Below are positions 1-64,000 of a stretch of 64,000 nt of DNA, in pieces. Within the stretch, counting starts at the first letter, position 1, and the number at the start of each line of letters is the position of its first letter. This stretch comes from Paracoccaceae bacterium (GTDB taxonomy: Bacteria; Pseudomonadota; Alphaproteobacteria; Rhodobacterales; Rhodobacteraceae): assembly GCA_028284705.1 (NCBI GenBank), contig JANQRE010000014.1, forward strand, positions 62,001 through 126,000. The letters run 5' to 3'. The notes beneath the pieces are model-generated. The model was not told where the DNA came from. It was given only the letters and a program-made list of their open reading frames with translations, and made no database searches. The position numbers and the translations under genes are program-made.

Positions 1-626
1 GGGCCTATGATGTCATTGAAAAGGAATTTGACGCCAAGATCCTTGCGCTTTGGGCCAACAGCCCACAGGTTCTGTTCTCGAAAGACACCGCGATCCGCAC
101 GCTGGAAGACCTCTCGGGCAAGATTGTGCGCGTGACCTCCGCGCAGGACATCCCCTTCACCGAAGCGCTGGGGGCCTCGGCGGTCTCGCAGCCGGTCAGC
201 GTCATCAATCAGAACCTCGCGAACGGCGTTGTCGATGTGATCTCCATCGATCCATCCGCGGCATTGTCGTTCAAACTGCATGAACCGTCGAACTACATCA
301 CCGTCGGTGTTCCGGGCGCTGGCTCGGCCTTTGTGCTTTTGATGAACAAGGGTGTTTACGGCGCCTTGTCCGATCAGGAGAAGGCCTGGGTCGATGAGGC
401 GTCAGGCAAGTGGCTGTCGATGGAAGGGGCGAAGAAATATGACGCCATAGCCGAGAGAGCGCTGGAGGTGTCAGCTCAGAACGGTGTCGAGATCATCACG
501 CTATCGCCCGAAGAGTCCGCGCGTTGGGACGAGACCATTCAACCGGCCATGGAAACATGGCTCGCCTCAGAAGTGGGGCAGGGCTTGACTGGGGCTGACG
601 TGACCAAACTCATGAAGGGGGAGTGA
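1..626 (+). CDS. dctP: TRAP transporter solute-binding protein, 3' part
   Basis: This is the C-terminal part (about 207 residues) of a periplasmic solute-binding protein of a tripartite ATP-independent periplasmic (TRAP) transporter. The reading frame is open from base 3, so the N-terminus and signal peptide lie outside the window. The sequence has the typical DctP pattern: a lobe with 'LEDLSGKIVRV', an 'ALGASAVSQPVS' segment, and a C-terminal helix running to 'KLMKGE'. The two membrane subunits follow directly, and the stop codon overlaps the GTG start of the small permease gene. The substrate is probably a carboxylate or other organic acid anion, but the sequence does not show which. Confidence 0.9.
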   Translation, partial: AYDVIEKEFDAKILALWANSPQVLFSKDTAIRTLEDLSGKIVRVTSAQDIPFTEALGASAVSQPVSVINQNLANGVVDVISIDPSAALSFKLHEPSNYITVGVPGAGSAFVLLMNKGVYGALSDQEKAWVDEASGKWLSMEGAKKYDAIAERALEVSAQNGVEIITLSPEESARWDETIQPAMETWLASEVGQGLTGADVTKLMKGE

Positions 627-1162
627 GTAGCCCCGACACCACGCCGATGGTGCTGCGGCGCATCGAAAAGGGGCTCGGCCTGATCGCCGGGCTCTTTGCA
701 CTTGCCGGCGGTGTCGCCTTTGCGGTGCTTACTGTCGTCACCGGTGTCTCGGTGTTTTACCGCTACGTGTTGCGGGCCCCGATCTTCGGGATTGAGGACG
801 TTACGACGATGTCTTTGACCGTCATCGTCGCGTCGGCGATTGCCTGGGCTGCCTTCCACCGCGGACATGTCTCGGTGAATATCATCTCGATCTTTCTAGG
901 CCGCATCTTCACCCGTTTCACCGATGCTGCGGGGCGTCTGGTGTCCTGTGCCATGGTCGGCTTCGCAGCCTATGCGCTCTTCGTGAAAGGCAGCTGCGGG
1001 ATGCCTTGTGGAGCGATGACGTCCAATCTGGGGATCATCCATACGCCGTTCTACTACGTGTTGGGCAGCGCTATGGCCTTCTACGCTTTCCTGATTTTCA
1101 CCCACTTATTGATCGGCCTTGCGCATTGGCATGGGCGCGATCCGAATGAGGCGGTGGACTGA
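623..1162 (+). CDS. dctQ: TRAP transporter small permease (DctQ family)
   Basis: A 179-residue integral membrane protein with about four hydrophobic segments, the size and layout of DctQ small permease subunits. It would associate with DctM in the cytoplasmic membrane and help dock the solute-binding protein. It starts at GTG, which overlaps the stop of the upstream binding-protein gene (GTGA). Its own stop overlaps the ATG of the large permease gene (TGATG). The three genes are therefore translationally coupled. The loop between TM3 and TM4 carries two close cysteines ('GSCGMPCG'), which is not a usual DctQ feature. Confidence 0.9.
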   Translation: MSSPDTTPMVLRRIEKGLGLIAGLFALAGGVAFAVLTVVTGVSVFYRYVLRAPIFGIEDVTTMSLTVIVASAIAWAAFHRGHVSVNIISIFLGRIFTRFTDAAGRLVSCAMVGFAAYALFVKGSCGMPCGAMTSNLGIIHTPFYYVLGSAMAFYAFLIFTHLLIGLAHWHGRDPNEAVD

Positions 1163-2466
1163 TGGATCGCGAGACGATTGCGGCCACGGGGTTTATCGCG
1201 CTCTTTGTCCTGCTCTTCATTCGGGTGCCCGTTGGGCTGGCCATGATGATTGCCGGGGGCCTTGGCATCTACCTGATCCGACCTCCGGCGGCTCTACCGG
1301 TGATTGCGGGCGAGATTTTTGGCGAGGCGTCGAACTACCCGCTGACGATCCTGCCGCTCTTCATCTTGATGGGAAATCTCGCGGGCGTGTCGGGCATGAG
1401 CCGCGACTTGTACGACGCGGCGCATGGGTGGTTCGGCCATCTTAAGGGCGGGCTCGCGTCAGCGACGATTGTCGGTTGCGCCGGATTTTCCGCCCTATCC
1501 GGATCGTCGCTGGCTGCTGCACTGACAATGGGACGCGTCAGCCTGCCTGAGATGCAGCGCTACAGGTATCACGACAGCCTTGCGACGGGTGCCGTCGCCG
1601 CCGGGGGGACCCTGGGTATCCTGATCCCGCCCTCTGCCGGGTTTGTGGTCTACGCGATTTTGACGGAGGAAAGCATCGGGCGATTGTTCATGGCCGGTGT
1701 GCTGCCGGGCTTGCTTCTGACGCTGATGTTCATTGTCGCGATCATGATCGTTGTGACCATTGATCCCAAGAAGGCGCCGAGCTCTGCGCAACGGGAGGAT
1801 TTTCGCAAGCGCATGCAAATGCTGGGTCGCGCAGGATGGATCATCGGCATCATCGTTGTGACGATTGGGGGCATCTATGCAGGCGTGTTTTCTGCGATTG
1901 AAGCGGCAGGCGTGGGTGCCATCCTGGCTCTGGCCGTGACCATAATGCGCGGCTGCCTGACCTGGGAGAACACCAAGGAGGTCACCTCCTCGACGCTGAA
2001 ATCTACAGGCACCGTCTTTCTGATCCTCTTTGGCGCCTTTGTCTTCAAGACGTTCGTGGGGTTCACCGGATTGCCCATCAGGATGACAGCATGGGTCGAA
2101 GCGCAAGGATTTACCGGCCTTCAGGTGGTCACTGCGATCCTGATCTTTTTCATGATCCTCGGCACATTCCTTGAGGGCTTTGCGATCCTGGTTCTGGCGG
2201 TGCCTTTGGTGCAGCCGATCCTCGAAGCGCTTGGCGTCGATATGATCTGGTTCGGCGTCTTGATGGTTATCGTGCTGGAAATGGCACTGATCTCGCCGCC
2301 TGTGGGGATCAACGTGTTCGTGGTGAAGGGCATTGCGCCCACAGTGCCTCTCGGCACGATCTTCCGCGGCATTTGGCCGTTCTGGTTTGCCATGGCCTTT
2401 GTGGTTGTGTTGATCGTGCTCTTTCCGGACATCGCGCTTCTTCTACCAAACACGATGTTTGGGTGA
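1162..2466 (+). CDS. dctM: TRAP transporter large permease (DctM family)
   Basis: A 434-residue permease with many transmembrane segments, the usual size for a DctM subunit, which carries Na+-coupled substrate transport. Family features include the early 'IRVPVGLAMMIAGG' helix, the 'SGSSLAAALTMG' re-entrant region and 'GTLGILIPPSAGFVVYA', followed by the second repeat with 'LISPPVGINVFVVKGIAP'. It is the last gene of the TRAP operon: no gene follows on this strand for 445 bases. The substrate is unknown; the nearest metabolic genes are for acetate activation, but they have their own upstream region. Confidence 0.93.
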   Translation: MDRETIAATGFIALFVLLFIRVPVGLAMMIAGGLGIYLIRPPAALPVIAGEIFGEASNYPLTILPLFILMGNLAGVSGMSRDLYDAAHGWFGHLKGGLASATIVGCAGFSALSGSSLAAALTMGRVSLPEMQRYRYHDSLATGAVAAGGTLGILIPPSAGFVVYAILTEESIGRLFMAGVLPGLLLTLMFIVAIMIVVTIDPKKAPSSAQREDFRKRMQMLGRAGWIIGIIVVTIGGIYAGVFSAIEAAGVGAILALAVTIMRGCLTWENTKEVTSSTLKSTGTVFLILFGAFVFKTFVGFTGLPIRMTAWVEAQGFTGLQVVTAILIFFMILGTFLEGFAILVLAVPLVQPILEALGVDMIWFGVLMVIVLEMALISPPVGINVFVVKGIAPTVPLGTIFRGIWPFWFAMAFVVVLIVLFPDIALLLPNTMFG

Positions 2467-2911
2467 AGGAGGTGAACCCATCCTGACACTCGGACCGGAG
2501 ACGGTGTCTGACGACCCGGGTGATCTGCTCGCAGCCCGGGGTGTCTGACGAACCGAGTCGGTGGATTCGCAGCGGATCAGACCCAATACGATTCGCCTGC
2601 AGCATCGCGTTCAACGAGGTCCGGCCGATATCCGCCGGAAGTCGCCGAATTGTTTATGCGCTAACACAAAATGACTGTCACAGAATTTTGACACGTAACA
2701 TGTTGACGCTGCTTGGTTTTGGCAAATTGCCGCAGGGTCAGTTTACATTCAGTGCCGAGATCAGAAAATTTCTTCACAAAAATATTTATCAAACTCAATG
2801 GGATAGTGAATAATTTACCGAGAGACTGTATCAGAATTTACATTTACGGACGGAGGACACTGATTTCGATTTCGGGAGATTTTTCCGTCGCTGTCAGTTG
2901 AGGAGGCTGCC
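2467..2911 (+). promoter_or_regulatory. Intergenic region upstream of acs
   Basis: A 445-base stretch without a convincing gene. Its second half is clearly more AT-rich than its surroundings, as expected for a promoter region. An inverted repeat, TGTCA-8 nt-TGACA, lies at 2676-2693 and could be a regulator site. A good ribosome binding site (GAGGAGG) precedes the acs start. I could not identify the transcription start or the regulator. Confidence 0.45.
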
Positions 2912-4885
2912 ATGGACACCATCGAAAAACCGGCAAATGCCAGAGCCGGAGGCACAACAAAATCTGCTTCCGTGACCCCACATGTAGACGCCGAGACTTA
3001 CAAGTCGATGTATCAGGCGTCGATCTCCGACGCCGAAGCGTTTTGGGCAGACCAAGGCCAACGGCTCGATTGGATTAAGCCATTTTCAAAAGTTAAAGAC
3101 GTCGATTTTACGCTCGGAAACGTGAAGATCAAATGGTTCGAGGACGGCACGCTGAACGTCGCCGCCAATTGCATCGACCGCCATCTCGCGACCCGCGGCG
3201 ATCAAACCGCGATCATCTGGGAACCCGATGACCCTCAGGATGACGCGCTGCATATCACCTACAAAGAGCTGCATCGCTCTGTCTGTAAGATGGCCAATGT
3301 GCTGGAGGGCCTCGGCGTGCGCAAAGGCGACCGGGTTGTCATCTACCTGCCGATGATCCCTGAGGCGGCTTACGCCATGCTCGCCTGCGCACGCATTGGG
3401 GCCATTCATTCCATCGTTTTTGCCGGTTTCTCCCCGGACGCTCTTGGGGCGCGGATCAATGGTTGTGACGCGAAAGTTGTCATCACCGCTGATTACGCGC
3501 CCCGAGGCGGACGCCAGACGCCACTGAAATCCAACACCGACGCGGCCCTTTTGCACTGCAAGGACAGCGTGAAATGCCTCGTCGTGAAGCGCACCGGCGG
3601 CCAGACCACCTGGACCGATCGTGACTACGATTACAATGAACTGGCGCTGGAGGCGGATGACCATTCGGCCCCGGTGGAGATGAATGCCGAGGACCCGCTC
3701 TTCATTCTCTACACCTCCGGCTCCACTGGTCAGCCCAAGGGCGTCGTGCACACGACCGGCGGTTATCTGACCTATGCCGCCATGACCCATGAGATGGTTT
3801 TCGACTATCACGACGGCGATGTTTTCTGGTGTACCGCCGATGTCGGCTGGGTGACCGGCCACAGCTATATCGTCTACGGACCGCTCGCCAATGGTGCGAC
3901 CACGGTGATGTTTGAAGGCGTGCCGACCTACCCGGATGCTTCCCGCTTCTGGGCGGTCTGCGAAAAGCATAAGGTCAATCAGTTCTACACGGCTCCGACC
4001 GCCATTCGCGCCCTGATGGGGCAAGGCAATGAGTTCGTCGAGAAGCACGATCTGAGCGATCTGCGCGTGCTCGGCACCGTGGGCGAACCGATCAACCCAG
4101 AAGCCTGGAACTGGTACAACGAGGTCGTCGGCAAGGGGAACTGTCCCATCGTTGACACCTGGTGGCAAACGGAGACCGGCGGTCATCTGATGACGCCATT
4201 GCCGTTCGCGACGAAGCTGAAACCGGGCTCCGCCCAGCAACCGTTCTTTGGCATCGTGCCGAAAGTGCTCGATCCGCAATCGGGTGAAGAGATCACCACG
4301 ACAGAGGCCGAGGGCGTGCTGGTCATCGCCGATAGCTGGCCCGGTCAGATGCGCACCGTCTGGGGCGATCATGAGCGGTTCGAGAAGACCTATTTCTCCG
4401 ACTACAAGGGTTACTATTTCACCGGCGATGGCTGTCGCCGAGATGCCGATGGCGATTACTGGATCACCGGTCGCGTGGATGACGTCATCAACGTCTCTGG
4501 CCACCGGATGGGCACCGCCGAGGTGGAAAGCGCGCTTGTGGCCCATGCCAAAGTCGCCGAAGCCGCCGTGGTGGGGTATCCGCACGACGTCAAAGGGCAG
4601 GGCATCTACGCCTATGTCACCCTGATGAATGGTGAGGAGCCCTCCGATGAGTTGCGCAAGGAGCTTGAGGTCTGGGTCCGCACCGAGATTGGCCCGATTG
4701 CCAAACCCGATCTGATCCAATGGGCTCCGGGACTTCCGAAGACTCGCTCCGGCAAGATCATGCGCCGCATCCTGCGCAAGATTGCTGAGGATGATTTCGC
4801 CACGCTTGGCGACACCTCGACGCTCGCGGAACCTGCCGTGGTCGATGATCTGATCGACAACCGCATGAACCGGAAGGACGCGTGA
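2912..4885 (+). CDS. acs: Acetyl-CoA synthetase (AMP-forming)
   Basis: Acs activates acetate with ATP and CoA to acetyl-CoA, AMP and PPi. The 657-residue length is typical. Visible motifs are the acyl-adenylate signature '[19 protein letters not shown]' (around residue 270), 'TWWQTETGG' (around 413), '[20 protein letters not shown]' (around 505-525) and the C-terminal '[11 protein letters not shown]', whose lysine is the known acetylation-controlled catalytic residue of the family. The start is ATG after GAGGAGG. The stop overlaps the start of an adenylate kinase gene, and acetate-type transporter genes follow, which supports acetate as the substrate. Propionate could be a side substrate. Confidence 0.97.
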
Positions 4886-5571
4886 TGGACGGAGGAAATC
4901 AACCTAATATCGCACCCGTTCTGATCCTTCTGGGCCCTCCGGGTGCCGGTAAAGGCACGCAAGCTCGGATGCTGGAAGAGAAGTTCGGGCTGGTGCAGCT
5001 CTCCACCGGGGACCTTTTGCGCGCCGCTGTTGCGGCGGGCACAGAAGCTGGGCTGCAAGCCAAAGAGGTGATGGAAGCCGGGGGGCTGGTCAGCGACGAA
5101 ATCGTACTGGCGATCCTCAGCGACCGGCTGGAAGAGCCTGATTGCGCCAACGGTGTCGTTCTTGACGGGTTTCCGCGCACGACCGGTCAGGCGGAGGCGC
5201 TCGACAAACTGCTCTTCACCAAGGGTCAGGCCGTGAATGCGGCGATCTCTCTCGAAGTGGACGACGTGAAGATGGTCTTCCGCGTCACCGGGCGCTTCAC
5301 CTGCGGCGCCTGTGGCGAGGGGTATCACGAGACGTTCAAGCCGCCGAAGGTGGAGGGCATCTGCGATGTGTGTGGCGCGCAGGACATGAAGCGTCGCGCT
5401 GATGACAACGCCAAGACGGTGATGTCGCGGCTTGATGCGTATCACGCCCAAACCGCGCCCCTGCTTGCCTACTACGCTGAGCGCGGCGCGCTCAAGAAGG
5501 TCGATGCGATGGGCGATATCGGGGCCATCGCAGGGGCGCTTTCAAAAATTGCCGAGCGGCTAACGGCCTAA
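4885..5571 (+). CDS. adk: Adenylate kinase, zinc-finger lid type
   Basis: Converts AMP and ATP to two ADP. The 228-residue protein has the P-loop 'GPPGAGKGTQ' (around residue 17), the AMP site 'STGDLLRAAV', the 'DGFPRTTGQAEAL' motif, and a long LID with two Cys-X2-Cys pairs ('TCGAC' and 'CDVC') that should bind zinc. The acs stop and this ATG overlap (TGATG); a GTG one codon upstream is also possible. Acs makes AMP, so co-translation with a nucleoside monophosphate kinase is biochemically sensible. Whether this is the only adk of the genome cannot be seen; many relatives keep the main copy in the ribosomal protein cluster. Confidence 0.93.
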   Translation: MDGGNQPNIAPVLILLGPPGAGKGTQARMLEEKFGLVQLSTGDLLRAAVAAGTEAGLQAKEVMEAGGLVSDEIVLAILSDRLEEPDCANGVVLDGFPRTTGQAEALDKLLFTKGQAVNAAISLEVDDVKMVFRVTGRFTCGACGEGYHETFKPPKVEGICDVCGAQDMKRRADDNAKTVMSRLDAYHAQTAPLLAYYAERGALKKVDAMGDIGAIAGALSKIAERLTA

Positions 5572-5601
5572 GACGAAATTCAAAAAAGGAGGAGCGCCAT
5601 C

Positions 5602-5883
5602 ATGGCGGATCAAACCACAACAACGAAAGCGGCGGAGGACGCCGGCGGCTATTGGTCCGCCAATATCCGTATCATCACTGTTTGTCTTATCATCTGGGCG
5701 CTCGTGTCCTTCGGCTTCGGTATTCTGCTGCGTCCGATGCTCGCAGGTATCGGCGTCGGGGGGACCGATCTTGGCTTCTGGTTCGCCCAGCAAGGCTCGA
5801 TCCTCGTCTTCCTGGCGCTGATCTTTTTCTACGCCTGGCGGATGAACAGACTCGACAGTGAATTTGGCGTAGAGGAGGACTGA
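5602..5883 (+). CDS. DUF4212 symporter small subunit
   Basis: A 93-residue protein with two transmembrane helices (around residues 22-44 and 58-80) that matches the DUF4212 family. This family is typically encoded directly before a sodium:solute symporter of the VC_2705/ActP-like type and is regarded as its small subunit. The start ATG follows AAGGAGGAGC. The symporter gene begins 4 bases after the stop. It probably helps assemble or stabilise the acetate-type permease in the inner membrane; no direct function is known to me. Confidence 0.88.
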   Translation: MADQTTTTKAAEDAGGYWSANIRIITVCLIIWALVSFGFGILLRPMLAGIGVGGTDLGFWFAQQGSILVFLALIFFYAWRMNRLDSEFGVEED

Positions 5884-5887
5884 TCTG

Positions 5888-7687
5888 ATGGACCAGTTTA
5901 CGATTAACCTGCTGTTTGTGGGCGCCTCTTTCGCGCTTTACATCGGCATCGCGGTCTGGGCCCGGGCGGGTTCGACCTCTGAGTTCTATGCCGCGGGCCG
6001 GGGGGTTCACCCGGTCACCAACGGTATGGCCACGGCGGCGGACTGGATGTCGGCGGCCTCGTTCATCTCGATGGCGGGCCTCATTGCCTTCACCGGCTAT
6101 GACAACTCGACCTTCCTGATGGGCTGGACCGGCGGTTACGTGCTTCTTGCCCTGCTTCTGGCACCTTACCTGCGCAAGTTCGGCAAGTTCACCGTCTCCG
6201 AGTTCATCGGTGACCGGTTCTACTCGCCGACCGCGCGGATGGTGGCGGTGATCTGCCTGATCGTCGCCTCGGTCACTTACGTGATCGGTCAGATGACCGG
6301 CGTGGGCGTGGCCTTTGGTCGGTTCCTGGAGATCTCCAACACCGCAGGTCTTCTGATCGGTGCCTGTGTCGTCTTCGCCTATGCGGTGTTCGGCGGCATG
6401 AAGGGTGTGACCTACACGCAGGTTGCGCAATATTGCGTGCTGATCACCGCCTACACGATCCCCGCGATCTTCATCTCGCTGCAACTGACCGGCACGCCGA
6501 TCCCGGCACTGGGCCTGTTCTCCGAGGTCGCGACAACCGGGGCCGAGGGTAGCGTTTACCTGCTGACCAAGCTCGACGAGATCGTCACCGATCTGGGCTT
6601 TGCCAGCTACACCGAGGCGCATAAGGACAACCTCAACATGGTGCTCTTCACGCTGTCGCTGATGATCGGTACCGCCGGTCTTCCGCACGTGATCATGCGT
6701 TTCTTCACCGTGCCGAAGGTCTCTGACGCCCGCTGGTCCGCTGGCTGGACGCTGGTCTTCATCGCGCTTCTCTACCTGACGGCACCTGCCGTGGGGGCGA
6801 TGGCGCGGCTCAACATCACCGAGCTGATGTGGCCCAATGGCACGTCTGGTGAGGCTGTCTCTGTCGAGATGATCGAGACGGATGAGAAGTATGACTGGAT
6901 GCTGACTTGGCAGAAAACCGGTCTTCTCGATTGGGAAGACAAGAACGGCGACGGCAAAATCCAGTACTACAACGACAAGTCTGACGCGATGGCCGAAAAG
7001 GCTGCAGCGAATGGCTGGGAAGGCAATGAGCTGACCAAGTTCAACCGCGATATCCTGGTGCTGGCCAATCCCGAGATTGCCAACCTGCCGGGTTGGGTGA
7101 TCGGTCTGGTGGCTGCCGGTGGTCTTGCCGCTGCGCTGTCCACGGCGGCCGGTCTGTTGCTCGCGATTTCCTCGGCTGTGTCACACGACCTTCTGAAAGG
7201 TCAGCTGACGCCGAACATGTCGGAGAAAGCGGAGCTGCTATCAGCGCGGATATCCATGGCCGTGGCCATTGTGGTCGCCACAATCCTCGGGCTCAATCCG
7301 CCGGGATTTGCGGCGCAAACCGTGGCCTTGGCCTTCGGACTTGCGGCAGCTTCGATCTTCCCGGCGCTTATGATGGGCATCTTCTCCAAGCGGGTGAACA
7401 ACACCGGCGCGGTTGCAGGGATGCTGGCCGGTCTGCTCTTCACGCTGGTCTACATCTTCCTGCACAAGGGGTGGCTCTTCATCGCGGGCACCAACTCCTT
7501 CCCGGATACGGTTGACGGATCGCTCTTCGGCATCCAATCCACCGCAATCGGAGCCGTGGGTGCGCTGATCAACTTCGCGGTGGCCTATATTGTGTCGATG
7601 TCGACGCAAGACACGCCGCAGGAGATCAAGGACCTCGTCGAAAGCGTTCGTGTGCCGGCTGGCGCAGGCGCTGCGGTCGACCACTAA
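5888..7687 (+). CDS. Sodium:solute symporter, acetate-type
   Basis: A 599-residue member of the solute:sodium symporter family with about 13 membrane segments, most like the VC_2705 subfamily often linked to acs. Motifs include 'FYAAGRGVHPVTNGMATAADWMS' split over TM1-TM2 and 'GTAGLPHVIMRFFTVP' mid-protein. Between two membrane segments lies a hydrophilic insert of about 90 residues (about 310-400) that carries an EF-hand-like loop, 'DKNGDGKIQYYND' (around 351-363). The gene follows DUF4212 by 4 bases and ends before a strong hairpin. Acetate or another short-chain monocarboxylate is the likely substrate by context. ActP of E. coli lacks such an insert, to my knowledge. Confidence 0.9.
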   Translation: MDQFTINLLFVGASFALYIGIAVWARAGSTSEFYAAGRGVHPVTNGMATAADWMSAASFISMAGLIAFTGYDNSTFLMGWTGGYVLLALLLAPYLRKFGKFTVSEFIGDRFYSPTARMVAVICLIVASVTYVIGQMTGVGVAFGRFLEISNTAGLLIGACVVFAYAVFGGMKGVTYTQVAQYCVLITAYTIPAIFISLQLTGTPIPALGLFSEVATTGAEGSVYLLTKLDEIVTDLGFASYTEAHKDNLNMVLFTLSLMIGTAGLPHVIMRFFTVPKVSDARWSAGWTLVFIALLYLTAPAVGAMARLNITELMWPNGTSGEAVSVEMIETDEKYDWMLTWQKTGLLDWEDKNGDGKIQYYNDKSDAMAEKAAANGWEGNELTKFNRDILVLANPEIANLPGWVIGLVAAGGLAAALSTAAGLLLAISSAVSHDLLKGQLTPNMSEKAELLSARISMAVAIVVATILGLNPPGFAAQTVALAFGLAAASIFPALMMGIFSKRVNNTGAVAGMLAGLLFTLVYIFLHKGWLFIAGTNSFPDTVDGSLFGIQSTAIGAVGALINFAVAYIVSMSTQDTPQEIKDLVESVRVPAGAGAAVDH

Positions 7688-7693
7688 ACCAAT

Positions 7694-7725
7694 CGAGGCC
7701 AGCGGCAGTTTGACCGCTGGCCTCG
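7694..7725 (+). terminator. Strong hairpin between symporter and DUF294 genes
   Basis: A perfect 12-bp stem (CGAGGCCAGCGG with CCGCTGGCCTCG) and an 8-nt loop follow the symporter stop by 6 bases. Only a short pyrimidine run (CCCTTT) follows, so it may end part of the transcripts or protect the 3' end, with some read-through into the next gene. Confidence 0.6.
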
Positions 7726-7775
7726 CCCTTTCAGATTTCCCAAAGTGCGGCGAGCCTTGATTGCAGGACATCTTC

Positions 7776-9602
7776 ATGACCGACGACGCGCTCTCTTTCC
7801 TGCCCCATCTCCACCCCTATGACGCACTCCCCGAGGGTGTTTTTGTCGATATGGTGCGCAAGACCAAATGGGTCGAAGTTGCCAAGGGCGAGGATATCTA
7901 TCGCTTCGGAGAACCCCTCGACGGGCTCTATGTGATCGCCAGCGGCGAGGTGTCGGTGCGCGATGAGAACGGCAACCAGGTGTCTGTCCTGCATCGCGAA
8001 AACTCCTTTGGCGAGCGCGGCTTGTTGAAATCCGGCCTGGCGGCGACGTCAGCGCAAGCGACAGAGGACAGCCGCCTGATCTGCATCCCTCCGGCTGTGT
8101 TTCACAAGCTGCGGGCGGAGGTCGAACCCTTCCGTCGGTTCTTTGATCGCTCTCGATCCGATGACGACAAGAGCGCCGCGCGGGCCTTCGATCTGACAAG
8201 CATTCGGGTAGAGACGCTGATGGTCCCCGACCCCGTCACCTGCGCACCCGATCTGAGCATTCAGGAGGCCGCTCGCACAATGCGCGACAAGCGGATTTCC
8301 TGTCTCTGTGTGGTTGAGGCGGACGCGCTGGTCGGTATTCTCACTGTGCGTGATCTCTCGGGCAAAGCACTAGCGGAAGGTCTGCCCCATGACACGACCG
8401 TGGCGGATGTGATGACCAAAGACCCGCGCACGCTGCCGCCGTCGGCCATCGGATCGGACGTGTTGCACCAGATGATGGAATACCGGCTTGGCCATCTGCC
8501 CATCGTCGCAGGTGGGCAATTGGTGGGCATTGTCACGCAGACCGATCTGACCCGCGCCCAAGCCTCCAATACGGCGGGGTTCGTCTCAGAGGCGGCGCGC
8601 GCGAAGACGGTGGAGGCACTCGCCGAGGTGACCGGGCGCATTCCGAACCTGCTGGTGCAACTTGTGGCCGCCGGGAACCGCCATGATGTGGTCACCCGGA
8701 TGGTCACCGACATCGCGGATGTGGTCACCCGGCGGTTGCTGAAACTGGCGGAGGAGAAATTCGGACCGCCACCGGCGCGATATTGCTGGCTCGCTTGCGG
8801 CTCTCAGGGGCGGCAGGAACAGACCGGGGTCTCTGATCAGGACAATTGCCTGATCCTCGAAGACGGGCTCAGCGAGACCGATCTGGCCTATTTCGACCCG
8901 TTTGCGCAATTCGTCAGCGACGGGCTCGATGCCTGCGGCTATATCTATTGCCCTGGCGACATGATGGCGACCAATCCGCGGTGGCGGCAGCCGATCTCGG
9001 TCTGGCGCGAGTATTTCCAGCACTGGATCAAGAACCCCAGCAAGGAGGCGCAGATGCTCGCCTCGGTGATGTTCGATCTGCGCCCGATTGGCGGCGATGC
9101 CGCGCTGTTCGAAGGCCTGCAGGCGGAGACGCTGGAGGCGGCCGCCGGGAACTCGATTTTCACCGCGCATATGGCGAGCAATGCCCTGACCCACCAGACC
9201 CCGCTTGGTCTCTTGAAAGGGTTGGCGACGATCCGTTCCGGCGAGAACCGCAATACGATTGACATGAAGCTGAATGGCGTGGTGCCGGTGGTCGATCTGG
9301 GCCGGATGTATGCGCTGCAGGGCAAACTCGATGTAGTCAATACCCGCGCCCGTGTGGAGGCGGCTGTGGCGGGTGGCATCATCTCATCAAGCGGCGGGCA
9401 GGACCTGCTCGACGCCTATGATCTGGTCGCGGAGACCCGGCTTGAGCATCAGGCCAGACAGATCAAACAGGGCAAGGCACCGGACAACTTCCTGCCGCCC
9501 GCCGATCTGTCCGCCTTCGAACGCAGCCATCTGCGCGATGCGTTCGTGGTGATCAAGACGATGCAATCGGCGCTGATGCAGGGGCGCGGCGTGCTGGGGT
9601 AG
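7776..9602 (+). CDS. cNMP-binding/CBS/DUF294 nucleotidyltransferase-like protein
   Basis: A 608-residue cytosolic protein. Domains in order: a cyclic-nucleotide-binding-like beta barrel (about 20-125), two CBS motifs (about 145-270), a DUF294 nucleotidyltransferase-like domain with 'CGSQGRQEQTGVSDQDN' (around 338-354; the GS...DxD pattern seen in GlnD-like enzymes), and the DUF294 C-terminal helical domain. A TTG five codons upstream is also in frame, but the ATG is favoured by position. Proteins of this architecture commonly occur beside acs, the symporter and a DnaQ-like exonuclease, as here. A role in adenine-nucleotide sensing for acetate uptake is plausible through the CBS domains, but this is inference. 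Confidence 0.9.
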   Translation: MTDDALSFLPHLHPYDALPEGVFVDMVRKTKWVEVAKGEDIYRFGEPLDGLYVIASGEVSVRDENGNQVSVLHRENSFGERGLLKSGLAATSAQATEDSRLICIPPAVFHKLRAEVEPFRRFFDRSRSDDDKSAARAFDLTSIRVETLMVPDPVTCAPDLSIQEAARTMRDKRISCLCVVEADALVGILTVRDLSGKALAEGLPHDTTVADVMTKDPRTLPPSAIGSDVLHQMMEYRLGHLPIVAGGQLVGIVTQTDLTRAQASNTAGFVSEAARAKTVEALAEVTGRIPNLLVQLVAAGNRHDVVTRMVTDIADVVTRRLLKLAEEKFGPPPARYCWLACGSQGRQEQTGVSDQDNCLILEDGLSETDLAYFDPFAQFVSDGLDACGYIYCPGDMMATNPRWRQPISVWREYFQHWIKNPSKEAQMLASVMFDLRPIGGDAALFEGLQAETLEAAAGNSIFTAHMASNALTHQTPLGLLKGLATIRSGENRNTIDMKLNGVVPVVDLGRMYALQGKLDVVNTRARVEAAVAGGIISSSGGQDLLDAYDLVAETRLEHQARQIKQGKAPDNFLPPADLSAFERSHLRDAFVVIKTMQSALMQGRGVLG

Positions 9603-9630
9603 GAGCGCACATCAAGGGGAGGAGGACCCC

Positions 9631-10152
9631 ATGTTGTTTGAATTGATCGGGACCTTCGTTGCGGGCGGCGTGGCGGCGCTGGCCTTCTGGGCGCTGAACC
9701 GCACTTTGGGCGGGCGGCTGCCCTCCTGGCTGATGCCGGTCTCTGCCGGCGCGGCCATGCTGGCGGCGACAATTTCCAGCGAATACAACTGGTTCGACCG
9801 CACCAAGGCGACGATGCCGGACGGCATGGTGGTCGCGCAATCCATCGAGGACACGGCCTTCTACCGGCCCTGGACCTATGCCAAACCCTTCGTCTCACGC
9901 TTCGTGGCGGTCGATCAGGCGAGCATCCGCAGCCATGCCGACCATCCCGATCAGCGCATCGTCGATCTGGTCTTCTATGGCCGCTGGACCCGCACCGCGA
10001 AAGTGCCGATGCTGTTTGACTGCGCCAATGCGAAGCGGGCCGATATCGTCGATGGGGTCGACTTCAAGGCGGATGGGTCGGTGGAGAATGCCGACTGGCG
10101 CGACCTGCCCGCCGATGATCCGATCCTGATCGCGGCCTGCGAGGAGGTGTGA
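9631..10152 (+). CDS. Small membrane protein of the acetate operon
   Basis: An unassigned 173-residue protein with two hydrophobic helices near the N-terminus (about 3-23 and 32-50) and a soluble C-terminal part of about 120 residues rich in Asp and Trp. The start is supported by GGGGAGGAGG. It is encoded between the DUF294 gene and the exonuclease gene (1-base gap to the latter), so it belongs to the operon. I recognise no catalytic motif. It could be a membrane partner of the neighbouring sensor-like proteins. Confidence 0.75.
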   Translation: MLFELIGTFVAGGVAALAFWALNRTLGGRLPSWLMPVSAGAAMLAATISSEYNWFDRTKATMPDGMVVAQSIEDTAFYRPWTYAKPFVSRFVAVDQASIRSHADHPDQRIVDLVFYGRWTRTAKVPMLFDCANAKRADIVDGVDFKADGSVENADWRDLPADDPILIAACEEV

Positions 10153-10153
10153 G

Positions 10154-11557
10154 ATGACCGATCTCAGCCTGCGTCTGCGGATCTTCCTGTTCTTCTGCCT
10201 GATCGGCCTCGGCGGGTTTGCCATCGTGCTGGTTGCGATCTGGCTTGGCTATCGGCAACTCGACAGCCCAAATGCGCTTTCTGCCTTCATCACCGTCGCG
10301 ACTGTCTCGGGTTTTGGCATCCTGGCGCTCGCGACATTCGTTTGGCGGCTCTTTGACGAGAATGTCAGCAAGCCCATCGAGGCACTGGCCGCGGCATTCC
10401 GTGTTCGTGCAGATGCTGATATCGACCCGGCCATGGACGCCAATATTGCGAAATACCTGGGCGACCTCGCACCCGCGGCCTCCGCGATCAACCAGAGGCT
10501 CGGCGAAGCATCACAAGTGACCGCTGAGACAGTCGCCCAGAAGACTGCCCGGCTGGAACGCCAGCGCGCCCAACTCCTCCAAATTCTGTCGGACATACCG
10601 ATTGCCGTGATCGTCGCCACGCAAGACCATCAGATCGTGCTCTACGACGGTCAGGCCGCCGATTTGATGGAGCGGGAAGCGCCGATGCGGCTGAATTGTT
10701 CGGTTTTCGATTACCTGAACGCGGATGCGATCCATGACGCGCTGTCAAAAATGGGGGCGGACGGGGCAACGCGTCGGGAGATCGCAGTCAAAGGTCGATC
10801 CGGCGACACCTATTCCGGCCATATCCGTTTGTTTGGCGAAAGTTCAGGCTACACGCTGATGCTGCAACCGCTCGATCCCGATGCCGAGCGACCGCTGGTC
10901 TATGATTTCGACCTGCTCGATAGGAGCCAGCCGACAGACCTCAACACAGCGGCGCTGCACGATCTGACATTTGTGGTCTTTGACAGCGAAACCACGGGCC
11001 TCAACCCCGAGCAGGACGAGGTCGTACAACTCGGCGCTGTGCGGATCGTGAACGGCAAGATCATCGACACCGAAGTCTTCGATACATTGGTTAATCCTGG
11101 CAGACCGATCCCTGCCGCATCCACCAAGGTCCACCAGATCGATGACTCGATGGTGGCAGATGCTCCGACGTTTGGGACCGTTTGTCAGAGGTTTCATACC
11201 TTTTCGCAAAACTCGGTCATCATCGCCCACAACGCGCCGTTTGACATGGCGTTCTTGCACCGCGGTACTGCGCAGATGGACCATCGGTTCGACAATCCAA
11301 TTCTTGATACGGTTCATCTCTCTGCGATCATTTTTGGGGGTTCGGCGGAGCACACGCTTGATGCGATCAGCAAACGTCTTTCAATTGATATCCCCGTTGA
11401 GCAGCGTCACACCGCCCTCGGCGATGCCCTCGCTACCGCACGCGTGTTCGTTGCAATGCTACCGATCCTGAAAGCCAGGGGCCTGAGCACGCTTGGCGAG
11501 GTGCAGAGCGAGATGCAAAAGCACAGCCGTATATTGAAGGTTCAAGAGCAGATTTGA
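10154..11557 (+). CDS. Membrane-anchored DnaQ-like 3'-5' exonuclease
   Basis: A 467-residue protein with two N-terminal transmembrane helices (about 8-32 and 43-63), a HAMP/coiled-coil-like linker with 'ERQRAQLLQILSDIP', a PAS-like domain (about 150-235) and a C-terminal DEDDh exonuclease domain. The exonuclease motifs are 'FDSETTGLNPEQDEVVQLG' (motif I, around 277-295), 'HNAPFDMAFL' (motif II) and 'HTALGDALATARVF' (motif III, around 418-431). The fold is that of the DNA polymerase III epsilon subunit, but the sensor-like N-terminus argues against a replisome role. Such proteins recur beside acs-symporter-DUF294 genes. The substrate (DNA, RNA or a small oligonucleotide) is unknown. Confidence 0.87.
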   Translation: MTDLSLRLRIFLFFCLIGLGGFAIVLVAIWLGYRQLDSPNALSAFITVATVSGFGILALATFVWRLFDENVSKPIEALAAAFRVRADADIDPAMDANIAKYLGDLAPAASAINQRLGEASQVTAETVAQKTARLERQRAQLLQILSDIPIAVIVATQDHQIVLYDGQAADLMEREAPMRLNCSVFDYLNADAIHDALSKMGADGATRREIAVKGRSGDTYSGHIRLFGESSGYTLMLQPLDPDAERPLVYDFDLLDRSQPTDLNTAALHDLTFVVFDSETTGLNPEQDEVVQLGAVRIVNGKIIDTEVFDTLVNPGRPIPAASTKVHQIDDSMVADAPTFGTVCQRFHTFSQNSVIIAHNAPFDMAFLHRGTAQMDHRFDNPILDTVHLSAIIFGGSAEHTLDAISKRLSIDIPVEQRHTALGDALATARVFVAMLPILKARGLSTLGEVQSEMQKHSRILKVQEQI

Positions 11558-11580
11558 GGCGAATGGGTAACGCCAATGTT

Positions 11581-11793
11581 CTACCGCTGATCGCCTTCGC
11601 GCCGGTGCGGGTGATCCGGCGGCGGATCGTCAATTGTCTTCTTCGCCTTGCGAAGTGCCAGTTCTTCCAACCTCGCGCCGTTGATTGAGCATTGATAGAT
11701 CAGGTTATCCAAAACCAACCGAACCCAAATGCGTATCAGGTTCTGCGGGATCCGATTTGTCCCAAACAGTTTGTCTTCTTCGGAGATATTCAT
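11581..11793 (-). CDS. Small conserved-looking protein, 70 aa
   Basis: A 70-residue reading frame with a good ribosome binding site (AGAGGG, 5 nt before ATG). It has an amphipathic middle ('IRIWVRLVLDNLIYQ') and a Lys/Arg- and Pro-rich C-terminus. It lies alone between the convergent exonuclease gene and the HdeD-like gene. I recognise no family. An upstream in-frame start (11832) is less likely because it lacks a Shine-Dalgarno sequence. Real coding is likely but not certain. Confidence 0.5.
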   Translation of the reverse strand: MNISEEDKLFGTNRIPQNLIRIWVRLVLDNLIYQCSINGARLEELALRKAKKTIDDPPPDHPHRREGDQR

Positions 11794-11895
11794 TGGTCCC
11801 TCTGTTTCCCGCCAGATTGCCTCAGCGAGCAATACTTCGCGCGTAGAGACGGGAGCGCCCTGCGCCCCCGTCCCAGCTCGCGCGTTTGCGTTGCG

Positions 11896-12495
11896 TTATT
11901 CGTTCGGTGTTGTTGCGCCTTCGGTTTGGATGGAGAGCCCCATGGTCACCAGCGAGACGCCCGCAAAATTGAAGTTCACCCCAACCAGCGTTCCGAGCAG
12001 CAACAGCGACGTTCCGTTCACAATTCCGACCAGGACAATGCCACCGAGCAGAATCGACAATGCGCCGGAAGCCACCATCATCCCCCAGGGTTTGTCCGCG
12101 CGGGCCTGAATGGCCAGGACGATCCTCAGCACGCCCTCCGCAACAAAGGTTGCGCCAAGAACGAGCGTCAGTGCGAGAACGCCGCCGAGCGGATCAAACA
12201 ACAGAACGAGGCCAGCCACGACATGCAGGATGCCGATGGCCAAGGACCAAAAGAACCCCTTCCAATCCTTCTCCATAAAGGCATGGATGGTGGCGACGAT
12301 CCCGCCGCTAAAAAATGCGGCGCCGAGGAAGGTTTCAACAGCGAGCGTCGAAAGCAATGGGAAGGCGATTGCAGAAATGCCCACCATCACCATAAGGGCG
12401 CCCAAAACAATGAGCCAAACCGGTCGGGCTTGCCCTATGGCGTCGCCCTCCAAAAACGGTGCGTCAGCGACGGCTTCAGCGTGCGAATGTGTCAT
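11896..12495 (-). CDS. HdeD/DUF308 family membrane protein
   Basis: A 199-residue membrane protein with about six transmembrane helices in the HdeD/DUF308 pattern ('GIVATIHAFMEKDWKGFFWSL', 'GILHVVAGLVLLFDPLGGVL'). In enterobacteria HdeD is tied to acid resistance; in other bacteria the role is not settled. The start chosen is the ATG after AAAGGGAGG; a longer upstream frame of about 52 residues has non-coding composition. The next gene upstream (12521-12832) is in the same direction, 25 bases away, and encodes a small helical protein, so both may form one stress-related unit. Confidence 0.85.
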   Translation of the reverse strand: MTHSHAEAVADAPFLEGDAIGQARPVWLIVLGALMVMVGISAIAFPLLSTLAVETFLGAAFFSGGIVATIHAFMEKDWKGFFWSLAIGILHVVAGLVLLFDPLGGVLALTLVLGATFVAEGVLRIVLAIQARADKPWGMMVASGALSILLGGIVLVGIVNGTSLLLLGTLVGVNFNFAGVSLVTMGLSIQTEGATTPNE

Positions 12496-12520
12496 GACAT
12501 CCTCCCTTTCTTGAGCTGAG

Positions 12521-12832
12521 TTACGCGATGGATTTGTCGAGATGTTCCCGATATGCGGCGACTGCGGCGTGCAGGGCTTCCCAGTGGCTTTTTGCCTGAT
12601 CGTGCACCTCGGTGACTGCATCTTCGCCCTCTTTGTGCAGGCGATCCGCAAAATCGGTCACCTTGTCCTGTGCTTCTTTAAGGTCGGATTGCAGCTTTGC
12701 GACTTGCTCTTTGGTCCAGTGATCCGTCGCATCGCCTGCGTCCTGGATCTTCTTCTCGAAGGCCTTCAACTCGTCCTCAACGCGGGCGTAGTCGTCTTTG
12801 GCTTTCTGTACGAAATCGGAAAATGAAGTCAT
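12521..12832 (-). CDS. Small alpha-helical coiled-coil protein
   Basis: A 103-residue, highly charged protein predicted to be almost all helix ('DDYARVEDELKAFEKKIQDA', 'KLQSDLKEAQDKVTDFADRL'), with no cysteine and no signal peptide. It resembles small stress-type coiled-coil proteins (Sll1863-like) in size and composition, but I cannot name a family with certainty. It is likely cotranscribed with the HdeD-like gene downstream. A 162-base upstream region shared with the divergent TolB/TPR gene holds one arm of a 14-bp inverted repeat. Confidence 0.75.
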   Translation of the reverse strand: MTSFSDFVQKAKDDYARVEDELKAFEKKIQDAGDATDHWTKEQVAKLQSDLKEAQDKVTDFADRLHKEGEDAVTEVHDQAKSHWEALHAAVAAYREHLDKSIA

Positions 12833-12916
12833 GGTCTTGTCCTTTCATGGGTATGGGTTGTGTTAGGCTGGCATAAGTGCCGTGATCGGACCCTCGCAAA
12901 ACCCGTGAAGGTGCCA

Positions 12917-12930
12917 GAGTGAGTCACGGT
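12917..12930. repeat. Left arm of a 14-bp inverted repeat flanking the TPR gene
   Basis: The sequence GAGTGAGTCACGGT lies 64 bases before the start of the 530-residue TolB/TPR gene. Its exact reverse complement lies just after that gene at 14609-14622. The core GTGAGTCAC is itself nearly palindromic, as for a protein-binding half site. Confidence 0.6.
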
Positions 12931-12994
12931 GAACTGCGAAGGTTATCTTGCGGTGGAGGAACGCATCTGAGAGACCCGCCAAAAGGAGGAGGCG

Positions 12995-14587
12995 ATGCTC
13001 GCTGAAGTCAGCTCAGCCATTGATCCGCGCGCGATTGAGGAACAGCTGAATCGCATCGTGGCCAGTCCGCATTTTGCGGACACGACCCGGATGAAACGTT
13101 TTCTGACCCATCTGGTAAGTGAAGCGTTGTCAGGGCGGTCGGACAGATTGAAAGGCTATGCGCTTGGCATCGATGTCTTTGATAAGCCGGAGGATTTCGA
13201 TCCCACCATTGACACGATCGTGAGGGTTCAGGCCAACAAAATGCGCAGTCGGCTTGATCTTTATTACGCGCAGGAGGGTCGCGAAGACCCGGTGCGCATC
13301 CGTATCCCCAAGGGCTCTTACGCGCCGGTGTTTGAGATTGCATTTGATCCCGACCGTAAGGCGGACACCGATCTTCCCGTTGCCAGCGGTGGGCGTGTGT
13401 CCGTGGCGGTTATGCCCTTTGACAACCTTAGCGGCGACCCCGCGCAGGAGTATCTCGCCGATGGCTTCACGGAAGAGGTTATTTCGGCCATCGCCCGGTT
13501 TCGCGAGGTCGGCGTTCTCTCGCGCCATGTCACATTTCGTTACCGTGGACGGGCAAGAGATCCGCGTGAAGTCGGCGATGCCCTGAACGTGCAATATCTT
13601 GTCGAAGGCAGTGTGCGCCATTGGGATGACAAGCTGCGCGTCACGGCGCAACTGATCAATGCCATGACCGGAGAGCAGGTCTCTGCCGACACCTATGACC
13701 GAGATTTGAGCGCCGAGAGCCTCTTTGAAGTGCAAGACGACATCGCTGCACGGATCGCGACAGAGATCGCCGAACCGCATGGGGTCATTCACCGGACGGG
13801 CGCGCTGCACCGCCAAGCACAGACCCACACGCTGGATGCGTATCAGTGCCGCTTGCTGGCGACCGAGTATTGGCGCGAACCAACCGCGGAGCGGCATGCA
13901 GAGGTTCGAGACCTCCTGGAACGCGCGGTTGAGATTGATCCCAACTACGCGGGCGCTTGGGGTATGCTGGCGATCATCTATGGCGATGAAGTGCGTGGTG
14001 GGTTCAACTTTCGAAAGTCACCGCCGCCATTTGACCGCGCCCTTGCCGCCGCGCAGAGATCAGTCGCGCTTGATCCGTTCAATGCAACGGGACAACACGC
14101 CCTTTTCCTCACGCATTTCCATCGCGGGGAATTCGAAGGGTTTGAGGATGCCGCAGCGAAGGCCCTGCGCGCCAATCCCAACTACCCGGACATGCTGGCC
14201 GACCTTGCAGTCTGTTTCGCTTTGCGAGGCGATCAAACTCAGGCTGAAGCCCTCGTTGCGAAGGCCATCGAACTCAGCCCGGACCCGCCCGGATGGTACC
14301 ATGCGAGCATGTTCCTTCTGCAGTTTATGGCGGAAGACTACGAGGCCGCTTTGATGTCTGCGCGCCGGATTGGCGATGGCATGTGGAACGGGTCGGAAAT
14401 ATTCGAACTCATGTGCCTTGGGCATTTGGGTGACGTCAGCGGGGTGGAAGAGGCGCTTGAAAGACTGAAATCCAATGTCGATGACGTGAACCGATTTGCC
14501 CAAACGCTCTTTGAAATCTGGCATGTTCAGGACGAATTGGCCGACCAGGTTCTGGAGGGGCTTCGGCGCGCGGGTGCGTTGGATTAG
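12995..14587 (+). CDS. TolB-like/TPR protein with N-terminal winged-helix-like domain
   Basis: A 530-residue soluble protein. Residues 1-115 form the domain ('RIVASPHFADTTRMKRFL', 'TIVRVQANKMRSRL', 'PKGSYAPVF') found at the N-terminus of many alphaproteobacterial regulators once annotated as adenylate cyclase-like. Residues about 125-260 are a TolB/FlgO-like domain ('VAVMPFDNLSGDPAQEYLAD', 'YLVEGSVR'). The rest is tetratricopeptide repeats ending near 525. No cyclase catalytic motif is present. The start is supported by AAGGAGGAGG. It probably acts as a transcription factor or scaffold; the flanking inverted repeat suggests self-regulation, which is inference. Confidence 0.8.
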   Translation: MLAEVSSAIDPRAIEEQLNRIVASPHFADTTRMKRFLTHLVSEALSGRSDRLKGYALGIDVFDKPEDFDPTIDTIVRVQANKMRSRLDLYYAQEGREDPVRIRIPKGSYAPVFEIAFDPDRKADTDLPVASGGRVSVAVMPFDNLSGDPAQEYLADGFTEEVISAIARFREVGVLSRHVTFRYRGRARDPREVGDALNVQYLVEGSVRHWDDKLRVTAQLINAMTGEQVSADTYDRDLSAESLFEVQDDIAARIATEIAEPHGVIHRTGALHRQAQTHTLDAYQCRLLATEYWREPTAERHAEVRDLLERAVEIDPNYAGAWGMLAIIYGDEVRGGFNFRKSPPPFDRALAAAQRSVALDPFNATGQHALFLTHFHRGEFEGFEDAAAKALRANPNYPDMLADLAVCFALRGDQTQAEALVAKAIELSPDPPGWYHASMFLLQFMAEDYEAALMSARRIGDGMWNGSEIFELMCLGHLGDVSGVEEALERLKSNVDDVNRFAQTLFEIWHVQDELADQVLEGLRRAGALD

Positions 14588-14608
14588 GGCTCAGGGAGAT
14601 GCCTCTTA

Positions 14609-14622
14609 ACCGTGACTCACTC
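14609..14622. repeat. Right arm of the 14-bp inverted repeat
   Basis: ACCGTGACTCACTC, the exact reverse complement of the arm at 12917-12930, lies 21 bases after the stop of the TolB/TPR gene. Both arms together enclose this gene, a layout that would fit either looping by a DNA-binding protein or the scar of an inserted unit. Confidence 0.55.
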
Positions 14623-14683
14623 GGGGTCCGCGCCCGGAGCATCTAGGTGTCTCACACGAATTGGACAGCCCAGGGATCATGTC

Positions 14684-14914
14684 ATGCTGAACCTCGCGCA
14701 GCGCATCGAGCTTATGCAACTCGCCACGGATATCGCAAAAACAAAGGCCGATTGGTCGGTCGAAAAGCCGAACCGGTTGGAAGATGACGTCATTGCGGTC
14801 TTTTCCAAACTGAGACCGTGCGTCGAACAGGGCAGCGCCTTGGACGACACCAGCATGTCGGACGTCAAAACGGCGGTCGATGTGGCCTCGAGTATTGGCG
14901 ACCTGCTGGAGTGA
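14684..14914 (+). CDS. Small hypothetical protein, 76 aa
   Basis: A 76-residue acidic helical protein ('LAQRIELMQLATDIAKTKAD'), with no signal peptide or cysteine motif apart from one Cys. It starts at ATG preceded by a weak AGGGA. It lies between the TolB/TPR gene and the convergent RND pump gene, whose stop is 18 bases away. I recognise no family; coding is plausible by composition. Confidence 0.5.
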   Translation: MLNLAQRIELMQLATDIAKTKADWSVEKPNRLEDDVIAVFSKLRPCVEQGSALDDTSMSDVKTAVDVASSIGDLLE

Positions 14915-14932
14915 GGCATCGTTTGAACAGAC

Positions 14933-17900
14933 TCACTCCGTCGCCGTTTCCTTCACTTTGAAAAACACGACGTAGAGTGTCGGAACGATCACCAACGTCA
15001 GGACCGTTGCGAAACTCAGACCGAAGATGATGACCACCGCGAGGGATTGGAAGAACGGGTCCCACAGGAGGGGCAGGACACCCAGAACCGTTGTCAGAAC
15101 GCCCAAGGATACCGGCCTCACGCGACTGACGGCCGCATCGACAACGGCCTGCATGCGCTCCTTCCCATCTCCGATCTGGCTATCGGTCTCGTCGATCAGA
15201 ACGATGGCATTCTTGATCAACATACCCGTCAGCGAGAGCACACCGAGAATGGCCATGAATTCCAGTGGCGTCTGCGAGATCGCCAGACCCCAGATCACAC
15301 CGATCAGTGCCAGCGGCACGGTTAGGAAGATGATCAATGGCTGACGGATCGCGTTGAAGAGAAACACGACAACAAGGATCATGGCGCCAAAGCCAAGCGG
15401 CATCGTGGCGGCCAGCCCCGCATTGGCTTCGGCGGAATTGCCGAACTCCCCCTTCCATTCAAGCGCGTACCCGGGCGGAAGTGGGATGTCTTCAATCGGG
15501 CCGCGAACCTCATCAAAAAGATCACCGGCAAGAACACCCGGTGCATTGTCCGACTGCGCCGTGATGGCCAACTGGCGATTGATCCGTCGCAGGTTTCCGG
15601 CCTCGAACACCAGATCGAAGCGGTCCACGACCTGCGATATGGGAATGTAGCCTCCGGCGATCTGGCTATATATCTGCACGTCTCTGAGTGCCGACGTATC
15701 GGAGCGCGCGCTTGCGACAGGCCGCATGACGATATCGAGGAGATTGTCACCCTCCCGGAAAGTGCCGATATTCGCCCCGGTCAGATGTTCATAAAGCGCG
15801 TTTGAAATCTGGCCTTGCGTAAGGCCGAGCCTGCGGGCGGCTGCATCATTTATCACGGGGCGGATGACCTGAACCTGTTCTCGCCAATCGTCTTTGATCG
15901 CGATGGCGCCCGCTTCGGCCATGATCAGTTTCGCTTGCTCGGCCAGTTTGCGCAGGACGGCTGCCTCGGGTCCCAGGAACCGCGCTTCTATCTTCGATCC
16001 CCCACCCGGGCCCAGAACAAACTTCCACACTTTTGCCGACGCGTTGGGGAACTCGGTATTGATCCAGGTCTGAAGCTCCGCACGACGATCCTCGATTAGT
16101 GCGTAGTTTTCGACGTCCACCAAGAGCTGCCCATAGGACGGGCTGGCATCCTCGCTCTCATAGGTCAGCATGAACCGCGTGTGCCCGCCTCCAACCGTCA
16201 GGTTCGTTCCGGTCACGCCAGGTTGCATGCGGATATGCTCGTCGATCATCAGAAGATCGGCTTCTGTTTGCTCGATATCGGTGCCATTGGGCAGGAAGTA
16301 ATCCACTACAAATTGCGCACGGGTGGAGGATGGGAAGAATCCCGGTGGCACCTGGCTGAACATCGCAATGGCTGACACCAGAAGCCCAACCACAATGGCA
16401 ATTGTCAGATACCGCGCCCGGATCGCCAGTTTCAGAAAGTTTCGATACCGGCGCAGAACGCCGTTTTCCGCTTTGGTCTCGGCAGTGCCAGGCTTCAGTA
16501 TCAGGGTGCAAAAGTAAGGCGTCAGCCAGATTGCAACGAGCCAGGAAAACAACAGCGCAATGGCAATTGTCCAAAACAGGCTGCCCGCATATTCGCCGGT
16601 GTTGTCAGGTGAGAAGCCGATGGGCGAGAACGCCAGAAACCCCACAATCGTCCCGCCGAGAAGCGGCCATTTTGTCTGCGCTACAACCGATTGGCTGGCA
16701 TCTGCCGGGCTCTCCCCATTTTGCACCCGCACCAGCGTGCCTTCGACCACGACAATCGCATTGTCGACGAGCATTCCCAAAGCGATGATGAGTGCTCCAA
16801 GGGAGATGCGCTGCATGTCCAGCCCATAAAGATACATCCCCATGAGGGTGCCAGCGACTGTCACCAGCAGGATGCCACCCATAAGAAGGCCGGAGCGGAG
16901 ACCCATGAACACCAGAAGCGTGCCGACGACGATGATCAGTGCGACAGCCACATTCATCACGAAGCCATCGATGGATGTTTTGACGCTCGAGGATTGATCG
17001 GAAATGGGAAGCACTTCGATCCCAATGGGTCGCTCGGACGTCAGTGCATCCATGCGAGCTTTCACCGCTTCCCCCATATTGACGACATTGCCGCCGATGG
17101 TGTTGGAAATGCCGATGCCGACGGCGGGCCGACCATCGCGGTAGAGCAGGGTCGAGGCGGGGTCCTCTAAGCCACGCGAGATCGTGGCGATGTCCGACAG
17201 GCGAAATGACACGCCGGTTTCGGCGTTGGTAATTAGCTGTGCCCCTAGAGCCTCGAGGGATGAAACCGCCGAGCTTGGGCGCAGTTCGAGCCGTGTTTGG
17301 CCCGCCACAAGCGAGCCCGCGGGCGAGACAAGGTTCTGCCCCTTCAGAATATCCGCGATCTGACTGGATGCGAGGCCAAGCTCGATCAAGCGGGCGGGGG
17401 CATATTCGACGTAGATGACCTCATCCTGCACGCCTGACAGGGTGACCTTGGACACGCCGTCGACCGTGACCAATTCGCGTTGAAGGTCTTTTGCGTATTC
17501 GTGCAATTCGCTCAGTGTGTAGCCGTCGCCGACGACTGCGAAATAGAGCGCAAAGACATCGCCGAAATCGTCATAGACTTGGCTGGTGAGCGCGTTTGGC
17601 GGCAGATTGGATTGTGCATCATCCACCTTAGCCCGCATCTGCGCGAAACGCTGATAAAGCGCGTCATAGTCTTTGGTGGACGCAATCGTGAATTCGACCG
17701 AAACGTTGCTGAGACCGGGTGAGGACACGGATCGCACCTCATCCACGCCCTGCAATTGCTGCAAGGCCGTCTCAATGACTTCCGTCACCTCCTCGGCGAC
17801 TTCGTCTGCAGTTGCACCGGGGTAGGGGGTGATGACCTGCGCGCTTCGGATGATGAACTCGGGGTCCTCAAACCTCGGCAACGCGGTGTAGGCAAAATAA

Positions 17901-17974
17901 CCAGCGACGAGGATCAGCAATGTGGAAACGGCAGAAATCAGCCGTTTTTCAATGGCAAACCGGGCCAAATCCAT
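14933..17974 (-). CDS. RND efflux pump, inner-membrane transporter
   Basis: A 1013-residue resistance-nodulation-division permease with the two-fold layout of 12 membrane helices and two large periplasmic loops. It would expel substrates by proton antiport with an adaptor and an outer-membrane channel. The TM4 proton-relay motif reads 'LGMLVDNAIVVVEG', so the second Asp of the AcrB pair (D408) is Asn here; the TM10 lysine is kept ('LTGMLIKNAIVLIDE'). The adaptor gene lies 4 bases upstream. No outer-membrane factor gene is adjacent, so a TolC-like protein encoded elsewhere must serve. The substrates cannot be read from the sequence. Confidence 0.94.
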   Translation of the reverse strand: MDLARFAIEKRLISAVSTLLILVAGYFAYTALPRFEDPEFIIRSAQVITPYPGATADEVAEEVTEVIETALQQLQGVDEVRSVSSPGLSNVSVEFTIASTKDYDALYQRFAQMRAKVDDAQSNLPPNALTSQVYDDFGDVFALYFAVVGDGYTLSELHEYAKDLQRELVTVDGVSKVTLSGVQDEVIYVEYAPARLIELGLASSQIADILKGQNLVSPAGSLVAGQTRLELRPSSAVSSLEALGAQLITNAETGVSFRLSDIATISRGLEDPASTLLYRDGRPAVGIGISNTIGGNVVNMGEAVKARMDALTSERPIGIEVLPISDQSSSVKTSIDGFVMNVAVALIIVVGTLLVFMGLRSGLLMGGILLVTVAGTLMGMYLYGLDMQRISLGALIIALGMLVDNAIVVVEGTLVRVQNGESPADASQSVVAQTKWPLLGGTIVGFLAFSPIGFSPDNTGEYAGSLFWTIAIALLFSWLVAIWLTPYFCTLILKPGTAETKAENGVLRRYRNFLKLAIRARYLTIAIVVGLLVSAIAMFSQVPPGFFPSSTRAQFVVDYFLPNGTDIEQTEADLLMIDEHIRMQPGVTGTNLTVGGGHTRFMLTYESEDASPSYGQLLVDVENYALIEDRRAELQTWINTEFPNASAKVWKFVLGPGGGSKIEARFLGPEAAVLRKLAEQAKLIMAEAGAIAIKDDWREQVQVIRPVINDAAARRLGLTQGQISNALYEHLTGANIGTFREGDNLLDIVMRPVASARSDTSALRDVQIYSQIAGGYIPISQVVDRFDLVFEAGNLRRINRQLAITAQSDNAPGVLAGDLFDEVRGPIEDIPLPPGYALEWKGEFGNSAEANAGLAATMPLGFGAMILVVVFLFNAIRQPLIIFLTVPLALIGVIWGLAISQTPLEFMAILGVLSLTGMLIKNAIVLIDETDSQIGDGKERMQAVVDAAVSRVRPVSLGVLTTVLGVLPLLWDPFFQSLAVVIIFGLSFATVLTLVIVPTLYVVFFKVKETATE

Positions 17975-17978
17975 GATG

Positions 17979-19214
17979 TTAGCCCCCGATCTTGTCGACG
18001 GGACGGATCACGGTGCCCGGCACAAGTGACGTGATACCGGCCGACACAATCGTATCGCCACTCTCCAGCCCTTCCGTGACTTCGACATCGTTCCCAACGA
18101 TCTCACCAAGCGTGACCGGGCGTTCGGACACCGCTCCCTGGTCGTCGACGAGCCAGACCTTTGCGGTGCCATCGGCTGCTGCTGCGACAGCGGTTAACGG
18201 AACTTTCAGACTGGACTGAGCACCCGGTGCCGACGTTATGACCGTACCGACCATGCCCGGCAGAATTAGCGCGTCTTCCGGCACGTTCACCGCGACCCGA
18301 CCACGATATGTCTGCGTCCCGGTTTGGGCCTGTACCGAGAACTCCACCGTTTCAGAGGGGAATTCCTGACCCGGCAACGCATCCAATATCACTTTGTTGG
18401 TGATGTTTTCAGGGCCACCAGCGGTGAGCTGCGTCACATCCGGTGCCGGCACATCAAAGGACACGTGAATGATCGACAGCGCTTGAAGCAGGGCAACAGA
18501 CTGACCGGCCTGGATATTGATGAAGTTGTCGACATCGCGCCGCGCAATCACGCCGTCAAAAGGTGCCCGTAATGTCGCGTCAGAGATGCTGTCCTGGACC
18601 GCTTTGAGTTGCGCTTGAAGGCCTCGCAGGGCTGCTTCAGCCGATGCGATTTCCTCCGCGCGGGCACCCTCGCGGGTTAGCGAAAGCTCTTCTTCCTTGG
18701 CGCGAAGCTCAGCTTGCGCGACGCGCAAGGCGGCTTCATCCTGCTCCAGGGTCACTGCCGATACGGTGCCACGCTGCGCCAGTTCCCGGGACCGCTGAAC
18801 CTTCTCCAAGGCCTGATCCAGCTGGGCTTGCGTTGCGTCGATTCCGGCCTCCAGCGCAGCGATCTCTTGAGCGCGTGCCCCGGCTTTCAGCGCGTCCAGT
18901 TGCGACTGTGCCTGATCAATTGAACTTTGGAGTTGTGCCGCCTGGGTCTCGAGATCGCGAGTGTCCAGTTGTGCAATCACGTCACCGGTGGAAACTTGCT
19001 GCGAGGCCCGGATCGGCAACTCCACCAAATTTCCGGAAATCCTGAAAGACAGTTCAAGCTCCTGACTTGGAAGGACAATTCCCGGGTAGCGCCGAACGAT
19101 ATCCGTGCTTTGTTCGGCAACTGTGAACACTTTGGCGGGGCGCGGTGTGTCTTGGGCCCAAACCGGCGTGGCTAATACGCAGATCAACGCCACCAGTCTC
19201 TCAATCTGTCTCAC
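17979..19214 (-). CDS. RND efflux periplasmic adaptor protein
   Basis: A 411-residue membrane-fusion (HlyD/AcrA-type) protein. A signal peptide of about 20 residues ends at 'TPVWAQ'. Then come a beta-barrel/lipoyl half ('LDTRDLETQAAQL'), a long coiled-coil hairpin rich in Ala, Glu and Gln (about 90-210), the second lipoyl half ('FDGVIARRDVDNFINIQAG') and a membrane-proximal domain. The start chosen is GTG at 19214, because the signal peptide begins there and AGGGGG lies 9 nt upstream; a TTG one codon earlier is possible. A longer upstream frame lacks coding character. It pairs with the RND transporter encoded 4 bases downstream. Confidence 0.9.
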   Translation of the reverse strand: MRQIERLVALICVLATPVWAQDTPRPAKVFTVAEQSTDIVRRYPGIVLPSQELELSFRISGNLVELPIRASQQVSTGDVIAQLDTRDLETQAAQLQSSIDQAQSQLDALKAGARAQEIAALEAGIDATQAQLDQALEKVQRSRELAQRGTVSAVTLEQDEAALRVAQAELRAKEEELSLTREGARAEEIASAEAALRGLQAQLKAVQDSISDATLRAPFDGVIARRDVDNFINIQAGQSVALLQALSIIHVSFDVPAPDVTQLTAGGPENITNKVILDALPGQEFPSETVEFSVQAQTGTQTYRGRVAVNVPEDALILPGMVGTVITSAPGAQSSLKVPLTAVAAAADGTAKVWLVDDQGAVSERPVTLGEIVGNDVEVTEGLESGDTIVSAGITSLVPGTVIRPVDKIGG

Positions 19215-19390
19215 CAATCTGACCCCCTGCTTGAAATTGTTGGGGCTACATTGCCGCAATTGCTGAAATATTGAAACGGCAGATTGGTGGGCCTTTCCGC
19301 TTTCGCAGGTCACCATTGGCAGCGTTATCTCTTGGGGAACCGATGACGGGAAAGGGGTCGCCCGCGCGAGAGCGCGCACCGGAAGCGCAA

Positions 19391-20767
19391 CTAGTGATCT
19401 GATGTTATCGGGAGCTCGATTTCAATGACGGCCCCCGCGTCACTGGCGGCGACCGACAGGTGACCACCGTGATTTTCCATCACTCTTGAGGCAATCGGCA
19501 GTCCAAGGCCAGTTCCCGGTCCTGACTTCGCTTGGCTGAAGCGTCCGACCGCCAGAACGCGATCCTCCGGTGCGATGCCAACGCCATCGTCTCTAACGCG
19601 AATCTTGGCGCTGCTGGCATTCGCCTCGATATCGAACTCGATCTTCGACAGGCCCGGGCCGCCATGTGTCACGGCATTGGTCAACAGGTTCAGCAGCGCT
19701 TCCTGAAGCATGACTTCGTCTCCCCAAATGTGAACCTCCTCGGGTAGGGGGCGCAGAGTGACGTCGATCCCGTTCGCAGTGCTCGAGCTTTGACTTTGGA
19801 AGCGCTCGATGACGGTTTCGCATAGCTGCCCCAGTTCCAGGGTTTGACCATTCCGTGTGACGTCAGACCCTTTTGCGCGTTCGAAGGACAAGAGTTGGTT
19901 GGTCAGGTGGGTCGCATCTCTCGCGGCTGAAACAAGCTCTGCACTGCGTGATTTCGCGGCCTCGGGCGAGGGGGCGTTTTCCACGGCTTCCGCCAGGGCC
20001 AGAACGCCGGCGATGGGGTTGCGAAGCTGGTGCGCGGCATTGGAGATGAACTCGTCCTTCGAACTGATCCGCCGCGCGACGCGGTCCAAAAGCGCGTTGA
20101 GCGTCGCCACAATGCCGCGCGCCTCCTCCGGCACGTTGCGTTGGATGGGATCGAGGTCGCTGGGGGTTCGCCTTGCGATGGCCTCTTCAAGGTCCAGCAG
20201 GGGCCGAAGCCCCAAACGCACCCCAAACCAAACGATCAGGGCCACGGATATGAGCAGCAGGGAGAGCACCGCGATTGTTCGCGCCACGACGTCGCGCACG
20301 AAGGATGCCCGGACCTGCATGTCCTGCCAAACGGAGATCGTAAAAAGCCCTGATACGCCATCAATGGTCGTGGCGTCCTGAAAGCGCAGGACACGCACGT
20401 CACGCCCTTGGTAGGTTGCGTTGTAATAGAGCGGCTCTGTCGCGTCGGTTGGCCGCTCGGTCGGTGGGCGTGGCGGTGTTGCATAGCCGGTCACAAAAAC
20501 CCCGTCCGGGGCGTAGACGTGATAGAAAAGCTCGCCACCCGAGGTGTCACTCACCAGCCTTCGCGTCGCAGAGCTGAGCGCGTCACCGTCTGATATCGCC
20601 ACGTCCCGCGAGATTGCGAGTGCCGCGGAAAGCAGACCTCGGTCAAAGATTTCGGCGGCGCGCAAGGTTGTGTTGCGGAACTCCCAAGCCGCGGCAATAG
20701 CAGCGATCACCAGAAGCGGTGTCAGGATAATGACGATCAGACGCGCACGCAGGGATTGCAGTTTCAT
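19391..20767 (-). CDS. TctE-like sensor histidine kinase
   Basis: A 458-residue membrane kinase. An N-terminal helix (about 8-27), a periplasmic region of the 2CSK_N/TctE type, a second helix (about 165-187), a HAMP linker, the H-box 'AAHQLRNPIAG' (around 248) and an ATPase domain with N-box 'LLNLLTNAVTHG', 'VRDDGVGIAPED' and 'GPGTGLGLPIA'. Its start overlaps the stop of the response-regulator gene (ATGA). The likely signal is extracytoplasmic tricarboxylate, because the tctC-tctAB transporter is divergent from this operon. The RND pump genes lie downstream on the same strand and might be co-regulated. Confidence 0.92.
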   Translation of the reverse strand: MKLQSLRARLIVIILTPLLVIAAIAAAWEFRNTTLRAAEIFDRGLLSAALAISRDVAISDGDALSSATRRLVSDTSGGELFYHVYAPDGVFVTGYATPPRPPTERPTDATEPLYYNATYQGRDVRVLRFQDATTIDGVSGLFTISVWQDMQVRASFVRDVVARTIAVLSLLLISVALIVWFGVRLGLRPLLDLEEAIARRTPSDLDPIQRNVPEEARGIVATLNALLDRVARRISSKDEFISNAAHQLRNPIAGVLALAEAVENAPSPEAAKSRSAELVSAARDATHLTNQLLSFERAKGSDVTRNGQTLELGQLCETVIERFQSQSSSTANGIDVTLRPLPEEVHIWGDEVMLQEALLNLLTNAVTHGGPGLSKIEFDIEANASSAKIRVRDDGVGIAPEDRVLAVGRFSQAKSGPGTGLGLPIASRVMENHGGHLSVAASDAGAVIEIELPITSDH

Positions 20768-21444
20768 ACCTCCGGCTCATCTTCAACAAGCAGCTGATAC
20801 CCAAGGCCGCGCTGCGCTTTGATCGAAACCCCAAAAGGTTTCAGGCGCGATCTGATGCGGGAGATGTAGACTTCCACGACCTTCTCTTCGACATCGGCTC
20901 CGACCCCGTAAGCGTGGTCGAGCAGTGCTGTCTTTGACACCAACCTGCCATCCGCGGACAGAAGGCATTCAAAGACCGAAAGCTCGCGACGCGGCATCTC
21001 GATCGGATTGTCGCCGTCAAATAGTTGCCGCGCGCCATGGTCAAACTGTAGCGGTCCGATCTCCTGCATCAACCGTTGTGGAATGGCTCGCCGGCGGGAC
21101 AGGGCCCGGACACGCGCTTCGAGTTCCGCCATCTCGAAAGGCTTGATCAGGTAGTCATCTGCGCCAGCATCCAGCCCGATGACGCGATCTTCCGTCTCCG
21201 CCCGTGCGGTCAGCAGAATGACAGGTCGCTGATCCTCCCGGGAGCGCAGCGCCTTCAGCAGGCTCAAGCCGTCTTTGCCCGGCAGGTTGATATCGAGAAT
21301 GATCAGATCAGAGGCATCATCCTTCAGGAACGCCTCCGCCGCGTCGCCATCATGCAGCAAATCCACCGCATGGCCCGCGTCCTCGAGACGGTAGGCGATG
21401 CCCTTCGCAAGGCCGATATTGTCCTCAACAAGCGTGATCCGCAT
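20764..21444 (-). CDS. TctD-like OmpR-family response regulator
   Basis: A 226-residue response regulator: a receiver domain with the acidic patch 'LVEDN' and phosphorylation site in 'LIILDINLPGKDG' (Asp near residue 51), the conserved Lys in 'YLIKPFE', then an OmpR/PhoB winged helix (about 125-222) with 'DVEEKVVEVYISRIRSRL'. It is encoded first in an operon with the TctE-like kinase. The start is 131 bases from that of the divergent tctC gene, so it most likely controls the tricarboxylate transporter from this shared promoter region, as TctD does in enterobacteria. Confidence 0.92.
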   Translation of the reverse strand: MRITLVEDNIGLAKGIAYRLEDAGHAVDLLHDGDAAEAFLKDDASDLIILDINLPGKDGLSLLKALRSREDQRPVILLTARAETEDRVIGLDAGADDYLIKPFEMAELEARVRALSRRRAIPQRLMQEIGPLQFDHGARQLFDGDNPIEMPRRELSVFECLLSADGRLVSKTALLDHAYGVGADVEEKVVEVYISRIRSRLKPFGVSIKAQRGLGYQLLVEDEPEV

Positions 21445-21575
21445 CTTTTTTGGCGTCCGAAAGTTTCACGCAAGGTTCGCAGGTCACGTTTCAGACATCA
21501 ACCGGGCGCGGACGGCCTGGTGATTCTGTTTCGATCTCTTCTGAGAGGAAGAGGTCCCATCTTAGGGAGGAACAT

Positions 21576-22688
21576 ATGTCCATATTCAAAACCACACGCC
21601 GTGTGGCTTACAGCCTTGTCGCTGCAGTTGCCGCCACATTCACCACGCAAGCTCAAGCGGACGGTCACACCATCGACCTGTCCGGCAAGACTGTCGAGTG
21701 GATCATCCCATTCTCGGAAACCGGTGGCTCCGCCAAATGGGCCAACTTCTATGCGCCACTTCTCTCCGAGGCACTGCCCGGTCAGCCCACCGTCGTCGTG
21801 AAATTCATGCCCGGTGCGGGGTCTACCAAAGGCGCGAACTTTTTTCAGGAGCAGAAGTTTGAAGACAGCGAAGGCACGATGATCTTTGGCTCTTCGGGAT
21901 CCACGCAGTTCCCGTTCCTGCTCGGCGACCCGCGCGTCAAGTACAACTACGCGGACTGGAATGTCGTTCTGGCCTCCGGCACGGGTGGTGTCGCGTACCT
22001 GCCGCCTGATCTGGCCGGCAAAATGAACGGTCTCGACGCGTCGCCGCTTCAGGGTGAGGACTTCATCTATGGCTCCCAAGGCGCGACCCGTCTTGACCTT
22101 GTGCCCCTTCTGGCATGGGAAATGCTGGGCCTGAATGTTGAGCCTGTCTTTGGCATCAAAGGTCGCGGCGATGGTCGTCTGATGTTTGAGCGTGGTGAGG
22201 CCAATATCGACTACCAGACCTCATCCTCGTTCCTCAAAGGCGTCACGCCGCTTGTGGAAGCGGGCACTGCTGTGCCGATGATGAGCTGGGGCGCTTTGGA
22301 TGACGCCGGCAATATTGTGCGCGACCCGACCTTCCCGGATATGCCGACCTTCAAGGAGGTTTGCGAAGCCACTGCTGGTTGCGAAACCTCCGGCGAGAAA
22401 TGGGACGCCTGGAAAGCCTTCTTCATCGCCGGGTTCCCCGCCCAGAAGATGGTCTTCCTGCCGAACGGCGCTTCTGAGGCCGCCATCGCGACCTACACAG
22501 AAGCCTTTGAAGCGGTGAAAGCGCGCGCTGATTTTGCCGAGATTTCCTCGGGTCGTCTGGGTAAGTACCCGCAGATGACAGGCGCTGAGGCGCAAGGTGC
22601 TCTGAAAAGCGGCACGGAAGTGCCCCAAGCGGCCAAGGATTTCGTCGTTGGTTGGCTGGAAGAGCGCTACGGCGTGACCCTCAACTGA
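21576..22688 (+). CDS. tctC: Tripartite tricarboxylate transporter binding protein TctC
   Basis: A 370-residue periplasmic solute-binding protein (Bug/TctC superfamily). The signal peptide ends near 'TQAQA' (residue 28). The mature protein opens with 'VEWIIPFSETGGSAKWANF', the binding-loop pattern of the family, and 'MPGAGSTKGANFF' follows. The ATG at 21576 is chosen because it has AGGGAGG upstream and begins the signal peptide; an upstream frame start at 21450 is not supported. A terminator-like hairpin separates it from tctA, a common way to make more binding protein than permease. The exact carboxylate is unknown. Confidence 0.9.
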   Translation: MSIFKTTRRVAYSLVAAVAATFTTQAQADGHTIDLSGKTVEWIIPFSETGGSAKWANFYAPLLSEALPGQPTVVVKFMPGAGSTKGANFFQEQKFEDSEGTMIFGSSGSTQFPFLLGDPRVKYNYADWNVVLASGTGGVAYLPPDLAGKMNGLDASPLQGEDFIYGSQGATRLDLVPLLAWEMLGLNVEPVFGIKGRGDGRLMFERGEANIDYQTSSSFLKGVTPLVEAGTAVPMMSWGALDDAGNIVRDPTFPDMPTFKEVCEATAGCETSGEKWDAWKAFFIAGFPAQKMVFLPNGASEAAIATYTEAFEAVKARADFAEISSGRLGKYPQMTGAEAQGALKSGTEVPQAAKDFVVGWLEERYGVTLN

Positions 22689-22700
22689 CTTTGCTTATTG

Positions 22701-22729
22701 AACGCCCCGTCCTGTCTGGCCGGGGCGTT
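22701..22729 (+). terminator. Hairpin after tctC
   Basis: AACGCCCCG pairs with CGGGGCGTT over an 11-nt loop and is followed by TTCTTA. It sits 12 bases after the tctC stop and 27 before tctA. It is a good rho-independent terminator shape and probably leaks into the permease gene. Confidence 0.7.
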
Positions 22730-22755
22730 TTCTTAAGCAAAGACCGGGGGACATC

Positions 22756-24783
22756 ATGGAGATACTGGCCACAGCCTTGCCTGCACTCGGAGACGCGTGG
22801 GGCCTGATCCTGCAGCCGATCGTGCTGGGGTATTTGGTCCTCGGCGTTGTGATGGGCCTTTGCATCGGGGTTTTCCCCGGCCTTGGCGGGATCGCGGGCC
22901 TCTCGCTGCTTCTGCCCTTCATGTTCGGAATGGACCCGATCCTGGGTCTCGCACTGATGGTGGGGATGGTCGCGGTGGTGCCGACCTCCGACACCTTCGC
23001 CTCCGTGCTCATGGGCATCCCGGGATCATCCGCCTCACAAGCGACGGTGCTTGATGGCTTCCCGATGGCCAAACGCGGTCAGGCGGCCCGGGCGCTCTCC
23101 GCCGCTTTTGCGTCCTCGCTCTTTGGCGGGCTTGTCGGCGCCTCGTTCCTGACGATTTTCATTCTGGTCGCTCGCCCTGTCGTCCTTGAGTTCCGCACGC
23201 CGGAACTCTTAATGATCACGATCTTTGGCCTCTCCATGGTCGGCATCCTCGCGGGTCGCGTTGCGATCAAAGGTCTCGTCGCGGCGGGTCTCGGCATGTT
23301 GATCGGGACGATCGGCGAAGGCGCCTCCTCCGGTGATTTGCGCATGTCCTCCTACGACTTCCCCTATCTCACTGATGGGTTGAAACTGGTGATCGTGGGC
23401 CTTGGCATCTTCGCGATACCCGAGATCATCTCGCTCCTCCGTCAGGACCGCGCCATCGCCAAAGAGCAATCTCTGGGCGGCGGCTGGCTCGACGGTGTGA
23501 AGGACTGGTTCGCCAATATTTGGCTCTCGGTGCGCTGCTCGATCATCGGTGTCGTGGTCGGCGTCATCCCCGGCCTTGGTGGTTCGGTCGTCGACTGGAT
23601 CGCCTATGGGCATTCGGTGCAAACCACCAAGGACAAGTCGAATTTCGGCAATGGTGAAGTGCGTGGCGTGATCGGGCCTGAGAGTTCCAACAACGCGAAA
23701 GAGGGCGGCGGTCTGGTGCCGACACTCCTGTTCGGCATCCCCGGCTCCGGCTCCATGGCGATCTTTATCGGTGCCATCGCCCTGCTTGGCTCCGGTCAGA
23801 TCGAAGTCGGCCCGGCGATGCTGAAAAACAATCTCGACATCACCTATTCCATTGTCTGGCTGCTGGCGCTTGCCAATGTGGTCGGCACGATGATCTGCAT
23901 CGCCGCGTCCGGCGGCATCGCGAAACTCACGACGATCCGTTTCGCGCTGCTCGCGCCGTTCCTCTTCATGATCATCAGCTTTGCGGCGTTCCAATCAGGC
24001 CAGAACCTGATGGACCTCGTGGCGCTTTTCGCCATCGGTTTCCTCGGCATCCTGATGCGCCGCTTTGACTGGTCGCGGCCCGCTTTCCTCATCGGGTTCG
24101 TGCTCTCCAATCCAGCCGAAAACTATGCCAACCAGGCATTGCAAATCGCCCAATCCCGCTTCCGCAAGAGCTTCGAGGAAGGGCTCGATTACATCTTCTC
24201 GCCCATCGTCATCGTGCTTTTGATCATCACCGTGATCTCGGTGGTTGTCGGCCTGCGCCAGGCCAAGAACATCATGGCGGAAGGCGACGTGAAGTCCGGC
24301 TCCAAGCGCGCGCCGCTCATCTTCCTGCTCGCGGTCACGGGTTACATCGCCTACGCGTTCTATGATGCGGCCTCGATCCCGAGCTTCAGCCGCGACCGCA
24401 CTTTCCCGATGTTTGTCGCTGGCGTTTGTCTCGTCGGTTGTGCCGTCCTGATCATCCGGATGATGCTGAAGCCCGAGACCGACACGATCTTCGCCGACCG
24501 CGAGCGGGAAGGTGATGATGCCGAGGCCACCCACGGTCTCTGGCCGACGCTCGCCTGGTTCGCAGCCCTCCTGATCCTGACCTCGCTTCTGGGTTTCATC
24601 CTCGCGCTGGCACTCTTCCTCTTCGCGTTCCTGAAGGTGCGAGCAGGCCTCAGCAACGCCATGGCCGCCGCTTACACTGCCGCGGGCATCGCTTTCATGT
24701 GCTTCATGGCGTGGACGCTCAACCGCGACTTCCCGCCGGGGCTTTTGCAGGAATATGTCGACCTGCCTTGGCCGCTGACATGA
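22756..24783 (+). CDS. Tricarboxylate transporter permease, TctA fused to TctB
   Basis: A 675-residue membrane protein. Residues 1-505 match TctA, the large permease ('GVFPGLGGIAGLSLLLPFMFG', 'PGLGGSVVDWIAYG', 'LFGIPGSGSMAIFIGA'). The remaining 170 residues have four hydrophobic segments and the size of TctB, the small permease, which has no gene of its own here. The two subunits are therefore fused. Its stop overlaps the start of the PrpF-like gene (ATGA), linking uptake to catabolism. Confidence 0.9.
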   Translation: MEILATALPALGDAWGLILQPIVLGYLVLGVVMGLCIGVFPGLGGIAGLSLLLPFMFGMDPILGLALMVGMVAVVPTSDTFASVLMGIPGSSASQATVLDGFPMAKRGQAARALSAAFASSLFGGLVGASFLTIFILVARPVVLEFRTPELLMITIFGLSMVGILAGRVAIKGLVAAGLGMLIGTIGEGASSGDLRMSSYDFPYLTDGLKLVIVGLGIFAIPEIISLLRQDRAIAKEQSLGGGWLDGVKDWFANIWLSVRCSIIGVVVGVIPGLGGSVVDWIAYGHSVQTTKDKSNFGNGEVRGVIGPESSNNAKEGGGLVPTLLFGIPGSGSMAIFIGAIALLGSGQIEVGPAMLKNNLDITYSIVWLLALANVVGTMICIAASGGIAKLTTIRFALLAPFLFMIISFAAFQSGQNLMDLVALFAIGFLGILMRRFDWSRPAFLIGFVLSNPAENYANQALQIAQSRFRKSFEEGLDYIFSPIVIVLLIITVISVVVGLRQAKNIMAEGDVKSGSKRAPLIFLLAVTGYIAYAFYDAASIPSFSRDRTFPMFVAGVCLVGCAVLIIRMMLKPETDTIFADREREGDDAEATHGLWPTLAWFAALLILTSLLGFILALALFLFAFLKVRAGLSNAMAAAYTAAGIAFMCFMAWTLNRDFPPGLLQEYVDLPWPLT

Positions 24784-25865
24784 CGCAGACGGCGATCCCG
24801 TTCCTCTTTATGCGGGGCGGTACGTCGCGCGGACCTTACTTAAACCGCGCCGACTTGCCGGAGAATCTCGATACGCTTGGGGAGGTCCTAATGGCCATCG
24901 TCGGCTCGGGCCATGCGCTGAATATCGACGGCATAGGCGGGGGCGCTGCTGTGACGACCAAAGTCGCGATGCTGTCCCGTTCCGACGATGATTGGGCCGA
25001 TATCGACTATTTCTTTGCGCAGGTCAGCGTCGAGGACCGCCTTGTCGATTTTAAACCGACTTGCGGCAATATCCTCTCGGGCGTTGGGCCCGCCGCCATC
25101 GAGATGGGTCTGATCCCGGCGCGAGATGGCGAGACACCCGTCAACATTCACGCGGTCAATACTGGCGCGAAAGTCGCAGCGATGGTGCAAACGCCTGGCG
25201 GAGCGGTCACATATGAGGGCGACACGAGGATTGACGGTGTCCCGGGTGCGGCGGCCCCTGTCGCCCTGCAATTCATGGAAACCGTCGGCGGCGCGACTGG
25301 GGCGTTCCTGCCAACCGGCAACCTGATCGACGAAATCGATGGCATAGAGGTCACCTGCATGGATGTCGCGATGCCGATGGTCATCGCGCGTGCAGAGGCG
25401 TTTGGCCTGACGGGGTATGAAAGCGCCGAAGAGGTCGACGAAAATCGTGACTTCTTTGCGCGCATGGAGGCTGTTCGTCTGAAAGCCGGCGAAAAAATGG
25501 GCATGGGTGATGTCTCCAAATCCGTAACGCCGAAATTCGGTCTCGTCGCTCCGCCGCGGGACGGCGGCACCATCGCCACACGTTATTTCATGCCGTGGCG
25601 CACCCACCCGACGATGGCCGTCACGGGCGCGCAGTGCCTGGCATCCTGCGTCCTGACGCCGGGCACGGTCGCAGATGTGGCGGTTCCGAATGAAGCCCCG
25701 GCGCGCATCACGCTGGAACATGCTTCCGGCCAGATCGACGTGCTGGTCGACTACGAGATCACGGATGCGGGGTTCACAATCAACTCGGCTGGTCTCGTGC
25801 GCACAGCGCGCAAATTGGCCGCCGGAGATGTCTTTGTTCCGGCAGCGGTATGGGTGGGGAATTGA
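24780..25865 (+). CDS. PrpF-family isomerase (4-oxalomesaconate tautomerase/aconitate isomerase-like)
   Basis: A 361-residue PrpF/DUF453 protein with the family start 'IPFLFMRGGTSRGPYL' and the two-domain diaminopimelate-epimerase-like fold. The catalytic cysteine region 'FKPTCGNILSGVGP' (around 93-106) is kept. Relatives isomerise 2-methylaconitate, cis/trans-aconitate or 4-oxalomesaconate. Its ATG overlaps the stop of the permease gene. With a tricarballylate-dehydrogenase-like flavoprotein and a tricarboxylate transporter in the same cluster, a tricarboxylate or enol-acid isomer is the likely substrate. Confidence 0.85.
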   Translation: MTQTAIPFLFMRGGTSRGPYLNRADLPENLDTLGEVLMAIVGSGHALNIDGIGGGAAVTTKVAMLSRSDDDWADIDYFFAQVSVEDRLVDFKPTCGNILSGVGPAAIEMGLIPARDGETPVNIHAVNTGAKVAAMVQTPGGAVTYEGDTRIDGVPGAAAPVALQFMETVGGATGAFLPTGNLIDEIDGIEVTCMDVAMPMVIARAEAFGLTGYESAEEVDENRDFFARMEAVRLKAGEKMGMGDVSKSVTPKFGLVAPPRDGGTIATRYFMPWRTHPTMAVTGAQCLASCVLTPGTVADVAVPNEAPARITLEHASGQIDVLVDYEITDAGFTINSAGLVRTARKLAAGDVFVPAAVWVGN

Positions 25866-25876
25866 CGTCAGCTCGA

Positions 25877-25900
25877 AATTGTATACTGTGGTATACAATT
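25877..25900. promoter_or_regulatory. Perfect palindrome, GntR-type operator candidate
   Basis: AATTGTATAC, a 4-nt spacer and GTATACAATT form a perfect 10-bp inverted repeat between the PrpF-like gene and the 79-residue gene. The half site TTGTATAC resembles operators of GntR/FadR-family repressors. No GntR gene lies in the window. It suggests separate control of the downstream catabolic genes. Confidence 0.65.
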
Positions 25901-25916
25901 CTGATGGAGATGATTC

Positions 25917-26156
25917 ATGGCCGATACTTTCGAGAACTGTGTTCTGGCCGCCCGCGCCGAACTCGCCGTCGCCCGCCAGCTTTTGCAGGATGAGATCACC
26001 AACTACCCAGGCCCCATCGCGGGCTGCGATGCCCAGTTCAATCATCTGCTTGCAGAGCGTCAGAAGGTGCTCGCAGCGATAAGATCGCTGGATGAGGTCG
26101 TCTTCGTCCCGACGCCGCGCTCGCCCACGCCACAGGCAGGTGTCGAGAGCCGATGA
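25917..26156 (+). CDS. Small helical protein of the tricarboxylate cluster
   Basis: A 79-residue protein, mostly helical ('LAARAELAVARQLLQDEI'), with a polar Pro-rich tail. It starts 17 bases after the palindrome and its stop overlaps the ATG of the 2-hydroxyacid dehydrogenase gene. I do not recognise a family. Translational coupling and position support a real gene and a link with the dehydrogenase. Confidence 0.65.
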   Translation: MADTFENCVLAARAELAVARQLLQDEITNYPGPIAGCDAQFNHLLAERQKVLAAIRSLDEVVFVPTPRSPTPQAGVESR

Positions 26157-27127
26157 AAGTCCACATTCTGGATGACTGGTTCGATACGCTGCGGGGTTTG
26201 CCGTGCTTTGCAAAGCTAGCAGATCATGAGGTCACAGTCTGGACCGACCACGAACCTGATCCCATTGCCTTGGCTGCACGGGTCAAGGATGCCGAGGCAC
26301 TGGTGCTCTTTCGCGAACGCACCAGGATTACAGCCGATCTCCTCGGGCGCCTGCCCAACCTGAAGCTGATCTCCCAACGCAGCGTCTACCCGCATGTCGA
26401 TGTGGAGGCGTGCACGGCCAATGGCGTGCTCCTGTGCTCCAACATGCATTCGGACACGCCCTCTTACGCTGCCGCTGAGCATACGCTCGCCCTGATCCTC
26501 GCCAGCTACCGCCAAATCCCCGATCAGGTCGCATCCATCCGCGCCGGCAAGTGGCAATCCGGCGTCGGGCGCACGCTGCGCGGTCGCACGCTCGGGCTCT
26601 ACGGCTATGGCCGCATCGCGCGGGCGGTTGCGAGCTATGCCAAGGCCATCGGTATGAAAGTTCAATGGTGGTCGTCAGAGGAAGGCCGGGCCCGGGCCGT
26701 CGAAAACGGTGAAACCGTGGCGACGTCGCGCGAGGCGTTCTTCGCCAGTTCTGACATTGTCAGCCTACATGTCCGTCTGAAGCCCACCACCCGGGGGCTT
26801 ATCACCGCAGATGATCTTGCCGCCATGCAGCCCCGCAGCCTGTTTGTGAACACCTCTCGCTCCGGTCTCGTGGTCGAGGGTGCGCTGGAGGCCGAAATCG
26901 CCAAAGGCAGGATTTATGCCGCCGTCGATGTCTTCGATGCCGAGCCTCTGACCGATCCATCGCATCCGCTCCTAACCGCGCCCAACGTCCTGCCGACACC
27001 GCATATCGGCTACGTCACCGAGGACGAGCTCGACCTGCAATTCTCCGACATTTTCGACCAGATCAACGCCTATGACGCAGGCGCTCCCATCCACATGATC
27101 AACCCAGAGGTTTGGACACAAACATGA
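26153..27127 (+). CDS. D-2-hydroxyacid dehydrogenase family protein
   Basis: A 324-residue NAD(P)-dependent oxidoreductase of the D-isomer-specific 2-hydroxyacid dehydrogenase family. The Rossmann motif is 'GLYGYGRIARAVASYAKA' (around 144-161). Catalytic residues are seen as Arg in 'NTSRSGLV', Glu in 'FDAEPL' and His in 'PHIGYVTEDEL'. Such enzymes interconvert 2-oxo and D-2-hydroxy acids. It lies between the 79-residue gene and the tcuA-like gene with overlaps at both ends, so it belongs to the same pathway; the substrate is unknown. Confidence 0.9.
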   Translation: MKVHILDDWFDTLRGLPCFAKLADHEVTVWTDHEPDPIALAARVKDAEALVLFRERTRITADLLGRLPNLKLISQRSVYPHVDVEACTANGVLLCSNMHSDTPSYAAAEHTLALILASYRQIPDQVASIRAGKWQSGVGRTLRGRTLGLYGYGRIARAVASYAKAIGMKVQWWSSEEGRARAVENGETVATSREAFFASSDIVSLHVRLKPTTRGLITADDLAAMQPRSLFVNTSRSGLVVEGALEAEIAKGRIYAAVDVFDAEPLTDPSHPLLTAPNVLPTPHIGYVTEDELDLQFSDIFDQINAYDAGAPIHMINPEVWTQT

Positions 27128-28608
27128 GCAAAGTCATCATCGCAGGGTCCGGCAACGCAGCCCTCTGTGCCGGCATCGCCGCGCTTGAGCATGGCGCAGA
27201 GGTCTTGATGCTCGAAAAGGCCGATGAAGCTCTCGCGGGCGGCAACACCAAATACACGGCAGGTGCGATGCGCTTTGCCTACAACTCGGGCGAGGACCTG
27301 CTGCCGCTGATGCGCAACCCCGACGATCCGCGCATCTCCCGAACGGATTTCGGCAGCTACACCGAAGAAAAATTCGCATCCGATTTGCTTGGGTTCAATG
27401 ACGGTCGCCCGCTCAGTGTCGAGCAGCAGGTGCTTGTTGCGGAAAGCTATGACGCGCTGAGATGGCTCAGCACACACGACGTCAAATTTGAACCGATCTA
27501 CTCTCGGCAAAGCTTCGAGAAGGATGGCCGTCACGTCTTCTGGGGTGGCCTGACCCTAGCCGCCGAACATGAGGGCGTTGGTCTTTTTGAACAGGAGCGG
27601 GCGGCGTTCAAACGCCTTGGCGGTGACATCCGCTACGAAACCGCCGTGGCCGACTTGATCACCGAGAACGGTCGCGTCACCGGGGTTGTTACCGATGGTC
27701 AGGAGAGGCTCGCCGCAGATGCCGTCATTCTCGGCTGTGGAGGCTTCGAGGCCAGCGCCGCGCTGAGGCAGCAGCATATCGGTCCCGATTGGGACCGGGC
27801 CAAGGTGCGTGGCACGCCGCATAACACGGGCGACGGGCTTGTGATGGCGACAGCGCTGGGCGCCCAGGAATACGGGTTTTACGGTGGTTGCCACGCGACG
27901 CCGATGGACCTCCATATGCCCGATTACGGCAATCTCGATCTGCCCCCAGTGGAGCGCAAAAACTATCGCAAAATCTGTTACTTCCTCGGTGTGATGCTAA
28001 ACGCCAAAGGCGAGCGGTTCGTTGATGAGGGGATCAACTTCCGTAATTACACCTATGCCCAGTTCGGTGCCGCGATCATGGAACAACCGGGACATTTCGC
28101 GTGGCAGGTTTTTGACAGCAAGGTCTTTGATTTGCTCTACGGCGAGTACCATTTCCACGACGCGCATTTCGTTGAAGCTGACACGCTTGAAGCTTTGGTC
28201 CCCATGCTTGCGGGGGTCGATCAGGACGCTGCAGCGCAGACTTTGGCAGAGTTTAATGCTGCCGTGGATGAAACGGTTTCGTTCGATCCCACCATTCTGG
28301 ACGGAAAGGGCACGACTGGCCTCCCACTTGCCAAATCAAACTGGGCGCAAAAACTGGATGAAGGGCCTTTCCGCGCTTATCCCGTCACCGGTGGGATCAC
28401 ATTCACCTACGGGGGCCTCAAAGTGGATGAAACTGGTGCCGTGCTGACGTCGGAGACTAAGCCGATCCCAGGTCTATATGCATGTGGGGAGCTGGTCGGC
28501 GGCGTCTTCTACGGCGGTTATCCGGGCGGTTCGGGCCTCACATCTGGGGCGGTCTTCGGCCGCCGTTCGGGACGCGGCGCGGCAGGGGCGCAGTCCGTCG
28601 GCGCCTAG
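27124..28608 (+). CDS. tcuA: TcuA-like FAD-dependent tricarballylate dehydrogenase
   Basis: A 494-residue flavoprotein of the fumarate reductase/succinate dehydrogenase flavoprotein superfamily. The FAD motif is 'VIIAGSGNAALCAGIAAL' (4-21), followed by 'GGNTKYTAGAMRFAY', and the C-terminal 'GLYACGELVGGVFYGGYPGG' closes the FAD site. In Salmonella, TcuA oxidises tricarballylate to cis-aconitate and needs the iron-sulfur protein TcuB; no tcuB is seen here. The start ATG overlaps the upstream stop. A related dicarboxylate or tricarboxylate substrate is possible. Confidence 0.82.
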   Translation: MSKVIIAGSGNAALCAGIAALEHGAEVLMLEKADEALAGGNTKYTAGAMRFAYNSGEDLLPLMRNPDDPRISRTDFGSYTEEKFASDLLGFNDGRPLSVEQQVLVAESYDALRWLSTHDVKFEPIYSRQSFEKDGRHVFWGGLTLAAEHEGVGLFEQERAAFKRLGGDIRYETAVADLITENGRVTGVVTDGQERLAADAVILGCGGFEASAALRQQHIGPDWDRAKVRGTPHNTGDGLVMATALGAQEYGFYGGCHATPMDLHMPDYGNLDLPPVERKNYRKICYFLGVMLNAKGERFVDEGINFRNYTYAQFGAAIMEQPGHFAWQVFDSKVFDLLYGEYHFHDAHFVEADTLEALVPMLAGVDQDAAAQTLAEFNAAVDETVSFDPTILDGKGTTGLPLAKSNWAQKLDEGPFRAYPVTGGITFTYGGLKVDETGAVLTSETKPIPGLYACGELVGGVFYGGYPGGSGLTSGAVFGRRSGRGAAGAQSVGA

Positions 28609-28633
28609 CGCCAGGCAACCCGTGCCCTTGCGA

Positions 28634-29338
28634 TCATGGCTGATGACTGACTTGCTGATCTTTCACGATCCGCCCGTCCTCAAGCGTCACGATCCGATCC
28701 GAAAGCTCCAGAATGCGGTTGTCATGCGTGACCATGATCGTCGTCGTCCCCCGCTCTTTTCCCAGTGCTTTGAGGGTTTCAACGACGATGCGACCGGAGT
28801 CCTTGTCCAGCGCCGCCGTCGGCTCATCCGCAAAGACAACCTCCGGGTTGCCAGCCAGAGCGCGCGCCACGGCGACACGTTGCTTCTGCCCGCCTGACAG
28901 ATTGGCGGGCAGGTAATCCAACCGATCACCCAGCCCAAACAGCTCCAGCGCGTGATGCGCTGCCGCCCGTTGGCGGTTCCGGTTGCCACGTCCATGCACT
29001 TCAAGCCCCATCAGCACGTTCTCGGTTGCGGTCAAGCTTTCATGCAGATTGTGGGCCTGAAAAATGAAGCCGAGCCTGCGGCGCAAGGCTACGGACTGCG
29101 CTTCGTTCGCTCCGTTCAGTTCCTCACCCAACAAACGGACGCTGCCGTCCTGAACCTCACGGAGGCACCCCATCAGCGTCAGAAGCGTGGTCTTACCGGA
29201 GCCTGATGGCCCCATCAGGATTGTGAGACTGCCTCGCGCGACCTCAAGATTGACATCCCAGATCGCCTGTTTGCGCGCTTCCGCCGAGCCAAACCAATGG
29301 TTCAGGCCTTGCACCGCAATCGGACTGACATTCCCCAT
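28634..29338 (-). CDS. ABC exporter ATPase, DevA type
   Basis: A 234-residue ATP-binding subunit with Walker A '[11 protein letters not shown]', Q-loop 'FQAHNLHESL', signature 'LSGGQKQRVAVARAL', Walker B 'VVFADEPTAAL' and the H-loop 'MVTHDNRI'. It is of the LolD/MacB/DevA type, which serves permeases with a large periplasmic domain. The start is the ATG that overlaps the stop of the permease gene (TGATG). Together with the permease and adaptor it forms a DevBCA-like exporter. Confidence 0.93.
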   Translation of the reverse strand: MGNVSPIAVQGLNHWFGSAEARKQAIWDVNLEVARGSLTILMGPSGSGKTTLLTLMGCLREVQDGSVRLLGEELNGANEAQSVALRRRLGFIFQAHNLHESLTATENVLMGLEVHGRGNRNRQRAAAHHALELFGLGDRLDYLPANLSGGQKQRVAVARALAGNPEVVFADEPTAALDKDSGRIVVETLKALGKERGTTTIMVTHDNRILELSDRIVTLEDGRIVKDQQVSHQP

Positions 29339-30510
29339 CAGAATAAATCCGCCGGATCGGCTCCGGCCAGTCGCCGTGTGGCGATCGCACCCGAGATGGC
29401 GCACGCGAGAAGCGTTCCGAGAAAGACCGAAAAGGCGCGGGAAAGCTCCATTTCAACCGGCAATCCCGTGGCCGCCGAAAGCCCGTTATAGATGAGGGCT
29501 GAGATCACAACGCCCGGCACAAACCCCAGAAACGCCAGAATGATCGCCTCTTCGAAAACGATCCCGAGAAAAAATGGCTGACCATAGCCCATGGCCTTGA
29601 ACGTGGCGTATTCGCTCAGATGATCTGCCACATCGGTCGACAAGATCTGATAGACGATCACCAGCCCCACCAGAACACCGATCAGAACGCCAAACCCGAA
29701 TATGATGCCGGTCGGTCTCTCCGTCGTCTGATATTGCTGGTCAGCTTCGGCGGCACCCAGCAGAGTGTCGATCTTCACGGTTTCGGGCAGCGCCATTCGC
29801 AATCTCTCGACGACAACATGCGGGTCGATACCGTCCTCGACAGTGATCAAGATGTGGTTTGGTGCGGCGGCGCTGCGGTTCGGAAAGAGCCGCAAAAAGG
29901 TCTGATCCGATGCAATCAGTGTACCATCCGCCGAGAACCCGCCGCCCATCGACAGCGTGCCAATGGCAGACAGCGTTCGGCCATTGGCCTCAAACCGGTA
30001 AGCGCTGCCTTGCTCAATACCGGCAAGATCGCCGGAAGAGACACCGCGTGTCGCCGTATCGATGAGTACTGTGCCCTCCAGTTGCAGCCGCCCAACCGTC
30101 TCATCAAGCGGAGGCTGAAATATCTCAGGGCGTTCCGGATCAAGACCGAACGTCTGAAGTGTTGAGGTGCTTCCGTTCTGCTGCAACCACTCGATATTGC
30201 CGATCCATAGCGGCGTGGCATCGCGAACCCCCGCGACGCCGAGCGCTTCAAAGCCCCGGACCCGGGCGATATTGCTACCATCTGTGAGCGTGTTTGCATC
30301 GGAAGATGACATCAGGATATCGGCGCGAAAGAGAGCGTAGGGCGCGGTGATCGTTCCATTCAGCGCGCCTAGAATGCCAAGTTGCACGAACACCAGTACG
30401 TTCGCGAAAGCGACGCCCGCCAGCGCCGCGAAGAGGCGGCTCCTATTGTGCGAGAGCTGCATCCAGCCAATGGGAAGGCGGCCGAAAAGCTTGGCCAAGA
30501 TCCACGTCAT
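29338..30510 (-). CDS. ABC exporter permease, DevC type
   Basis: A 390-residue permease with one N-terminal membrane helix (about 20-45), a long periplasmic domain of about 200 residues and three C-terminal helices, the FtsX/MacB-like layout of DevC proteins. It starts inside the end of the adaptor gene (4-base overlap). In heterocyst-forming cyanobacteria DevBCA exports glycolipids, but homologues elsewhere handle other substrates, so the cargo here is open. Confidence 0.9.
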   Translation of the reverse strand: MTWILAKLFGRLPIGWMQLSHNRSRLFAALAGVAFANVLVFVQLGILGALNGTITAPYALFRADILMSSSDANTLTDGSNIARVRGFEALGVAGVRDATPLWIGNIEWLQQNGSTSTLQTFGLDPERPEIFQPPLDETVGRLQLEGTVLIDTATRGVSSGDLAGIEQGSAYRFEANGRTLSAIGTLSMGGGFSADGTLIASDQTFLRLFPNRSAAAPNHILITVEDGIDPHVVVERLRMALPETVKIDTLLGAAEADQQYQTTERPTGIIFGFGVLIGVLVGLVIVYQILSTDVADHLSEYATFKAMGYGQPFFLGIVFEEAIILAFLGFVPGVVISALIYNGLSAATGLPVEMELSRAFSVFLGTLLACAISGAIATRRLAGADPADLF

Positions 30511-31736
30511 TCTGCCCGGCCTGCATCGATGCGGGCGACAACCTGGAGATTGGTGAAACGGGCGGCAGCAGCGGAGGCCTCCGCGTCCAATGCGATGATC
30601 ACGTCAACGACCCTTGCGTCGGTGTTGGCCGCTGGATCGTCAGAGGTGATGGACTGGCGACCGATCTCAAGCCCAATTGCGGTGACCTCGCCGGACAGCG
30701 GGAGCCGCAGCGCATCAGCCGAGATCGTGGCTGGATCACCGACGGCCACGCGACCGATCAGTGTCTGGTAGACCTCGGCTTCGACGGTCATCTGTGTTGT
30801 GTCGCCCAGGTCCAGAATGCCCTCTGATCCCGGGCGTTCACCCGCACGAACATGAATATCGAGAACAGTGCCTGCGCTGGGCGCACGGACAAAGGCCTTC
30901 TCAAGATCGCGCTCTGCTTGGGCCAACGTGGCCTTCGCAGCCGCGACATTTGCTTCGGCCAAAGCGATGTCGGCCTGGGTGGTGCCGGAGCCTGGCGCGT
31001 ATCGTGACAGCGTCGCTTCGGCGCGCTCGACATCACGGGCCGCCTCCTGCGCCCGCGCAACGGCTTGGTCCAGCACAGATCGGGTCGTCACGCCACGTTC
31101 TAGAAGAGCGGTTGTGCGGTCGAGTTCGGCGGCTGCCGCAGCTTCCGTCGCCATGGCTCGGGCCAGCGAGGCCTCCGCCTCGGACCGGCTGGCGCGAATG
31201 GTCTCGCGGGTCTGGAGCAGGGCGGCTTCCGAAACGGCAAGATTGGCGTGTGCGGTTGCGATAGCGCCCTCAAGCTGAGACCGGCTGTCCATGATCGCAA
31301 GTACATCGCCGTCCGACACCAGGTCACCGACCCCAACCTCAAGCCGCGCGATCCGGGCATCGCCCGATCCAAACGGGGGTGAGACCGTCACGACATCGCC
31401 CTTCGGGATGATCCGACCGAGCGCGACCACATCCCCCTCGCTGACGACCGCGACTTCCTCGCGGGAGGTGACCTGCTGAATGGCGACCGCAATCGGCGTG
31501 TCGGTGCCGCCGCCAGGCTCCAGGCCAAAGGTGCGAAACACCGCCTGCAGGCCCGGTGGCTGGAAGTAGAGGCCGACTACTCCCCCGGCAAACAAAACGG
31601 CGAAAAAGAGCGGCACCAGCAGCAATCGGGCGCGTCCGGAGGTCTTCTTGGGCCGAGCTCGCCCCTGCTCCGACGTACCATTGTCTTCAAGGGGCAGTCG
31701 CGCGTTTTCTGGTGTATCGGTCGACACAGGCGACAC
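30507..31736 (-). CDS. HlyD-family adaptor, DevB type
   Basis: A periplasmic adaptor of about 409 residues: a cytosolic tail, one membrane anchor ('LLLVPLFFAVLFAGGVVGLYF', split by the window limit; around residues 38-58), a lipoyl domain, a coiled coil rich in Ala, Glu and Arg, and a beta-barrel domain. The start is taken as GTG at 31736, since an upstream extension lies beyond the operator palindrome and has no coding character; a GTG three codons later is also possible. It is the first gene of the DevBCA-like operon, read away from tetR. Confidence 0.85.
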   Translation of the reverse strand: MSPVSTDTPENARLPLEDNGTSEQGRARPKKTSGRARLLLVPLFFAVLFAGGVVGLYFQPPGLQAVFRTFGLEPGGGTDTPIAVAIQQVTSREEVAVVSEGDVVALGRIIPKGDVVTVSPPFGSGDARIARLEVGVGDLVSDGDVLAIMDSRSQLEGAIATAHANLAVSEAALLQTRETIRASRSEAEASLARAMATEAAAAAELDRTTALLERGVTTRSVLDQAVARAQEAARDVERAEATLSRYAPGSGTTQADIALAEANVAAAKATLAQAERDLEKAFVRAPSAGTVLDIHVRAGERPGSEGILDLGDTTQMTVEAEVYQTLIGRVAVGDPATISADALRLPLSGEVTAIGLEIGRQSITSDDPAANTDARVVDVIIALDAEASAAAARFTNLQVVARIDAGRAE

Positions 31737-31749
31737 TCCGAATTGATCC

Positions 31750-31771
31750 TTAATGACACTTATGTCATTAA
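31750..31771. promoter_or_regulatory. Perfect palindrome, TetR operator
   Basis: TTAATGACA, 4 nt, then TGTCATTAA: a perfect 9-bp inverted repeat located between the divergent exporter operon and the tetR gene. This is the classic place for a TetR repressor site that controls both directions. It also argues that the tetR start is the downstream ATG at 31795. Confidence 0.75.
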
Positions 31772-31794
31772 TTTGGACACAGCAAGGGGGCTGG

Positions 31795-32421
31795 ATGACA
31801 GAGCACGACGGCAAACCTCGGCAGCGGCGCAAGGAAGCGCGGCCGGAAGAAATCCGGCGTGCCGCGCTGGAAGAACTGGCGGAGAAAGGGATCGCCGGGA
31901 GTACACTGGGCGGTATTGCGCGCCGCGCCGGGATTTCGCGAACCACCGTCTATCTCTATTTCGAAACCAAGCAGGACATTTTCGAAGCGGTCGCACGCGA
32001 CACTGTTGAGCGTACAATTGACGATGCGGCTTCGATGATGGCGGGTTTCGAGGGTCCGTTCGAGCAGATTTTCACCAATGTCATCGACCGTATCTACGGC
32101 CAATTGGTCGATGGTGATGCTTCTGTGATCCTGCGCGCGCTTGTGTCCGAGGGGCGTGAGCAATCCGAGATCGTCGAATTCTACCATCGCGAGATTTTTG
32201 CCAAGGGAGAAGCGACCATGCGTAAGATGATCGCGATGGGCGTTGCGCGTGGGGAGCTTGTGTCGAGCGCTGCTGAGATTGATCCGCGCATCCTCATGTC
32301 ACCTGCGATATTTGCCGGCATCTGGAGCTTGGTCTTTGGCAACATCGAGGCCATCGACCTGGAGCGCTTTAAACGAGATCATGTGTCATTGGTACTGCAC
32401 GGCATCCTGAAGAGCGGCTAA
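31795..32421 (+). CDS. TetR-family transcriptional regulator
   Basis: A 208-residue regulator. The N-terminal helix-turn-helix is 'GIARRAGISRTTVYLYFETK' (about 38-57), and the C-terminal ligand domain is helical. An in-frame ATG at 31753 lies inside the operator palindrome, so the ATG after GGGGG at 31795 is preferred. It probably represses the divergent ABC exporter operon and itself until a ligand, perhaps the exported compound, binds. Confidence 0.9.
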   Translation: MTEHDGKPRQRRKEARPEEIRRAALEELAEKGIAGSTLGGIARRAGISRTTVYLYFETKQDIFEAVARDTVERTIDDAASMMAGFEGPFEQIFTNVIDRIYGQLVDGDASVILRALVSEGREQSEIVEFYHREIFAKGEATMRKMIAMGVARGELVSSAAEIDPRILMSPAIFAGIWSLVFGNIEAIDLERFKRDHVSLVLHGILKSG

Positions 32422-32433
32422 GCCAACAAAAAA

Positions 32434-32462
32434 GCCCGCGCTGGACGTTACTCAGCGCGGGC
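32434..32462. terminator. Bidirectional terminator
   Basis: GCCCGCGCTG pairs with CAGCGCGGGC over a 9-nt loop between the convergent tetR gene and the 418-residue unknown gene. A run of six A on the left side gives a U-tract for the minus-strand transcript. Confidence 0.8.
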
Positions 32463-32482
32463 AAATCAACAGGCTCGGGAGG

Positions 32483-33739
32483 TTAGCCTGTTGAACCGAC
32501 AAAATGCGTGTCGCCCAGTGGGACGAGAACTTCGTCACCAACCGAGGCGGCATAGCCGTCATTGACGAGACCCATGACACCAGCCTTCGCAGGATCTTCA
32601 TTCCCCACAAGCCAAACCAGCGAGAACGTGATGGAGCCATCATCGGGCAGGACCGGGAAATTCACGTCAAGCGTGCCTTCGAAATTTGCGGGGACCTCGA
32701 CATCCGCCGAAATCTCCTGATCCTGAGCAACGACTTGGTCCTCGAATGCGAAATCCAGATCGCCAACCGACATGCCGATCTTGCTGCCGACCGGCACGTT
32801 GCGGCTTCGCGCAATGAAGCGGAATTTCGCAGGCCTGTCGTCGTTGTTGTAGAACACCAACGGCTCTTCTCCTGTCTGGGACACATTCAGATTATGCCAG
32901 CCAGCCGCGCCGTTATAGGTGATCCAGTGCGTCGAGCTCGTATTGTTCCAGTGGGTCCCGCTGATCGATGCCGGGTCGTTTGCGAAAAACTCGGTCTGAG
33001 CGCAGACAATCAGGCAGTAGTGACCCGCGCCGGTGGGTTCAAATCCGAAGGAGGTATCGCAGGCCGCGCGCTCTCCCGGACGAATGACGTTGCGGTCATT
33101 GATGTTGACCAAATCCGCCGTTTGCTTCGTGCCAGTGTAGGTGAAGAGTTGGGTCCACGAACTGGGTGGCTGGTTGAAGCCGTTGGAGGTGTAGTAGATC
33201 TTGATCTTTCCCTGCTTGATCGGCACTTGCAGGTTCTTGTTCTGCGCCCGCCCGTAAGTGTTGTTCTTCAGACCCGGCTGCGGTCCCCACGTGGTTTGGT
33301 TCCACTTGGTGATCATGTCATAGGGATCAAGCGTGGTAAGTCCGCTGACCAACACGTCGGGGCTGGCGGTATAGGACCCCGTTTTGGGAATAAGGCCATC
33401 GTTCGACGTGTTTCCGCGCACCAGCATGCCATACCAAAGCCGATAGGCGTTTTTGGCTGCTCGCAGGCAATCGGATTTGTTGATGCCGGTCGCCGCGTTC
33501 ATGTAGTCCGCCAGAAGATCGGCATCCATCTGCAGCTTGTCGTTACTCCAGAACGTATCGCCGTAGAGATTGCCGATAATGGCTGCCAACAGGTTGAGAT
33601 CACCGGGCGGGGGCAGGCGACGCCAAAGGGTTTTCAACGCCGTCTGGGCGTTATCTCCCTGATTGAAAGACTTCAGGCCAAGGTCCCAATATTGCTGATC
33701 TGGGGCCGTGGTTACCTCTGTTACAACATGCATATTCAT
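32483..33739 (-). CDS. Unknown protein, 418 aa
   Basis: I do not recognise this 418-residue protein. It has no signal peptide and no clear membrane segment. The N-terminal 170 residues look helical ('LLAAIIGNLYGDTFWSN', 'DCLRAAKNAYRLWYGML'). The rest looks beta-rich with many Asn, Thr, Trp and Tyr ('HWNNTSSTHWITYNG'), and the C-terminal part resembles an extended beta domain with acidic loops. Such a composition fits a secreted or surface protein exported by a non-Sec route, or an assembly subunit. The start ATG follows AGGAG by 7 nt. A 117-residue gene lies 130 bases upstream on the same strand. Confidence 0.8.
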   Translation of the reverse strand: MNMHVVTEVTTAPDQQYWDLGLKSFNQGDNAQTALKTLWRRLPPPGDLNLLAAIIGNLYGDTFWSNDKLQMDADLLADYMNAATGINKSDCLRAAKNAYRLWYGMLVRGNTSNDGLIPKTGSYTASPDVLVSGLTTLDPYDMITKWNQTTWGPQPGLKNNTYGRAQNKNLQVPIKQGKIKIYYTSNGFNQPPSSWTQLFTYTGTKQTADLVNINDRNVIRPGERAACDTSFGFEPTGAGHYCLIVCAQTEFFANDPASISGTHWNNTSSTHWITYNGAAGWHNLNVSQTGEEPLVFYNNDDRPAKFRFIARSRNVPVGSKIGMSVGDLDFAFEDQVVAQDQEISADVEVPANFEGTLDVNFPVLPDDGSITFSLVWLVGNEDPAKAGVMGLVNDGYAASVGDEVLVPLGDTHFVGSTG

Positions 33740-33869
33740 GGGGTTTCTCCTAAATTCCTCCGATACCGGCGTGGAACCGGCATCGGAGTGGATTTGTGTA
33801 GCTATGACTTTCTGAAATGGCCCTGATCCCGGCCACTCACTTCCGGGATCAGGCTTGAAATCTCTCAGA

Positions 33870-34223
33870 TCAGCATTTGCCGAAGGATTTCGATACGATG
33901 ACCTTGCCGGCGACACTGATGGTCACGCGGACGCCGGTGGGAATGCCCCAGGTCGTGCAGATGTGCAGGCAAGCTTCCGCGGCTGTGCCGTCGGGGATGA
34001 TCTTTGGGATCGGGAAGCAGTATTTGCCAAACCCGAGCGGCAAATTCAGGCAGACCTTGCCATTCTCGACGGTGACGGAAATACATCCGGCTGCAAGCGC
34101 CAGGTGACCGTCTTCGCCAGGGCTTACGGCGCTGGCGTCGATGTTGCCTTTATAGTGACCGCGAGCCGCTTCAAGGGCTGCTTCAATGGATTTGTCGTCA
34201 AAGTTGTGAACTGTATCGGCCAA
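33870..34223 (-). CDS. Unknown small protein with six cysteines
   Basis: A 117-residue protein with a helical N-terminus ('DDKSIEAALEAARGHYKG') and a beta-rich remainder that holds six Cys, several in hydrophobic strands, and ends in '...SFGKC'. No signal peptide is seen. The start is probably TTG at 34223, since GGAGA lies 6 nt upstream and no ATG is in frame nearby. It is encoded just upstream of the 418-residue unknown gene and divergent from the haloperoxidase operon. The cysteine content and leader-like N-terminus could fit a modified or disulfide-bonded product; this is a guess. Confidence 0.65.
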   Translation of the reverse strand: MADTVHNFDDKSIEAALEAARGHYKGNIDASAVSPGEDGHLALAAGCISVTVENGKVCLNLPLGFGKYCFPIPKIIPDGTAAEACLHICTTWGIPTGVRVTISVAGKVIVSKSFGKC

Positions 34224-34547
34224 TTTTAATCTCCATGTCCAAATGTGTTCAGGTTATTCGGCGCAACGCCGATTGAGTTTTGCGATCAGGGAAATTGCCG
34301 ATCGCATCAGCAGCGTGGCTCAAACCGGATCAAACGTCCTGAAATCGACACGAAACTAATCCGAAAACGGATCGCACTCTCTCCGCATCCGGCTGTGCGT
34401 GAGAGCCAAGATTTAGGAAATTCTTCAGAAGGATTTCAGGACTCCGGCCTTGCCGATGGGCAGCAATGGACAGTGACAAACAGGCCCTCATATGAGCGTA
34501 GGCCAATCAAACTCTTCAGTCTGCTATGCTGACGTCACGGGCATGTC
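34224..34547. promoter_or_regulatory. Divergent intergenic region
   Basis: A 324-base stretch without a convincing gene between the minus-strand 117-residue gene and the plus-strand four-gene operon. It should hold promoters for both. It is a little more AT-rich than its neighbours. An imperfect hairpin (CTCTC...GAGAG) lies near 34378-34406. I see no clear operator. A plus-strand frame inside it has non-coding composition. Confidence 0.4.
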
Positions 34548-35225
34548 ATGGAGATGCAGAGGGACCAAGAAGCCGACATGGAGTTTAGTGTGGACCGAGT
34601 GACTGACATACAGGTCTTTCCATATTTCGGCTCCGTCTCGCTTGAAGTGTCCCCATGTCTTTCTGCAACGGATGGCAGCTATGCTCGCGGCGGTGTGGAA
34701 GTCATGGCGTATGAGGCTTTGAATGTTGAAGGCACATTCGTCGATGTCGGTTTGCAGGCTGGCGCCACCTATGTCGCGGCCTGCAAGAACGACGCAGGTG
34801 TGCCAATTCAGACCCACTGGATGTATTGTACCCAGGTTGCCCCTGATCCCGCTTTCGGGATTTCCCGAAATCACCGCGTTCCCGGCATATATGCACCGGC
34901 GCCGTTCCTCGACACATCTCTCTTCGTGTCTCTCGAGCCCTTGCGTGACATTGTCGGGGTGGATGCCCAGCGACCAACTGATCTGGGCGTCTCAGAGTTC
35001 AAACTCAGCAATACAGGTGACCTGATCGCAACGGCATTTGGCGCGCCGCACGCTTTGGGTATTCGGATCGAAGACCCCTTTCTACCACCGCATTTTCTCA
35101 CAGGAGCCCGCAATCTCAGCATTTTGGCAAAGTCTGGGCGCACGGGTCAGTCCTTCGGATTGACCGGTCTGAAATGCGTATCCGCCAGCAGTCCCGCCAT
35201 CTTTATTCAAGAGGACGGACAATGA
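34548..35225 (+). CDS. Unknown protein, 225 aa, first gene of the haloperoxidase operon
   Basis: A 225-residue protein I cannot assign. It begins 'MEMQRDQEADMEFSVDRV'; an in-frame ATG at 34578 is an alternative start. It looks beta-rich, with Pro and aromatic residues and four Cys, and has no obvious signal peptide or membrane segment. Its stop overlaps the ATG of the winged-helix/TPR gene (ATGA), so the two are translationally coupled. Its job is probably tied to that regulator or to the enzymes downstream. Confidence 0.7.
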   Translation: MEMQRDQEADMEFSVDRVTDIQVFPYFGSVSLEVSPCLSATDGSYARGGVEVMAYEALNVEGTFVDVGLQAGATYVAACKNDAGVPIQTHWMYCTQVAPDPAFGISRNHRVPGIYAPAPFLDTSLFVSLEPLRDIVGVDAQRPTDLGVSEFKLSNTGDLIATAFGAPHALGIRIEDPFLPPHFLTGARNLSILAKSGRTGQSFGLTGLKCVSASSPAIFIQEDGQ

Positions 35226-37417
35226 TCGCGGTATCGTCCAATCCTTATCCAACCGCGCATGAGCTTTCCGCGCGTGCGATCTCCGGCTTTTGTCCTACGC
35301 CAAATTCGGTACATAATAGGGCGTTGTATTCGATTGGTTCAAAAAGCCATTTTTTCGTTGATTGCCGCCGCGCTTTTCTCAATTCCAAATTGGAGGGCGC
35401 TAACGCGGACTTGGGGGATGAGTTCTGCGTGACAGCTGAGAATGACATCGGCCGGAAGATTGCGCTCGGTGACGCCCACTATTCATCCGATGAGGACCAG
35501 TTATACGGTGCCGATGGTACGCAAATATTTCTGCGCGCCCAATCGGCTCAAGTTCTGCGCTATATGACGCAGAGACTTGGAGTGTTGGTCTCCCGAGAGG
35601 AACTGATCGAGGACGTTTGGCGCAACCTATCTGTGACCGATGACAGCCTTACCCAGTGCATCGCAGATGTGCGCCGTGCAATCGGCGACAAGAACCGCGA
35701 CATCCTCAAGACAATTCCCAAACGGGGTTTTGTGCTGAATGGTGAAGCCATTGAGCCCCCGAGTTCAAGTCCAGCCCGCGCAGTGGAAAGTGCGCAGCCC
35801 GCGGCTCGCGAACATCCGTCAGATGAGGTTGTCGTCTATGTCCGGGACCCTGCCGGAACCGCAAAGACCGATATTCGCGAACTGCTCTCGGGCGGCAAAG
35901 CTCAGTCAATTGAAACTCCGCAAGGTCCTGTAAAAAAATTGCTTTTTTCGGGCGTGGATGCGGCCTTGGATGCCTGTGCGCCGATGGCACGACGCCATGG
36001 CATCGCGATGGCGATTGCGGCGGTTGGGGTGCGGCCCGGCGCATTGCTGGATGCAGCGCGTCCCGGTGAAGTCTTAGCGACAGTGGATATCCGCGATCTT
36101 GCGCAGACCCATCCAAGGCTCAGTTTCGAGGATTTGGGTCAACTAAGCGACCAAGCGGGGACACGTGCCTTCCGGCTCTTGCAGGATGGCGATGCGCTTC
36201 CCCTCGTGCCGCATTTTCAGTATCAACCCCTACTCCCGACAATTTCTGTCCTGCCCCTACAGAACATCGACCAGGACAGCCCCGATGTTTTGGGGTCCGT
36301 GTTTGCGGATGTTGTAACGGCAGCTTTGGGTGGTTCCGAAGAGATTAACGTGATCTCGCGGCTCTCCACGGCGGCATTTGATCGCCGCAATGCCAACCTG
36401 TCCGAAATTGGCCAACTGCTGAACGCCGAGTTTGTGCTTTCGGGCTTTTTCGTTCGCCGGGGAGATAAGCTACAGCTCAACCTGGAATTCGCGGAGGTCG
36501 CGACCCAGCGCATGCTTTGGGCGTTCCGTCTCGAAGTGCCGGTCGATGCTCTCTTGGGCGATTTCGATGCCGTGCATGAGATCGTCGCAAAGGTGCGCCG
36601 TGCGATCTTGATCAACGAAATCAGACGGGCAAACTCCAAGCCACTTGCGACCCTGAAGAACTATTCGCTGATGTTTGCTGCCGTCGGGTTGATGCATCGA
36701 TTGTCCCCAAACGATTTTCGCAAGGCCCGTGATCTGCTTGATGTCCTGACCGAGCGTGTGCCCAAGCATCCCGTCCCTCTGGCCTGGACCGCGCGGTGGC
36801 ATCTGCTGCGGGTCGTGCAGGGGTGGTCGGATGACCCAGACGCGGATACACGCCGCGCCCTGAACTGCACTGGGCGAGCGCTCGATCTTGATCCCGAAAA
36901 CGTCCTCGCTTTGGCGTGCGAAGGGCACGTTCTGACAAATCTCCTGCATCGGTTTGACGAGGCCGAAGACCGATATAATCTGGCGCTTCAGACCAATCCG
37001 AACGACGTCAATGCCCGCTCCCTGCGGGGCATGCTGCTCGCCTTCCAGGATCGCGGGGAAGAAGGTGTTCAAGACACGGAGCGGGCCTTGCATCTCGCGC
37101 CGCTTGATCCGCATAGGTTCTTCTACTTGGCGATGGCCGCTGGGGCGTGGCTGACCCCGGGGGGTTATGAGAAGGCGGAGGAATATGCCAAAGCATCGCT
37201 TCGGCTGAACCGTACACACACGTCTACACTTCGCATGCTCGTGGTTGCGCAACAGAAATCGGGAAAGATCGAGGCTGCCCGCGAAACTGTCTCAGAATTG
37301 ATGCGCCTTCAGCCCGGCCTGCGTGTCAAAACCTGGCTCAAGTCCTCTCCGAGCGCCGAATTCAGAACCGGACGCGTGTTCGCGCAGGCATTGCTCGATG
37401 CCGGCGTTCCAGAATGA
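35222..37417 (+). CDS. Winged-helix/TolB-like/TPR regulator
   Basis: A 731-residue soluble protein. After about 90 poorly structured residues comes an OmpR/CadC-type winged helix (about 95-170: 'LGVLVSREELIEDVWRN', 'SLTQCIADVRRAIGD', 'LKTIPKRGFVLNG'). A region at about 200-320 looks like a degenerate nucleotide-cyclase or similar alpha/beta domain ('GIAMAIAAVGVRPGALLDAA'). Then come a TolB-like domain (about 335-460: 'ISVLPLQNIDQDSPD', 'AEFVLSGFFVRRGDKLQL') and TPR repeats to the end. No transmembrane helix separates DNA-binding and sensor parts, unlike CadC. It probably regulates its own operon. Runs of seven A and six T occur at 35932-35948. Confidence 0.82.
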   Translation: MIAVSSNPYPTAHELSARAISGFCPTPNSVHNRALYSIGSKSHFFVDCRRAFLNSKLEGANADLGDEFCVTAENDIGRKIALGDAHYSSDEDQLYGADGTQIFLRAQSAQVLRYMTQRLGVLVSREELIEDVWRNLSVTDDSLTQCIADVRRAIGDKNRDILKTIPKRGFVLNGEAIEPPSSSPARAVESAQPAAREHPSDEVVVYVRDPAGTAKTDIRELLSGGKAQSIETPQGPVKKLLFSGVDAALDACAPMARRHGIAMAIAAVGVRPGALLDAARPGEVLATVDIRDLAQTHPRLSFEDLGQLSDQAGTRAFRLLQDGDALPLVPHFQYQPLLPTISVLPLQNIDQDSPDVLGSVFADVVTAALGGSEEINVISRLSTAAFDRRNANLSEIGQLLNAEFVLSGFFVRRGDKLQLNLEFAEVATQRMLWAFRLEVPVDALLGDFDAVHEIVAKVRRAILINEIRRANSKPLATLKNYSLMFAAVGLMHRLSPNDFRKARDLLDVLTERVPKHPVPLAWTARWHLLRVVQGWSDDPDADTRRALNCTGRALDLDPENVLALACEGHVLTNLLHRFDEAEDRYNLALQTNPNDVNARSLRGMLLAFQDRGEEGVQDTERALHLAPLDPHRFFYLAMAAGAWLTPGGYEKAEEYAKASLRLNRTHTSTLRMLVVAQQKSGKIEAARETVSELMRLQPGLRVKTWLKSSPSAEFRTGRVFAQALLDAGVPE

Positions 37418-37450
37418 TCTTTCAGAAGTAATTAGACAGGGAATTGAGAG

Positions 37451-38644
37451 ATGACTGCAGAGATTTTTGGAAGCCCTCAGGGCGCTTATGGAGCATATGG
37501 TGCTTACGGGGCCTATGGCGCGTATGGTGCTTACGGACCCAACGGGGCTTATGGCGCTTACGGTGCCTATGGGTCCTTCGGATTGCCTGAAAGCCCTGTC
37601 GCCGCTGAAGCCTTTGTCACGACCCGTGATGGTATTGTGGGCGCTCCGCTCGACAATATTCCTTCGGCTCGGCCGGGTGTTCCCAATGACGTACAAAACC
37701 TCCAGCGATTATCACGAGAGGTGCGCGCCGCGATCTTTGCGTTCGAGCTCAACTCGAAGGTCGAACTCACGGTTGATGTTAAGGAAACCGCAACAGCAAC
37801 GCTTTGGCGTCGCGAGGAAGAGAACAAACACCGTGGCCGCCACAAATATCGCGAATTGGTGGAAATGACCGCGCCCGGGATGGGGGTTTTCGAGAAGCAG
37901 CTGAGTTTCCTGACAGGCTATGCCGACATCCGTCAGGATCGCGGTGCAGAGATATTGTCGCAGATCGCGGCACCCGTCCCGTTCTACCAAACGATCAGTT
38001 TCATCGACCCAGCCCGCACGCCATATACACTTGAGGTCCTCGCGACCGCGCTGCGCTTCGCAAATCACTGTGAGCAGCAGATGAAATACGCACTTGCCGT
38101 GAAACGACCCATCGAGTTGTCTCCGCAGGTTCAGCCGATGATCGCCACCCCCACTCATGGGTCTTTGCCGAGTGGCCACGCCACTGAGGCTTTCGTGATG
38201 GCGCGGATCATCTGGAAGCTGATGCTCCACTCCGGGACACCGCAGTACAAGTCCCATGGGCATTGGGGCGAAATGCTGATGCGCCTGGCCTCGCGGATCG
38301 CCATCAACCGCACGGTCGCGGGCGTTCACTTCCCCGTCGACAGTTCTGCTGGAGCTGTGCTCGGCCTCACGCTTGCCGACTTCATCTTTGAGCAATGCAC
38401 GGGAAAGGGTTGGACCTCGGCCAAATTCAAAGGCCAGAACTACAGCCCCTCCAGCGACTTCGATTGGCACCAGTTATACGTCGCTAAGGATGACAAGCAG
38501 CATCGTAAGACCGAAGGGCCGGATGGCGTCTGGGCGAAAGCAAAAGAGCATGAGGCAAACGGCCACAAAGCGCCCGCGCTGGCTTGGCTGTGGGACAAGG
38601 CACAAGCCGAATGGGTCGATTTTGATCCTTGTGAAACCGCCTAG
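37451..38644 (+). CDS. Vanadium haloperoxidase/PAP2-family enzyme with N-terminal Ala-Tyr-Gly repeats
   Basis: A 397-residue protein with all vanadate-binding residues of vanadium-dependent haloperoxidases: 'KYALAVKRP' (K212, R219), 'PSGH' (S241, G242, H243) and 'NRTVAGVHFPVD' (R287, H293, D297). The same signature occurs in PAP2 phosphatases, but the soluble character and spacing (K-X6-RP, R-X5-H-X3-D) fit the haloperoxidase side. Residues 11-44 are an unusual tract of nine Ala-Tyr-Gly units with single Pro-Asn-Gly and Ser-Phe-Gly units. No signal peptide is seen. It is 33 bases after the regulator gene and 11 before the protease gene. It may oxidise halide and halogenate phenolic groups such as tyrosine; phosphatase activity is the alternative. 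Confidence 0.82.
   Translation: MTAEIFGSPQGAYGAYGAYGAYGAYGAYGPNGAYGAYGAYGSFGLPESPVAAEAFVTTRDGIVGAPLDNIPSARPGVPNDVQNLQRLSREVRAAIFAFELNSKVELTVDVKETATATLWRREEENKHRGRHKYRELVEMTAPGMGVFEKQLSFLTGYADIRQDRGAEILSQIAAPVPFYQTISFIDPARTPYTLEVLATALRFANHCEQQMKYALAVKRPIELSPQVQPMIATPTHGSLPSGHATEAFVMARIIWKLMLHSGTPQYKSHGHWGEMLMRLASRIAINRTVAGVHFPVDSSAGAVLGLTLADFIFEQCTGKGWTSAKFKGQNYSPSSDFDWHQLYVAKDDKQHRKTEGPDGVWAKAKEHEANGHKAPALAWLWDKAQAEWVDFDPCETA
37481..37573 (+). repeat. In-frame Ala-Tyr-Gly tandem repeat
   Basis: Thirty-one codons repeat a 9-base unit encoding Gly/Ala/Tyr. Codons vary at the third base (GGC/GGA/GGT/GGG, GCT/GCA/GCC/GCG, TAT/TAC) while the amino acids stay constant, which points to selection on the protein tract and not to recent DNA slippage alone. 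Confidence 0.8.
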
Positions 38645-38655
38645 GAGGCAGCGCA

Positions 38656-40677
38656 ATGGTCTTCAAATGGTCCGGGTCGACAACAGGGGATCGGGTCCCC
38701 ATCGACGCTATCACCTACACACGGCTTTTATCTGACAGTCTTGCCTTTCTTGATGCGGATTGGTGGTCCGCGATGATCGAGCTTAAGGACACCACCATCG
38801 CCGATTTTGAAACCAAGGTCTTGGAAGAGTTTCCTGAAGGCCTCCTGGTGCCGGCGGCTTATGACAATGCCGACCGCAGTGCCTCAAAAGATCGCCAATT
38901 CGTCTCGATCTTTGCGCGCATACCCGTGCTTGACGCTCTGAACCACAAAGGCAACGCGTTCGGTGTCATTAATGTGCATCTTGGCCTCGCGACGCCTGAG
39001 ACTTGGCTCAATCATGAGGCTCAGCCTGCCGAATTGAAGCCAATAGACCTCTCATCCAAATCTGTCGTGATGGGAATGATCGATGATGGCATCGGTGTTG
39101 CGCATGAATTGTTCCGCGCTAGCCGGGACACCACGCGCGTCGAGTTTTGCGCTGTTTTGCCGACGCAACCCGACAAAACCCGCAATGATGTCACCCAGGG
39201 CCGTTCGCTGAACAAGGAGGAAATCGAAAAGTACATTGAGGATTTCACCTGGTCGGACCTTCTGGACGAAGACCTGTTTTACAGCCGCTCCGGCCAGATC
39301 GATCTGGCTGCGGGTAAGTTTTCACCGATCTCCCTCCGGCGCTCCCACGGAACCCACATTATGGGGATTTCGGCGGGGTTTGATCCCGAAGCCGAAGAAG
39401 ACGCCCGTCCAATCATCTGTTCCGTACTACCGCCGCGCGTCGTTGCTGACACATCCGGCATCAGCCTTTTGCCCGCTTTGTGTCTGGCCCTGCAATTGCT
39501 GAGCAAACAGGCGTCGCGCTACAGGCATGGCGGAGAACGCGTGCCGTTCGTGCTGAACTTCTCGTATGGCAATTTCTCCGGACCGCATGATGGCACCAGT
39601 GAGGTTTCGCGCCTGCTTGAGTATTTCCTCGCCCAAGACCCCGAGCAGAAACGGTGGATGACCCTACCGGCGGGCAACGGAAATCTGGCGCGGTGTCACG
39701 GGCAGCTTCAGTTCTCGGACGCCGGTTGCGACGAGATCGTCCTCGATCTCCGCGTTTTGCCAGACGACAACACGTCCAGCCATGTCGAGCTCTGGATGCC
39801 ATATGCCGACGACACGCCGCCTCCGGACTTTGTCTCGGTAACTGTGACACCCCCCTTCGGACCCGAAAGCGCGGTTGTTGACGCCAGAGAAGGCCAGAAA
39901 CAAACGCTTCATGACGACAACGGGCGTGTAATCGCCACTCTGCTTTACACATTTGAACCAGCGCCGACCGCGCGGGGGCTGATCACTCTGGCGATTGAGC
40001 CCACTGCGAGTTTGAGGCCAAATCAGGCACTGGCCCCGTCCGGGCGCTGGAAGATTAGCGTTCAACCAAAGGACATCGCGCCAGAGCAAAAGATCGAGGT
40101 TTGGGTGCGCCGCGATGAAACTCTGCCCGGATATCGCCCCGGAGGGCGTCAATCGTTCTTCGACAATGGCTGCTACGAACGTTTCGGACCCTTTGGGGCG
40201 CCTTTACCGGTCGATCCTTCCGGCGATACGTGCCCGGTGCGGCGCGCAGGCACACTCAGCGGATTTGCAGACGGGCCGTCCCCAATGGTCGTGGCAGCTT
40301 ATACAGAGAAGACCCGTCAGCTTTCATACTACTCTGCCGCAGGTCCTTTGACGCACACGCCGATGACGCCGCCGCCTCCGCGAAACGGGCCGGATGCATC
40401 CGCAGAAGGGGATCGGTCTTTGGTCAGATGGGGGGTGCTCAGCGCAGGCTCGCGCAGCGGCTCTTACGTGCGAATGAATGGAACGAGTGTCGCGGCTCCC
40501 CGTGTTGCCCGCAAGGCTTCAGACGCCATTGCCGACTGGTCATCGTCGGCGCGCGATTGGTTAGCCTGTGCCGTCAAGGAAAACCCGTTTGATCTCAGTC
40601 CAGATGCTAACGCGACGCGCACAGGCCATGGCGGCATCAAGATACATTTGGACTGGAAACGAAGAGCACCGAAGTGA
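38656..40677 (+). CDS. Subtilisin-like serine protease (S8 family)
   Basis: A 673-residue protein with the full catalytic triad of subtilases: D143 in 'MGMIDDGIG', H231 in 'SHGTHIMGI' and S611 in 'NGTSVAAP'. The 380 residues between His and Ser are far more than in simple subtilisins and include a beta-rich insert. No signal peptide is seen, so it may act in the cytosol or leave by another route. AGGAGG precedes the ATG, 11 bases after the haloperoxidase stop. A processing role for a product of the same operon (for example the repeat-bearing haloperoxidase) is possible; that is inference. Confidence 0.9.
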   Translation: MVFKWSGSTTGDRVPIDAITYTRLLSDSLAFLDADWWSAMIELKDTTIADFETKVLEEFPEGLLVPAAYDNADRSASKDRQFVSIFARIPVLDALNHKGNAFGVINVHLGLATPETWLNHEAQPAELKPIDLSSKSVVMGMIDDGIGVAHELFRASRDTTRVEFCAVLPTQPDKTRNDVTQGRSLNKEEIEKYIEDFTWSDLLDEDLFYSRSGQIDLAAGKFSPISLRRSHGTHIMGISAGFDPEAEEDARPIICSVLPPRVVADTSGISLLPALCLALQLLSKQASRYRHGGERVPFVLNFSYGNFSGPHDGTSEVSRLLEYFLAQDPEQKRWMTLPAGNGNLARCHGQLQFSDAGCDEIVLDLRVLPDDNTSSHVELWMPYADDTPPPDFVSVTVTPPFGPESAVVDAREGQKQTLHDDNGRVIATLLYTFEPAPTARGLITLAIEPTASLRPNQALAPSGRWKISVQPKDIAPEQKIEVWVRRDETLPGYRPGGRQSFFDNGCYERFGPFGAPLPVDPSGDTCPVRRAGTLSGFADGPSPMVVAAYTEKTRQLSYYSAAGPLTHTPMTPPPPRNGPDASAEGDRSLVRWGVLSAGSRSGSYVRMNGTSVAAPRVARKASDAIADWSSSARDWLACAVKENPFDLSPDANATRTGHGGIKIHLDWKRRAPK

Positions 40678-40705
40678 GCCGGTGGCGAGACACCTGTCCG
40701 GCTCA
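40675..40705 (+). terminator. Hairpin at the end of the protease gene
   Basis: TGAGCCGG, which includes the stop codon, can pair with CCGGCTCA over a 15-nt loop. No U-tract follows, so it may be a 3'-end stabiliser or a factor-dependent terminator between convergent genes. Confidence 0.35.
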
Positions 40706-40731
40706 TAGCCGATTGATGAATATGCCCTCCG

Positions 40732-41205
40732 CTAAGCGCGTTCAGCCGCCGAAATCTTCGGTCGGAACGCGCCCATGATCATCTCGGTCACCAATGGGAT
40801 GACGTTTGACATGCCGACCAATTGTTCGCGGCCCTCCAACGCTAGGAACGCATCGCTCAGATGTCCCTCTGGAACCGAGGCTTCCGCGAGGGCCAGAAGT
40901 TCGGGCATCATTGGCACCAGAAATACAAAAGCGTTCACGGTCAGAAAGGCCGTGCAGGCCAGTTTAATTCGCATCCACCAAGCCCGCTCGCCATAACCGA
41001 ACCACAGGACCAGATCGGTGACGATCTTCACACCCAGACCGGGGAGAATCAGGATATAGGCGCTTTGCAGCTTGTAGATGTAGACGGTGATCGTCGTCTC
41101 GGGATCGCTATGGGCAAAGAGCGCGCCTATCACGATGTGAGACAGAATTCCGCCCACATACATGATCGTGCCGATCTCATGCAGAAATCCAAGGAGTTTG
41201 CGCAT
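40732..41205 (-). CDS. Four-helix membrane protein, possibly DUF2269-like
   Basis: A 157-residue membrane protein with four hydrophobic helices and conserved-looking His near the first two ('LGFLHEIGTIMYVGG', 'LSHIVIG'). This pattern is seen in DUF2269/CopD-like cytochrome-type proteins, but I am not certain of the family. The start is one of two consecutive ATG codons after AAGGAG; the second gives better spacing. The upstream 66-residue gene overlaps it. It belongs to the operon with the ferric-reductase-like gene. Confidence 0.75.
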   Translation of the reverse strand: MRKLLGFLHEIGTIMYVGGILSHIVIGALFAHSDPETTITVYIYKLQSAYILILPGLGVKIVTDLVLWFGYGERAWWMRIKLACTAFLTVNAFVFLVPMMPELLALAEASVPEGHLSDAFLALEGREQLVGMSNVIPLVTEMIMGAFRPKISAAERA

Positions 41206-41405
41206 CATCGATCTCCTTGGGTCAGTCGTTTTGTGATCAGCCAGGCCGGTGGCAGGGACATGATCCCGCTGATCACAAAGCACCAGATGATCGCGCTGGC
41301 GGAAATCCATCCCAACGAGAGGACAATGACAATCCCGGTAAAGCCGATCACGACGGAACACACAGCCTGGATCGCGACAAACAGCCAGAGGTTCATTCCA
41401 TTCAT
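41205..41405 (-). CDS. Small two-helix membrane protein
   Basis: A 66-residue protein of two membrane helices ('LWLFVAIQAVCSVVIGF' and 'SASAIIWCFVISGIMSL') and a short basic tail. Its stop overlaps the start of the four-helix membrane protein gene. It lies 27 bases after the ferric-reductase-like gene. No known family is recognised; it may be a small partner subunit. Confidence 0.65.
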   Translation of the reverse strand: MNGMNLWLFVAIQAVCSVVIGFTGIVIVLSLGWISASAIIWCFVISGIMSLPPAWLITKRLTQGDR

Positions 41406-41432
41406 CCTTCTTTGAGGTCAGCGAGCCCCGGA

Positions 41433-42692
41433 TCACCGGAACTCGAAGGCTTCCGTATGGATGTTCTTGCGCGCCACGCCTTCCTTTCTGAGGCCCTTCA
41501 TCAACCCATCCACCATCGGTTTCGGGCCGCACATGAAATACTCGTAGGTGCTCAGCGGATCAGGCAGGTTTTCTTTCATCTTGTCGACGCGCGCGAAGTG
41601 GCCTTCATCTGAGAAGAGCGGCACCAGCGTGACATTGCCCAGCTTAGCCGCGCGGGCTTTTAGCTCATCGAGAAAGATCGCATCCTGCTGGTCACGTGCC
41701 GCATAGACCAGATGAATCTGCCGATCGTCATCGGGCTGCATGGCACGCAGTTTGGACAGGAAGGGGGTCAGACCAATGCCGCCCGCCAGCCAGATCTGCT
41801 TCTTGCCAGCGCCCGCCGCATCGAAGCGCCCGTAGGGTCCGCGGACTTTCACTTCGCCGCCAGGCTGTAGTTCCTCGCGCACTTTCCGCGTCCAGTCGCC
41901 CAGCACTTTCATGGTGAAACGCAACTGGCCTTCGTCCGGAGCGCTAGAGATTGTGAAAGGATGCGGTTCTGACCAGCCCTTGCCTTGGACTTCAACGAAC
42001 GCGAATTGTCCCGGCTTGAAATCGAGCATCTTGCCGACCGGTGTCAGCACCACCTCCGTCGCGCGTTCCAGCGCATTCACTGCTTCGATCCTAAACGGCA
42101 GGGCCGTGCGCCGGTTCATCCCGAAAAGCGAGTAGATCAGTGAGATAACGCCGATGATCGCCGCGAGGATGATCATCAATCCTGACGCGCTGAACTGCTC
42201 GACGAAGACGTTGGGTGCGGTCATGAAATGACCGATGATCAGCACATAGACCAGCGCCATCATTTTGTGGGTCGGACGCCAGCGCGAATAACGGATTTTC
42301 CGGTTCAGCGCGATGAAGAGCCCGATCACAAGAAAGATGAGCCCCAGCATACCCAACGGTGCAGATGGCACCAGAGCATTGGCCACCGGATCGACGCCTT
42401 CGGGGAGGTCCTTCGGCACACCGAAGAAATGCACCAAAGCGGTCAGCGCGGCAAAGACACCCGCCACGCGATGCACTTGATACATCCGGTCGAGCCCGCC
42501 GAAGAGGTCTTCGAAAATGTCCAACCGGGTCGACAAAACAATCGAGCAGGTCATCAGCAGAAACGCGATGCCGCCCAACATCGTGGTGCCGGTTGTGCGT
42601 GGGTCATGGTGCTCTGGGGCAAAGCCCAGATGCAGGATGGCAAAAACTACGATCACGCCGATAATCGCGACAATCCCTTGTTGGCGTAGCAT
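41433..42692 (-). CDS. Ferric-reductase-like transmembrane flavoprotein
   Basis: A 419-residue protein. The N-terminal half has about six membrane helices with histidines that could bind heme ('HRVAGVFAALTALVHFFG', 'HKMMALVYVLIIGHFMTA'). The C-terminal half is a ferredoxin-NADP reductase-like FAD/NAD module with 'HPFTISSAP', 'GPYGRFD', 'AGGIGLTPFLSKL' and the closing 'EAFEFR'. The layout is that of ferric reductases and NADPH oxidases, moving electrons from NAD(P)H across the membrane. A periplasmic EF-hand protein gene lies 24 bases upstream and a MarR gene diverges from it. The electron acceptor is unknown. Confidence 0.88.
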   Translation of the reverse strand: MLRQQGIVAIIGVIVVFAILHLGFAPEHHDPRTTGTTMLGGIAFLLMTCSIVLSTRLDIFEDLFGGLDRMYQVHRVAGVFAALTALVHFFGVPKDLPEGVDPVANALVPSAPLGMLGLIFLVIGLFIALNRKIRYSRWRPTHKMMALVYVLIIGHFMTAPNVFVEQFSASGLMIILAAIIGVISLIYSLFGMNRRTALPFRIEAVNALERATEVVLTPVGKMLDFKPGQFAFVEVQGKGWSEPHPFTISSAPDEGQLRFTMKVLGDWTRKVREELQPGGEVKVRGPYGRFDAAGAGKKQIWLAGGIGLTPFLSKLRAMQPDDDRQIHLVYAARDQQDAIFLDELKARAAKLGNVTLVPLFSDEGHFARVDKMKENLPDPLSTYEYFMCGPKPMVDGLMKGLRKEGVARKNIHTEAFEFR

Positions 42693-42716
42693 GGGTCTGA
42701 TCCTCCGGGGCTTGGG

Positions 42717-43208
42717 TTAGTCGATAGGGGCGGGATTGATCGCGGCGCGCAGGGCGACCATCACGGAGAAGCCGTTGAGGAACTCTTCCTTGGTCAGAAG
42801 CGCGTCCTCATCGAGATCGGCGCGGCGGAAATCATTGCCGAGCGACCGGTTCTGTTCCACAGCAGCAATCGTGCCGTCGCCGTCGCGGTCCCAGAATGAG
42901 AAGATCACGCGCAAGGCGGTCTCGTAGGCCTCTTCACGTCCCTTTTCTTCGGCGATCAACCGCATCCCGTAGTCCCAGGACATGAACTCTTTGAGGGTGA
43001 GCTGCCGATCTTCATCTGTGTCCATGGACACAAAGACGTCCTTGCCGAAGTTCCGAAACTGGCCCTGATCGAGATATCCGCGGTTCGTGTCGTCGATTCC
43101 GTCAAACAGCGTTTCGGCCAGTTCGCGGCCTTCACTGTCGGCGGCAATCGCAGGTGCGGCGACGGCAAGGGCGGCTGTGAGGCAAGCGGATGCAAGCGTG
43201 GTTTTCAT
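42717..43208 (-). CDS. Periplasmic EF-hand protein
   Basis: A 163-residue protein. The signal peptide ends around 'APAIAA' (residue 23). Four EF-hand-like loops follow: 'DDTNRGYLDQGQF', 'DTDEDRQLTLKEF', 'DRDGDGTIAAVEQ' and 'DLDEDALLTKEEF'. Those at 2-4 keep most Ca2+ ligands. The ATG chosen has AAGGAG 8 nt upstream and begins the signal peptide. It is the first gene of the operon with the ferric-reductase-like protein, so a Ca2+-dependent effect on that enzyme is possible. Confidence 0.87.
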   Translation of the reverse strand: MKTTLASACLTAALAVAAPAIAADSEGRELAETLFDGIDDTNRGYLDQGQFRNFGKDVFVSMDTDEDRQLTLKEFMSWDYGMRLIAEEKGREEAYETALRVIFSFWDRDGDGTIAAVEQNRSLGNDFRRADLDEDALLTKEEFLNGFSVMVALRAAINPAPID

Positions 43209-43254
43209 GGGTTTGGCTCCTTTCTGTTGGAAGTGAGTCGGTGTTTCCGACTTG

Positions 43255-43345
43255 ACTTGCATATGCATTACTTGCAATTACAACAGTTGTAAATGCTAAA
43301 TTGCAAATGCAACTCTTGCAGTTTGCAACTCAAGGAGCTACGCCC
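43255..43345. promoter_or_regulatory. MarR operator region
   Basis: Between the divergent EF-hand and marR genes lie a palindrome TTACAAC-A-GTTGTAA (43278-43292) and several copies of TTGCA/TTGCAA nearby. This repeated, AT-rich pattern is typical of MarR-family binding sites and would let the regulator control both genes. Confidence 0.65.
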
Positions 43346-43804
43346 ATGGTCAGAGGGCACTATCTCATGACGCAAATCCCGGAAGGCGAGCATATCGGTA
43401 GGAACAGCTTCGGATTTCTGATCCAAACGCTGGCCCGCCGTATCGATGCCGGGATGAAAGAACGACTGAAAGAACGCGACATCGACATCAAGATTTTCGC
43501 CAATCTGATGTTTTTGTCGGGCAATGAGGGTGTCACGCAGAAGGAGATCGGCAATCGCCTGAATTTCCCCGACTATTACACCAGCCGGAACGTCGATGCG
43601 CTGATCAAGCAGGGGTTTGCTGAACGTCGACCCGACCCCAATAGCCGGCGTACCACGTTGATTTATTTGACAGATAAAGGTCGCGCAAAGGCTGCCGAGT
43701 TACCTGCGGTGATCCGCGCGTCAAATGAGGAAACACTTGCCGATCTGAGTGCCAAGGAAAGAGAACAGGTCATGGCGCTCCTGCAGAAAGTCCTCGGACT
43801 CTAG
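43346..43804 (+). CDS. MarR-family transcriptional regulator
   Basis: A 152-residue regulator with the MarR winged helix ('GVTQKEIGNRLNFPDYYTSR' as helix-turn-helix and the wing 'RRPDPNSRRTTLIYLTDKGR'). The ATG at 43346 follows AAGGAG by 8 nt; an in-frame ATG at 43301 lies inside the operator region and is less likely. It probably represses the divergent EF-hand/ferric-reductase-like operon. Confidence 0.88.
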   Translation: MVRGHYLMTQIPEGEHIGRNSFGFLIQTLARRIDAGMKERLKERDIDIKIFANLMFLSGNEGVTQKEIGNRLNFPDYYTSRNVDALIKQGFAERRPDPNSRRTTLIYLTDKGRAKAAELPAVIRASNEETLADLSAKEREQVMALLQKVLGL

Positions 43805-43879
43805 TTGCACGGCGCACCGGACGCTGCGTGGCAGCTCCGGCAAAGAAAACCCGCTCTCGTCAACACTGAAAAATGCTCC

Positions 43880-44674
43880 CTAGGAACCTCCCGACATCGC
43901 AGCCGCCTGTGACACGGCCCATTGATCCTCAGGCGATGTGGATGCGGGCGGAATATACAGCGTCGATGCTGCATTCAGCGGTGCCTGCACCAGAGCTTCG
44001 AGGGGAATGCGATGGATGATCGGCTCACACCCCGGTTGGGTGGCAGCTTCATAGACCGACACCTCATGGCCCGGCGGATAGAACATCCGCAGTTTCGCAA
44101 CCAGCAGCGGCATCATCGGCGTGTCATATTGCCCGCCCTGATTGTACCCCTCGTTGCCCAGGATTCCGATCTGCCACAGAACCATTGAAGATGCAGGATC
44201 ACAGGGCCGTTTGTGAAACAGGAAGTCGGTCGCCTCGTAGGAACTGCACCCGGTCGTCGCGGGGTCCACACCGAGATCGGCGAACAAACAATCCTCCGCT
44301 GAAATTCCGGGCAGCATGACGGCCTCGAAACCTTCCGCCTTGGCCTGCGCCACCGCGATATGGGATGGATAAACGAACACACCGGGATGGCCATAGAACA
44401 CCCCACAGACGGTTTTTCCGTCGCGCACATGGCGCAGGATTTCTTCGACCATGCCGTCATATGTGTCGATGCGCCGTTTGCTTTCGGAGTAAAGCGTCTG
44501 AAGGCTGATGACTTCCTTGCCGAGTGAATGAATCATTTCCTCTGCCACAGGGTCGCCAACGACATAGAGCACGACATCGGCCCGTTTGATCCAGGCAATC
44601 GCCTCGACCGTCATCTGGCCCACGGTCCGCAAACCGGTGCCCACGACAACAAGTTGCCCTTTCTTATCGCTCAT
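43880..44674 (-). CDS. Borosin-type peptide alpha-N-methyltransferase (tetrapyrrole-methylase fold)
   Basis: A 264-residue SAM-dependent methyltransferase. It has the tetrapyrrole-methylase fold but matches the borosin branch (SonM/OphM-like) that methylates peptide backbone amides: 'VVGTGLRTVGQMT' (9-22), 'SKRRIDTYDGMVEEIL' (65-80, holding the Arg and Tyr that correspond to catalytic residues), 'YGHPGVF' (94-100), 'PGISAEDCLFADLGVDP' (122-138) and 'SSYEATDFLF'. No cobalamin or siroheme genes lie near. It is a stand-alone enzyme without a fused precursor tail, so the substrate must come in trans. Its ATG overlaps the stop of the PRMT gene (ATGA). Another small-molecule methylase of this fold is the alternative. 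Confidence 0.85.
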   Translation of the reverse strand: MSDKKGQLVVVGTGLRTVGQMTVEAIAWIKRADVVLYVVGDPVAEEMIHSLGKEVISLQTLYSESKRRIDTYDGMVEEILRHVRDGKTVCGVFYGHPGVFVYPSHIAVAQAKAEGFEAVMLPGISAEDCLFADLGVDPATTGCSSYEATDFLFHKRPCDPASSMVLWQIGILGNEGYNQGGQYDTPMMPLLVAKLRMFYPPGHEVSVYEAATQPGCEPIIHRIPLEALVQAPLNAASTLYIPPASTSPEDQWAVSQAAAMSGGS

Positions 44675-45837
44675 GACGTCGCCTCTCCGTAGGTGGCCGC
44701 ATGGATTGCTTCCGGTGAGCCGCTCATCAGCGCGTCCTTTTGGGCTTTCGACAGTCCCGCGGACTCCATCGTCTTTTCAGGGTTGGTCAGGTAGGAGACG
44801 TACAGCTCCGTATCGGCTGCGAGCTTGGCGAGGAATTTACCCAGCTCAGTCAGCCCCGGCGGACCGGTCTCATCACCCTCCGGTGCGGGCGTGTGCTGTG
44901 CGATCAACTCCCCACCCATCGTGTCTTGCGCTTGGCCTGGTTCGTCACCCACCGCAACCGACCACATCATCTGGAGGGGACCTGGGCCGACAGCTTGGGC
45001 CAAAACCTGAGCCTTGAATTTTTCGCCCTTCTTGACGTGCAAACGTTCGGGGCATGGCAGGATCAACTGACCCCAATGGGTTGGTGCGGCGTCCGGCGCA
45101 TTTGACAGCGTGACGCCCGGCGCCAGATCAGCCGTAAACCACGCGCCAAGTGCCGTGACATGGCACTCTTTGCCGATGGTGAAATCCAGTTCTGCCACAT
45201 AAGGTGCGCGTACCACGTCCGCGGTGTCATCCTTCGCATCGCTCACCCACAGCTCCTTCGCATTCGCGCCAAGATCGCCGGGGCGAATGACATAACGCGA
45301 CATCAGCAAGTCATTGACCATCTGCTCGCCAATGGGCGCCAGATTGAGGCCATAGGGCTTGCCATAGAAGAAACTCGTGTCGGTGCGCATGGAGGTAGTC
45401 ACGGGCGCCAGATGAGCCGTCACTTTTCGCGGAATAACTGTGCCGCCATCTTTGAGAAAGTGATCACGGGCCCAAAGCACGGCACCGTACATGTTCTCAT
45501 CGACACCGATTGTGCCCATCCATTCCGAGATGATGACGTCCACTTGTTCGTCCAGTTGCACAGCGCGAATGTCACCGTGCAAAGGAACGATGACATCGGA
45601 GAAGCCGTTCAGGGCTGCCAGATGTGCGCCGAGGGAACTGGTCTCGGACAGCTCCACCGCATAGACGCGCTTGGCCCCGGCTTGGGCTGCAAACATCGAC
45701 AGAATCCCGGTGCCGGAGCCGACATCCAGAACGACATCGCCTTCCTTGACGACCTTCATGATGGCTTTGCGAAACGCCTCTGTGCGGGGTTCATCCCGCA
45801 GCATGGTCTGATGGCTTGTAAGTTGTGCGTAATCCAC
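44671..45837 (-). CDS. Protein arginine methyltransferase with C-terminal borosin-precursor-like domain
   Basis: A 388-residue class I protein arginine methyltransferase. PRMT landmarks are all present: motif I 'VLDVGSGTG' (36-44), the double-E loop 'SEWMGTIGVDEN' (104-115), the beta-barrel, and the THW loop 'APTHWGQLILPCPE' (251-264). Residues 330-383 form an extra helical domain ('LGKFLAKLAADTELYVSYL', 'NPEKTMESAGLSKAQKDALM'). It resembles the docking domain of split-borosin precursors (SonA-like, LigA-like fold). The start is GTG at 45837, set by AAGGAGG 5 nt upstream; the TTG at 45861 lies before this site. It sits between the repeat-protein gene and the overlapping N-methyltransferase gene. 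True PRMTs are uncommon in bacteria. Confidence 0.88.
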   Translation of the reverse strand: MDYAQLTSHQTMLRDEPRTEAFRKAIMKVVKEGDVVLDVGSGTGILSMFAAQAGAKRVYAVELSETSSLGAHLAALNGFSDVIVPLHGDIRAVQLDEQVDVIISEWMGTIGVDENMYGAVLWARDHFLKDGGTVIPRKVTAHLAPVTTSMRTDTSFFYGKPYGLNLAPIGEQMVNDLLMSRYVIRPGDLGANAKELWVSDAKDDTADVVRAPYVAELDFTIGKECHVTALGAWFTADLAPGVTLSNAPDAAPTHWGQLILPCPERLHVKKGEKFKAQVLAQAVGPGPLQMMWSVAVGDEPGQAQDTMGGELIAQHTPAPEGDETGPPGLTELGKFLAKLAADTELYVSYLTNPEKTMESAGLSKAQKDALMSGSPEAIHAATYGEATS

Positions 45838-45862
45838 GACTTCCTCCTTATTGGCAGCCAAA

Positions 45863-45891
45863 GGAAGCCACCCGCTTCGGCGGGGGGCTCC
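45863..45891 (-). terminator. GC-rich hairpin between repeat-protein and PRMT genes
   Basis: On the transcribed (minus) strand a long GC-rich stem with a CGAA tetraloop forms between the repeat-protein stop and the PRMT ribosome binding site; a short U run follows. It should act as a leaky terminator or a 3' stabiliser so that the first gene is expressed more than the two enzymes. Confidence 0.55.
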
Positions 45892-45911
45892 GTTTTCTCA
45901 ATGTTGTTCAG

Positions 45912-46568
45912 TCAGAACCGAAAGATCGGTGGCCGGATCGGAAAGACCGGTCGGATCGGTGGCCGGACCACGAGGGTGGGCGGACGTACCGGGAAGACCA
46001 GAGGTGGCCGGATCGGCGGCCGAATGGCGAGGATCGGCGGACGGATCGGGAAGACCGGTCTGATCGGAGGTCTCACGACAAGCGTCGGTGGCCGGACCGG
46101 GAAGACCGGACGGATCGGAGGTCTTACAACGAGTGTCGGAGGTCTGACCGGGAAGATCGGCTGCCGGATCGGGAAGACTGGCTGGCGAATGGGAAAAACC
46201 GGTTGGCGGATCGGGAAGACCGGCTGCCTAACGGGGAAGAGGGTCAGAGCCTGCGGCCCATAATCCGCGCTGGCTCCGCTGTAATCAGCGCCATACTCGG
46301 ACCCGTCCGAGTAGCCCTGGTCATAGCCACCATAAGGGTCGTAGCCACCCTGTCCGTAATCGGCATAGGGATCGCCGGCGCCATAGGGATCGGCCGCGGC
46401 CATGCCATAGGGATCATAGGGGTCGTAGCCGCCGTAAGGATCCGCTGCCGCAGCGTCTCCATAGCCACCATAGCCGTAGGGGTCTTGATTGTAGGGGTCT
46501 TGGCTGTAGGGGTCGCTGCCGTCCCCATACATCCCATTATAGGGATCGTAGTCATAAGGATAAGTCAT
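45912..46568 (-). CDS. Two-part repeat protein, candidate methylation substrate
   Basis: A 218-residue low-complexity protein in two sharply different halves. Residues 1-108 are rich in Asp-Pro-Tyr-Gly, have 24 Tyr, and contain no Lys or Arg. Residues 109-218 consist of Pro/Val/Ile/Phe/Arg repeats such as 'QPVFPIR' and 'PPTLVVRPPIRPVF'. They hold 18 Arg and no Asp, Glu, Lys or Tyr. Arginines at 114, 121, 128, 135, 142 and 149 are spaced exactly seven residues apart. Codons vary at third positions (Arg as CGC, CGG, CGT, AGA and AGG) while residues stay constant, so this frame is under selection. ATG follows AGAGG by 6 nt. It is the first gene before the PRMT and N-methyltransferase genes and is their likely substrate (inference). 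Confidence 0.82.
   Translation of the reverse strand: MTYPYDYDPYNGMYGDGSDPYSQDPYNQDPYGYGGYGDAAAADPYGGYDPYDPYGMAAADPYGAGDPYADYGQGGYDPYGGYDQGYSDGSEYGADYSGASADYGPQALTLFPVRQPVFPIRQPVFPIRQPVFPIRQPIFPVRPPTLVVRPPIRPVFPVRPPTLVVRPPIRPVFPIRPPILAIRPPIRPPLVFPVRPPTLVVRPPIRPVFPIRPPIFRF
45915..46244 (-). repeat. Tandem Pro/Arg repeat tract
   Basis: The DNA of residues 109-218 of the repeat protein. Units of 21 bases (heptad type) at the start and longer composite units of about 51-57 bases later alternate through the tract. The repeat is visible on both strands, which creates long antisense reading frames. Confidence 0.8.
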
Positions 46569-46823
46569 CGTAAGCCTCTAAGTGCAAATGCATTCATACT
46601 AGCTTCACGCCACGCACTTGTTTTTAGGCTGGATCTCGCAATCAAATCTTATGCGAGCCTTTGAAATAAAATAAATAATACGCGCGGCGCTGTCGTAACG
46701 ATGACACTTCGAATTGCGCGAGTCAAATTCCTTGCGGGGATATCTGCTAAATCGGAAGGTGTCTGCCTTGAGAAAATTCACCCGTCGCAGGTTCGAACGC
46801 TTGCGATGGGTGGCTTTCACCTG
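46569..46823 (-). promoter_or_regulatory. AT-rich promoter region of the methyltransferase operon
   Basis: A 255-base region before the repeat-protein gene and after hypE. It is markedly AT-rich around 46660-46685. An inverted repeat, CTCGCA-11 nt-TGCGAG (46635-46657), lies within it and is an operator candidate. No gene is supported here; a 71-residue minus-strand frame has no ribosome binding site. Confidence 0.45.
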
Positions 46824-47870
46824 TCAGCAAATTCGCGGCAGTTGCTCACCCACCAGCATGTCGACCAGGCGCTGCCCTCCAAACAATGTGCGCATGATGA
46901 CACGACCCGCGGGACCCGCTTGGGCGGTGCCAATCGCGACGGCGTCTTTGCCCTCGGGCAGGGCGCGGATCGCATCCAGCGCTGCCTCCGCCTGCTCAGG
47001 CGGAACAAAGAAGACCAGCGTGCCTTCATTGGCCAGATAGAGCGGATCAAGCCCCAGTATCTCGCAGACGCCCTTCACTTCGCTGCGCAACGGGACCGAT
47101 GTCTCATCAATCTCGATGCTGACACCTGCCGCTTCCGCCATCTCGTTCAGCGCGGAGGCCAGTCCACCGCGGGTGGCGTCCCGCGCGGCGCGAATATCCG
47201 GCGCGGCAGCGATGGCGGTTTCCATCACAGCGTTCAGGCTTTGGCAGTCAGAGGTCAGGTCCGTTGAAAGCGCCATATCACCTCGGGCGGACATGATGGC
47301 GGCACCATGATCGCCCAACACTCCGTTGACGATCGCCACATCGCCGGGGCGGATGTTTTCGGCACGCAGATCGCGACCGGCGGGGATGACCCCGACGCCG
47401 GCGGTCGTGATGAAAACCTTATCCGCCGCTCCCTTGCCGACGACTTTCGTATCGCCCGTGACGATTTTCACGCCAGCTTTGTCTGCCTCCCGCTGCATGG
47501 AGGCAACGATACGGCGCAGAAGTGCGATCTCGCAGCCTTCCTCGATGATGAACGCTGCGGAGAGCCAGAGCGGTTTGGCACCCCCCACGGCCAGATCATT
47601 CACGGTGCCGCAGACAGCGATCTTGCCGATATCTCCGCCGGGAAATTCGACCGGCGAGACCACGAAACTGTCGGTGGTAAACGCCAGTTGCGCGCCAGCA
47701 TCCCTCAGCGCCTCATGGGTGAGCCGGGCCTGATCCTCAGCGCTCACCGGCTGAAAAACATCCGTGAAGACCTCCTCAATGAGGTCCCGCATGGCTTTGC
47801 CGCCACCACCATGGGCCAGCGTCACGCGTTCGCCGCGCAGACGCGAGGGTTTCGGAGCAACCATATTCAC
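46824..47870 (-). CDS. hypE: Hydrogenase maturation protein HypE
   Basis: A 348-residue HypE. It dehydrates the carbamoyl group placed by HypF on its C-terminal Cys to give the thiocyanate that becomes the CN ligands of the NiFe site. 'LAHGGGGKAMRDLIEEVF' near the start and the terminal 'PRIC' are the family marks. It starts at GTG within a 4-base overlap with hypD (GTGA); an ATG two codons later is possible. It is the last gene of the hydrogenase cluster. Confidence 0.96.
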   Translation of the reverse strand: MNMVAPKPSRLRGERVTLAHGGGGKAMRDLIEEVFTDVFQPVSAEDQARLTHEALRDAGAQLAFTTDSFVVSPVEFPGGDIGKIAVCGTVNDLAVGGAKPLWLSAAFIIEEGCEIALLRRIVASMQREADKAGVKIVTGDTKVVGKGAADKVFITTAGVGVIPAGRDLRAENIRPGDVAIVNGVLGDHGAAIMSARGDMALSTDLTSDCQSLNAVMETAIAAAPDIRAARDATRGGLASALNEMAEAAGVSIEIDETSVPLRSEVKGVCEILGLDPLYLANEGTLVFFVPPEQAEAALDAIRALPEGKDAVAIGTAQAGPAGRVIMRTLFGGQRLVDMLVGEQLPRIC

Positions 47871-49000
47871 GCCACATCCTCAGCGGCGCTGTATTGGAAA
47901 TAGGCCGCACAGGCGCCTTCCGAGCTGACCATCAAGGCGCCCAGCGGCATCTCCGGCGTACAGCCCTTGCCATATTGCGGGCATTCGAAGGGTTTGATGC
48001 GCCCGGTCATCACAGCTCCGCATTCGCACCCCTCAGGCTCTTGAATGGTGCGGTCACCAGCGCCATAGCCAACCCCGAATTTCGCTTCCGTGTCGAAGGC
48101 TTTGTAGCGATCGCGGATGCGCAGACCGCTGGAATCGATCTCTCCCAGACCGCGCCACTCGAAACTCGGGCGCGGGGCGTAGACATCGGCGATGGCCGCC
48201 AAAGACACCGGGTTTCCATGTTCCGGCACGATGCGAGCATATTGGTTTTCCACTTCCGCACGCCCGTCGCGGATTTGCTTAAGAACCATCAGGACCGATT
48301 GCAGAAGATCGAGCGGCTCAAACCCAGCAATGACGATGGGTTTGCCATAATCCCTTGCGATGAAATCGTAAGGGTGCGTGCCGATTACCATCGAGACATG
48401 GCCCGGTCCGACGAACCCGTCGAGGACCATATGCGGGTCGTCCAGCAGCACTTTGATCGGTGGGGGCACAGTGATGTGGTTGCAGAATACGCTGAAATTA
48501 CTCAGGTTTTCGCGATCTGCTTGCTGAATGGATAGCGCAGTGGAAGGCGTTGTGGTCTCAAATCCGAGACCGAAGAACACAACCTCTCGATCCGGATTGC
48601 GCCGCGCGATTTCAAGCGCATCGAGCGGAGAGTAGACCATGCGGATATCTGCACCATCCGCCTTGGCTTGCAGCAGCGACTTCTTTGATCCCGGAACGCG
48701 CATGGCGTCGCCAAAGGTCGTGAAGATCACTTCGGGGCGTTCGGCGATCTCGACACATTCATCGATCCGGCTCATCGGCAAGACGCAGACCGGGCAGCCG
48801 GGGCCGTGGATGAACTCAATGCCTGGCGGGGTTAGTTTATCGAGCCCATAGCGAAAGATCGCATGCGTGTGCCCGCCGCAGATTTCCATGATGTGCACGG
48901 GCTTCTCAGGCGTCGCGCCGATCTCGTTCACGACCTCCTCGATGGCCTTCAGAACTGATTTCGCGGCGACAGGATCGCGGAACTCTTCGACATATCTCAT
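47867..49000 (-). CDS. hypD: Hydrogenase maturation protein HypD
   Basis: A 377-residue HypD, an iron-sulfur scaffold that with HypC assembles the Fe(CN)2CO unit. It shows 'IMEICGGHTHAIFRYG', 'GPGCPVCVLP' and the cysteine-rich C-terminal part with 'EGCECGAVM'. It overlaps hypC (ATGA) and hypE (GTGA). Length is typical. Confidence 0.97.
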   Translation of the reverse strand: MRYVEEFRDPVAAKSVLKAIEEVVNEIGATPEKPVHIMEICGGHTHAIFRYGLDKLTPPGIEFIHGPGCPVCVLPMSRIDECVEIAERPEVIFTTFGDAMRVPGSKKSLLQAKADGADIRMVYSPLDALEIARRNPDREVVFFGLGFETTTPSTALSIQQADRENLSNFSVFCNHITVPPPIKVLLDDPHMVLDGFVGPGHVSMVIGTHPYDFIARDYGKPIVIAGFEPLDLLQSVLMVLKQIRDGRAEVENQYARIVPEHGNPVSLAAIADVYAPRPSFEWRGLGEIDSSGLRIRDRYKAFDTEAKFGVGYGAGDRTIQEPEGCECGAVMTGRIKPFECPQYGKGCTPEMPLGALMVSSEGACAAYFQYSAAEDVA

Positions 49001-49287
49001 TGCGTGCCCTCCAGCGCAGACCGGCCATCGGCCATCGCCTCCAAGGTCTCCTGCGCCTCGCCCAATCCGCGCAGGGCTTCGAGGGTTTTGGCGGCTTCCT
49101 CTTCATCGATCAGGCTCATGGCAAAGCCCACATGGATGAGTGCCCATTCGCCCACCAAACCCTCCAGCGGACCCGTTGCTACGCAGGCGACATTTACCTC
49201 ACGGCGCACGCCGGACACTTCGGCCATCGCCATGAGTTTTGCCTCATCGGTGATCTCGATGATCTGACCGGGAATTCCAAGACACAT
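48997..49287 (-). CDS. hypC: Hydrogenase maturation chaperone HypC
   Basis: A 96-residue HypC starting 'MCLGIPGQI'; Cys2 carries the iron unit between HypD and the large-subunit precursor. It lies 3 bases after the response regulator gene and overlaps hypD. Confidence 0.96.
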   Translation of the reverse strand: MCLGIPGQIIEITDEAKLMAMAEVSGVRREVNVACVATGPLEGLVGEWALIHVGFAMSLIDEEEAAKTLEALRGLGEAQETLEAMADGRSALEGTQ

Positions 49288-49290
49288 GGC

Positions 49291-50778
49291 TCAGTCCTCT
49301 TCGCTGTTGGCATTGGCCTTGCCCGGTTGGACAATGCCGTAACGGTCCAGTTTCGCCCGCAGCCCAACGCGCGAGAGACCGAGTTCGCTTGCAGCACGGC
49401 TCTTGTTCCATTTCAGACGGGTGAGGGTCTCGCGCAGCACGCGCATCTCGATCCCTTCAACCCGCTCCTTCAGGGTTCCTTCGCCGGTCAGCACGTCATT
49501 GGTGTGCGGGTCCTGTGCGACTGCGCAGGGGTCGGCTTGCAGGATGTGCCGCGAGATCAGCTCAGGACCAAGCAGCGGATCCTGGGAGACGATCAGCATC
49601 CGGGTCAATTCGTTCTCGAACTCGCGCAGATTGCCGGGCCAGTCATAATTGGCCAGAAACTCCACGGCGAGATCGGAAAGACCCTGCACCGGTTTGCCAT
49701 GGGCCGAGGCCAGATCGAACAGCATGTGTTGCGCCAGAATGGCAATATCTTCGGTCCGCGCGCGTAAAGGCGGCAGAGCTAGTTCGACAGATGCCAGCGC
49801 GTAATAGAGATCGTTGCGAAACTCGCCCTCCGCCACCATGGCGCTCAAGTCTGCGTGCGCTCCAGCCATCAAGCGCAGGTTGGTGGTCAAAATCTCATGG
49901 CCGCCCAGAGGTTGGAACGCTCCCTCACTGGCCACCCGCAAAAGGATCATCTGCATCTGCGGGCTGAGGCTTTCGACCCCGTTGAGAAACAGTGTGCCGC
50001 GATCCGCCTTCTGAAAGAGCCCCAGCTTGTTGCTGGGCACACCCGGAAGGGCTCCGCGTTTCGCACCAAGAAGCTCGATCTGCAACAACTCGTCGGACAT
50101 GCCGGCGCAGTTCAGTTCAAAGAAGGACTGGTTGGAGCGAAGCGAGCTGTAATGCATCGCACGCGCCATGGTTAGTTTGCCGGTGCCGGACTCGCCAGTA
50201 ATTAAAACCGGCACGTCGAAACTGGCATATTGGCGTGCGGTTTCCACCTGTGCGTTCATCGGTGAATGTGGAGAGCGCAGAACCTTCTCGAACCCCAACC
50301 CCTCGCGCAGGGCCTTGCGGCGGCTCTCCAGCTTGGTTTCCGCCGTGTTGCTGAGCACCCGCATTTCCAGCGACAGACGGTCGTGGTCGCGGGTAAGTTG
50401 AAACAGCTGCGCTGCGTTTTTCGCGGCCATCATCAGCTGATCGGGATGCCAGGGCTTGGTGACAAACTGATAGATACCCGCATCATTGATTGCGGCGATC
50501 ATGTCGTTAGTTTCGGTGTAGCCGGTGATGATGATGCGCACCGTTTCCGGCCAGCGTTCGCGCACCTCGGTGAGGAACTCGACACCTGTGCGCCCCGGCA
50601 TACGCTGATCGCAAAACACCACCTGCACAAAATTGTCCTGCATCAGCGCTTCGGCGGTGTCGGCGTCGGGCGCAGTGAGGCATTCGAATTCATCCTCCAG
50701 CGCCATGCGCATCGCAGCGAGGGAATGCTCCTCGTCATCGATCAGCAGGATCGTGGGCAGGGGGGCGGGCTTGCTCAT
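49291..50778 (-). CDS. hupR: HupR/HoxA-type response regulator
   Basis: A 495-residue NtrC-like regulator: a receiver ('ILLIDDEE', phospho-site in 'VFCDQRMPG'), an AAA+ domain with Walker A '[14 protein letters not shown]', and a Fis-type helix-turn-helix ('[19 protein letters not shown]'). The sigma-54 contact loop GAFTGA is absent ('GAKRGALPG'), and Walker B reads 'GTLFLNGVE' without the usual Asp-Glu. In Rhodobacter capsulatus HupR works with sigma-70 polymerase and responds to the HupT/HupUV H2-sensing chain; these losses fit that mode. The ATG overlaps the hypB stop. It probably controls hupSL. Confidence 0.93.
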
Positions 50779-51596
50779 TCGGCTGCTTGCACCTCCTGCT
50801 TTTGCGCAAGGTTCTGTCGCAGCCATCGAACCCAGGCCTCCATGCCTTCACCGGTACGGGCCGAGACGCGCAGGATTTTGATGTTGGGATTTATCCGGCG
50901 CAGATTGGTCTCATAAAGCTCCATATCGACATCGCAATGCGGGGCCAGATCGACCTTGTTCAGGATCGCCAGACGGGATGCGGTGAACATGTCGGGATAT
51001 TTGAGTGGCTTGTCCTCACCCTCCGTCACAGAGAGGATCGCGACCTTGCAATCCTCACCGAGGTCAAAGGCCGCCGGGCAGACCAGATTGCCAACGTTTT
51101 CGATGAAGAGCAGAGCGCCTTGGGAAAGGTTCAAATGCTCCATTGCGTGGCCGACCATGTGACCATCGAGATGGCACCCTTTGCCGGTGTTCACCTGCAC
51201 CGCAGAGGCCCCCGTCGACCGGATGCGGTCCGCATCGTTTTCCGTCTGCTGATCGCCCTCGATCACTGCGAGCGGTTGATCCCCAAGCGCTTCAATGGTC
51301 TTACAGAGCAGGGTGGTTTTCCCCGAACCGGGCGAAGACACCAGATTGACGGCAAATGCGCCGAGATTGGCCAGGACCACGCGATTGGCGGCGGCATAGC
51401 GGTCGTTCTTTGACAGAATGTCGGTCTCGATTTCGATCAGACGTTCCTGTGACACCCCCGCGACCTCGACCCCCGCGGGTCCGTGCCCGAAATGCAATCC
51501 GTGGTGATGGTCATGGGGATGACCATGGTCATGCTCGTGATGGTGGTGTGAATGAGATTTCACCTCGCCATCCCCGCATCCGCAAACAGTACACAT
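50775..51596 (-). CDS. hypB: Hydrogenase nickel-insertion GTPase HypB
   Basis: A 273-residue HypB. The N-terminus has the Ni-binding 'CTVCGCG' motif and a histidine-rich stretch (about 17-40) that can store Ni. The GTPase domain has '[11 protein letters not shown]' and 'NKVDL'. The ATG is inside a TGATG overlap with hypA. It delivers Ni2+ with HypA to the large subunit. Confidence 0.97.
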
Positions 51597-51937
51597 CACG
51601 CCACCTCCAAGTCTTTGATCCGCATTTCGTCGCCTCCCACAGGCATCAGCTTGCCGCCGCCGCAATCGGGGCAGGGGTCAAGCCGGTCGTCAATCTCCAC
51701 TTCTTTCACGCAGTCGTAGCACATGGCCCGACCGGGAAGATCGAGCATCACCAGAGCCGCGCCTTCCGCGGGCGAGCCGCGCATCACGATGTCGAACGCA
51801 AAGCTGAGCGCATCTTTCTCGACACCGGCGAAGCGGCCAAGCTCAACGCGCACGGTCTTGATCTGATCGACATTGTGCTGACGGGCCTGATCGATGATCA
51901 CCTCACGCATTCCTTCGCAGAGCGACATTTCATGCAT
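51596..51937 (-). CDS. hypA: Hydrogenase nickel-incorporation protein HypA
   Basis: A 113-residue HypA: the N-terminal '[10 protein letters not shown]' (Ni site with His2) and a zinc site with two Cys pairs ('CYDC' and 'CPDC'). It works with HypB. The gene overlaps the end of hupK and the start of hypB. Confidence 0.97.
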
Positions 51938-52826
51938 GTTCGACCTCCCTCAGGCGCACCGGGCTACAGGGGTCGAGAATGTCCATGACCAAGGGGGCAA
52001 GACCCGATTTCCCGCCAGGCAGCGTGTTGAGACTCTGCTCCAGAATGCTGCCCTCTGCCAAGAGATGATCGGTCGGTGTGATCCGCTCGAACGCGGTCAC
52101 AATGCCGTCCGACACCCGTGCCTTGATGGCATAGCAACCACGTGTCGCTGCGACGATTGCAATGCCCTGCGCGGGGGTTTTCGGCTCGGGCAGGCGGCGG
52201 GCGAGGCACATATCCAAATCAATCGCCCGCGCGGTTGCACGCCAAAGCGGGCCGCGGCCCTTCCGGCGGGCGACGTGCTGCAGGACCGGGTGGTCGGCGT
52301 GGCGCGTCGCAATGGAGTTCTCCTGCGCATCCTGTGTCAGAACAGAAGTGTCGGTTGCCAGCGGCAGATGTGCCGTGGCTTCCCCGGGGCCAAAGCTAAG
52401 GTCGATCTTGGTCAGGATTGCCGCGAGTTGCGTGTCACCACGCAGGAACATGTCAAACTCATCAGGCGTCCGGGGCATTTTACCAGCAGACCCAAAGAGA
52501 GTGCACCGCAGACCATCGCCATCATCACTCCAGCCCTGTGGGAGTGCCGTGGGTTGACCAAAATACCCGGGCAGTTTCAGACAGAGCTTCATCACATGAT
52601 CGCGCAACACTTCGCGGTGGAGCGCATCTTGCGCGTCGGCGGAGACCGGCAATCCGAAAGCCAGTCGTGCAGCAATCTCCTGAGCGGTGCGGCAGAGGTT
52701 GAACAGGCGCGGAAGCAGAGCGGCAGCGCTCTCGGTCGATTGACCGATCACCAGATCGGCTATCGGCAAAGCCGCGATCGGCTCTGGTCGCAGCCCGCCC
52801 ATCCGATGCTCTGTCCAGTCCAGCAT
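51930..52826 (-). CDS. hupK: Hydrogenase assembly protein HupK
   Basis: A 298-residue HupK, a distant relative of the hydrogenase large subunit that lost the NiFe ligands except a C-terminal trace ('[16 protein letters not shown]'). It is thought to be a scaffold in large-subunit maturation. Placement between hupJ and hypA matches Rhodobacter. Confidence 0.9.
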
Positions 52827-52830
52827 CCGC

Positions 52831-53610
52831 CTACGCTCCTTCCGACAATCCGCCGGTGATCAATCCGCGCCGGGTCGGGGCGACAAGCGGGTCATCGCCT
52901 TCCACATCGGGTACGGCCAGCTCGGCTTCGCGCGCTTGTCGTATGTCTGCGGCGCGATCTGTCTCCGCACGGTTTTCCTCATCGAACAGTGCCGACATGA
53001 CCGCCTCGGCCACCTCAACAGCAGCGGCGTGGGTCTTGAAATCGTTCATCATCGAGAACAAGGCACAGGCTTTGTAGCCACCGGTCATCTCGCGCACGTT
53101 GTGCAGGAATTCGTAGTCACCCGAGGGGAAGGAGATGACTTCTTTCTGACCGGGTGTCAGGTTCGACCAGTCCTCATCTTCACCTGGAAGTTGGATCAGG
53201 TTCATAAACCAGGGTGAGATCAAAACACCCAGCGGGCGCCCCTCAACCATTTGAAATCCAAAAGCTTCCACCGAGAGCATTTTGTTGACCATCGGCACGT
53301 CGCGCATCTTGGCGTGCCAGATTTCACGGAAATCCGCGACAAGCCGGGCGGTTGTGGTCCCTATCCGGTTCGCCTCAACTTGGGCCACCGAGCCGGGGTC
53401 TTCCAGAACCATGAACTGCTCTTTCGGTGCGCTGCAATTCGGGCAGGACCAATCCGGTGGCAAGGCCAGAAACGGGGTTCCAGGTTCAACCTGCCGGTAA
53501 TCGTCGCCATGGGCGGGATCGTAAGGGGTCCAGCAAATCTTGCATTCCATGATCGCCATCGGACTGATCTTGTCCGTCGCACCAAGAAAGGAGCCTTCGA
53601 AGCGGTTCAT
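52831..53610 (-). CDS. hupJ: HupJ assembly protein fused to a rubredoxin
   Basis: A 259-residue protein. Residues about 20-75 are a rubredoxin ('CKICWTPYDPAHGD' and 'CPNCSAPKEQF', four Cys). The rest is the HupJ/HybE-type chaperone domain ('LGVLISPWFMNLIQLPG'). In some species these are two genes (hupI and hupJ). Its ATG overlaps the hupH stop... the two genes are read in the order hupH then hupJ. It assists small-subunit or membrane assembly under oxygen. Confidence 0.92.
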   Translation of the reverse strand: MNRFEGSFLGATDKISPMAIMECKICWTPYDPAHGDDYRQVEPGTPFLALPPDWSCPNCSAPKEQFMVLEDPGSVAQVEANRIGTTTARLVADFREIWHAKMRDVPMVNKMLSVEAFGFQMVEGRPLGVLISPWFMNLIQLPGEDEDWSNLTPGQKEVISFPSGDYEFLHNVREMTGGYKACALFSMMNDFKTHAAAVEVAEAVMSALFDEENRAETDRAADIRQAREAELAVPDVEGDDPLVAPTRRGLITGGLSEGA

Positions 53611-54437
53611 GTGATCGCCTCCAAAACTTTTTTGATGCGATCGCCGCTGTCGATCAGGTCTTCTTCTGCCGCTAGTACAACCTCGGGAGCATGGGTGACT
53701 TCGAACGTGTCGAGGATCAATGTGTCCATCGAATTGAAGAACTGCACGCGCCAGACATGGGGCAGGGCAGTCGCCGTGATGCGGCAGTTGCCATAGCCGC
53801 GGGACAGGAGCGTGACGGACCCTTCGCCAAGCGCTGCATCAAGCCACAGCAGATCCGGCTCTGTATGAGGCAGAAGCGTCAGGTTGATCACATGAAGATC
53901 GGCCTCGCCCGTATAAGCTGCGGATTTGTCTTGAAGTTCCACCAGCAAGGGCGGGGCGTTTTGCACGCCGTCTTGCAGAGGGGTGTCGTTGCCGGTTCCG
54001 GCCCGGCGCGGCGTGAAAGGCGCGTCGGTGACGCATGATGGGATCGGCGCGACCTCGATGCGGTCAACGCCCGCGCCGGTAATTCGCCAAACACCGGCAA
54101 AGACACTTTCCTGCACCGCCAGCGCGGGCACCTCCCAGACCTTCGCGGCCACTTCACCTTCGCCCAATGTCTCCGAAATTAGGGCACGATTGGCGGCATC
54201 GAGGCCGGACAGATCAAACTGCGTAATCTCGCCTACGCTCAGGCAGGCCTCCGCAATGTCGCTCAGAAGCGACAGCGCCGGACCATAGGTTTCCGGCTCA
54301 ACTTCGACATCCGGCAGATGCGGTGCATAGGTGCGCATGTCCTGCGGCAGCGGCATGTAGTCGAGCTTTTCGTCCTGATCATCCAGTGGCTGCGATCCGG
54401 GGCCGAAACCTGTCGGGGGCATTATGAAATTGTCCAT
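53607..54437 (-). CDS. hupH: Hydrogenase accessory protein HupH (HyaF family)
   Basis: A 276-residue HupH/HyaF protein ('PLPQDMRTYAPHLPDVE' near the start; 'VWRVQFFNSMDTLILDTFEV' at the end). It is needed for small-subunit maturation in related uptake hydrogenases. Two consecutive ATG codons follow AAGGA; the second has the better spacing. Confidence 0.92.
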   Translation of the reverse strand: MDNFIMPPTGFGPGSQPLDDQDEKLDYMPLPQDMRTYAPHLPDVEVEPETYGPALSLLSDIAEACLSVGEITQFDLSGLDAANRALISETLGEGEVAAKVWEVPALAVQESVFAGVWRITGAGVDRIEVAPIPSCVTDAPFTPRRAGTGNDTPLQDGVQNAPPLLVELQDKSAAYTGEADLHVINLTLLPHTEPDLLWLDAALGEGSVTLLSRGYGNCRITATALPHVWRVQFFNSMDTLILDTFEVTHAPEVVLAAEEDLIDSGDRIKKVLEAIT

Positions 54438-54448
54438 CATAGAGGTCC

Positions 54449-54832
54449 TTATTCGGCAGCCAGAGGCAGGTTCAGGATTTGCGAAATCCGGGTCATGTAT
54501 TCCGCCCAGTCGCGAACTTTCGGGATCGCGCCGATCTTCGATCCGTCGCGATAGAAGATCAGGCTGGGCGTTTTGAAGACATTGGTCACATTGCGCAGTT
54601 CGCGCTCGATCTCGTCGCCGACAACGGCGCAATCGAATTGCTTTTGAAAGGCAATCTGCAGCTCCGGCAGAATGACCGCGACATCGGCCGTCTCAAGGTT
54701 GCGTTTCGCATCACCGGGAACAAAGAGTACATGCACCCCAGGCGCTTCGACAAAGGCAGAGATGGAGGGCATGTCCTGCAACTCGGGCCAGCCAAGCTCG
54801 TCGGTCAGTCGGGTGATCAAGGGGTGCGTCAT
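54449..54832 (-). CDS. hupG: Hydrogenase accessory protein HupG (HyaE family)
   Basis: A 127-residue thioredoxin-like protein of the HyaE/HupG family ('GVHVLFVPGDAKRNLETADV', 'TPSLIFYRDG') without the redox CxxC. It is a chaperone for the Tat-exported small subunit. The ATG has GAGGAG upstream. Confidence 0.92.
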   Translation of the reverse strand: MTHPLITRLTDELGWPELQDMPSISAFVEAPGVHVLFVPGDAKRNLETADVAVILPELQIAFQKQFDCAVVGDEIERELRNVTNVFKTPSLIFYRDGSKIGAIPKVRDWAEYMTRISQILNLPLAAE

Positions 54833-54842
54833 CAGGGTCTCC

Positions 54843-55157
54843 TCAGGCGGTTGTGTCACCCGCGTCGAAGGCGGCTTGCAGATGGGCCGGCAAACGCGGC
54901 CCTGTGGCTTCGAGATCGGCGAAGGCATCGCCTAGGTCGTGCCCGTCCATAAGCGCGCGCAGACCGCCCAAAGCGGCGCTGATCTTGGCCGCTTCGTCGG
55001 CAGAGATGACTTCACGGGCGGCGCCCAGAAAGTTCAGCACCCAGTCACCCGGCTTCGCATCAGGTGTGAGGGAAAGATCGATCAACTCGCCCGTCTCCGC
55101 GGCGCGCCCGGCGATGCCGGACACCTCTGAAAGCTGTATGGGGATACCGACACACAT
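54843..55157 (-). CDS. hupF: HypC-like chaperone HupF
   Basis: A 104-residue HypC paralogue starting 'MCVGIPIQL'. HupF protects the large subunit during maturation when oxygen is present. It lies 5 bases after hupD. Confidence 0.94.
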
Positions 55158-55162
55158 GGACC

Positions 55163-55771
55163 TCACTCCGCCGCCGGGAAGAACCGGTCATCGCCGGTGC
55201 GGCAGGCGGCGTCTTCGCTGGGGCGACCCTCTTCATAGGCGCCGCGCATGATCGCCGCGTCGGCCAGGAGGCGGTCATCCCCCTTGCCCGGTTTGGCGTG
55301 AATGCCAAGGTCCGCGAGTTTCTTCAGCGCGATGGCGATGGCGGGCTCGATTCGGGCGGCAACGATATCGCGCAGCCCGCCACCATAATCTTCCAGTTCC
55401 ACCGGCTGGCAGCCGATCAGGATCAGCGTCTCAGGGCAGTAGCCCATCAGGGTTGCGGTGGCGATGACGTCCTGAAAGCCTGTCTGATGCAGGCTCATTT
55501 TCTTGGCTCCCATGAAGGCAGGAACCTCGTCTCCCTCCACGACTTTCATTGTGCCGGGGGCGAGGCCATAGTCGATTGCATCGAAGACAAGAAGGATGCC
55601 AGCCTCTTCGAGGAAGGGCAGGAGGTAGAGGCCCTGCGTTCCGCCGTCGAGCAGCTTGACATTGTCGTCAAAGGCCCAGTTTTGCGCGAGTGTTTCGACG
55701 CAACGAACCCCAAAGCCTTCATCCGCCCAGAGCACGTTGCCGATCCCAAGAATGAGCACATTTTGCGCCAT
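55163..55771 (-). CDS. hupD: Hydrogenase maturation endopeptidase HupD
   Basis: A 202-residue Ni-dependent protease that removes the C-terminal tail of HupL. It shows '[18 protein letters not shown]' (Glu near 16 as metal ligand), 'VFDAIDYG' and '[10 protein letters not shown]'. The ATG follows GGAGG by 5 nt. It opens the accessory-gene block after a terminator and a 234-base spacer that may hold its own promoter. Confidence 0.95.
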
Positions 55772-56005
55772 TCTGTCCTCCCGTAGAGTTCCCTTTCGAG
55801 CGGTAACTTCCCTTCCGCTCACTCCTGAAGGTGACAATAAGGCTTTTGGTTTTGCTTGGATCAGTTTGTTAATCTTTTTGCCAGATTTCCTCAAATAACT
55901 GATTTTATTGTAAGTTTTTGTGTACGATGGCATTCTGCTGAACTCAGTATGGTAAGATACTATCCAATATTGAGACTTGATGATCATATGGTGACCATAA
56001 AAGAA
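55772..56005 (-). promoter_or_regulatory. AT-rich spacer before hupD
   Basis: A region without genes between the hupC terminator and hupD, AT-rich in the middle (55860-55990). It contains a palindrome TATGGT-G-ACCATA (55987-55999). It probably carries a promoter for hupD and the accessory genes; no clear -35/-10 pair could be fixed. Confidence 0.4.
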
Positions 56006-56034
56006 AAAGGCGGGCACGTGAGTCGCCCGCCTTT
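56006..56034 (-). terminator. Terminator after hupC
   Basis: A perfect 10-bp stem (AAAGGCGGGC with GCCCGCCTTT) and 9-nt loop follow the hupC stop by about 20 bases. On the transcribed strand a U-rich tract follows. It separates the structural operon from the accessory operon. Confidence 0.85.
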
Positions 56035-56055
56035 CACCAACCGATTGATCTGAGG

Positions 56056-56802
56056 TCAGTCGGGGTTGTCGTCCTTGAAGGTCCGATGGCCAGAGATCAT
56101 CGTCGAGACGATGGATTGCCGGCTCATGATGTCCTCCCGGATCGCCACGTAGATATGGATGATCATGAAGATCAGGATCCACCACATCCCCAAATGGTGA
56201 TAGGTATGCACGACATGGCTGTTGCCGCCCACAAGCGTGAATACCCATCCGAACATGTTATCCGCCCAACTGCCATGACCCAGGCCTTCGCCATACAGTG
56301 CGAAGCCGGTGATGATCATGAAACTGACCCCCAGCGTGATGAAGCAGAACATCGCAAGTTGGGCCAGCGGGTTGTGCCCGACATATTTCTTGGGCTGCTT
56401 TTCCAGAAACAGATACCAGCGGATTTCGAACCAGACCTCATGCCACCAGTCGCGCCGGAGAAGCGGCAGATAGAAAAGCTGTCTTGCATGATGATTGCCG
56501 AAAATCGCCCAATACATGCGTCCCAGAAAGCCGATCGCCAGGATCCAGCCCGCCGCGAAATGGGCGAAGCGAATATACCCGAAGACAAACTGATAGGTCG
56601 CCTCGGCGATGATCATCGTGGGTGGCGGCGAGCCGATGAAATAGCCCGTGATGCACAAAACCACGATGGCCAATGCGTTGATCCAGTGCCAAAGGCGCAC
56701 CGGAACCTCATAGACATAGACAGATGTCTGCCGGGTGACATGTTCCAGATCGTCCGCGTCCGCATCCGTGCCCGCGAGAGGGGTTTGAGAGGTGTCGGTC
56801 AT
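56056..56802 (-). CDS. hupC: Hydrogenase cytochrome b subunit HupC
   Basis: A 248-residue diheme cytochrome b with four membrane helices. It anchors HupSL and passes electrons from H2 to quinone. Seen are 'VYVYEVPVRLWHWINALAI' and the heme-ligand region 'HVVHTYHHLGMWWILIFM'. GGGAGGG precedes the ATG. Confidence 0.95.
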   Translation of the reverse strand: MTDTSQTPLAGTDADADDLEHVTRQTSVYVYEVPVRLWHWINALAIVVLCITGYFIGSPPPTMIIAEATYQFVFGYIRFAHFAAGWILAIGFLGRMYWAIFGNHHARQLFYLPLLRRDWWHEVWFEIRWYLFLEKQPKKYVGHNPLAQLAMFCFITLGVSFMIITGFALYGEGLGHGSWADNMFGWVFTLVGGNSHVVHTYHHLGMWWILIFMIIHIYVAIREDIMSRQSIVSTMISGHRTFKDDNPD

Positions 56803-56813
56803 GACCCTCCCCC

Positions 56814-57017
56814 CTACGCCCGGACCAGAATGCGGCGCAGTGCGCGGATCACTTCGCGCAGACCCAGACCGGCAGCAAAAGCGGCCAGCACAAGAACAAC
56901 CATGTGATCGCCTGAGGTGAACCAGTGGCTGTATCCTTCGGTCACGGCGGCCTCGTGTCCGCCATGGGCCAGAGCCGCTCCGGCGCTCAGGATATAGACT
57001 GTCATTGCATATTTCAT
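56814..57017 (-). CDS. Small membrane protein between hupL and hupC
   Basis: A 67-residue protein with a signal-like first helix ending at 'AHGGHEAAV' and a second helix ('HMVVLVLAAFAAGLGL') with a basic C-terminus. It contains several His. It lies 12 bases after hupL and 11 before hupC, so it is part of the structural operon. The classical R. capsulatus operon has no gene here. The His pattern recalls HupE/UreJ Ni-permeases, but it is far too short for one. Confidence 0.75.
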   Translation of the reverse strand: MKYAMTVYILSAGAALAHGGHEAAVTEGYSHWFTSGDHMVVLVLAAFAAGLGLREVIRALRRILVRA

Positions 57018-57029
57018 GTCGCTCTCCCT

Positions 57030-58820
57030 TCAGCGCACTTTGACGGTGGTGAGGTCCTCGCCATCTTCGGACATCACATGGGTGGAACAGGCGAGACAGG
57101 GGTCAAAACTGTGCAAGGTGCGCAGGATTTCGACCGGCTCTTCGGGGCGTTCCATCTTGGTGTTCATGAGCGCTGCCTCGAAGGCACCGATATTGCCCTG
57201 ACTGTCGCGCGGAGAGCCGTTCCAAGTGGTCGGCACAACGCATTGATAGTTCTCGATGCGCCCGTCCTTGATGCGCACCCAATGACCAAGCGCACCGCGC
57301 GGGGCCTCAGAAGTGCCCACGCCCTTTGCCTCTTTCGGCCAGGTCGATGGGTCCCATTTGGCGACATTCGCCGTGCTCTCGTCGCCAGCCTTGATATTGG
57401 CGACAAGCTTGTCGAAGAAGTGCTTCTGCAGACGTCCGCAATATTCCCCCTCAAGGGCACGGGCTGCGGTGCGTCCCAGCGTCGAGAAGAGTGCATCCAC
57501 CGGCAAATTCATGGTTCGCAAGAGGCCCGTGACCTGCTCGGTGATTTCCTCGTGACCGCTTGCGTAGCCAACGATGTAACGGGCCAGCGGGCCCACCTCC
57601 ATCGCGTTGCCACGCCAGCGCGGCGCCTTGATCCAGCTGTATTTCGCAGCCTCGTCAATCTCCTGAATGTTCGTGCGGGAGCCTTTGGTATTTCCGCCAA
57701 GCTCGAAATTCGCTTCGGTGACGCCGTCCCAAGGATGCAGCCCTTTGCCGGCCTCGCCATAGCTGTACCAGCTGTGATCGACGAATTCCTGAATTTGCTC
57801 CGGGTCGCGCACATCAACTTCATGCACCGTGCCCAGATCGCCATTGGTGATCGCACCGCGCGGCATGCGCATATTCGCCGCTGAATAGTCATTGGCGTTC
57901 TCGGGAATATCGCCATAGGCCAGCACCGATTGCGATGAAAGCCCACCGCCATAAAGCCAGTTTTTGTAGAAGCCGCCAATGGCCACGACATCCGGCAGAT
58001 AGACGTTCTTGTTGAACTCGATGCACTTGTCGATGATCGAACTCACATGGTTCAGGCGTTCCATGTTGATCGCGCCGACTGCACCGGTGGAGTGCACATT
58101 GATCGGGCAGGGCACACCGCCGACAAGCCAGTTCGGGTGTGGGTTTTTCCCGCCAAAGATTGTGTGAATCTTCACGATCTCTTTCTGCAGATCCAGCGCT
58201 TCCAGATAGTGGGTGGTCGCCATAAGGTCCGCTTCAGGCGGCAGCAGATAGGCGGGGTTGTCCCAATAGCCGTTCTTGAAGAGGCCCAACTGGCCGCTTT
58301 CCACGAATTGCTTCAGCCGGTTCTGCACATCTCTGAAATAGCCCGGTGAGGACAGTGGATGCGCGGGGGAGACCGCCTGTTGCAACTCCGAGGTCGCCTT
58401 GGGATCAGCGCGTAAGGCGTTGATCGGGTTCACCCAATCGAGCGCATGCAGGTGATAGAAATGCACGATGTGGTCGTGAATTTGCAGGTTCAACTGCATG
58501 ATATTGCGGATGGAGTTGGCGTTCTCTGGAATGGTGATCCCAAGCGCGTCTTCTACTGCGCGCACCGATGTCAGCGCATGCGTGCCGGTGCAAACCCCGC
58601 AGATACGTTCGGTGAAGGCCCAGGCATCGCGGGGATCGCGGCCTTTGAGGATAACTTCAAGCCCGCGCCACATGGTGCCGGTTGAAACAGCGTTTCGGAT
58701 AAATCCCTCGTCATCCACATTCACTTCGCAGCGCATATGGCCCTCGATGCGGGTGACAGGGTCGACCACGATGCGCTGGCCGGAGGTATCAAGGTCGAAA
58801 CCGTTCGGTGTGACAGTCAT
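57030..58820 (-). CDS. hupL: Uptake [NiFe]-hydrogenase large subunit HupL
   Basis: A 596-residue large subunit with the NiFe ligands in '[10 protein letters not shown]' (N-terminal) and 'DPCLACSTH' (C-terminal). The 15-residue tail '[15 protein letters not shown]' after the last His is the part HupD removes. It splits H2 at the periplasmic face of the membrane with HupS. It follows hupS by 3 bases. Length is typical of group 1 enzymes. Confidence 0.98.
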
Positions 58821-58823
58821 GGT

Positions 58824-59924
58824 TTAGACCTCCTCATTGGTGTTTGTGGGCGTGGATTGGGTCTTCTTCTGGGCCTGTTTCAAAGCCGATACGGCAGCAT
58901 GAACCGCGACCCCGGCACCGACGACACCCGCGGCGGCGAGACCAACCTGATCGGCATTCTTCTCGACCCCGAACTGGGTCAGGTCGGTCACGCGGTCGTA
59001 GAAGGTGCCCTGATCCCAGAAGCCGTCCTCCGAACAGCCAATACAGCCGTGACCGGACTGGATCGGGAACGACGTGCCTTCGTTCCAGCCAATTGTGGAA
59101 CAGGCGTTATAGGTGGTCGGGCCTTTGCAGCCCATTTTGTAGAGGCAGTAGCCTTTGCGAGCGTTGTCGTCGTCCCAGGCCTCAATGAACTGACCGGCAT
59201 CGAAATGCGGACGGCGGTAACATTTGTCGTGGATACGCTGACCGTAGAACATCGCCGGACGTCCCTGCCGATCCAGTTCGGGCAGGCGATCGAAGGTCAG
59301 CATATAGGTGATCACGCCAGTCATAACTTCCGCAATCGGCGGACAGCCGGGGATTTTGATGATCGGTTTGTCGGTGATGACCTTGTGGACCGGTGTGGCT
59401 TGCGTCGGATTGGGCTTTGCGGCCTGGACGCACCCGTAGGAGGCACAGGCGCCCCAGCTAATGATCGCTTTGGCGTCTTTCGCCACATGGCGCAGCTTCT
59501 CTACGAAGGGTTTGCCCGCGGAGATGCAGAACATCCCGTCCTCATTCAGCGGCGGGTTGCCTTCCACGGCGAGTATGTACTGGCCCTTGTATTTCTCCAT
59601 CGCTTCATCGAGGGCAGCCTCGGCGGCGTGACCGGCAGCGGCCATCAGCACATGCTGGTAGTCGAGGCTGATCATCGACAGAACGACGTCCTTGGCGAGC
59701 GGGTGCGCGCCGCGGATGAAGCTTTCGGAACAGCAGGTGCATTCCAGCCCGTTCAGCCAGATCACCGGTGTGCGCGGTTTGGTCTCCATCGCATGGGCAA
59801 TGGTCGGCACCAAGGCCGGACCTAGCCCAAGCGCGGATGCCGTGAGTGAGCAATATTTCATGAAACTGCGCCGGGTGATCCCCTGGCTTCGCATCACATC
59901 GTAGAAGGTTTCGATTTGTGACAA
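58824..59924 (-). CDS. hupS: Uptake [NiFe]-hydrogenase small subunit HupS
   Basis: A 366-residue small subunit with a Tat signal ('ITRRSFMKY') and cleavage near 'AHAMET'. Iron-sulfur cysteines are seen in '[12 protein letters not shown]', 'CASYGCVQA', 'GCPPIAEV', 'CYRRPHF' and '[14 protein letters not shown]'. A C-terminal membrane anchor helix is present. The start is TTG at 59924 with GGAGG 7 nt upstream; no better start precedes the Tat signal. It carries electrons to HupC. Confidence 0.97.
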
Positions 59925-60155
59925 GTGACATCCTCCGACTGGTCCCGTGCATGGCGGCCGGGCGGACCGGTGCCATCCTCCCCCTCAGGAATGCGACGGT
60001 ATGCGGATGGTTTCAAAGAATTCGGAGGTTTTGATGGAGAGTGAAATTATTCCATATATTTCAATATATTGTATGAAAAATTATCAAGGAAAGCGTGCGC
60101 GAATTCGGGAGGCCTTTGACCATCCCAAGCGCAAGAGTGGCCAGTCGCTTACCGG
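59925..60155 (-). promoter_or_regulatory. hupS promoter region
   Basis: The 231 bases between hypF and hupS. An AT-rich block at 60046-60090 contains a palindrome CAATATATTG (60063-60072). This is where HupR and IHF sites would be expected for an H2-induced promoter, but I could not match their consensus sequences with certainty. Confidence 0.5.
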
Positions 60156-62399
60156 TCAGCCGCTGTACTTGGCCGCTGCGATCAGTGCTTGGCCGAGCGC
60201 CAGCCCGCCGTCATTGGCGGGAGTCTTGGTGTGGATCAGTACGGGTATGCCGCGCAACTCCCGCACGCAAAGATCAAGCAGCGTCGCGTTCTGAAAACAG
60301 CCCCCCGACAGAGCCACCGCGCGGGCCTTGCTCCCGTCCACGAGCGCCCGTGCGCGGGCGCAAAAGGCCTGCGCTAGCCCTGCATGAAACCGGGCTGCCA
60401 TGTGCGGGGGCGCAACCCCGTCAGAGGCGTCTTTCGCCCAGGCCTGAAACATCGGTGCAGGATCAAGATCGGGGCCAAAAGGGTAGGGGGCCTGAAACCC
60501 GTCCGGCGCCTCACGCGCCAGTGCCTCCAGACGCATCGCAGCTTCGCCCTCGAAGCTTTGCCTGTCGGGACAAAGTCCTAAAGCGGCTGCCACGGCATCA
60601 AACAGGCGTCCGGCGGAGCTTGACAGCGGCGCATTCAAACCGACCGTCACAGCCTGCCGCAAAACGTCCACTGGCTGCGCCGCCAAAACTCTGTCCGCAA
60701 GCTCTGATAGTCCGGCTTGGTCAAGCCGCACCAGAAGGTTCCGCCACGGCTCACGCCCCGCCGCATCGCCGCCTGCCAAAGGCGCAGGTGTCAGATTCGC
60801 CACCCGCTCAAACCCATCGTAATCGCCAAGCAGCAATTCGCCGCCCCAAACCGTTCCGTCATCGCCCAGACCCAGGCCATCGAGGATGATCCCTGCGACA
60901 GGCCCACCATCACGCGGCCAGTCGTTTTCTCCGAGGCAAGCCGCGAGGTGAGCGTGATGGTGCTGCACTTCGACCAACTGCCCGCCTTCCGCGCGGTCCG
61001 CCGCGTGCTGTGACGACCGATAGCCGGGATGCAGATCGCAGGCGAACACATCAGGCGCATGGTCAAAGAGCGCGGCATAATCCGCGTCCGCTTTCTGAAA
61101 CTCGTCCCAGGTCAGCGCGTCATCAAGATCGCCCAAATGATGCGACAGCAAGGCCTGACCGTTTTTGATCAGGCATATGGCCGATTTCATATGGGCCCCG
61201 AACGCTACCGTTTGTGGGGCCTCTTCAAACCCGCCGGGTAGCGGCAGTGTTCCCGGCACACGCCCCCGCGCCCGGCGCAGGATCATCGGCCCGTGGAGTG
61301 TTTCGCGCTCGACCGAGTCATCCAGACGGCGCGCGATACCCCGGTCATGTATCAGCATCGCGTCCGCAAACCCTGACAGCTTCTCGCGCGCTTCGGCATT
61401 GCCAATCACCTGCGGCTCACCCGACAGATTGCCAGAGGTCATCACAAGTGGTCGATCCACCGCATCCATCACAAGGTGATGCAGCGGTGTGTAGGGCAAC
61501 ATCCACCCGTATGTGGCCTGGCCTGGCGCAATCGCGTCGGGCAGTGATGTGGACCCCTGGTCGATCAACACTATAGGCGCTGCAGGCTCAGACAGTCGAG
61601 CGATGTCACCCTCCGATGGCACACCATGGGTCTGGATATGCGCGAGAGTGCCCATCAGTGCGAAAGGTTTGGCGGGACGGCGCTTGCGTGTCCGCAGCGT
61701 CTCAACCGCCGCGGCATTTGTCGCATCACAGGCCAAGTGGAACCCGCCGAGGCCCTTGATCGCAAGGGTTTCTCCCGCCATCAGCCGCCGCGCCGCGTCT
61801 TCGACCGGATCGTCAGTGTAACGCTCTCCGGCGACCTCTAGCCAAAGCTGCGGGCCGCATTTGGCGCAAGCAACAGGCTGCGCATGGAAGCGGCGATCTT
61901 CCGGATCTGCATACTCACGCGCGCAATCCGCGCACATTTCGAACGCCGCCATTGAGGTCTGGGCGCGGTCATAAGGCAGGCCGTGCAATATTGTCAGGCG
62001 CGGGCCACAATGGGTGCAGTTGGTGAACGCATAGCCCGCGCGGCGGGGATCGCTGCCGCGGATATCGGCCAGACAATCCGGGCAGGTTGCAGCATCCGGG
62101 GTGACGCGCGTGTCCGATCCGGCGGGACCCGAGGCGGTGATCTCGAAACTTGTTGGCACCGCTTCGAAGTCATAACGCGCAGTTTCGACGGCATCGACCC
62201 GGGCGAGCGCCGGGGCTTGCGACTTGATGGCGCTTTCGAAGTCATCGAGCCCGTCGCCCATGACATGGATCAGAACGCCTTCCGCGTCGTTGAAGACATC
62301 GCCGCGCAACCCAGCCTCGCGGGCCAGCCGCCAGATAAATGGTCGAAACCCGACCCCTTGCACCTGACCGCGCACTCGGATGCGGCGGCTCTCGCTCAA
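60156..62399 (-). CDS. hypF: Hydrogenase maturation carbamoyltransferase HypF
   Basis: A 747-residue HypF: an acylphosphatase domain ('RVRGQVQGVGFRPFIWRLAR'), zinc fingers ('CPDC', 'CTHCGPR', 'CADCAREY', 'CAKCGPQ'), a YrdC-like domain and a Kae1-like carbamoyltransferase domain. It moves a carbamoyl group to HypE for CN ligand formation. The likely start is a TTG that overlaps the hupV stop; a longer upstream frame lies entirely within hupV. Confidence 0.95.
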   Translation of the reverse strand: MSESRRIRVRGQVQGVGFRPFIWRLAREAGLRGDVFNDAEGVLIHVMGDGLDDFESAIKSQAPALARVDAVETARYDFEAVPTSFEITASGPAGSDTRVTPDAATCPDCLADIRGSDPRRAGYAFTNCTHCGPRLTILHGLPYDRAQTSMAAFEMCADCAREYADPEDRRFHAQPVACAKCGPQLWLEVAGERYTDDPVEDAARRLMAGETLAIKGLGGFHLACDATNAAAVETLRTRKRRPAKPFALMGTLAHIQTHGVPSEGDIARLSEPAAPIVLIDQGSTSLPDAIAPGQATYGWMLPYTPLHHLVMDAVDRPLVMTSGNLSGEPQVIGNAEAREKLSGFADAMLIHDRGIARRLDDSVERETLHGPMILRRARGRVPGTLPLPGGFEEAPQTVAFGAHMKSAICLIKNGQALLSHHLGDLDDALTWDEFQKADADYAALFDHAPDVFACDLHPGYRSSQHAADRAEGGQLVEVQHHHAHLAACLGENDWPRDGGPVAGIILDGLGLGDDGTVWGGELLLGDYDGFERVANLTPAPLAGGDAAGREPWRNLLVRLDQAGLSELADRVLAAQPVDVLRQAVTVGLNAPLSSSAGRLFDAVAAALGLCPDRQSFEGEAAMRLEALAREAPDGFQAPYPFGPDLDPAPMFQAWAKDASDGVAPPHMAARFHAGLAQAFCARARALVDGSKARAVALSGGCFQNATLLDLCVRELRGIPVLIHTKTPANDGGLALGQALIAAAKYSG

Positions 62400-63829
62400 T
62401 GCACTGTGCAGACCATGCAGGGATCGAAACTGCGCACGATATGCTGGACGGCCAGGGGCGTGTCCTCGCCCGGCTCGACCTTTGCGCCAACCAGGGCGGC
62501 TTCGAGCGGTCCGGGTGTTCCGTCGCCGTCGCGCGGGCTGAAATTCCAAGTGGTCGGCGCGATGATCTGGTAGCCCGCAATCCGCCCCTCTTCGATGCGA
62601 AGCCAGTGCCCAAGCGAGCCCCGCGCTGCTTCCACCAACCCTTCCCCTTCTCCATGATTGGGGAGCGTGACCTCATCAAGAAACCGCTTCTCAGGTACGA
62701 TGGCATCCGCCCAGCGCTCCAGCAAAAGCTGCGTGCGTGCGATCTCTAGCAGACGCCCTGCGACCCGCGCGAGCACGCTGGAGCCCTGTGTCGCGAGATC
62801 ATTGGCTAGGGCGTGTCCATCCACCAACTGCCGCGCAAAGGCACCGGTCTCAACCGTCTGGCCCGCGAGGCGTGGAGCTTTGCACCAGCTATAACCCGGT
62901 TCAGACATGTCCTCGTCCGGGGCGGTCTGGCCGCGGGTCGGATGCGCGTCCTCGCCCAGCATCCAGGCGTGGCTGAGGTCTTCGCGAATATCCGCGGTGT
63001 CGAGCGGACGCACGCTGCCATCTTCCCAGACCCCGGGGCCGAAGCTGCGTGCGTTGCCTTGCGGGTAGGCGCCGAAGGACATGTATCGCCCGGGTCCGAT
63101 GCCCATGCGGCCAAGTTCCAGATCATTGGCGATCTCAATGAAAAGTCCGGCATCGCCCCGCGTCCAGGCCCGAAGCTCATTGGTCGAAGTGAGTTCAATG
63201 AACGCTTCAACGGGTGCGCCGAACACCACGTCTTCGAGGTATCGCCGAAACGCGGTCAGCGTGCTTCCGATCCGGATACGATCCCGGGCCGTCGGGGCTC
63301 GGGTGACACCGCCGGGTTGGATGGCCAGCGTATGCGGCCACTTGCCGCCAAGCAGTCCGACGATGTGCAGAAGCTGCGCGCGCGCCTCGGTCGCCTGACG
63401 AAGCGCCGAGCCCTTCATGGCTGTGAACCGCGCCATGGCCCGTTCATGCCAGAGACGTCCGGCATATCCGGGGCGGGCGAAATCGGGCATGAAGAACAGA
63501 TTGAAATGCGTGAGGTGGTCGCACATGTTCTCTACGCCATGCAGCAGTGCTGCGATCAGCGCGCCTTGTGGCGTCGGTTGGATGCCCGCGGCATTCGCAA
63601 GCGCCTGTGCGGCGGCAGCAGACTGGCTGATCGAACAAATCCCGCAAATGCGCGGCGTGATCGTCAAAGCGTCCATCGGCGATTTGCCCAGCAACATGGG
63701 CTCAAAGCCACGAAAGAGCGGCGAGTTGACATAAGCCGCTTTGACCCGCGCATCCTCAATTTCCAGGCGGACCTCCAGATCGCCCTCGACGCGATTGAAC
63801 GGCCCGACCAGCAAATCGCCTGCGCTCAT
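62396..63829 (-). CDS. hupV: Regulatory (sensor) hydrogenase large subunit HupV
   Basis: A 477-residue large subunit of the H2 sensor. It has 'RICGICSISQS' and ends exactly at 'DPCMVCTVH', without the cleavable tail of HupL, which is the mark of regulatory hydrogenases that need no endopeptidase. With HupU it senses H2 and signals through the kinase HupT (not in the window) to HupR. Its ATG overlaps the hupU stop. Confidence 0.95.
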   Translation of the reverse strand: MSAGDLLVGPFNRVEGDLEVRLEIEDARVKAAYVNSPLFRGFEPMLLGKSPMDALTITPRICGICSISQSAAAAQALANAAGIQPTPQGALIAALLHGVENMCDHLTHFNLFFMPDFARPGYAGRLWHERAMARFTAMKGSALRQATEARAQLLHIVGLLGGKWPHTLAIQPGGVTRAPTARDRIRIGSTLTAFRRYLEDVVFGAPVEAFIELTSTNELRAWTRGDAGLFIEIANDLELGRMGIGPGRYMSFGAYPQGNARSFGPGVWEDGSVRPLDTADIREDLSHAWMLGEDAHPTRGQTAPDEDMSEPGYSWCKAPRLAGQTVETGAFARQLVDGHALANDLATQGSSVLARVAGRLLEIARTQLLLERWADAIVPEKRFLDEVTLPNHGEGEGLVEAARGSLGHWLRIEEGRIAGYQIIAPTTWNFSPRDGDGTPGPLEAALVGAKVEPGEDTPLAVQHIVRSFDPCMVCTVH

Positions 63830-64000
63830 GGTTTGCGCGCTTTCACCTGAGGCGGCACCGTGATCCGATCGGACACCGCATTCTCTTCGATGCGTTTCGG
63901 CGTCGCCGCCTTCGAAAGGGAGGCCAACGCCATGAACCACGCTTTGGGCATATCCGTCGGCAATCCGACCGGGATACCGGCGAATTTTGGCGTCTCGGTG
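63826..64000 (-). CDS. hupU: Regulatory hydrogenase small subunit HupU, 3' end
   Basis: The last 57 codons of a gene that runs out of the window on the right. The translation ends '...ITVPPQVKARKP' and contains 'FAGIPVGLPTDMPKAWFM', a stretch expected in HupU/HoxB. Its stop overlaps the hupV start (ATGA). No membrane anchor is encoded at the C-terminus, as expected for a cytosolic sensor. Confidence 0.9.
   Translation of the reverse strand, partial: TETPKFAGIPVGLPTDMPKAWFMALASLSKAATPKRIEENAVSDRITVPPQVKARKP

Follow-up and report, generated by a model that had tools for sequence, protein, structure and literature searches.

Within the window, i.e., the whole stretch of 64,000 nucleotides from a Paracoccaceae bacterium that was analysed, a minus-strand operon of three genes (43880-46568) encodes, in transcription order, a two-block repeat protein (RP), an arginine methyltransferase (PRMT) ending in a borosin-binding domain (BBD), and a borosin-type peptide backbone N-methyltransferase (MT) (Table 1). 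On balance, this is probably a split borosin-like system with a new architecture, in which the dock for MT would be carried by the partner PRMT and RP would be methylated by both enzymes. Related loci occur in two other genomes, a Reyranellaceae MAG (L054) and an Acidobacteria MAG (L133). A previous sequence-only reading of this DNA had reported three consecutive minus-strand ORFs and an overlap of the PRMT and MT genes; both were confirmed, the MT start lying inside the PRMT stop as ATGA. Its overall interpretation, a repeat protein receiving arginine and backbone methylation, stands in part: the association of RP, PRMT and MT is backed by their co-occurrence and by the PRMT-BBD fusion, whereas its description of RP as an Arg/Pro protein and the likeness to CARM1 do not hold as worded.

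Table 1. Coordinates of the operon features in the window.
Feature	Position	Strand	Basis
RP (218 aa; two repeat blocks), the proposed substrate	45912..46568	-	ORF; two-module proteins in L054 and L133
RP block 1, residues 1-106	46251..46568	-	composition count
RP block 2, residues 107-218, proposed core	45915..46250	-	composition and repeat count
Predicted RNA hairpin in the RP-PRMT gap	45864..45891	-	fold compared with shuffles; terminator-like scan match
AGGAGG, likely ribosome-binding site of PRMT	45843..45848	-	read from sequence
PRMT with C-terminal BBD, 388 aa from GTG	44671..45837 (ORF listed from TTG 45861)	-	PRMT_C, structure matches, motifs
C-terminal BBD of PRMT, predicted to have five helices	44689..44847	-	SonA sequence match and fold match
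MT, borosin-type peptide backbone N-methyltransferase, 264 aa	43880..44674	-	dbOphM and SonM matches, active-site residues

The PRMT gene more likely starts at the GTG than at the listed TTG, because AGGAGG lies just upstream of the former and both homologues, whose own starts were chosen by us, can be aligned from about there. The gap between RP and PRMT (74 bases; 62 in the fold) contains a predicted hairpin (z -2.10, equalled by 5 of 200 shuffles), and a hairpin is also predicted at the equivalent place in L054 (z -3.36; 0/200 shuffles). A terminator-like scan matches the hairpin of the window, in a region yielding 6 such matches against 2.8 expected. In many precursor operons the precursor is made in excess over the enzymes; the hairpin is possibly an attenuator or a 3' stabiliser favouring RP over PRMT and MT.

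The assignment of the last gene to the borosin branch, already put forward in the sequence-only reading, was borne out by matches to dbOphM (2e-64) and SonM (2e-60) over residues 3-246. Moreover, Y62, R68, Y72 and Y94 align with Y58, R67, Y71 and Y93 of SonM, respectively, which are active-site residues according to an excerpt of PMC8429565; the four positions are invariant in six aligned sequences and are present in L054 and L133, too. Homology places MT among the borosin backbone N-methyltransferases.

PRMT scores above the Pfam cut-off for PRMT_C, and its residues 13-287 match PRMT1-type structures (1e-38) across the catalytic domain and the barrel. Motif I, the double-E and the THW loop had been recognized before and were recovered, with D46, G48, G50, E113, E122, H262 and W263 invariant in the three homologues; the T of the THW loop is M in the L133 PRMT, with HW kept. 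The motifs and the predicted beta-barrel are those of a type I PRMT. The likeness to CARM1 is to be read as an analogy only, the best-scoring structures being PRMT1, 6, 8 and 3, with CARM1 lower. At the C-terminus of the protein we found a BBD, absent from the earlier reading, through a sequence match to SonA (3e-4) together with a fold match. The reference column of this domain is followed by IHAATYGEATS in the window and by IQEALFKPVVTP in L054 (11-12 residues); the 11 residues of the window PRMT compare with 17-260 in 27 other BBD proteins. Class 3 split borosins combine a BBD and a core in one chain; here, the BBD is present and no core follows it on the PRMT chain, thus we did not assign the system to this class. 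The fusion provides a physical reason for the two enzymes belonging together. No BBD was detected in the L133 PRMT.

As regards RP, the former label of Arg/Pro repeat protein fits the C-terminal half (residues 107-218), whereas residues 1-106 are rich in Asp, Tyr and Gly and lack Arg. Block 1 consists of Asp, Tyr, Gly and Pro in DPYG-like repeats, with 24 Tyr and neither Arg nor Lys. Block 2 is built of FP[VI]R[QP]P / RPPTLVVRPPIRP repeats and contains 18 Arg and no acidic residues, with Pro at position +1 or +2 of 17 of these arginines. Since Pro accounts for 36 of its 112 residues, a third of the block is already N-alkylated, and methylating the remaining residues would leave few NH donors. 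The net charges of the two blocks nearly cancel in the three proteins (-19/+18 in the window, -33/+30 in L054, where the N-terminal non-repeat stretch was counted with block 1, and -33/+31 in L133), which, for three proteins, two of them with nearly equal values, is an observation and not a test. RP did not match Pfam, NCBIfam or PHROG at the limits used; as regards a RiPP-type precursor with leader and core, it is without a recognised BBD leader. An antisense ORF (45825-46664, plus strand) competes with the RP frame; the latter is supported because L133 reads both repeat kinds in frame with a subtilase domain.

The recurrence of the operon was checked in a set of 86 borosin-MT loci, embedding the best 80 of at least 566 MT relatives confirmed by an MT-alignment scan and six plasmid loci; two loci of the set, L059 and L064, share a contig. 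Seven of these loci have less than 1.5 kb upstream of MT and 14 less than 4.2 kb, so that a distant partner could be missed. A PRMT homologue (E <= 0.01) was retrieved in 2 of the 86, L054 and L133; further PRMT-linked loci may exist beyond the best 80, of which L133 is the last one listed. In L054, RP, PRMT-BBD and MT follow the same order as in the window, with the same ATGA overlap (PRMT 51% and MT 68% identical), and a subtilase follows the operon. In L133 (PRMT 40% and MT 45% identical to those of the window), a subtilase gene (1871-4522, minus strand) divergent from PRMT and MT encodes, at the C-terminus, an array of FPTRPT and, after it, YEGYEDPYG repeats, i.e., both RP modules in reversed order relative to RP, which places the protease and the proposed substrate in one chain. 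The pairing of RP-like proteins with both enzymes, proposed from the window alone, was thus retrieved elsewhere: a two-module ORF is present in 2/2 PRMT loci vs. 0/84 other MT loci (Fisher p 2.7e-4; p 3.9e-4 against 0/70 with at least 4.2 kb upstream), the search patterns having been written after seeing these proteins. Counting the window as well, all 3 PRMT-MT loci (3/3) have RP modules next to the enzymes.

The three PRMTs form one clade (support 100/99) in a 29-row tree that gave long-branch warnings for some rows. The three MTs fall within a 19-row clade (SH-aLRT 99 in a quick tree), in which L133 is not sister to the window and L054; this suggests either that the PRMT-MT pairing was kept while other lineages lost PRMT or that partners were exchanged. 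Subtilase-like ORFs were found in 2/2 PRMT loci vs. 5/84 others (p 0.006, with those two subtilases among the queries) and in 4 of the 55 other MT loci with full flanks. The window, too, harbors a subtilase-like S8 protein (38656-40677, Pfam 1.6e-10), about 3.2 kb from MT and on the opposite strand; between it and the subtilases beside the L054 and L133 operons no homology was detectable.

Other MT loci display different arrangements. In the same MT clade, a Nitrosomonas MAG (L126, 5037-5917) harbors three genes, for FTIPPQ repeats, for a BBD protein and for a borosin MT, possibly a PRMT-free version of the same three-part logic; as more than one frame of the repeat is open, we took the frame that has an ATG. 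The BBD is joined to MPAGAVAPQV repeats in two further members of this clade (L061 and L071) and to VVYAAG repeats in a member of another one (L081). Hence, repetitive or Pro-rich predicted cores do occur among the MT relatives. Two borosin MTs are fused to long repeat tails (EQHVTEQHE in L019, 1426-3147; AELNDA in L020, 1417-3111). On a Bradyrhizobium plasmid (L051, 5659-8730), a short BBD protein with an Arg/Ile-rich end and a borosin MT are adjoined, on the other strand, by a gene carrying a prolyl oligopeptidase family annotation. On psymA of Sinorhizobium meliloti (L049, 3174-6747), a BBD protein and a borosin MT have a nitroreductase-family gene in their vicinity, as well as a small protein that lacks a Pfam match and might be another precursor.

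RP (E <= 1e-6) was retrieved from 1 of 372 genomes of the class of the window, its own. Probing with PRMT at 1e-3 gave matches in 14 of 101 genomes, its own included (next best 8e-18), and in 211 of 385 genomes of the class, mostly weak ones; the best match outside its own genome reached 2.5e-41, and no borosin MT was among the matches listed for that genome. The same query found the system in none of 20 congeners (one short match, 6e-5 over 77 residues; no match in the rest), and a PRMT-only scan of genome contigs found no relative. In 146 genomes related to that of L054, PRMT matched at 1e-40 in one, L054 itself. PRMT homologues are fairly common in the class of the L133 genome (G733, G667 and others), with 18 of 250 genomes positive at 1e-35, L133 included; the 13-15 kb around PRMT in the seven best other genomes contained no borosin MT, BBD or two-module ORF. 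In L170, one of these seven, an ORF contains seven triplets of the RP type, with neither DPY nor an evident repeat. Concerning mobile elements, the plasmid search for PRMT yielded 11 PRMT-like records, all short of 80% cover, that for MT 20 records, with no PRMT beside MT in the six examined, and a PRMT alignment scan of viral contigs one weak match.

According to the interpretation that we favour, the substrate of MT would be a protein without a docking domain of its own, the BBD dock being carried by PRMT. Going by its homology to SonA, which binds SonM, PRMT-BBD would bind MT, and the resulting complex would bring two SAM-dependent active sites to RP. PRMT would methylate the guanidines of the Pro-flanked arginines of block 2, and MT the backbone amides of Ile, Val, Leu and Arg between its prolines. 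The product would be basic and Pro-rich, an array in which few NH donors stay free, joined to a charge-matched acidic Tyr-rich block, and the subtilase, where present (L054 and L133), may trim or release it, although this step is the weaker one. The proposal, in which RP methylation is predicted from the genes, is weakened by the failure to detect a BBD in the L133 PRMT and by how few loci there are.

The system shares with SonM/SonA of Shewanella oneidensis, a type IV split borosin, the MT family with its four active-site residues, the sequence and five-helix fold of the BBD, and a separate MT gene; in SonA, however, the BBD and the core form one short chain, whereas here the BBD ends PRMT, with a third protein as the proposed core. 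OphMA and dbOphMA are alike in the MT domain (2e-64) and in a clasp structurally resembling the BBD, but their MT, clasp and core make up a single chain, with no PRMT. In class 2 borosins, according to an excerpt of PMC11395268, MT and BBD are in one chain and the core is separate; the core in trans, off the BBD-bearing chain, is thus a common trait, while the BBD lies there on MT and here on a different enzyme, itself a methyltransferase. With the type I PRMTs (PRMT1, 6 and 8) the window PRMT shares the catalytic domain and barrel, the double-E and HW, differing from them in being bacterial, in ending with a BBD and in its operon with a borosin MT.

The dock itself lends itself to other interpretations. 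PRMT might be the borosin substrate, MT methylating the short tail after the BBD and thereby regulating or tagging PRMT, with RP a substrate of PRMT only. The overlap of the two genes would agree with this, as would SonA, whose BBD-bearing chain is the methylated one (PMC8429565, in excerpt); nevertheless, we consider it unlikely, the tail being so short and different in the window and L054, and L133 possessing PRMT and MT without a detected BBD. A further alternative, to which we give still less credit, is that the BBD is a regulator that fills the docking site of MT, either inactivating it or tying its activity to PRMT, and that MT acts on another protein. The same excerpt of PMC8429565 reports inhibition of SonM by the SonA BBD alone (Ki 3.9 uM), but no further BBD-like or core-like ORF was seen by eye in the operon ORF list, and RP modules adjoin the enzymes at all three loci. 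A chance adjacency of the three genes, with RP just a low-complexity one, is very improbable: although the congeners lack the system when probed with PRMT and its position next to hyp genes is accessory, the same gene order and ATGA overlap occur in another family, a related arrangement occurs in another phylum, and the BBD sits on PRMT.

The fate of RP is a different matter. FUS combines a Tyr-rich with an Arg-rich part, and FUS-like proteins of this kind are modified by PRMT1. RP resembles them in having a Tyr block, an Arg block and a PRMT, and differs in its Arg being in FPxRPP rather than RGG and in the additional backbone MT; the likeness is one of layout, with no sequence relation claimed. 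Together with the near-equal opposite block charges, seen in three proteins that differ in length, this layout makes it possible, if tentative, that RP is a permanent structural or condensate protein instead of a small-peptide precursor, methylation tuning its self-association, which would be compatible with the favoured roles of the enzymes. Hypomethylation of FUS promotes irreversible condensates, according to an excerpt of PMC10726623. On the other side, the borosins described in excerpts of PMC8429565, PMC11395268 and PMC11285071 are either peptides or precursors whose cores are short, a subtilase is linked to the operon in L054 and L133, and three proteins are few for an argument from charge. 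A more specific version appears rather doubtful: RP would be a dually methylated block copolymer, whose charge-matched acidic Tyr and Arg/Pro blocks self-associate in a FUS-like manner, and the BBD-docked pair of MT and a dedicated PRMT would methylate guanidines and backbone of the Arg/Pro block, leaving it few NH donors and tuning or locking the assembly. If true, it would imply backbone N-methylation of a large protein and not of a peptide natural product.

Our literature search, covering open-licence papers, did not retrieve any paper that brings a borosin enzyme and a PRMT together, nor any on bacterial PRMTs, and PRMT is not mentioned in the excerpt of PMC11285071. The MT and PRMT families are known; what appears to be new, judging from the genes, is a borosin architecture with the dock on a second protein-modifying enzyme. 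Such a fusion would mean that the leader can move off the substrate, building a complex for modification in trans. If RP is modified, eukaryote-type arginine methylation and backbone N-methylation would meet in one polymer, three genes would provide a simple set for N-methylated, protease-resistant repeat proteins, and a bacterial PRMT would gain a testable substrate.

The operon is preceded by hyp genes belonging to a NiFe hydrogenase cluster. A hypE homologue (E <= 1e-60) was found in 1 of 20 congeners (G004, 80% identical), and the 14 kb around it gave no match to RP, PRMT or MT, which marks the operon as accessory and as probably acquired horizontally. The uptake hydrogenase cluster itself (46824-62549) embeds the small and large subunits, HycI, HupH, HybE, a HypB-like protein, a sigma-54 regulator, HypD, a HypE-like protein and HypF, with HypC recognized by position only; 52831-53610 encodes a rubredoxin-HybE fusion. 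Finally, 42717-43277 codes for an EF-hand protein with a below-cut-off match to lanmodulin (2.5e-9), which adjoins a ferric reductase-like gene.
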